From positions 1 through 21,429 of the IMG/VR virus record IMGVR_UViG_3300020159_003004: a DNA stretch of 21,429 bases, one strand, 5' to 3'. A model generated the notes under the pieces. It searched no databases, was not told where the DNA came from, and saw only the letters and a list, made by a program, of their open reading frames with translations. Positions within the stretch are counted from its first letter, which is position 1. Each line of letters starts with the position of its first letter. Source of the DNA: a virus. Positions 1-21,429 of the stretch are shown piece after piece. The translations under genes were made by a program, and so were the position numbers.

Positions 1-3000
1 GTTTCTGCATAATTGCCTTCAGTATCAATAATTTTTGCTTCAAGCCTTGTAGTATCAATCCAAGTATCAGTTGCTGGAGTTAGTTCTACAGTTCCTTGCC
101 AGAAACTAATTAGGAATGGAGTCACACTTTCTGATCTGGTCGCAAACGATTGTTTTAACCACTCAACTTCTGCATAATCAAGAGTTAAAATATCTCCAGT
201 TTTTCTTACATTAATTCCTTCAATTGGTTCAAATGCTAAATCGGCATTTGGATCAAGTCCAACAACTGGTCCTTCTATTAAATCAATCGATGTTGTATAG
301 TGGCTAGGTCTTAATTCTTTGTTTTGTGCGTCAACACTATTCTTAATAGGAATTCTATCTTCTTGCGGTAAGAAAGAAGAGAAATTATCTACAAAGAATC
401 CTGACTTAAATCTATTCAGTCCATCGGAGTCTGGAACAAATAGATTGGAAGTATTTGATTCTAGCAGAGATAAAGTTGTATAATACTCTAGATTTTTAAT
501 TCTATTCTCAAGTTGTTTAATATCAACCATTCTATATCTCTTATGTTCTAAGAATTGAATAGAAGATTGACTTGGTGAATAAAGATATGGAGGTAGATTT
601 ATAGTTGCAATCTCTAATGAGTCATCAACTGAAACTGGTTTTTCTGGTTTTTCTGCGGGAATTCCATATTTAACCTGGATTTTTCCATCTTTACCTAAGT
701 AAATTCTATCTATTCTTCCAAGATAGAATGAGAACGTGGTTAAAATAGTTTCATCAGATGCTAAAATACTTGTAGAAGAATTTCCTGTGGAATCAAATGT
801 TCTTCCATAGAATTCTAATGGAGAGCGGCTACCTTCAGAAATCGAATAATCAGATACTCTTGGTCTGATGTCTATAATATCAGTAACTCTATTATTGTCA
901 ATATTGGGTATTTCTAACGAGTAATCAAATGTGTTATACGAACTTGCTGTTGTGATGTCTCCATCATCAGTAGAGTCATAATATCCACTACTAAAATAAA
1001 CTTTTATTTTTTTATTTGGCTCAAGTGCTGTGGACTTTCTAGACAAATAACCATGTCCATAATTTGTTCCAGTTTGTCCATTATTAAAACTATAGTTAAA
1101 TGATATATCAAAACTTGGGGTATCTAAAGTAACTGTTTGGGCTCTTATTCCACTTTCACTAAAATTAATAGTTTCGCCTTCATTAAAAGTATTTTGATTT
1201 TTATAGATGAATGAAATTTGAGATGCTGTTAATTTTTCTGCGACAATTGCAATTGCACCACTAGTTTGACCAACCAATTCTTCACCAATAATTAATTCTG
1301 ATGTAGTTGAAGAAGGGCTTGTAATAGAAGCAAGGACAACTTTTGGTGGAGAAGGATCAGTTGTATCTGCAGATTCATATATTCCATGAATTTCAATAAT
1401 GTCTGCTGTGCTCAAAGAAACAATATCATCCTGAACTCTTGTGCCATATGGATAATCACCATATGTTAATCCATCATCTAATGTTGTGGCTCCAATTCCA
1501 GAACCTTCATATTTTGAATTGCTTATTAGAATAGATTTTACTCTATTCTTTCTCTTTACCTTTGATTTTGGATTTATTTTTTCTAATGTTGCGGTTAGAG
1601 TTGCTCCAGTATCATTAGATCCAAGATTATAAATTTGCAGTTGTGTGCCTCCAGCGATGAAAGCGAACATATCAGCGGTTAATGTTTCAACTGTTCCATC
1701 AGACCTAATTAAGGAATATCTCTCAACGTCAAATGCAGAGAAAGTTTCGTTTGTTCCAGCAGTTACATTTGCAGATAGTTGATTTCCAGAAATATTAACT
1801 GTAAATGTCTTTCTGATTTTTAATATTGAATTTGAAATCTCAACACTAGAAACATTAATTTTTGGTAGTTTTGTATATAAAGTATTGTCTAGTGATGATT
1901 CTAAGTTGGTTCTAATTACCTTTAAATCTGTAACTTCTAAAGAAGATGTCGATGGTAAACGTGAAGAAGTTACTCCAGATACTGTTTGAATATTGGTAAC
2001 TTCTATATCAGTAGTTCCAACACTAACAATTCTTGCAAAAACAGGATCTGGAAGAGTTGTATCAGTGTAAGAAATTAGGTTATTTTTGAATATTCGGTTA
2101 GTACCTGGGAATAACGGATTTGAAGATCTTATTTTACTTGTGAACAATGGGTTCGATATTACCACCACATCGCCACTGACAAGTCTAGAAATTCTTGAGA
2201 AAGTTACTGCAGTTCCAGTTATCATTGAAGAAACATTATTAAAAGTAACTGCTACTCCTGCTGATATTGTAACTCCAGCAGTATCTGCTGCTCCAATATT
2301 TACAAAAGTATCTCCGACTGAAACAATAGCAACATTTTTGAGAGTAGTTCCTACGGACATAGAACTGACCCCAGCAACAACTCCGGTTACAATTCCTACA
2401 AAAATTGAAGTAGATCCAACACCAACTAAAGAACTAACTGTAGTTCTTAGTGGTGAATTTAGTGTTGATCCGGATGAGACTATGACAAAAGTATTTCCGA
2501 CCGCAACAATAGGAGCTGCTGTTAAACCAGTTCCAACTGTAATACTACTCCCAATTGTAACTCCTGCTGGAATATTATTTACATAAATTGTTGTCGATCC
2601 AAATCCAACTGTTGTTGAAATTCCAGAAGTTATTGTTGTAGTTACTCCGATAGAATCAACATTTGCTGAGTTAATTTGGATATACGTACTGGCAATAGAT
2701 ACTATAGGAGCATTAGTTACTCCTATCCCATTCACTTCACCTGCAGTGATAGAATTTCCTATTGAAATTGAAACATTATCAATTCCATTTGGGATATATT
2801 GAAGAGAATCCAGGTATATAACTGTAGATCCAACACCGACTGTGTGTGTTATCGTTGTTCTAAATAACTCTTCATTTTGGAAATATGTCTGAACTCCAAC
2901 AGTTGCAATACCTATAACTCCAGTTGACGACTGAATTACGTCAGCGTTAAAGGTATTTGCTGCTCCAACTTTTCCATAGACTGATTTTACATCTGATACT

Positions 3001-4634
3001 CCATATGCAGTAACTGCTACGCCAATTAGGCCAGAATCAATACCATTAAATGAAAGGGATTCATTTGGAATAAATTTACCTTTAACGTCATATAAAGTTA
3101 GTGACTTACTTGAAGATACGTTGCTCCTTAAAAATCCAGATGCTCCACTATTAGTACCTTTTACGTAAGTTGGAAAAGTAAGAGTTGTCTCATAATTTAA
3201 ATGTAATTTGGTAAATGGTTGAATATCAAAAAGAGATACGTGCCATTCGTTCAAATTTTTATTTGATGAATTGTATGATCCAGACTCTAATTTAAAGTCA
3301 TAAACTCTAGCTAGTCCGATTTCTGAACCAGCAGCAGTAGTACTTGAAGATCCAACTCTCTGGTCTCTCAAACTTAAGATAAAAGTATTACCTAGTCCTA
3401 CTTGCGGTGCTCCATAAACTTTATTGAGTCTTAGTGTTGGACCAGTATTATAAACTAATGATTGGTTTTCTAAAGTTTTTGTAGTTCTTGGTTTGTCTAC
3501 GTCTAAAAATGTTGTTGAAATTAAGTCAACTTCATATCCTCTAACAAAAGCCTTACCTGGAGAAATTTGGTAAAGTGCTAAGTTGTCACTTGGAGTTGCT
3601 CCACCATAGGTAAATTGACCTCTATTGAAGATACCACGATTTCCTTTGTTATTATTCAGAGAATCTTTTACGGAAATGTCAAAGGGTGATACTACATAAT
3701 CACCAGATTCTGCATAAGTTCTTCTGGCTAATTCGTCAGTAATAATACTATAATTTGTTGTTGTTTTATTTGTACGAATAACTCCATCTACAACAGTCGC
3801 AAGTTCGATGAAGTTGTTATCGTCAAAGTCTGTTAAAGACTTTTTAAATAAAAATGTTGATATTCTTAGTCTATCTGCACCAGGAGCTGCATAATTATTA
3901 TTTCCCTGAGAATTGTCTGTAAGGGTTTCATCAATATCAGAAGTAATAATTTCCTCATTAATGAACAAACCAATTCTATAATTTGGTCGATTTGAATATT
4001 GATCTAATATTAAAGTCTCAGTATCTACATTTACAAAGTTTCCCCTAATAAAATAAACGCCCTGAGATACGTTAAATGATGATCCAACCGCAGATGCATC
4101 GTTTGCTAAAGTTAATGCAAATGGTTCATTCGCTTGAATTGTGGTATTTCCTAAAAGACCTGAGGTAATAACAACATTTGATGTTAAAAGTTCTCCATCA
4201 GAGAACTGTTGAGTTGAATTATTCTGGGTGCTAGAATTTAAATAATTGATATATAACGTTAAATTTCCTCTTTCAGAATCTTGAGGTAAAAGTACTTTAT
4301 CTACAACAGCAGTTACACCCGAAGTTCTTCCCGTTATTTTTGAACCGACTAACTGTGAAGCATATGCAGAAACTGGAACACCTAGATAATCATTTTGAAG
4401 TTGAACTGCATAGTAGATGGCATTATATCCAGTATTACCTGGAATAACCTTAGCACCTTCTTTAAAAAAGTGCTGTCCAAATCTTTCAATTTGGTTTTGT
4501 AATATTGATTGTAAAGTCGTTAGTTCTCTTGCTTGAACTGGATACCCTGGCTTAAAGAGAACCCTATGATAATCATTATTAGGATTAAAGTCATCAAAAT
4601 ATGGTGCTACATTGAGATTTGTTTGCTGAGACAT
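1..4634 (-). CDS. DUF4815-type virion structural protein, 3'-truncated by the window edge
   Basis: The frame opens at ATG 4634 (MSQQTNLNVAPYFDDFNP) and stays open for 1544 codons to base 3, with two bases left over, so the C-terminus lies outside. The N-terminus carries the DUF4815 signature, including VLFKPGYPVQARELTTLQSI and QNQIERFGQHFFKEGAKVIP (about residues 20-62), and later SPGKAFVRGYEVD (about 355-367). A three-unit beta repeat occupies residues about 595-806. The last visible part reads EVEWLKQSFATRSESVTPFL then SFWQGTVELTPATDTWIDT, a style I associate with large marine T4-like phage structural proteins. It follows gp8 by six bases, the place where T4 encodes gp9 and gp10, so a fibre-attachment or peripheral baseplate role is plausible but inferred. 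Confidence 0.88.
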   Translation of the reverse strand, partial: MSQQTNLNVAPYFDDFNPNNDYHRVLFKPGYPVQARELTTLQSILQNQIERFGQHFFKEGAKVIPGNTGYNAIYYAVQLQNDYLGVPVSAYASQLVGSKITGRTSGVTAVVDKVLLPQDSERGNLTLYINYLNSSTQNNSTQQFSDGELLTSNVVITSGLLGNTTIQANEPFALTLANDASAVGSSFNVSQGVYFIRGNFVNVDTETLILDQYSNRPNYRIGLFINEEIITSDIDETLTDNSQGNNNYAAPGADRLRISTFLFKKSLTDFDDNNFIELATVVDGVIRTNKTTTNYSIITDELARRTYAESGDYVVSPFDISVKDSLNNNKGNRGIFNRGQFTYGGATPSDNLALYQISPGKAFVRGYEVDLISTTFLDVDKPRTTKTLENQSLVYNTGPTLRLNKVYGAPQVGLGNTFILSLRDQRVGSSSTTAAGSEIGLARVYDFKLESGSYNSSNKNLNEWHVSLFDIQPFTKLHLNYETTLTFPTYVKGTNSGASGFLRSNVSSSKSLTLYDVKGKFIPNESLSFNGIDSGLIGVAVTAYGVSDVKSVYGKVGAANTFNADVIQSSTGVIGIATVGVQTYFQNEELFRTTITHTVGVGSTVIYLDSLQYIPNGIDNVSISIGNSITAGEVNGIGVTNAPIVSIASTYIQINSANVDSIGVTTTITSGISTTVGFGSTTIYVNNIPAGVTIGSSITVGTGLTAAPIVAVGNTFVIVSSGSTLNSPLRTTVSSLVGVGSTSIFVGIVTGVVAGVSSMSVGTTLKNVAIVSVGDTFVNIGAADTAGVTISAGVAVTFNNVSSMITGTAVTFSRISRLVSGDVVVISNPLFTSKIRSSNPLFPGTNRIFKNNLISYTDTTLPDPVFARIVSVGTTDIEVTNIQTVSGVTSSRLPSTSSLEVTDLKVIRTNLESSLDNTLYTKLPKINVSSVEISNSILKIRKTFTVNISGNQLSANVTAGTNETFSAFDVERYSLIRSDGTVETLTADMFAFIAGGTQLQIYNLGSNDTGATLTATLEKINPKSKVKRKNRVKSILISNSKYEGSGIGATTLDDGLTYGDYPYGTRVQDDIVSLSTADIIEIHGIYESADTTDPSPPKVVLASITSPSSTTSELIIGEELVGQTSGAIAIVAEKLTASQISFIYKNQNTFNEGETINFSESGIRAQTVTLDTPSFDISFNYSFNNGQTGTNYGHGYLSRKSTALEPNKKIKVYFSSGYYDSTDDGDITTASSYNTFDYSLEIPNIDNNRVTDIIDIRPRVSDYSISEGSRSPLEFYGRTFDSTGNSSTSILASDETILTTFSFYLGRIDRIYLGKDGKIQVKYGIPAEKPEKPVSVDDSLEIATINLPPYLYSPSQSSIQFLEHKRYRMVDIKQLENRIKNLEYYTTLSLLESNTSNLFVPDSDGLNRFKSGFFVDNFSSFLPQEDRIPIKNSVDAQNKELRPSHYTTSIDLIEGPVVGLDPNADLAFEPIEGINVRKTGDILTLDYAEVEWLKQSFATRSESVTPFLISFWQGTVELTPATDTWIDTTRLEAKIIDTEGNYAE
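2215..2850 (-). repeat. Three tandem ~60-70-residue repeats in the DUF4815 protein
   Basis: Units begin at VGVGSTVIYLDS (about 2840), VGFGSTTIYVNN (about 2610) and VGVGSTSIFVGI (about 2435). Each continues with a glycine-rich GxSITVGTxL-like strand, an API/AIV-[SA]-[IV] segment (APIVSIAST, APIVAVGNT, AIVSVGDT) and a closing TTxxSG-like turn. Units are imperfect and all remain in frame. The periodicity also creates a long opposite-strand shadow frame over the region, which I do not consider a gene. Confidence 0.75.
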
Positions 4635-4640
4635 AATTCT

Positions 4641-6191
4641 TTAGAACTGCAAAATGACTTTAATATCTTCTTTTTGGTTTGATGACCTTGTAATTGCGGG
4701 TCTATTGTCAACGTAAATGATGTTTCCCGAATGTCTCTTTACCTCTGGACTGGAAATTCCGTTGGAAAAAGTCTGACCAAGGTAGTATGTTCTATTATTT
4801 ATTACTGTAGATATACCACTGAAGTTATTGTCAATTGTCAAATTTCCTATTGAACCACCAGAAATAGTTAATGCACCTCCAGTTCCAGGTGAGGATGTAA
4901 ATTCTGTCAAATCAAATCCATAACTAGGATTCGTTTGAGATGTTCCTACCGTATTAAATCCAACGAGAGTTCTATCTTGCCAATATTTTAAAACTCCAGT
5001 AGTTTGATTATAACTAATAATTCTACCAACCGCTGTTGTGCCGGTTGAAACTGTTTGGGTTATAAAGGAATCTGCAGTAAAAGTTGCAGAACTATATCCA
5101 ATTCCCGTTAAACGAAGTGCGTTAACTGCACTAGCTCTATCTGCAGACAATAATGTCCCTGTGGTTACCTCAGGATTTTCTACAACACCAACTCTTGCAA
5201 TTTGATTACCGGTGATGAAATCGGGATTTTCGTTATTATTTTCAATTCTAGAGTAAAGAAGAACGTTATATGCTCCAAGTTCTCTATAGATATCATATCC
5301 ATGTCCGCCTTTTGGTGACATAATTACATCAAATGTTGGTCTTGTAGTGCCTGTCGGGACATTTCCGCCAACTAAATCAATATTTGCATAAGTATACCCA
5401 GATCCTTGATTTGATACTGTTACAGTTTCTACTTCTTGGTCATTATTAACAACGATTGTGCATTCTGCACCACTACCATTTCCCCTAATGGGAACTCTGG
5501 TATATGTTGTGTTTGCGGTTCCTATTCCAACACCTCTATTTGTAATAGATATAATTTTTATTGACCCATCAACTGCATTTTCTCTAACAGCAGAATTATC
5601 AGTTGAAGTTGCCCAATTCTGCGGAACAGGAATAAAGTCAGTAGATTCGAATTTCACAATATCTGCAGGTTTAATTGTATAAAGATACTTCCAGATATAT
5701 CCATCTCCACTTGAACCAGATGCTCTTGGTTCTAAATCAGTAAAAAGTGGTTCATCTAAAGAAGGTTTTCCATTAGGTGTTTCTGGAGTTGTGCCATTTT
5801 GTAAGCAAATATAAACTCTATACTCACTATTCATTACAAAGTAAAAAGCAGAGTATAAATTTGTTGCTCCAGAAACTTTGGCTGTATTTGTTCTGCTATA
5901 ATCATGACGATACATATCATACGTAGTTCCGGAAGTCCAAGACCTCTTTGGAACAACTTGACGAACATCTGAAGAATTAATTTTCTTCAAGGCAATCATG
6001 GTGTCCCAATAACTATTCTCTTCATTAAAATTATCTTTTGGTGCTGGTGGATTTTCATCCCAATCAGTTTGATATTCAGATGGATTTGGTAATCCAATAA
6101 AAGAATAATATGAGTTTGCAGAAGAACTTACACCAGACACAAAATTCTTAGCGTTTAATATTCTAATCTGATCAGTTATAATTGCAGACAT
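4641..6191 (-). CDS. gp8: Baseplate wedge subunit gp8
   Basis: This is an outer baseplate wedge protein, which in T4 forms a dimer that binds gp7 and gp10. It is 516 residues, against 334 for T4 gp8. The N-terminal half carries gp8 family landmarks: YYSFIGLPNPSEYQTDWDEN, a WDTMIALKKI helix, VVPKRSW (T4 has VIPRRDW), EYRVYICLQNG, and SGDGYIWKYLYTI (T4 has GDGYVWEYLFEI) at about residues 160-172. The extra length comes from a GxGY-type beta repeat (GNGSGAECTIVV, then NQGSGYTYANIDLVGG, about residues 236-275), resembling the repeats in the upstream giant protein, and a beta-rich C-terminus. It ends six bases before the next gene and has its own late-promoter-like element. Confidence 0.93.
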   Translation of the reverse strand: MSAIITDQIRILNAKNFVSGVSSSANSYYSFIGLPNPSEYQTDWDENPPAPKDNFNEENSYWDTMIALKKINSSDVRQVVPKRSWTSGTTYDMYRHDYSRTNTAKVSGATNLYSAFYFVMNSEYRVYICLQNGTTPETPNGKPSLDEPLFTDLEPRASGSSGDGYIWKYLYTIKPADIVKFESTDFIPVPQNWATSTDNSAVRENAVDGSIKIISITNRGVGIGTANTTYTRVPIRGNGSGAECTIVVNNDQEVETVTVSNQGSGYTYANIDLVGGNVPTGTTRPTFDVIMSPKGGHGYDIYRELGAYNVLLYSRIENNNENPDFITGNQIARVGVVENPEVTTGTLLSADRASAVNALRLTGIGYSSATFTADSFITQTVSTGTTAVGRIISYNQTTGVLKYWQDRTLVGFNTVGTSQTNPSYGFDLTEFTSSPGTGGALTISGGSIGNLTIDNNFSGISTVINNRTYYLGQTFSNGISSPEVKRHSGNIIYVDNRPAITRSSNQKEDIKVILQF

Positions 6192-6209
6192 TTGACGGAG
6201 TTTTTTATC

Positions 6210-6222
6210 TATTTATTAAGGA
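6210..6222 (-). promoter_or_regulatory. T4-type late promoter-like element upstream of gp8
   Basis: The minus strand reads TCCTTAATAAATA, identical over 13 bases to the element before gp25, with an AATAAATA core. It lies in the 33-base gap after the giant gene's stop codon and ends 18 bases before the gp8 ATG. By analogy with T4 late promoters it would give a very short leader. No Shine-Dalgarno sequence is visible between it and the ATG (the leader reads AAAAAACTCCGTCAA). Confidence 0.65.
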
Positions 6223-6224
6223 AT

Positions 6225-9200
6225 TTAGACTATGTAGTTTTTGTATTTTAACGAAGTGCTCCTATTCACTGCTGCTGACGTAGTAATTCCCGATACTCCA
6301 CTATTTCCATAGAAATTAAATTCATTATCACTAACTCTAGAAGTAAGTAGTATTTTACCCCAACTAAATTCTCCGATGTATTTGGAAGTTGTGATAGAAC
6401 TTGCATTACTGGTAGAGAATCCAACAACATTTACATTAACTCTTCTTACTAAAGTTGTAGCAGTGCCGATAGTTGATATTCCAATTGAAGTATTTGCAAC
6501 ACTTACATTAGTTACTGATATGACTTGATAAACATTGTCAACAAATTGAGTTCCTGTTCCAATATTTGAACCACTGCTGGTTTTTGAAGTAAATGATGTA
6601 GATGCAACACCAACATTTGAATTGTAAACAACGAAAAAGTCGCCTGTGGTTATTCCACTCATCGTGACAGATGTTCCAACAATAGAAGAACTTCTTAGAT
6701 ATGAGTCAATTGGGATATGTAGATCAAATATTAATCTATAATCAGACCCAACCATAGTTGTTCCAAAACCAACAACAACACCAGAATCTCCAGAATAAGA
6801 TTCTACGGAATTAGTTTCAATAACTGACGTTGGGGGCTCAATTAAAACAGATGGTGGATTAGTTGATGTATATCCTGTTCCTGCATTAGTTAATGTTATT
6901 GTTGTAACAACTCCAGAAAGAACCGAAGCAGATGCAATAGCAGTAGTTCCTAAACCAATAGATTGTGCGGTGTTCCCAATACTAATAGAAGGAGTGGAAA
7001 TGTATCCTTTTCCGCCATCACTAATTGATATTGATGTTATTGTTCCCGCAGCAGAAACAATAGCAGTGGCAGATGCTCCAACTTTTTCATCTTGGGAAAT
7101 TAAGGTAACTCTATTTTGGAAAGTCAAACTAGTTTGACTTTCATTTATTGGATTAAAGAATGGTCTTAAATTATCGACGTAAACGATAGTTGTACCAACT
7201 CCAACTGGTTGTATTAAGTAAGCAGTTGGGTTAATAGTTGGCTCATAGAGCATTCTATCTTTGGTTATTTCTTTTTCATCTATAATCTTGTCTTCGGTTT
7301 GACGACACCAAGTAATTGTTCTAGATAAAGATTCATCACCAGTATTTCCTGGACCAAAATATGGATTTGTATTTACTAAATCAGTTGCTAAAATTGAAGT
7401 AACTGTTCTTTCTTCTTCTTGGAGGGTTGGTTGTTGTCCGATAGATGAGTCATAACCAAATATTAATTGGTCACCAATTTTCACTGTTTCTAATATATTT
7501 CTTTCCACAACATCAACCGTTCCACTTCCCTTATAGAAAAGAATTTTGCAAGTATCATTTGTTCCAGGAATTCCCAAACTTGTTCCTTTCGGAGCTTCAG
7601 TAAATGTTATGATACTTCCACCTTCAAAAATATATCCTTGTCCCGGAACTTGTAAAATGTCATTTACAAAGACTAGAAGTAAATCCTGAACGTTAATATT
7701 AGATCCCTTAGCTGCTTTAATTGAAGTTAAGTTTCCATTAACTGTTAATGGGAAAGTAGTTGTTTCACTATCAAACAGTCCGGAAATATCATCAAAAGAT
7801 TGTAATTCACCGAGAGACCATCCAGTAAATTTATCTGAGAATATATTTTGTACTGTAATTTGGAATTCTTTAAATGACGATGTTGTAGGTATTCCCACCA
7901 AACCACCAATAGGGACAGTTAATATTTCATTTTCTCTATATCCATAACCAGTATTTTTAATTTCAAAGTCAATTACACTAGAACCTTGTCCAACTACAAC
8001 GTCAATTGTTGCTGCTGTTCCAATTCCAATTGGTGAAGAAGAACTATAAACTAATGGAATATCTGAGTATGATAATGGATCATCAAAAATAACTTTTGGT
8101 GGATTTGTTGATGTGTATCCAACGCCAGGATTTGTGATGGCAATACTTACAATATTTCCCCCACTCACTGCTGCTGTTCCTATGAAATTCAAATAGAAAC
8201 CATTTGAATCATATGTTTGAACACCTACTCTCACCGTCTGAATGCCAGATCTATATCCAGAACCACTATTTCCAATACTAATTGATGAAATTGTTCCAGC
8301 AACAGAAACTATTGCTGTTCCTCCTGCAGCAACCAAAGGTTGATAACCAAATCCTTCAGTTGAACCAACAGAGATGATAATTCCTCCGGTGGGAAGATTC
8401 GATGAATTTACATCATACGAAACAGAAGTAGCAGTTCCGGTGAAGGTTATTGATGTAATACCAACGCTTTCGGATAATGTGTAATTTACATCTGAACCTG
8501 GTCCTTGGAAAACATCATTAATTAATATGATAGCGTTTTCATTTGAAATTCCAGTTACATTTGAACCAGAAGTTTTTAATGCAAATGTTCTATTTACGCC
8601 TGTGAAATTATCTGAAACGTCATCAAAAATATAGTTCTTGTAATAAGACTCATTAGAACTATTAACTATACCAGATCTCATGAAAGATCTACCGTGGAAG
8701 TGTGAGCTTGTTGATATTCCAGACCAATCTCTTTCGTCCGGTGGATTAGTTATACTTCCAATTGGAATGTTACCATATGGAGCTTCTACAAAGTTTAAAG
8801 TATTATCGATAATATTATATGTTCCTCTTACTTTTGTAACTATTGTTCCCGTCGAATAACCAGCAACTGTGGTGCCAAGCCAAGGTCTTCTGACTCTTAT
8901 TGCATTTGTGCTTCCAATACCAACTCCTTCAATTTTCATTATTTCGCTTCCAATTCTTATCAGATCTCCACCAAAGAATGAAGTTATACCAGTAAAATAT
9001 AACAAATCATCTGTCGTAAAGGCATTAACTGCAAGAGTCGTCGTTTGGGCGGTAGCAACAACTGGTGATTGAATAATATTATCGATTGAAATTAAAACCT
9101 TAGCATTCTGATTATGTGAAGTAAACTTATGAGTTGCCCCAACTCCAACTGTTGTTAAATCAAGAACATTTGGAATCGATTTTAATGAATCTGTTGCTGA

Positions 9201-12200
9201 TGTTGCTACTTTTACTTTATTTTCATTAACCTTAACGATATAAAGAGTTGATGGAAGTTTATCCGTCGAACCAAGACCAGTTATTGTTGTAGTTGCAATT
9301 CCTATTGCTGTTGTAGTACCTGCACCAGCACTAGTATAAGTTACTTTTTCTCCAGTTACAAAGAAGTGCCCTGGAATTTCTATCGTGTTGTCAGTTAGAC
9401 TTACGATTCCGGCATTAGACCCATCAAAATATCTTTCGAAAATTTGTGCTCCATTATGTGTAAGATTAAACGCTCTCTTTAAGTCACTTTCTGTTCCATA
9501 ATAATTTGCATAATTGGTTTCAATTGTTCCATTGTCTAAATCAACAATATCTCTAGAATCATCTTGTATTCTTAAGATATTTGCGTAAACTTTAACTTGA
9601 GTTTCAATATTAGGTAAAGGTGTGAAAGTTAATTGGGTAGTTTCTCCAATACCAGTTATTACTCCACCTATAGTTCCAATTCCAGAGTGTGTTTCTAAGT
9701 TTCCAAATTCTGTTACATATGGTTCCGGATATGCATCATCATCTATCATTACAACTTCCGATATTTGATGTCTATTATTTGTCAAATCTGTGACTTGAAC
9801 TAGACAATATGCCGCACTATATTCTCCAGAATACTCCAAAATAGGAGATGCTGTTGGTGAAGTCGAAGAAGCTATTGATGTTGTTTTTGCAGTTAATACA
9901 GCGTGCTTCATTTCTAATGTTCCAACGCCAACACTAGATGTATTTGCAATGCTAACCGTTATTGCATCAATATAGGTGGTTGTTCCAATACCAGCATTTG
10001 AAATAAAGTCAACTTTTACAGTTGAACCAGAAATGTATGGATAATATGTTCCATATCCACTAGAAGATAATGGTGTTGTCAAAGATCCAGTAGTAAGTTG
10101 ACCGTACTCAATTAACTCAACATTTGTGCCATCATGAACCAAATTTAACTCATCAAACTCATATTCACCATCCCCACCGCTCATTTCTATTAGAATTTTG
10201 GCTGAAGTATACGTGGTAGCAAAACTTACAACATTTACAGTTGATGCTGCAGAAACACTAGTGTTTGTTGTATTAATATTAACAATCGGTCCTATTGTGG
10301 TGCTTCCAACTCCACTTAGGTTATTCTTTAAATTATAAGAAAGTGTAGTGACATCATAATCATTTACTGTATACTTCGTTGGATAATAATTTAAGATTCC
10401 ATCTGACCCACTTACGGCTAAGTCAAAAGATCCAAGATCATATGAAGTCTCAACTCTTCCATATTGATTCAAATATCCATTTATATTATCATGAATCAAA
10501 GTTACCAACATTACCTGCCGCTGACCGGTATATCTTCTATCTTTAATATAGGTAATGTATTTCTGAGCTCTTATGTCTCTTAGATCAAATCGATGAACTT
10601 CTGCATAATTGGTTGGTCTTGGATTACTATTAAATTGAGAACTAATATCGTCTATTAATAAAACTCTATTTCCAAATGATTCAAAGTAATCAGTTAGAAT
10701 TCTATTGTTAAATGATATTCTATTTGAAAATACCCTTGTTCCTATTCTTAGAGAATTTTCTTTAGATAAGTCAAAATCATAAAAACAATTTAAGTCTCCA
10801 AGACCAATCATATCAACAATAACATCCACACCGGTTATTTGTGTCGAAACACCAACTGTTAATGATGTATTTGTTTCTGGAGAAACTTTGGATTCTATTT
10901 GTAGATCTGAGAATTTTTTAAATCCAACTGTGTGGTTTAGAGTGCTTACTGCATCATTCCAAGTTTCAAATGGTATCTTTGATTTTATTGAATATGAGAA
11001 ATTCTGATAGTAGAAGTTATCCTGTATTCTTTGCTCTTCATTATTTAAGAATCCAGCACTAGTTTCCCAACCACTTTCAACTTTTGATGTTGAATCTAGA
11101 ACAGCGTAATAATCAAATTCTGTAATAGATGAAGCAAATCCTTGAGTTTTTGAAGACAAACCTTCAATTTTATTATTAACTTCAAATTCGTCTTTGGTTG
11201 ATACTTTTAAGTAATTTATAATTGGATCCCAACTCTCAACTAAACCAGTTGAATCTCCTGATTTTACAATTTCACCAACTCTGTAATCATTTTTCTTTAA
11301 AATTGAAACAAATTGTGGGAAAAACTTTTCTGGTATAATTCTGCCAGCAGAATTGGATGCATCAAAACTACCTGGAAATTCTGTTCCAGACAAGTAACCA
11401 TCTAAACTATAAGATACTGAGCCTATTCCACCAATATTTGCATCAATATCAGTTAATGTAAAGAGTTGATAATTATAGTTTTCCGAATTAAATCCTTTTG
11501 CCGTAGAACCTATGCCAACGCTAATATTTTCAATTAAAACTTTATCATTAACCTTGAATGGGAAGGCATCTGAGGTATTATATCCAGTTGATAATCCAAT
11601 TGTAACTTTTTTAGTTGAATTATTATAAGATACTGTTCTAATACCAACACCATTTGAGTTTTGTATCGGAAGAATAACTGGATTTGTGTTATACATTCCG
11701 TAACTATTATTTTTAATTTCAACTTGATTTTTGCCAAGTTCATATCTTAAATCAACTTCTGGTACTATCTGTCCAGTTTTGCCATCAAAAACTAATAATT
11801 TTGGTGCAGAAACATATCCTCTACCAAAGGAAGAAACTCCAACGGATTGGAATGATGTTAAACTATCAATTTTTATTATTTTTGGTAATGCTACTTTTGG
11901 TTTTAAAGTACAATCAGATGGATAATCGAATCCAACATTCATTATTTTTGTTTTTGTAATCCTTCCAACAGAATTGCTCTGAACCTCAAGAACTGCTCCA
12001 GCACCAATATTCGAAGTTACGCTTGAAATTGCTGGTAGAGTATAGTAATTAACTCCTCTATTCAGTACTTTAATATTTTTTATAGGTCCATATGCTGATA
12101 TTGAATCAGTATAATAATTTAAGTCTGATGTTGATGATATGTATGAAGATGCTTCAGGTTGTCTTGTTAAGAAGTAGTTAAATGATGTTGTCGTAGATAT

Positions 12201-15200
12201 GGAAACTTTGTGAGTTCCATTATAAAAACTTTTTTCTATTTGTAACTCGTTGTAAGAGTTAATAGAGTCATCTGCTAATATTTCTTGCTTCTCTATGGGA
12301 AGAGTGCTTTCATAAACAGGAATTAAATTATAGTATAAAACTTTTGGAAGTTGCTCATTAACAATTAATCTCAGTTTTGCATCTGAAGAAATTCCTACAA
12401 TTCCAGTTCGTTGGACATTAAAAGTAGAACTATACTCTGACGTATCAAAAATATTTTTAAATTCCCTATCTTTAAATATTTCAAATCTAAATGCAGAGTA
12501 TCTAGTTGATTGGTAAGTATATGATAAAGAAGAATCAGATAAATCAAATTCAACTACAGAATTTTTATATAGTTTTAACGAAGGATTTACTTGCGAAAGA
12601 ACTCCAGAAGATGCACTTGTAATATTGATAACATCTGGAACTCTCTTAGTTGAATTGAAGTAGCTATCTGATAATCTAACGTTGTTTTTATCTACAAAAA
12701 TTATGTAATAGGTTTTTTGATCAATCAAACCTCCAGATGGTGAAGTTGATGTATGAATTACTTTATCACCACTATTAAAATTATGATTTATAATTGTTAT
12801 AGTGTTTGTAGTGATATTTACGTCACCTGCGCTAAAAGATTTTGGATTGACTACAATTTTTCTATTGTAGTCATTATACTTTAATGTTATTGATGTTGTA
12901 ATAGATGGACTTACATCAACTTCAACATAATCATCATTTAATAGTCCATGAGTTTGTGCTGTAGAAACAGTAACCACATTTCTGGAAACTTGTCCCGTAA
13001 TTACGGAATAATTTGTAACGAAACTATGATAAACACCAGTTCCAAATCCAGTAAAAAATACTGGTCTAATATTACTAGTTGTATTACCAATACCAGCAAA
13101 GAATCCTGTACTTCCAAGACCAACTTTTACAGTAGATATTCCTATAAAATTGTCATTAAACTTGGCAACGTAAACACTAGAATTGTTTATTAATGATGTA
13201 GTGCCGACACCAACAGAGTAAATTGATATGGGAGTTCCGGTATTAGTCTTATAGGTTAATTGATCTCCAGTATTTAATTGGTGGTTGGGAAGATAAATTG
13301 AACCATTCTCTATGAATACTTGAGTTGCTCCAGCGCCAGGGTTAGAGAAAGTAATAGTTATTCCAACACCAACAGAAGTATTTGTTCCTATCGCAATAGA
13401 TTCGCTTGGATTAAAATAAATTTCTTTGTTTATAGAATATGAATAATCCGTTTTAAAACCAGAATTTATTTTTAATCTTCTTGGGTTTTCGTATATGACT
13501 GTTGTAACACTATGAGACGTGCCAACTGTTCCACTAATTTGCCTTAAAATTCTTAATCTAGATGAAATATTGTCAATATTGAGAACTTTTACTTTCTCAT
13601 TATCCATGGAAAGAATATCATTTTCTCTTATATTCGAAAATCCTAGAGAACCCCTTACAGAAATATAAGTAACAATTCCAGTTGCACCTATGGTTCCAAT
13701 ACCAATAGTAGAAGTTCCTATTCCAACTAATGATAATTTGCTTGTTTCTATTCCAGCAACATAATTACCTTCTATAAGCGATGAAGTTGTGCTTAATCCA
13801 GATACTGAAACAAGATCAAAGTCGGTGAAATTGTGTGGATTTTCATTATATAAAATATATTCCCCTTTATTTCCAATTGGATAAAATTCAACATTATTTA
13901 AAGTACTGCTAGCAACACTTATATTTGAGATTGTTTTTCCAACAATTTTTGAAACAACTGCAGCCGCAGAAAATCCTCTAATGTTTCCACCAGAGTCAAT
14001 ATTATTAAATACGAGTGGATCATTTACTTGGTAGTTATTTCCTCCTGTTAAAATACCAATACTATCAACATACCCTGGAGAGACTCCAACAACATCAATT
14101 GTCTGATTTAGTTTATTGGGTATAGTTATGTACTCATAAGTTGATTCATTTTCTATGATGTTATATGGATAAGTATTTCTAACCCAGTTTGTCTTATTTA
14201 AATCTATTACATTTTGATTAGAAAATCTATCAAAGTTAAACTTATTTGGTTTTGATTTAAACTTATTTCCTATCAAATATGGGAAAATGGGTTTTTTATA
14301 TCTTGCAAAAGGACCGGAAGATTCGACACTAGAATTATCTAAAGTCGCAAAGTATGCATATGTTCCCTTTGGATAATCTGGAGTTATGCAAAATCTTCCA
14401 TTATTTTCATCTAAAACAGTTTCATCATTTGAGTTGTAATAAATATAATCTTCGATGAAAAATCCTTCAGGGAAATGATTTAAAGAAGGTCTAGATGAGC
14501 TTAATTGCAATCTATAACCACTCTTCATCTGCGAAACTACTCCACCGGATTTTGTAGAATATCCATATGGACCATAAATTGGATTTCCATCATAAGCCCA
14601 TCCAATTATAGGTGAATGATCTGTAGAATTTATTTCTACAGAATTTGATATTCTTAAATCCGAATTTGAATATAAAGTTTTTCCTGCTTGATCTTTGGAA
14701 AAGATCAACTCTCTTAGTTTTCTAGGAGCATATATGTGACTATATTGTAAACCAAATTCTTTTCCAGTTCCTATTGTTAAGAATCCATCATCTTCTGATA
14801 TTTTGCTTATATATTTTTGGAATAAATTGACAGTCCAAGACTTTATTTTTGCTCTAAACGTTGCCCCAGATCCAGGATGAACGGCAACAATAGACGTTGA
14901 TTCTTGAAGATATCCACTACCCTCATCAATCACTTTAACTTCGACTATTTGATTATTTGAAATAACTGGAGTCAAAACTGCACCAGAACCACTACCAGAA
15001 ATAATTAAATTTGGAGAGGAAGTGTAGTTTCTACCAACATTATTAACCAGAACCTGTTTTATCTTTCCATTTGATATAACTGGTTGAAATTCTGCATTAG
15101 AACCACTGGCAATTGTTATAAGTGGTTGTCTATCAAGATTAAATATATCTTCAACACCATAAGAAGACCCGCCAGAGGTCATGTGTATTGACTTAATAGA

Positions 15201-18200
15201 ACCTCTAAAAATTGGTTCTATTTGAGCTTTATAACTTGTGGAGATTCCAACGTTTCCAACTAACTCGACACTTATAGTTGGATAATTGAAGATGTGAGTG
15301 TCTCCATTAGTTGAAGTAATATCAATATATTGTTTGGTTTTGTAGTAAAAATCTTCACTAAGATTTCCACTACCAACTTGAGAGACTCTAAAATTATTTT
15401 TGTCTACTTTTGTGACGACATAGTTTGTATTATTAGAAAGTCCTCCAATTACATTACCGGAAGTTGAATAAGTTACTATTTCACCAGATGAAAAATCATG
15501 GTTTTTAATGTAGATTGAATCTGTTGAGGTATTGATGCCTGATGCAGAAACAGTTCTTTTTTTGTTTTGATACCCAAATCCAGTATTTTCTACAGTTACT
15601 GAAGCAAGAATTGATTTCTTATTAATTGTTTCAAATGAATGGTTTCCAACGCCATGTCCTGTTAAAAATATTGTATTAATTCCAGAAATAGCATCATTGA
15701 AGTTTCTATGTAATTTTATTTTTGTTGTAGAAACATTTGACACATAATAAGTTGCGTCTGTTGTCAGTCCAGTTACGGATTTTTGTCCGAAAGTTTTATA
15801 AATTACGCCTTCGCCATTTCTAAATTTATGTGCAGTTGAAAATCCTATCGTGGAGATTGTACTTCCAATTCCAACTAAATCGGATTTTAATTCAGAATTA
15901 AAAGTTACTTCATGTACGACCAATTTCATATTAGCTCTGGCTTTTGCTCCAGAACCATTACCGCCTGTTATTCTAACAGTTGGAGTATCAAGATAATCAA
16001 AACCAGGATTTACTATGCGAATTTCATTTAAAGAACCAGAAACCGCACAATATCCTGTTGCACCAGTTCCAACAGAATCATTTATTATAATCTGTGGTGT
16101 ATTAATAATATCATAATTAGTCCCTTCAGATAAAATTTCAATATCTTCTATGGGTCCATAAATTATTTTATCCTTTCCTTTATAGTTTAAAATTTCAACT
16201 CCGTTAACTAGAATTCCAGTAAATCCTGAGATAGTTTCTTCAAATAAGTTTGTAGTCTCCGGAGGAGAAACTTCTCTTAATAATTTTTGAGATTCTAAAG
16301 TTTTCCCAGCAAATTCATATGGTTCTATTGTATTATTATTAACTGTTGTTTGATTTTCTAAAGATATAAATTCTTCATTTAAAATATCAGATTTACTCTT
16401 TGCAAATTTTACATTATTTGCATCAACTCTTTTAATGAAGTAAATTCCCTCATCAAAAAGTGTACTAGAAACAACACTAGATGTTGACGAGTTTCCGTCA
16501 ATATCAATAGAAGTTAATTCTGTTTTTTCTGGAGTATAATAAACAGAATCTCCAGTATAAAAACCATGATCTTCTAAAGAAGTTATTGTAAAAGTGCTTC
16601 CTTGAAAAATTCCAGAGAAAATAATAGAGCGATCAGTAGCATTTAATTGTTGATTAACATAATTTGGTATAGATGGAGCAGCAATTAAAGTTTTTTCTCC
16701 ATCCTTATAAATGTTTTGTATGTTAGCTGATAAAATATTTGCGTCTAAAAACTTTGATGAATTTACTTTTAGTATTTTTCTTCTTACTTTAAATCCATTT
16801 CCTTTTAATAGACCTTGGCCAATAATAACTACTGTTTTCTCAGATAAAACATCTAAAACTGTAGAATTACTGATAACAACATCACCCTCTACTATTTCTA
16901 GTATATCTCCAGTTTGAAACGCATGTCTATTTTTAAGTGTTACACTATAAGTTTGATCCGAAGAATCTATAACTTCATAAGACTCTACTTCATATGTTGG
17001 GGAAGTATTAAAAACCCAACCATTATCAAGAGTGCTCTTTCCCTGATATCCTAATGTTGGAATAGTTGCAGTATCATTTTTGCTGTAAAAATAATTTCCT
17101 GTACTAATTGCAACACTATTCAAGATAGAATTAATTCTAACCTTAATTTCAGTACCAAATCCAGTTACAGCTGATGCATATGTATTAATTCCTATCTTAG
17201 AATTATTTTCAATTGAATAATTGACATTACTACATCCTAAAAATTGAGTAAGATTTTTTGTAGTGTAAGATACAATTCCTGTAGTTTGATTGCTAAATTC
17301 TACAGAAATTTCTCCTTGATTTGGAAAACCAACAGTGGAATCTACATCTATTACAGATGAACCAAATGTGAATTGTCCAATTGATCTGGTTTTGGGGTGA
17401 ACTGCAAACTTTCCATAAATTGCCCCATCAAAAGCTGGATCTCTGTTATATCCCCCATCAATTTTTAATTTATAAAAACTTCTTCCATCATCTGAAACTA
17501 CGTTTTCAATTTCTGAAACAGTACCATAAGCCTTGGTGATATTTTGGTATGTATTTTGAAAAAGAGTTAGATTTTGAATATCCTGTATAGGACCAGATAT
17601 TAACTCTACTACCAAATCATTTGTTACTTTGTATTGCGCGTCAGACGGTCTAAAAAGAAAATCCTTAGGGCGTATTACTTTTACTTCATCACCATATAAA
17701 GCCTTGAATAAAATCTCAAAAGAACGATCAGTTCCTTTGCTTTTATAAAAGTCTTTAATTTGTTTTAATAATGTCGATTCATTTACTTTTTCGGTAAAAC
17801 TTCTGTTTTCAAATCCGGGAGATATTTGATATTTTGTTTTAATTAAAAATTCTTTTAAGAAAAGGTTGCTAAGATTGTATATTTTAGTCCCAGCACTATG
17901 GGATTCAGCATTAGAATCTTTAAAAATTAATTGGTCTGAAGTTCTTAGCTTGTAAGTAGAAGCAATTCCAACATTTGTATTTTTATACGCTACAATTCCA
18001 CTGAATCCTCTATAGCAGTTAGTGAATCCATTAGGAGTTCTTGTTTCATATGCAATCACTTCATCGTCTATTGAAATTAGACCATACTTCTCCGGAAATC
18101 CATCAGTTCCAGTTTCGGAATCTAAAAGGTTGATGGTAATATTTTCATCAAAAGAAGTTATGTCAGAACCTAGTACAGTAGAAGTTTTTAGGTTAGTGAT

Positions 18201-18377
18201 AGAATCAAGTTTTACATACTGGTCAATATTTTGCAATAGATCGATTGGAGCTCCTTGAAACTCCTGAGCAAGATAGTATTGCGTTAGAAATTCTCCTACA
18301 AGAGGATACTCTTCTTTGACGTATTGTGGGACTTGACTTTTTACAATATCCTTTAGTTGAATTCTTTTTTCTATCAT
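6225..18377 (-). CDS. Giant modular baseplate/virion protein at the gp7 position (4050 aa)
   Basis: One open frame encodes 4050 residues, about four times T4 gp7 (roughly 1030). Its position between gp6 and gp8 and its N-terminus support a gp7-like wedge role. Residues 1-40 contain VPQYVKEEYPLVGEFLTQYY. A small module with SIDDEVIAY and CYRGFSG follows (about 100-127), then a helical block with IKDFYKSKGTDRSFEILFKA (about 207-226). Beyond this it is a mosaic of beta-rich repeats: GxGY...P modules (about 739-800, 1056-1186, 2096-2246, 3353-3493, 3766-3856), 'TGDxVxY...YYV..V..N' modules (about 579, 839, 950, 1849, 2994), a YHYH-type domain (about 1208-1350), a block with YYQNFSYSIKSKIP (about 2440-2496) and two tandem sandwich-like modules (about 2722-2936). 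There is no signal peptide or membrane segment. It is probably an outer wedge or fibre-like decoration; gp7 homology is inferred from synteny. Confidence 0.85.
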   Translation of the reverse strand: MIEKRIQLKDIVKSQVPQYVKEEYPLVGEFLTQYYLAQEFQGAPIDLLQNIDQYVKLDSITNLKTSTVLGSDITSFDENITINLLDSETGTDGFPEKYGLISIDDEVIAYETRTPNGFTNCYRGFSGIVAYKNTNVGIASTYKLRTSDQLIFKDSNAESHSAGTKIYNLSNLFLKEFLIKTKYQISPGFENRSFTEKVNESTLLKQIKDFYKSKGTDRSFEILFKALYGDEVKVIRPKDFLFRPSDAQYKVTNDLVVELISGPIQDIQNLTLFQNTYQNITKAYGTVSEIENVVSDDGRSFYKLKIDGGYNRDPAFDGAIYGKFAVHPKTRSIGQFTFGSSVIDVDSTVGFPNQGEISVEFSNQTTGIVSYTTKNLTQFLGCSNVNYSIENNSKIGINTYASAVTGFGTEIKVRINSILNSVAISTGNYFYSKNDTATIPTLGYQGKSTLDNGWVFNTSPTYEVESYEVIDSSDQTYSVTLKNRHAFQTGDILEIVEGDVVISNSTVLDVLSEKTVVIIGQGLLKGNGFKVRRKILKVNSSKFLDANILSANIQNIYKDGEKTLIAAPSIPNYVNQQLNATDRSIIFSGIFQGSTFTITSLEDHGFYTGDSVYYTPEKTELTSIDIDGNSSTSSVVSSTLFDEGIYFIKRVDANNVKFAKSKSDILNEEFISLENQTTVNNNTIEPYEFAGKTLESQKLLREVSPPETTNLFEETISGFTGILVNGVEILNYKGKDKIIYGPIEDIEILSEGTNYDIINTPQIIINDSVGTGATGYCAVSGSLNEIRIVNPGFDYLDTPTVRITGGNGSGAKARANMKLVVHEVTFNSELKSDLVGIGSTISTIGFSTAHKFRNGEGVIYKTFGQKSVTGLTTDATYYVSNVSTTKIKLHRNFNDAISGINTIFLTGHGVGNHSFETINKKSILASVTVENTGFGYQNKKRTVSASGINTSTDSIYIKNHDFSSGEIVTYSTSGNVIGGLSNNTNYVVTKVDKNNFRVSQVGSGNLSEDFYYKTKQYIDITSTNGDTHIFNYPTISVELVGNVGISTSYKAQIEPIFRGSIKSIHMTSGGSSYGVEDIFNLDRQPLITIASGSNAEFQPVISNGKIKQVLVNNVGRNYTSSPNLIISGSGSGAVLTPVISNNQIVEVKVIDEGSGYLQESTSIVAVHPGSGATFRAKIKSWTVNLFQKYISKISEDDGFLTIGTGKEFGLQYSHIYAPRKLRELIFSKDQAGKTLYSNSDLRISNSVEINSTDHSPIIGWAYDGNPIYGPYGYSTKSGGVVSQMKSGYRLQLSSSRPSLNHFPEGFFIEDYIYYNSNDETVLDENNGRFCITPDYPKGTYAYFATLDNSSVESSGPFARYKKPIFPYLIGNKFKSKPNKFNFDRFSNQNVIDLNKTNWVRNTYPYNIIENESTYEYITIPNKLNQTIDVVGVSPGYVDSIGILTGGNNYQVNDPLVFNNIDSGGNIRGFSAAAVVSKIVGKTISNISVASSTLNNVEFYPIGNKGEYILYNENPHNFTDFDLVSVSGLSTTSSLIEGNYVAGIETSKLSLVGIGTSTIGIGTIGATGIVTYISVRGSLGFSNIRENDILSMDNEKVKVLNIDNISSRLRILRQISGTVGTSHSVTTVIYENPRRLKINSGFKTDYSYSINKEIYFNPSESIAIGTNTSVGVGITITFSNPGAGATQVFIENGSIYLPNHQLNTGDQLTYKTNTGTPISIYSVGVGTTSLINNSSVYVAKFNDNFIGISTVKVGLGSTGFFAGIGNTTSNIRPVFFTGFGTGVYHSFVTNYSVITGQVSRNVVTVSTAQTHGLLNDDYVEVDVSPSITTSITLKYNDYNRKIVVNPKSFSAGDVNITTNTITIINHNFNSGDKVIHTSTSPSGGLIDQKTYYIIFVDKNNVRLSDSYFNSTKRVPDVINITSASSGVLSQVNPSLKLYKNSVVEFDLSDSSLSYTYQSTRYSAFRFEIFKDREFKNIFDTSEYSSTFNVQRTGIVGISSDAKLRLIVNEQLPKVLYYNLIPVYESTLPIEKQEILADDSINSYNELQIEKSFYNGTHKVSISTTTSFNYFLTRQPEASSYISSTSDLNYYTDSISAYGPIKNIKVLNRGVNYYTLPAISSVTSNIGAGAVLEVQSNSVGRITKTKIMNVGFDYPSDCTLKPKVALPKIIKIDSLTSFQSVGVSSFGRGYVSAPKLLVFDGKTGQIVPEVDLRYELGKNQVEIKNNSYGMYNTNPVILPIQNSNGVGIRTVSYNNSTKKVTIGLSTGYNTSDAFPFKVNDKVLIENISVGIGSTAKGFNSENYNYQLFTLTDIDANIGGIGSVSYSLDGYLSGTEFPGSFDASNSAGRIIPEKFFPQFVSILKKNDYRVGEIVKSGDSTGLVESWDPIINYLKVSTKDEFEVNNKIEGLSSKTQGFASSITEFDYYAVLDSTSKVESGWETSAGFLNNEEQRIQDNFYYQNFSYSIKSKIPFETWNDAVSTLNHTVGFKKFSDLQIESKVSPETNTSLTVGVSTQITGVDVIVDMIGLGDLNCFYDFDLSKENSLRIGTRVFSNRISFNNRILTDYFESFGNRVLLIDDISSQFNSNPRPTNYAEVHRFDLRDIRAQKYITYIKDRRYTGQRQVMLVTLIHDNINGYLNQYGRVETSYDLGSFDLAVSGSDGILNYYPTKYTVNDYDVTTLSYNLKNNLSGVGSTTIGPIVNINTTNTSVSAASTVNVVSFATTYTSAKILIEMSGGDGEYEFDELNLVHDGTNVELIEYGQLTTGSLTTPLSSSGYGTYYPYISGSTVKVDFISNAGIGTTTYIDAITVSIANTSSVGVGTLEMKHAVLTAKTTSIASSTSPTASPILEYSGEYSAAYCLVQVTDLTNNRHQISEVVMIDDDAYPEPYVTEFGNLETHSGIGTIGGVITGIGETTQLTFTPLPNIETQVKVYANILRIQDDSRDIVDLDNGTIETNYANYYGTESDLKRAFNLTHNGAQIFERYFDGSNAGIVSLTDNTIEIPGHFFVTGEKVTYTSAGAGTTTAIGIATTTITGLGSTDKLPSTLYIVKVNENKVKVATSATDSLKSIPNVLDLTTVGVGATHKFTSHNQNAKVLISIDNIIQSPVVATAQTTTLAVNAFTTDDLLYFTGITSFFGGDLIRIGSEIMKIEGVGIGSTNAIRVRRPWLGTTVAGYSTGTIVTKVRGTYNIIDNTLNFVEAPYGNIPIGSITNPPDERDWSGISTSSHFHGRSFMRSGIVNSSNESYYKNYIFDDVSDNFTGVNRTFALKTSGSNVTGISNENAIILINDVFQGPGSDVNYTLSESVGITSITFTGTATSVSYDVNSSNLPTGGIIISVGSTEGFGYQPLVAAGGTAIVSVAGTISSISIGNSGSGYRSGIQTVRVGVQTYDSNGFYLNFIGTAAVSGGNIVSIAITNPGVGYTSTNPPKVIFDDPLSYSDIPLVYSSSSPIGIGTAATIDVVVGQGSSVIDFEIKNTGYGYRENEILTVPIGGLVGIPTTSSFKEFQITVQNIFSDKFTGWSLGELQSFDDISGLFDSETTTFPLTVNGNLTSIKAAKGSNINVQDLLLVFVNDILQVPGQGYIFEGGSIITFTEAPKGTSLGIPGTNDTCKILFYKGSGTVDVVERNILETVKIGDQLIFGYDSSIGQQPTLQEEERTVTSILATDLVNTNPYFGPGNTGDESLSRTITWCRQTEDKIIDEKEITKDRMLYEPTINPTAYLIQPVGVGTTIVYVDNLRPFFNPINESQTSLTFQNRVTLISQDEKVGASATAIVSAAGTITSISISDGGKGYISTPSISIGNTAQSIGLGTTAIASASVLSGVVTTITLTNAGTGYTSTNPPSVLIEPPTSVIETNSVESYSGDSGVVVGFGTTMVGSDYRLIFDLHIPIDSYLRSSSIVGTSVTMSGITTGDFFVVYNSNVGVASTSFTSKTSSGSNIGTGTQFVDNVYQVISVTNVSVANTSIGISTIGTATTLVRRVNVNVVGFSTSNASSITTSKYIGEFSWGKILLTSRVSDNEFNFYGNSGVSGITTSAAVNRSTSLKYKNYIV
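6810..8645 (-). repeat. Duplicated super-module near the C-terminus of the giant protein
   Basis: The same two-part unit occurs twice, at residues about 3245-3493 and 3524-3856. Part one starts FDDVS / FDDIS, followed by a TFxL strand and a 'IILINDVFQGPG' / 'LLVFVNDILQVPG' segment. Part two contains TAIVSVAGTISSISI / TAIVSAAGTITSISI, then a GSGY / GKGY turn, and ends in GVGYTSTNPP / GTGYTSTNPP. At the DNA level a 23-base stretch at 8098-8120 matches 6853-6875 at 21 of 23 positions in the same frame. The spacing between YTSTNPP copies is 415 codons. Confidence 0.75.
9570..10210 (-). repeat. Two tandem sandwich-like modules in the giant protein
   Basis: Two consecutive segments at residues about 2722-2809 and 2849-2936 share one pattern: SA followed by a hydrophobic strand (ILIEMSGGD; YCLVQVTDL), a [FS]-[DE]-E-[LV] segment with an acidic loop (DELNLVHDG; SEVVMIDDD), a Glu-[YF]-Gly core (IEYGQLTT; TEFGNLET), a Gly-Thr turn, and a final strand pair (KVDFISNAGIGTTTYIDAIT; LTFTPLPNIETQVKVYANIL). 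The residue-level similarity is low but the order of landmarks is the same in both. I judge this an old internal duplication of a beta-sandwich domain. Confidence 0.6.
14328..14757 (-). other. YHYH-type domain embedded in the giant protein
   Basis: Residues about 1208-1350 carry the signature of the YHYH domain family: HSPIIGWAYDGNPIYGPYGY, then a Gly/Ser linker, then LDENNGRFCITPDYPKG followed by TYAYFATLD. The name-giving YHYH motif is not visible. The nearest equivalent is QYSHIYAP at about residues 1210-1217. Family membership rests on the downstream signature, which matches well. The function of the domain is not known to me. It is flanked on both sides by beta-rich repeat modules, so it looks like an inserted globular domain. 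Confidence 0.8.
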
Positions 18378-18381
18378 TTTA

Positions 18382-20307
18382 TTATAATCTTACTAGGTTC
18401 CCGTTGTTGTAACTTGAAGAAACAATATATTTTGATGCAGAAGGATCTAATCCAGAAGCAATCTCATCAACAACCATTTCAAAATTGCTGCTATTAATAT
18501 CTAGTTGCAAATAAAGATCCTGTTTTCCGACAACATCATTTGATTTTGGTATTGCGGAAATTTCTATAATTGGTTGACCATCTTTAATTTTTCCTGACAA
18601 TATATTGATAGGATTAATAGTTATGATGCCATTTTTATAGTCTATTGTGCCAACTCCTCTTCTTAAAATACTTGGCGTTCTTGAGTTGGTTGCATTAACA
18701 GTAAACAGGAATAAAGTACCAGTTTCTCTATTTGTATTTGGAATGTCTCCCAAGTAAACCGTTTGAGATATTCCCGCAATTTGAAAACCAGTTGATTTGA
18801 TATTATATCCATCCATACTGAATATGTGAAACTCATTTCCAAATGATATTTGATACTCAGCAAAAGTATTTAAGAGAACTCTTAAATCTCTTCTCATTTG
18901 AATGTTAGTAATATTTGAAGTTATTGATTCATGACTATCATCAATCAACTTCAAAAATTTACTATATTTGAATCTGGCACCATATCTATTCAATTCTGTG
19001 GATTCAGAATACTTAGTAACATTTGTCTGAATAATACTTGAAACGAATGCAGAAGATGGTGCTAGATTTGTATTATAGTAAACTTTTGAGTTAACTTCAA
19101 CATAAAGATACTTTAGATCTAAAATTTCCGGAACTATTCCAGCAACTGCATATTTTTTTAGTTTTAACTTTATACTTTCTTTTTCTAAATTTGGTAAAAA
19201 GTCACCAAATCTTGGTTTTATACTAATAAAGACTTTTCCATATTGTGGTGGTATCAGTTCCTCCCCACCAAAAACAGAAATAGCGTCAGTTTCTGGATAA
19301 ATTCTTGATGGAATTAAAGTTTCAAAATCATTTGCAGTTAAAGCTCTATTTTGAGATGCATAAATTCTTGGTGCATATTTTTTAATAGACTCTACGGACT
19401 CAATGTTTTCTCCACCTCTTGCAGACAGTTCAGTGGTAAGTAGGGAAATACCGGAAGTTACAGTATACTCAATAGAGTTTCTTGTATAAGTCAGTCTTCC
19501 AGAAAATGTGAAAGAATTTACTCCATTTGCACCATCACCATTTGAACTTATATAATTTGCAGTTACAAAGTTACCTTCTTCTAGTTTCTTGCCAAATATT
19601 CCATCACCAAAAATTAATTCATATCTTTCATCTTCTATTTCTTGAATAAAATATACATTTGAAGATCCATTTATATCAAATAAACTATCTTGATATGCAT
19701 ATTTTACTGAAGTCGTTGCATTCTCATTACTTTTAACTGAAACCGATATTAAATTCGTGTCAATTCCAGAATTTGGGAGAATAAATCTCTGATTAGGATT
19801 TCTAGAGGAATATGTAAAGTTATTCGTGAGTAGAATTCCCTCATTTATCTTCACATTAGTAAAAGTTGCTTGCTGATTGAAGACAGGAACTGTAATATCT
19901 TCTAATATTGAGAAAGCAAAAGATTGATTGCCAAAATTTCCAGATGAAGTAGATACAATACCCTTTTTTAAAGTCAGAGAGGATGGAGATGGTGTTACAT
20001 TAGAGAGATCTACGAAAAAAGATACTGTTGCAGACGCAGATTTTCTTGAACGAGGTACATATCCTATGTTTCTTGCAAGTGCAACCACATTCTCTCTGAG
20101 TGTTGCACTATCAATAAACACTTCATTCGCAACCATATTAGCATTATATGAGCTAATGTAGGTGTTATATGCCAAAACATCAAGAATAGTTGAGAGATTA
20201 GACCCCTCAAAATCATAATCAGTAAAATTGGGATTTGCTTTTAGATAATCTCTAAGCGTTGCTTTAACCTGATCGAAATCTAGGTTAGAAAAGTTTACTA
20301 GTGGCAT
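18382..20307 (-). CDS. gp6: Baseplate wedge subunit gp6 (baseplate J-like family)
   Basis: This is the central scaffold of the baseplate wedge. In T4, gp6 dimers join the six wedges into the inner ring and contact gp25, gp53 and gp7. The protein is 641 residues against 660 for T4 gp6. The N-terminal helical region is typical: DFEGSNLSTILDVLAYNTY, then YNANMVANEVFID and TLRENVVALARNIGYVPRS (about residues 33-91). A J-like core follows, with YELIFGDGIFGKKLEEG (about 232-248), a SARGGENIESVE segment, and a KYAPRIYASQNRALTANDFE helix (about 309-328), then YGKVFISIKPR. The rest is a beta-rich C-terminal arm. The gene starts two bases after gp25 and ends four bases before the giant gene, so these are probably one transcript. 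Confidence 0.95.
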   Translation of the reverse strand: MPLVNFSNLDFDQVKATLRDYLKANPNFTDYDFEGSNLSTILDVLAYNTYISSYNANMVANEVFIDSATLRENVVALARNIGYVPRSRKSASATVSFFVDLSNVTPSPSSLTLKKGIVSTSSGNFGNQSFAFSILEDITVPVFNQQATFTNVKINEGILLTNNFTYSSRNPNQRFILPNSGIDTNLISVSVKSNENATTSVKYAYQDSLFDINGSSNVYFIQEIEDERYELIFGDGIFGKKLEEGNFVTANYISSNGDGANGVNSFTFSGRLTYTRNSIEYTVTSGISLLTTELSARGGENIESVESIKKYAPRIYASQNRALTANDFETLIPSRIYPETDAISVFGGEELIPPQYGKVFISIKPRFGDFLPNLEKESIKLKLKKYAVAGIVPEILDLKYLYVEVNSKVYYNTNLAPSSAFVSSIIQTNVTKYSESTELNRYGARFKYSKFLKLIDDSHESITSNITNIQMRRDLRVLLNTFAEYQISFGNEFHIFSMDGYNIKSTGFQIAGISQTVYLGDIPNTNRETGTLFLFTVNATNSRTPSILRRGVGTIDYKNGIITINPINILSGKIKDGQPIIEISAIPKSNDVVGKQDLYLQLDINSSNFEMVVDEIASGLDPSASKYIVSSSYNNGNLVRL

Positions 20308-20309
20308 TT

Positions 20310-20711
20310 TTACCTAGTTGGTTGCAAAACAAATTGTAATTCTTGTGCGGGAACGTTGGCTCCTATAATTTGATACTGTATTAATACATCAAAAGAGTTA
20401 TTATCATAATCGGGGGTCACTACAACGTTTGTTAAATCCACTCTTGGCTCATAATTCACAATTGAGGTTGCAATTTCATCCCTAACGTTTGATGCTGAAA
20501 TTTCATCAACATTTTCAAAAAGCATTTTTGTTATTCTCGATCCAAAATTTGGATTGAAAAATTTCTCGCCGGGAAGGGTAAACACAATATTTCTGATTGA
20601 ACGTGATATTGCACTCTCATTTTTGAGTGCTATCAAGTCACTATTCAGAGGATTGCTCTGAAAAGTCATACTAATGTCTTTGAAACCTTGGCTTACCCTT
20701 TCTAGAGGCAT
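20310..20711 (-). CDS. gp25: Baseplate wedge subunit gp25 (gp25/GPW/TssE family)
   Basis: This is a core component of the contractile-tail baseplate wedge. It is predicted to sit at the sheath-baseplate interface with gp6 and help start sheath assembly, as in T4. At 133 residues it is almost the same length as T4 gp25 (132). Family hallmarks are visible: an N-terminal segment of the type PLNSDLIALKNESAISRSIR, a LPGEKFFNPNFGSRI block followed by KMLFEN (about residues 47-68), and the conserved EPR motif in NYEPRV (about 87-92). A C-terminal beta-strand region ends in LQPTR. The ATG follows a late-promoter-like element by 20 bases, but no good Shine-Dalgarno sequence is present: an AGGT lies 16 bases upstream, too far for normal use. 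The stop is two bases before gp6. Confidence 0.95.
   Translation of the reverse strand: MPLERVSQGFKDISMTFQSNPLNSDLIALKNESAISRSIRNIVFTLPGEKFFNPNFGSRITKMLFENVDEISASNVRDEIATSIVNYEPRVDLTNVVVTPDYDNNSFDVLIQYQIIGANVPAQELQFVLQPTR
20313..20315 (-). promoter_or_regulatory. Short ribosome binding site for gp6
   Basis: The minus strand reads AGG five bases before the gp6 ATG, inside the last sense codon of gp25 (AGG TAA AA ATG). The two-base intergenic gap and this placement suggest translation of gp6 coupled to gp25. The signal is short and therefore tentative. Confidence 0.45.
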
Positions 20712-20731
20712 TGAATAGTATAATTCTACCT

Positions 20732-20744
20732 TATTTATTAAGGA
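20732..20744 (-). promoter_or_regulatory. T4-type late promoter-like element upstream of gp25
   Basis: The minus strand reads TCCTTAATAAATA, containing AATAAATA, which matches the T4 late promoter TATAAATA at 7 of 8 positions. It ends 20 bases before the gp25 ATG and overlaps the stop codon of the 84-residue gene. The identical 13-mer precedes gp8, which strengthens the call. In T4, such sites are read by host RNA polymerase carrying the phage factors gp55 and gp33. Whether this one is used has not been shown. Confidence 0.6.
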
Positions 20745-20992
20745 TTTTTGGATTCATAGATTGGTTCTGTGCCATATTCCCAATCATCATAGTCTTCATC
20801 ATTACGAATTTGTGAGTGAATTTCGCTCTGATAAAAAAAGTCATGCTTTTTGGGTGTTAGTTCATCATTCGCTATCTCACGAAGCATTTTTTGCTTCTCA
20901 ATTTTAGTTTCCCAACCATACTCACTTGATAAAAACTCTGTTCCCCACTGATTTCTCATAAAATTCTGGTCTTTATCGACTTGTTTGGTCAT
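20738..20992 (-). CDS. Small acidic hypothetical protein (84 aa)
   Basis: This is a short, highly charged protein of unknown function. It begins MTKQVDKDQNFMRNQWG, has a Lys/Glu-rich middle that may be helical (about residues 28-45), and ends in an acidic, aromatic tail containing NDEDYDDWEYG. No catalytic motif, signal peptide or membrane segment is visible. The start is well supported by an AGGAG seven bases upstream. It overlaps the preceding gene by 20 bases, and its stop codon lies within the late-promoter-like element that serves gp25. Its place directly before the wedge genes suggests a small virion or assembly protein. The family is not recognised, although the reading frame itself looks real. 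Confidence 0.75.
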   Translation of the reverse strand: MTKQVDKDQNFMRNQWGTEFLSSEYGWETKIEKQKMLREIANDELTPKKHDFFYQSEIHSQIRNDEDYDDWEYGTEPIYESKNP

Positions 20993-21428
20993 TTTTTTGC
21001 TCCTGATCTGTTAAATCAGAACTTTTTACGGGGTTGCTATCCCGAATATTTGTAATTTCGTACATAAAATCATCAGATGTTTCAATTTTACGACGATTTT
21101 CGACTGAATATTCGGTTAGATCGATTTCATACCCTGGATTTTTAGTAATTCTATTCTTAGTCCATGCATCATCGTACCATAAAATCTTATTATTGGGATA
21201 TGCATAGAAGTTTCCATTATCCATCTTGAAGAAATGAGCACATTTATGCTCTGGAGTCTCACTAAAGTTAGTATTCAGAGTAGATTTTGACTCCCATGAC
21301 CAATCAAGAGTGAATAGATATGTTCCTTCATTCTTTTCTCCGCGATAGTTAATCAATTCAGCACGTAAGTTAGCCAATCTTGAACGTACTTGAACATCAA
21401 TATAAGGAGAAAAGCAATCCCACCACAT
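20973..21428 (-). CDS. Hypothetical phage protein, probably 5'-partial at the right edge
   Basis: I do not recognise this protein with confidence. The first Met available lies one base from the window edge and is followed at once by a WWDCFSPY stretch that looks like the inside of a protein, so the true start is probably beyond the window. The visible 151 residues include a Trp-rich segment (LDWSWESK, about residues 42-49), a segment with spaced aromatics (AHFFKMDNGNFYAYPNNK, about 64-81, then ILWYDD) and a polar, charged C-terminal tail ending NDQTSR. There is no signal peptide or membrane segment. It is first in transcription order, and its last 20 bases overlap the start of the 84-residue gene, so the two are probably translationally coupled. 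Its position beside gp25 suggests a virion or assembly role, but that is inference from context only. Confidence 0.7.
   Translation of the reverse strand: MWWDCFSPYIDVQVRSRLANLRAELINYRGEKNEGTYLFTLDWSWESKSTLNTNFSETPEHKCAHFFKMDNGNFYAYPNNKILWYDDAWTKNRITKNPGYEIDLTEYSVENRRKIETSDDFMYEITNIRDSNPVKSSDLTDQEQKNDQTSR
20999..21004 (-). promoter_or_regulatory. Ribosome binding site for the 84-residue gene
   Basis: The minus strand reads AGGAGC, with AGGAG seven bases before the ATG at 20992. This is the best Shine-Dalgarno sequence in the window. It lies inside the end of the upstream gene, and it supports the chosen start despite the 20-base gene overlap. Confidence 0.8.
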
Positions 21429-21429
21429 A

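Follow-up and report, generated by a model that had tools for sequence, protein, structure and literature searches.

A 4,050-residue protein between gp6 and gp8 of a cyanophage contig carries a core homologous to T4 gp7 at its N-terminus

The window, that is the whole stretch of DNA analysed here (21,429 nucleotides, positions 1 to 21,429 of IMG/VR record IMGVR_UViG_3300020159_003004), is a linear viral contig of 21.4 kb and probably a genome fragment. Its minus strand encodes, in this order, a ferredoxin-like fragment, a small ORF, gp25, gp6, a protein of 4,050 residues, gp8 and a VrlC-like protein. The baseplate wedge proteins gp6 (18382..20307, minus strand; Gp6-like, E 1e-15) and gp8 (4641..6191, minus strand; Phage-Gp8, E 2.5e-17) were identified by Pfam and PHROG, and gp25 (20310..20711, minus strand), also a baseplate wedge protein, by PHROG (phrog_261, E 1e-53). 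The VrlC-like structural protein (3..4634, minus strand; phrog_358, DUF4815) is truncated by the contig end and is syntenic to VrlC of S-SM2. The wedge order gp25-gp6-gp7-gp8-VrlC is the same in S-SM2, a cultured member of the Kyanoviridae, and the wedge gene order also matches those of Synechococcus phage Bellamy and P-SSM2. At the other end of the contig the ORF at 20973-21428 matches phrog_3704 ‘ferredoxin’ (E 1e-28) and is syntenic with an S-SM2 gene annotated as purM/ferredoxin, but it may not truly be a ferredoxin. Two plus-strand ORFs inside minus-strand genes, at 2086-2586 (166 aa) and 12948-13193 (81 aa), gave no sign of being genes.

The central frame (6225..18377, minus strand) runs from its ATG at 18377 down to 6225 over 4,050 codons with no internal stop, starting 4 bp past gp6 and ending 33 bp short of gp8. 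Its product has a computed mass of 439.8 kDa and is 3.9 times as long as T4 gp7 (1,032 aa), in agreement with an earlier note on this DNA that had described, without naming a strand, an uninterrupted frame between gp6 and gp8 encoding a protein of about 430 kDa, some four times T4 gp7. As the DNA has 32% GC, a simple composition estimate predicts about 0.075 stops per codon and a frame of this length thus cannot be due to chance. Along the entire gene third-position GC is 11-19%, compared to 34-49% at positions 1 and 2. Comparison with three relatives gave dN/dS values of 0.04-0.23 in every window of 400 codons over residues 1-3600, which are under purifying selection, and the identity per 100 residues ranges from 0.45 to 0.74 with a peak near 3100-3500, showing an even conservation along the chain. 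The proposal that only the N-terminal ~250 residues are conserved is therefore not tenable. The first 261 residues of the protein served as query against IMG/VR and retrieved 373 relatives, and in the 80 loci kept from these the frame was open to the end of the retrieved sequence in all but two. When other viral contigs were queried with the C-terminal piece, it lay within a frame of 3,993-4,164 aa in each of the 14. An artefact in which two genes were fused by misassembly or lost stops, conceivable in a linear record that is probably a genome fragment, is vanishingly improbable since a like uninterrupted frame is found in these 14 contigs as well as in three cultured phage genomes and since codon bias and selection are continuous along the gene, which excludes the assembly join of two genes that the earlier note had named as a threat to its reading.

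Giant gp7 proteins are an already known kind, with versions of 3,000-7,300 aa annotated in cultured cyanophages. The 4,050-residue protein matches the full-length profile of this family, phrog_2885 ‘baseplate wedge subunit’, with 3,811 bits over residues 1-3388 plus a second stretch. Over residues 1-4048 it is 50% identical to the ‘baseplate wedge initiator’ of Bellamy (gene 111; 4,067 aa), which has the same position, length, gp7 core, YHYH domain and C-terminal block. The same holds for S-SM2 gp7 (4,156 aa), in which ~100 further residues precede the C-terminal block; both have diverged in sequence, with about 50% identity along the chain. The larger gp7 proteins of P-SSM2 (5,195 aa), S-RIM2 (6,378 aa) and P-SSM4 (7,312 aa), up to 1.8 times longer than the one described here, present the core and then YHYH in the same order. 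Conversely S-CREM2 gp122 (1,937 aa) is only half as long and matches both the core (E 4e-26) and the YHYH domain (E 9e-39). This protein was detected in purified virions with 91 unique peptides and 27.2% coverage (PMC10665884, Table 3).

To compare the N-terminus with T4 gp7 we used a mixed profile made from phages Cr30, phiN3 and Ps15, from Desulfovibrio, Rhizobium and Ochrobactrum phages and from cyanophages. An hmmsearch of this profile against 177,635 PDB sequences returned T4-type gp7 as the best match (E 1.5e-9 over 653-828, and E 4.5e-9), followed by an unrelated entry at E 7e-4. Alignment of the mixed N-terminal profile to T4-type gp7 by hhalign gave a probability of 98.1% (E 9e-14) over T4 residues 643-826. 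A profile built from the N-terminus of the protein's own family (43 sequences) also ranked T4 gp7 first in the PDB (E 9.8e-5), with about residues 204-234 falling on T4 gp7 728-758, and hhalign of this profile to five T4-type gp7 proteins gave 94% for residues ~204-234. A bridge between this family and T4 gp7 is provided by the short gp7 (767 aa) of Cr30, a Caulobacter phage: with its residues 12-119 as query the top PDB match is T4 gp7 649-759 (E 0.28), and BLASTP gives 2e-4. Taken together, gp7 core homology extends over residues 1 to ~330, upholding the earlier suggestion that the protein takes the place of gp7 and has a gp7-like N-terminal segment that an HMM comparison should detect. The protein thus belongs to gp7 in a broad sense defined by the core, with its gene placed between gp6 and gp8 and with homology to the helical core and next domain of T4 gp7 (643-826).

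This homologous region is split. The mixed-phage alignment and hhalign assign residues 1-60 (18198..18377, minus strand) to the first half of the gp7 helical wedge core, aligned to T4 gp7 from 643 onward. There follows a beta-rich insert of about 100 residues (residues ~61-165; 17883..18197, minus strand), delimited by the mixed-phage alignment and by a module search that located a copy of a module C at 91-121. Residues ~166-357 (17307..17882, minus strand) form the second core half, containing the motif DFYxSKG..LFKALYG at 209-229, and the following beta domain, which corresponds to T4 gp7 domain V. This last assignment draws on the PDB search, on hhalign, on the Pfam domains of T4 gp7 (643-689, gp7 helical domain; 766-861, domain V) and on a local HMM that matches residues 1-357 with E 8.8e-87. 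The insert is present in all cyanophage proteins aligned, where in P-SSM4 and S-RIM2 the corresponding insert is some ~500 residues longer, and it is absent from Cr30, phiN3, Ps15 and the Desulfovibrio phage. An AlphaFold model of residues 1-340 was poor (pLDDT 58) and gave no significant match in a fold search (best E 0.06, with two phage tail/baseplate entries); it did not confirm the core fold and was set aside.

The core starts at residue ~6 of the 4,050-residue protein whereas T4 gp7 (PDB 5IV5/5HX2), at a like gene position, has ~640 residues before it; as judged from these alignments the extension is C-terminal to the gp7 core. Residues 1-640 of T4 gp7 and its domain VI are without counterpart here, and conversely the ~3,700 residues that follow the core are absent from T4. 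In line with this, Pfam detected neither fn3, for which T4 gp7 gives a weak match in its fn3-like start, nor domain VI (PF21456), which T4 gp7 matches, both being parts of the domain set of full-length T4-type gp7 in Straboviridae. Shorter gp7 proteins with the core at or near the N-terminus and a short C-terminal part are encoded between gp6 and gp8 in Cr30, in Sinorhizobium phage phiN3 (1,006 aa) and in pelagiphage HTVC008M (gp055, 1,016 aa); the core of the first two is uninterrupted, and searches of the Cr30, phiN3 and Ps15 proteins gave no YHYH domain. HTVC008M gp055 (NC_020484.1 33435-36485) is annotated as ‘head closure Hc2’ and has the gp7 core (E 8e-11). According to a published statement, pelagi- and cyanomyophages lack gp7 and have VrlC in its stead (PMC7029224). 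Both here and in HTVC008M, however, gp6 and gp8 flank a gene with the gp7 core, and a distinct VrlC gene follows gp8. The presence of the two genes on either side of gp8 argues against this statement, which for HTVC008M looks wrong.

Beyond the core, iterative HMM searches revealed a ‘GSGY’ beta module A in 9-11 copies (residues 740-3840; span 6857..16160, minus strand), a ‘HxF..TGD..Y’ module B in 6 copies (residues 601-3058; span 9204..16577, minus strand) and two copies of a third module type. No module matches were obtained in 20 shuffled copies at an i-E of 0.1. The repeated beta-rich modules that the earlier note had described are thus real, yet they are recognisable over only about 16% of the chain and calling it a chain of repeated modules overstates the case. 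The GSGY module is also present in gp8 (4641-6191), in 2 copies. In the 4,050-residue protein it coincides with a match to phrog_460 ‘head closure Hc2’ (1097-1183), which we attribute to module similarity and not to a head protein and which can mislead annotation.

The inserted globular domain mentioned in the earlier note could be identified as a YHYH domain (PF14240; residues 1249-1349, 14331..14633, minus strand; residues 1177-1406 with flanks), with 84 bits against a cut-off of 25 and with support from an HMM of the YHYH alignment and an AF2 model. The region 1058-1502 and the core are the parts best conserved with respect to the distant S-PM2 and P-SSM4, and this region has matches in 463 phage records, almost all from cyanophages. 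In many cyanophage records YHYH occurs at two or three places. In S-RIM2 a second YHYH-bearing wedge protein, SWTG_00062 (1,713 aa), lies between gp9 and gp8, and its YHYH domain is split by long inserts. The AF2 model of the region (pLDDT 73, pTM 0.71) matched other viral YHYH proteins and no fold in the PDB, so that the fold gives no function, and a PDB sequence search with the region returned nothing meaningful. A published prediction makes YHYH a hydrolase that depends on a metal, with three His and one Asp forming a Zn site, and YHYH domains were reported as fusions to tail/baseplate proteins and lectin-like domains (PMC7824862).

Such a prediction raises the question whether YHYH makes gp7 a metal-dependent, cell-wall-degrading enzyme of the baseplate. 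The PF14240 score, the predicted Zn site and the retention of the DG of DGxPIYG in the gp7 YHYH domain are in accordance with this. An alignment with bacterial YHYH proteins from GTDB genomes, of which 65 of 68 keep the Y-H-x-H motif, puts the motif place at residues ~1209-1217 (the LQYSHIYAP region; 14727..14753, minus strand), where our protein reads Y-S-H-I. None of the 52 gp7 copies has Y-H-x-H, and the aligned place is mostly Y-[SATC]-H-[LI]. A GTYAYF stretch (~1338-1344) had been considered as the motif place and was ruled out by the bacterial alignment, which puts the motif upstream. The histidines of Y-H-x-H would be the predicted metal ligands; the lack of the motif in gp7 makes enzymatic action doubtful. 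We therefore regard a baseplate enzyme as quite unlikely, and a structural or binding role of the domain appears more likely than catalysis.

The chain ends in a conserved C-terminal block (residues 3383-4050; 6228..8231, minus strand) that was defined by alignment across genera, between which it is conserved, and that is common to the cyanophage gp7 proteins. Its central 233 aa match 305 phage records, all but three of them named Synechococcus, Prochlorococcus or cyanophages. The block gave no match in a PDB search and is unrelated to T4 gp7. When the C-terminal 668 residues were aligned to the T4 gp7 profile as a control for the core match, hhalign returned a probability of 0.4%, and the comparison of this end with T4 gp7 that the earlier note had proposed hence showed no relation.

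Our results point with good confidence to a gp7 wedge initiator of a Kyanoviridae-type cyanomyovirus, in which the core starts the wedge and the long chain most likely belongs to the baseplate periphery. By homology to T4, the N-terminal ~330 residues with their inserted beta segment would sit beside the gp6 dimer and start wedge assembly, presumably with one copy per wedge and six per baseplate. The remaining ~3,700 residues, comprising the beta modules, YHYH and the C-terminal block, would then most likely run outward as peripheral baseplate, so that a single chain may do what T4 does with the separate proteins gp9-gp12. In Bellamy the stretch from gene 113, which takes the place of VrlC, to the neck genes has no annotated gp9-gp12; this absence is read from the annotation of one relative and may reflect divergence, and a gp9 is annotated in S-RIM2. 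Cleavage of the full-length product is conceivable, and we found no structure of a chain of such ~4,000 residues.

One may ask if the long chain is instead mainly a receptor-binding or fibre-like arm, akin to the adhesion apparatus that the earlier note had envisaged, in which YHYH or another domain contacts the host. Tail appendages typically contain beta modules, and Bellamy has no annotation of the fibre-bearing genes 9-12 of T4 at the corresponding position. The known YHYH fusions to tail, baseplate and lectin-like partners would also fit an arm. Against it stand the even conservation and the uniformly purifying selection along the chain, the lack of a hypervariable tip as expected of a host-range determinant, and the presence of tail fibre genes elsewhere in cyanophage genomes. 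We consider such an arm rather unlikely. Even conservation and uniform selection are more in keeping with a scaffold than with a receptor tip that is hypervariable, and we lean slightly towards a scaffold role of the chain within the baseplate of this wedge initiator.

The size of the protein is odd and its frame is real, yet cultured marine cyanophages already have annotated giant gp7 proteins, and the family is named in PHROG 2885. If each wedge holds a single copy, as it does in T4, six copies of 440 kDa would amount to about 2.6 MDa per baseplate, compared to about 0.7 MDa of T4 gp7. The core homology provides a clear anchor for modelling the giant chain. One tentative possibility is that, among T4-like marine cyanophages, one gp7 chain of 4,000-7,000 residues replaces the gp9-gp12 periphery of T4, in which case wedge and periphery would be one covalent molecule and the YHYH domain would have been structurally repurposed.

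Follow-up and report, generated by a model that had tools for sequence, protein, structure and literature searches.

Only one published mechanism was found for the YHYH domain (Pfam PF14240), which in the accessible text of Iyer and co-workers (2021; PMC7824862) is predicted to be a tail-associated Zn-dependent hydrolase on the basis of a conserved histidine triad plus an aspartate and of fusion to tail proteins. The conservation on which this prediction is built was reproduced here in a non-redundant set of 69 intact sequences. The set, below 70% identity, was kept from 139 distinct sequences drawn from those that covered 150 or more of the 247 model positions, and one of its members (L207) is viral. 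Three histidines, one in G-H (or A-H) and two in Y-H-x-H, were invariant (69/69 each), and an upstream aspartate and the aspartate of the DG motif were likewise invariant.

The intact motif was also counted in loci obtained by HMM searches of 296 and 299 genomes from two phyla, in which 34 and 18 genomes, respectively, had matches. Ten further records were added to this tally, and the six further genomes in this addition had been picked because of their YHYH gene. Among the matches listed, which were chosen without reference to the motif, H..YHxH was intact in 64 of 66 ORFs (72 ORFs minus three duplicates and three giant proteins); the two exceptions were L254, a C-half fragment located at the edge of its locus, and L257, in which the motif reads DHVH. 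Another 80 bacterial loci were kept out of this unbiased tally because they had been found with patterns that include YHYH, although they still feed the set of 69. A fold search against a viral library gave for the most part phage YHYH or baseplate proteins that were already known. On one viral contig (L170), an ORF from position 5374 encodes an intact YHYH domain (GGHVQPNGKYHYH) together with repeated W-G-x-N-x-x-G-Q units, and H-x-H is present in both the N- and the C-terminal motifs of this protein.

The gene neighbourhood of the intact members was then compared. A HupE/UreJ_2-like gene lay near the YHYH gene in 64 of the 80 pattern-found loci; Pfam identified the query protein of this comparison. 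It was on the same strand in 63/63 readable loci and at most 187 bases from the end of the YHYH gene in 59; it follows the YHYH gene, for example at L002:2862-3956, and recurs among the loci L004-L083, an operon-like connection between intact YHYH proteins and metal transport. Because the 80 loci are closely related to one another, this link counts as one association, and in the HMM-search loci, which have shorter flanks, it was seen in 4 only, all from genomes among the 80. HupE/UreJ-2 proteins are described in the accessible part of PMC12537917 as nickel permeases, some of which have metal-binding outer domains. This is a hint that metal handling by intact YHYH proteins would fit at least as well as hydrolysis. 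A role of the histidines of free-standing members in metal binding or catalysis is predicted from the published proposal and from this neighbourhood hint only. A structure model of the intact domain in the L010 protein (m0bbeafb2dc67) was fairly confident, with a pLDDT of 78.5. Foldseek gave no match to it in the PDB (best E 5.7), none of 42 chains reached Z 2 with VIA-align, and sequence searches of the PDB returned nothing credible, so that no solved structural relative was found in these searches.

The window, that is, the whole stretch of DNA analysed here, is a 21.4-kb piece of a virus record. An ORF on its minus strand (6225..18377) encodes a protein of 4050 amino acids with a YHYH domain, and scores 3811 bits against phrog_2885 (baseplate wedge subunit); we refer to this protein and its homologues as giants. 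The gene lies between two baseplate wedge genes on the same strand, one of gp6 type (18382..20307, phrog_219) and one after the giant gene (4641..6191, phrog_438), and both profile and position fit a giant wedge subunit. Beyond the gp6-type gene, a further wedge subunit gene (20310..20711, minus strand, phrog_261) is, by its position, presumably gp25. The gp6-type product is 74% identical to gp6 of Synechococcus phages S-SM2 and Bellamy, and tblastn matches of the window's YHYH domain fall in genes of named cyanophages annotated as 'baseplate wedge initiator'. From the wedge-gene matches and the gp6 identity to Synechococcus phages, we infer that the phage is a marine T4-like myovirus resembling the cyanophages. 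The same baseplate gene cluster holds an ORF of 84 amino acids (20738-20992, minus strand) with no PHROG match. Residues 199-239 of the giant (approximately 17661-17783, minus strand) gave a match to PF23786 (Baseplate_wedge) below threshold (23.2 bits against a cut-off of 27), and the same family is above its cut-off in the giants of S-SSM5 and S-RIM14. The S-SSM5 giant is labelled GC 969, and the S-SM1 homologue of the giant (T4-GC969) was detected in purified virions according to the accessible text of PMC3037559; a virion location of the window protein would follow by analogy with the S-SM1 homologue only.

A first-pass annotation of the window had recognized YHYH-family sequence blocks in this baseplate protein, and all of them were found on the minus strand: the AYDGNPIYGPYGY block at residues 1261-1273 (14559-14597), LDENNGR at residues 1322-1328 (14394-14414), and the TPDYPKGTYAYFAT block at residues 1332-1345 (14343-14384). 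Pfam assigned residues 1249-1349 to PF14240 with an E value of 1.7e-23 (score 84 bits, cut-off 25). This match covers profile positions 87-185 of 193, and the YHYH motif of the family precedes that stretch. In a free-standing member encoded on a Deinococcus plasmid, positions 2-193 of PF14240 are covered, and YHYH lies upstream of GWAADG. The C-terminal blocks GWAxDG, LDExNGR and TPEFPxGxY are present in the window domain, as is the invariant aspartate of DG. We also considered whether TYAYF near the C-terminus is the eponymous motif; this was excluded by the upstream location of YHYH in the Deinococcus protein and by intact members with YAYF or YAYY. The YAYF in the window represents no loss, as the intact relatives from Bacteroidota show YAYF or YAYY at the TPDYPKGTYAYFAT position as well. 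The only H-x-H of the 4050 residues is at residue 3226, far outside the YHYH domain.

The interval 14328-14757, to which the domain had been assigned, does lie within it; on the other hand, it is only a part, because the main portion spans residues 1181-1374 (14256..14837, minus strand) and a probable N-terminal half is located near residues 676-740 (16158..16352, minus strand). In the family, the N-terminal half has an NGV motif and is joined to the core; in the window alone, it is a weak match (residues 706-736, domain E only 0.016), about 440 residues from the core. With the profile of intact members, it was detected well upstream of the core in the giants of S-SSM5 (3e-9), P-HM1 (2.7e-11) and P-HM2 (8.6e-11), and at a permissive limit in 117 of 130 giant ORFs, a number in which some phages are counted through more than one, overlapping locus. 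Another profile, built from 87 window-type stretches, matched the intact N-terminal half with an E value of 2.7e-7, a comparison that is partly circular because the stretches were picked by NG[VI]. The roughly 440 residues between the two YHYH matches (741-1180; 14838..16157, minus strand) form an insert that looks beta-repeat-like, as judged by reading the sequence only. In the giants, the domain is likely to consist of an N-terminal half, about 440 residues of repeats and then the core, and the same split anatomy is suggested for the window itself. The structure model of the window domain was poor (mean pLDDT 63.9).

To place the signature histidines, the profile of 115 giants was aligned with that of 18 intact relatives by hhalign, which gave an E value of 1.9e-46 over 170 columns, the motif included. 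The 115 giants are distinct sequences from the window, IMG/VR loci and named cyanophages, and do not represent all of the 463 phage records described below. A comparison with Deinococcus-like relatives aligned the C-terminal half only; it took the more closely related HSP-type set to align the full length. The intact G-H...Y-H-x-H corresponds to G-F1199...Y-S1213-H1214-I1215 in the window, with Y1212, S1213, H1214, I1215 and P1218 standing opposite Y, H, x, H and P. The first-pass annotation had proposed that the motif is replaced by QYSHIYAP (residues 1211-1218, 14724-14747, minus strand) with a displaced histidine. Its placement was correct, as Y1212 to P1218 lie opposite the intact motif and the Pfam match starts after it, and the displaced histidine, H1214, is one position off. 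The alignment revealed none of the conserved histidines at equivalent positions and extended the loss to a third one.

The first histidine is replaced by F1199 (14781..14783, minus strand), a column in which the giants have I, F, Y, V, L, A, T or G and never histidine (0/115). The second is replaced by S1213 (14739..14741, minus strand; histidine in 0/115) and the third by I1215 (14733..14735, minus strand; histidine in 1/115). The one histidine at the third column belongs to the P-SSM2 giant (L280, LAVHGYS), and is probably an alignment coincidence. H1214 (14736..14738, minus strand), which occupies the variable x of Y-H-x-H, is a histidine in 81 of the 115 giants. In addition, H1254 of HSPIIGWAYDG (14616..14618, minus strand), retained from the intact subgroup, is conserved in 113/115 giants, and D1263 of the DG motif (14589..14591, minus strand) in 115/115 giants and 69/69 intact members. 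Related marine phages, whose copies had been singled out for comparison, share the loss: it is common to all 115 giants, bar one position in P-SSM2. It is well supported that the triad loss is a property of the lineage and not of one damaged copy. Because the 115 giants share ancestry, these counts do not represent independent losses.

The remainder of the domain is strongly conserved. Among 45 giants, identity to the window was 0.68 in residues 1251-1350, compared with a mean of 0.516 over the aligned protein, which ranks these residues in the top two of the giant's 100-residue stretches. Conservation above the protein average indicates that the YHYH domain is not decaying, and it agrees with the earlier suggestion that the fold has been kept, at least in its C-terminal, fold-bearing part. 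Relatives of the window domain were found in 463 phage records, nearly all of cyanophages; the labels of the genes concerned mostly read structural protein, hypothetical protein or baseplate wedge protein. When 81 C-terminal halves were placed in a tree, the HSP-type members from Bacteroidota shared one clade with every phage copy (98/94), which also holds one long-branch row (L256), and 34 giants including that of the window formed a group (95/97). The deeper phage forks were unsupported; the best tree requires three changes for the giants, but a topology that unites them in one clade was not rejected (p-AU 0.357).

The following account seems to us the probable one. An ancestor of T4-like marine phages would have taken a YHYH-family (PF14240) domain into its giant baseplate wedge protein, where the domain (residues ~676-740 and 1181-1374) would have been opened by the long beta-repeat insert. 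The three histidines invariant among free-standing members have all been lost; the fold-bearing residues and the DG aspartate have been retained. The domain would have been kept for its fold and would most likely serve the baseplate wedge as a module for structure or docking rather than as a metal-dependent hydrolase. Since the whole lineage is without the three signature histidines, the giant domain is probably structural and not the proposed metal enzyme. Absence of metal binding is what the residues at the signature positions suggest, and a structural or docking role is suggested by location and conservation only.

Alternatively, a rearranged site, in which H1214 (one residue off), H1254 and D1263 replace the triad, might still bind metal. 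The frequencies of these residues in the giants speak for such a site, and in the rows of window-type copies H1214 and H1254 occur in 71/80 and 80/80, respectively. However, H1214 is absent in 34 of the 115 giants, including the divergent-branch members P-SSM2, S-CAM7 and L172-like, and H1254 and D1263 need no new role because the intact subgroup keeps both equally; we consider such a site unlikely. Receptor-binding parts are usually variable among phages, unlike the YHYH core, to which few parts of the giant compare in conservation from phage to phage. This argues against the proposal, made for the YHYH domains of pelagimyophages in the accessible part of PMC7029224, that the domain binds carbohydrates or surfaces in host recognition. 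Laminin_G_3 (concanavalin-like) matches in the giants of S-SSM5 and S-RIM14 would suit a binding module, but Pfam gave no Laminin_G or lectin match in the giant of the window, and we regard this reading as distinctly unlikely. It is highly improbable that the giant domain is itself a tail-associated Zn-dependent hydrolase that helps to breach peptidoglycan (Iyer and co-workers, accessible text of PMC7824862), since, for all the invariance of the triad and of the DG aspartate among intact members, all three histidines are missing in the window and the 115 giants, bar the one position in P-SSM2, and the example cited for the prediction, AOO14285.1, is a giant without H-x-H whose neighbour AOO14286.1 has the intact motif.

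AOO14285.1 is the giant of cyanophage S-RIM14, with approximately 6200 residues and a degenerate YHYH domain (DTANGGVFSGYNNQYGGEYAHLSNP...), and a scan of its full length detected no H-x-H. The product of the following gene, AOO14286.1, has 573 amino acids and the intact motif GVDACGGHPEQNGRYHYH. Five of nine named small paralogues are intact, namely those of S-ShM2, S-RIM14, ACG-2014d, S-SZBM1 and P-RSM6. The other four (S-SSM5, S-B64, P-SSM7 and ACG-2014a) are without H-x-H and have a C-x2-H-x2-M module instead; in these proteins (L088, L281, L289 and L290, respectively), HP[IM].FSTT...C..H..M replaces H..YHxH, and the YHYH core follows. We take the spacing of this module to be like that of a type-1 copper site. 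A cupredoxin reading found no Pfam or PDB support in the one fragment tested, from S-B64.

On these sequences, the hydrolase prediction may hold for AOO14286.1 but not for the giant AOO14285.1, and the claim would shift from the giant to the neighbouring small gene, which is the intact copy in several cyanophages. For the triad, Iyer and co-workers may have been thinking of other members of the family. This matters because, following one prediction, the relatives in 463 records can be read as peptidoglycan-cutting metalloenzymes, whereas the giant copies are without the predicted site. In the accessible open-access literature on YHYH/PF14240, we did not find the triad loss in giants or the intact neighbour reported. 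By analogy with pseudoenzymes, the cyanophage baseplate might contain a pair in which an intact, putatively metal-binding small protein is accompanied by the site-less giant copy as its docking or regulatory partner, an idea that we hold to be rather unlikely. If it is true, window-type lineages would have dispensed with the active partner or would substitute another protein. In three long records of relatives of the window (184-213 kb, without a completeness estimate), PF14240 matched once each, in the giant, and hence no intact copy was found in them. With the giant and its small neighbour, these common viruses of marine cyanobacteria offer a clear pair in which metal binding can be compared.

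The window protein can be compared with four described or annotated groups. The hydrolase predicted by Iyer and co-workers (accessible text of PMC7824862) belongs to the same family, and its cited example is homologous to the window protein; the predicted triad is absent from both AOO14285.1 and the window, and the aspartate of the predicted site, taken here as that of DG, corresponds to D1263. The small cyanophage YHYH proteins (AOO14286.1 and those of S-ShM2, ACG-2014d, S-SZBM1 and P-RSM6) have the same domain and are encoded in the baseplate operon of the giant, as the next gene downstream, but unlike the giant they have 530-590 amino acids and an intact DxCGGHPxxxGxYHYH or a sequence near it. 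The Bacteroidota HSP-type free-standing members (for example L216, L220, L225 and L229) have the same block order as the giants, with HSPIIG[WYF]A[YF]DG.PIYG.YGY, LDEHNGRFC.TPEYPNGTYAYF and FPY..G in common. In contrast to the giants, they keep G-H...Y-H-x-H, occur outside giant tail proteins and have no long splitting insert. The cyanomyovirus 'baseplate wedge initiator' giants (Bellamy gp111, S-SSM7, P-HM2 gp7 and AOO14285.1) carry the same degenerate YHYH domain as the window, from which they differ in a domain identity of at most 55% and in the length of the insert.
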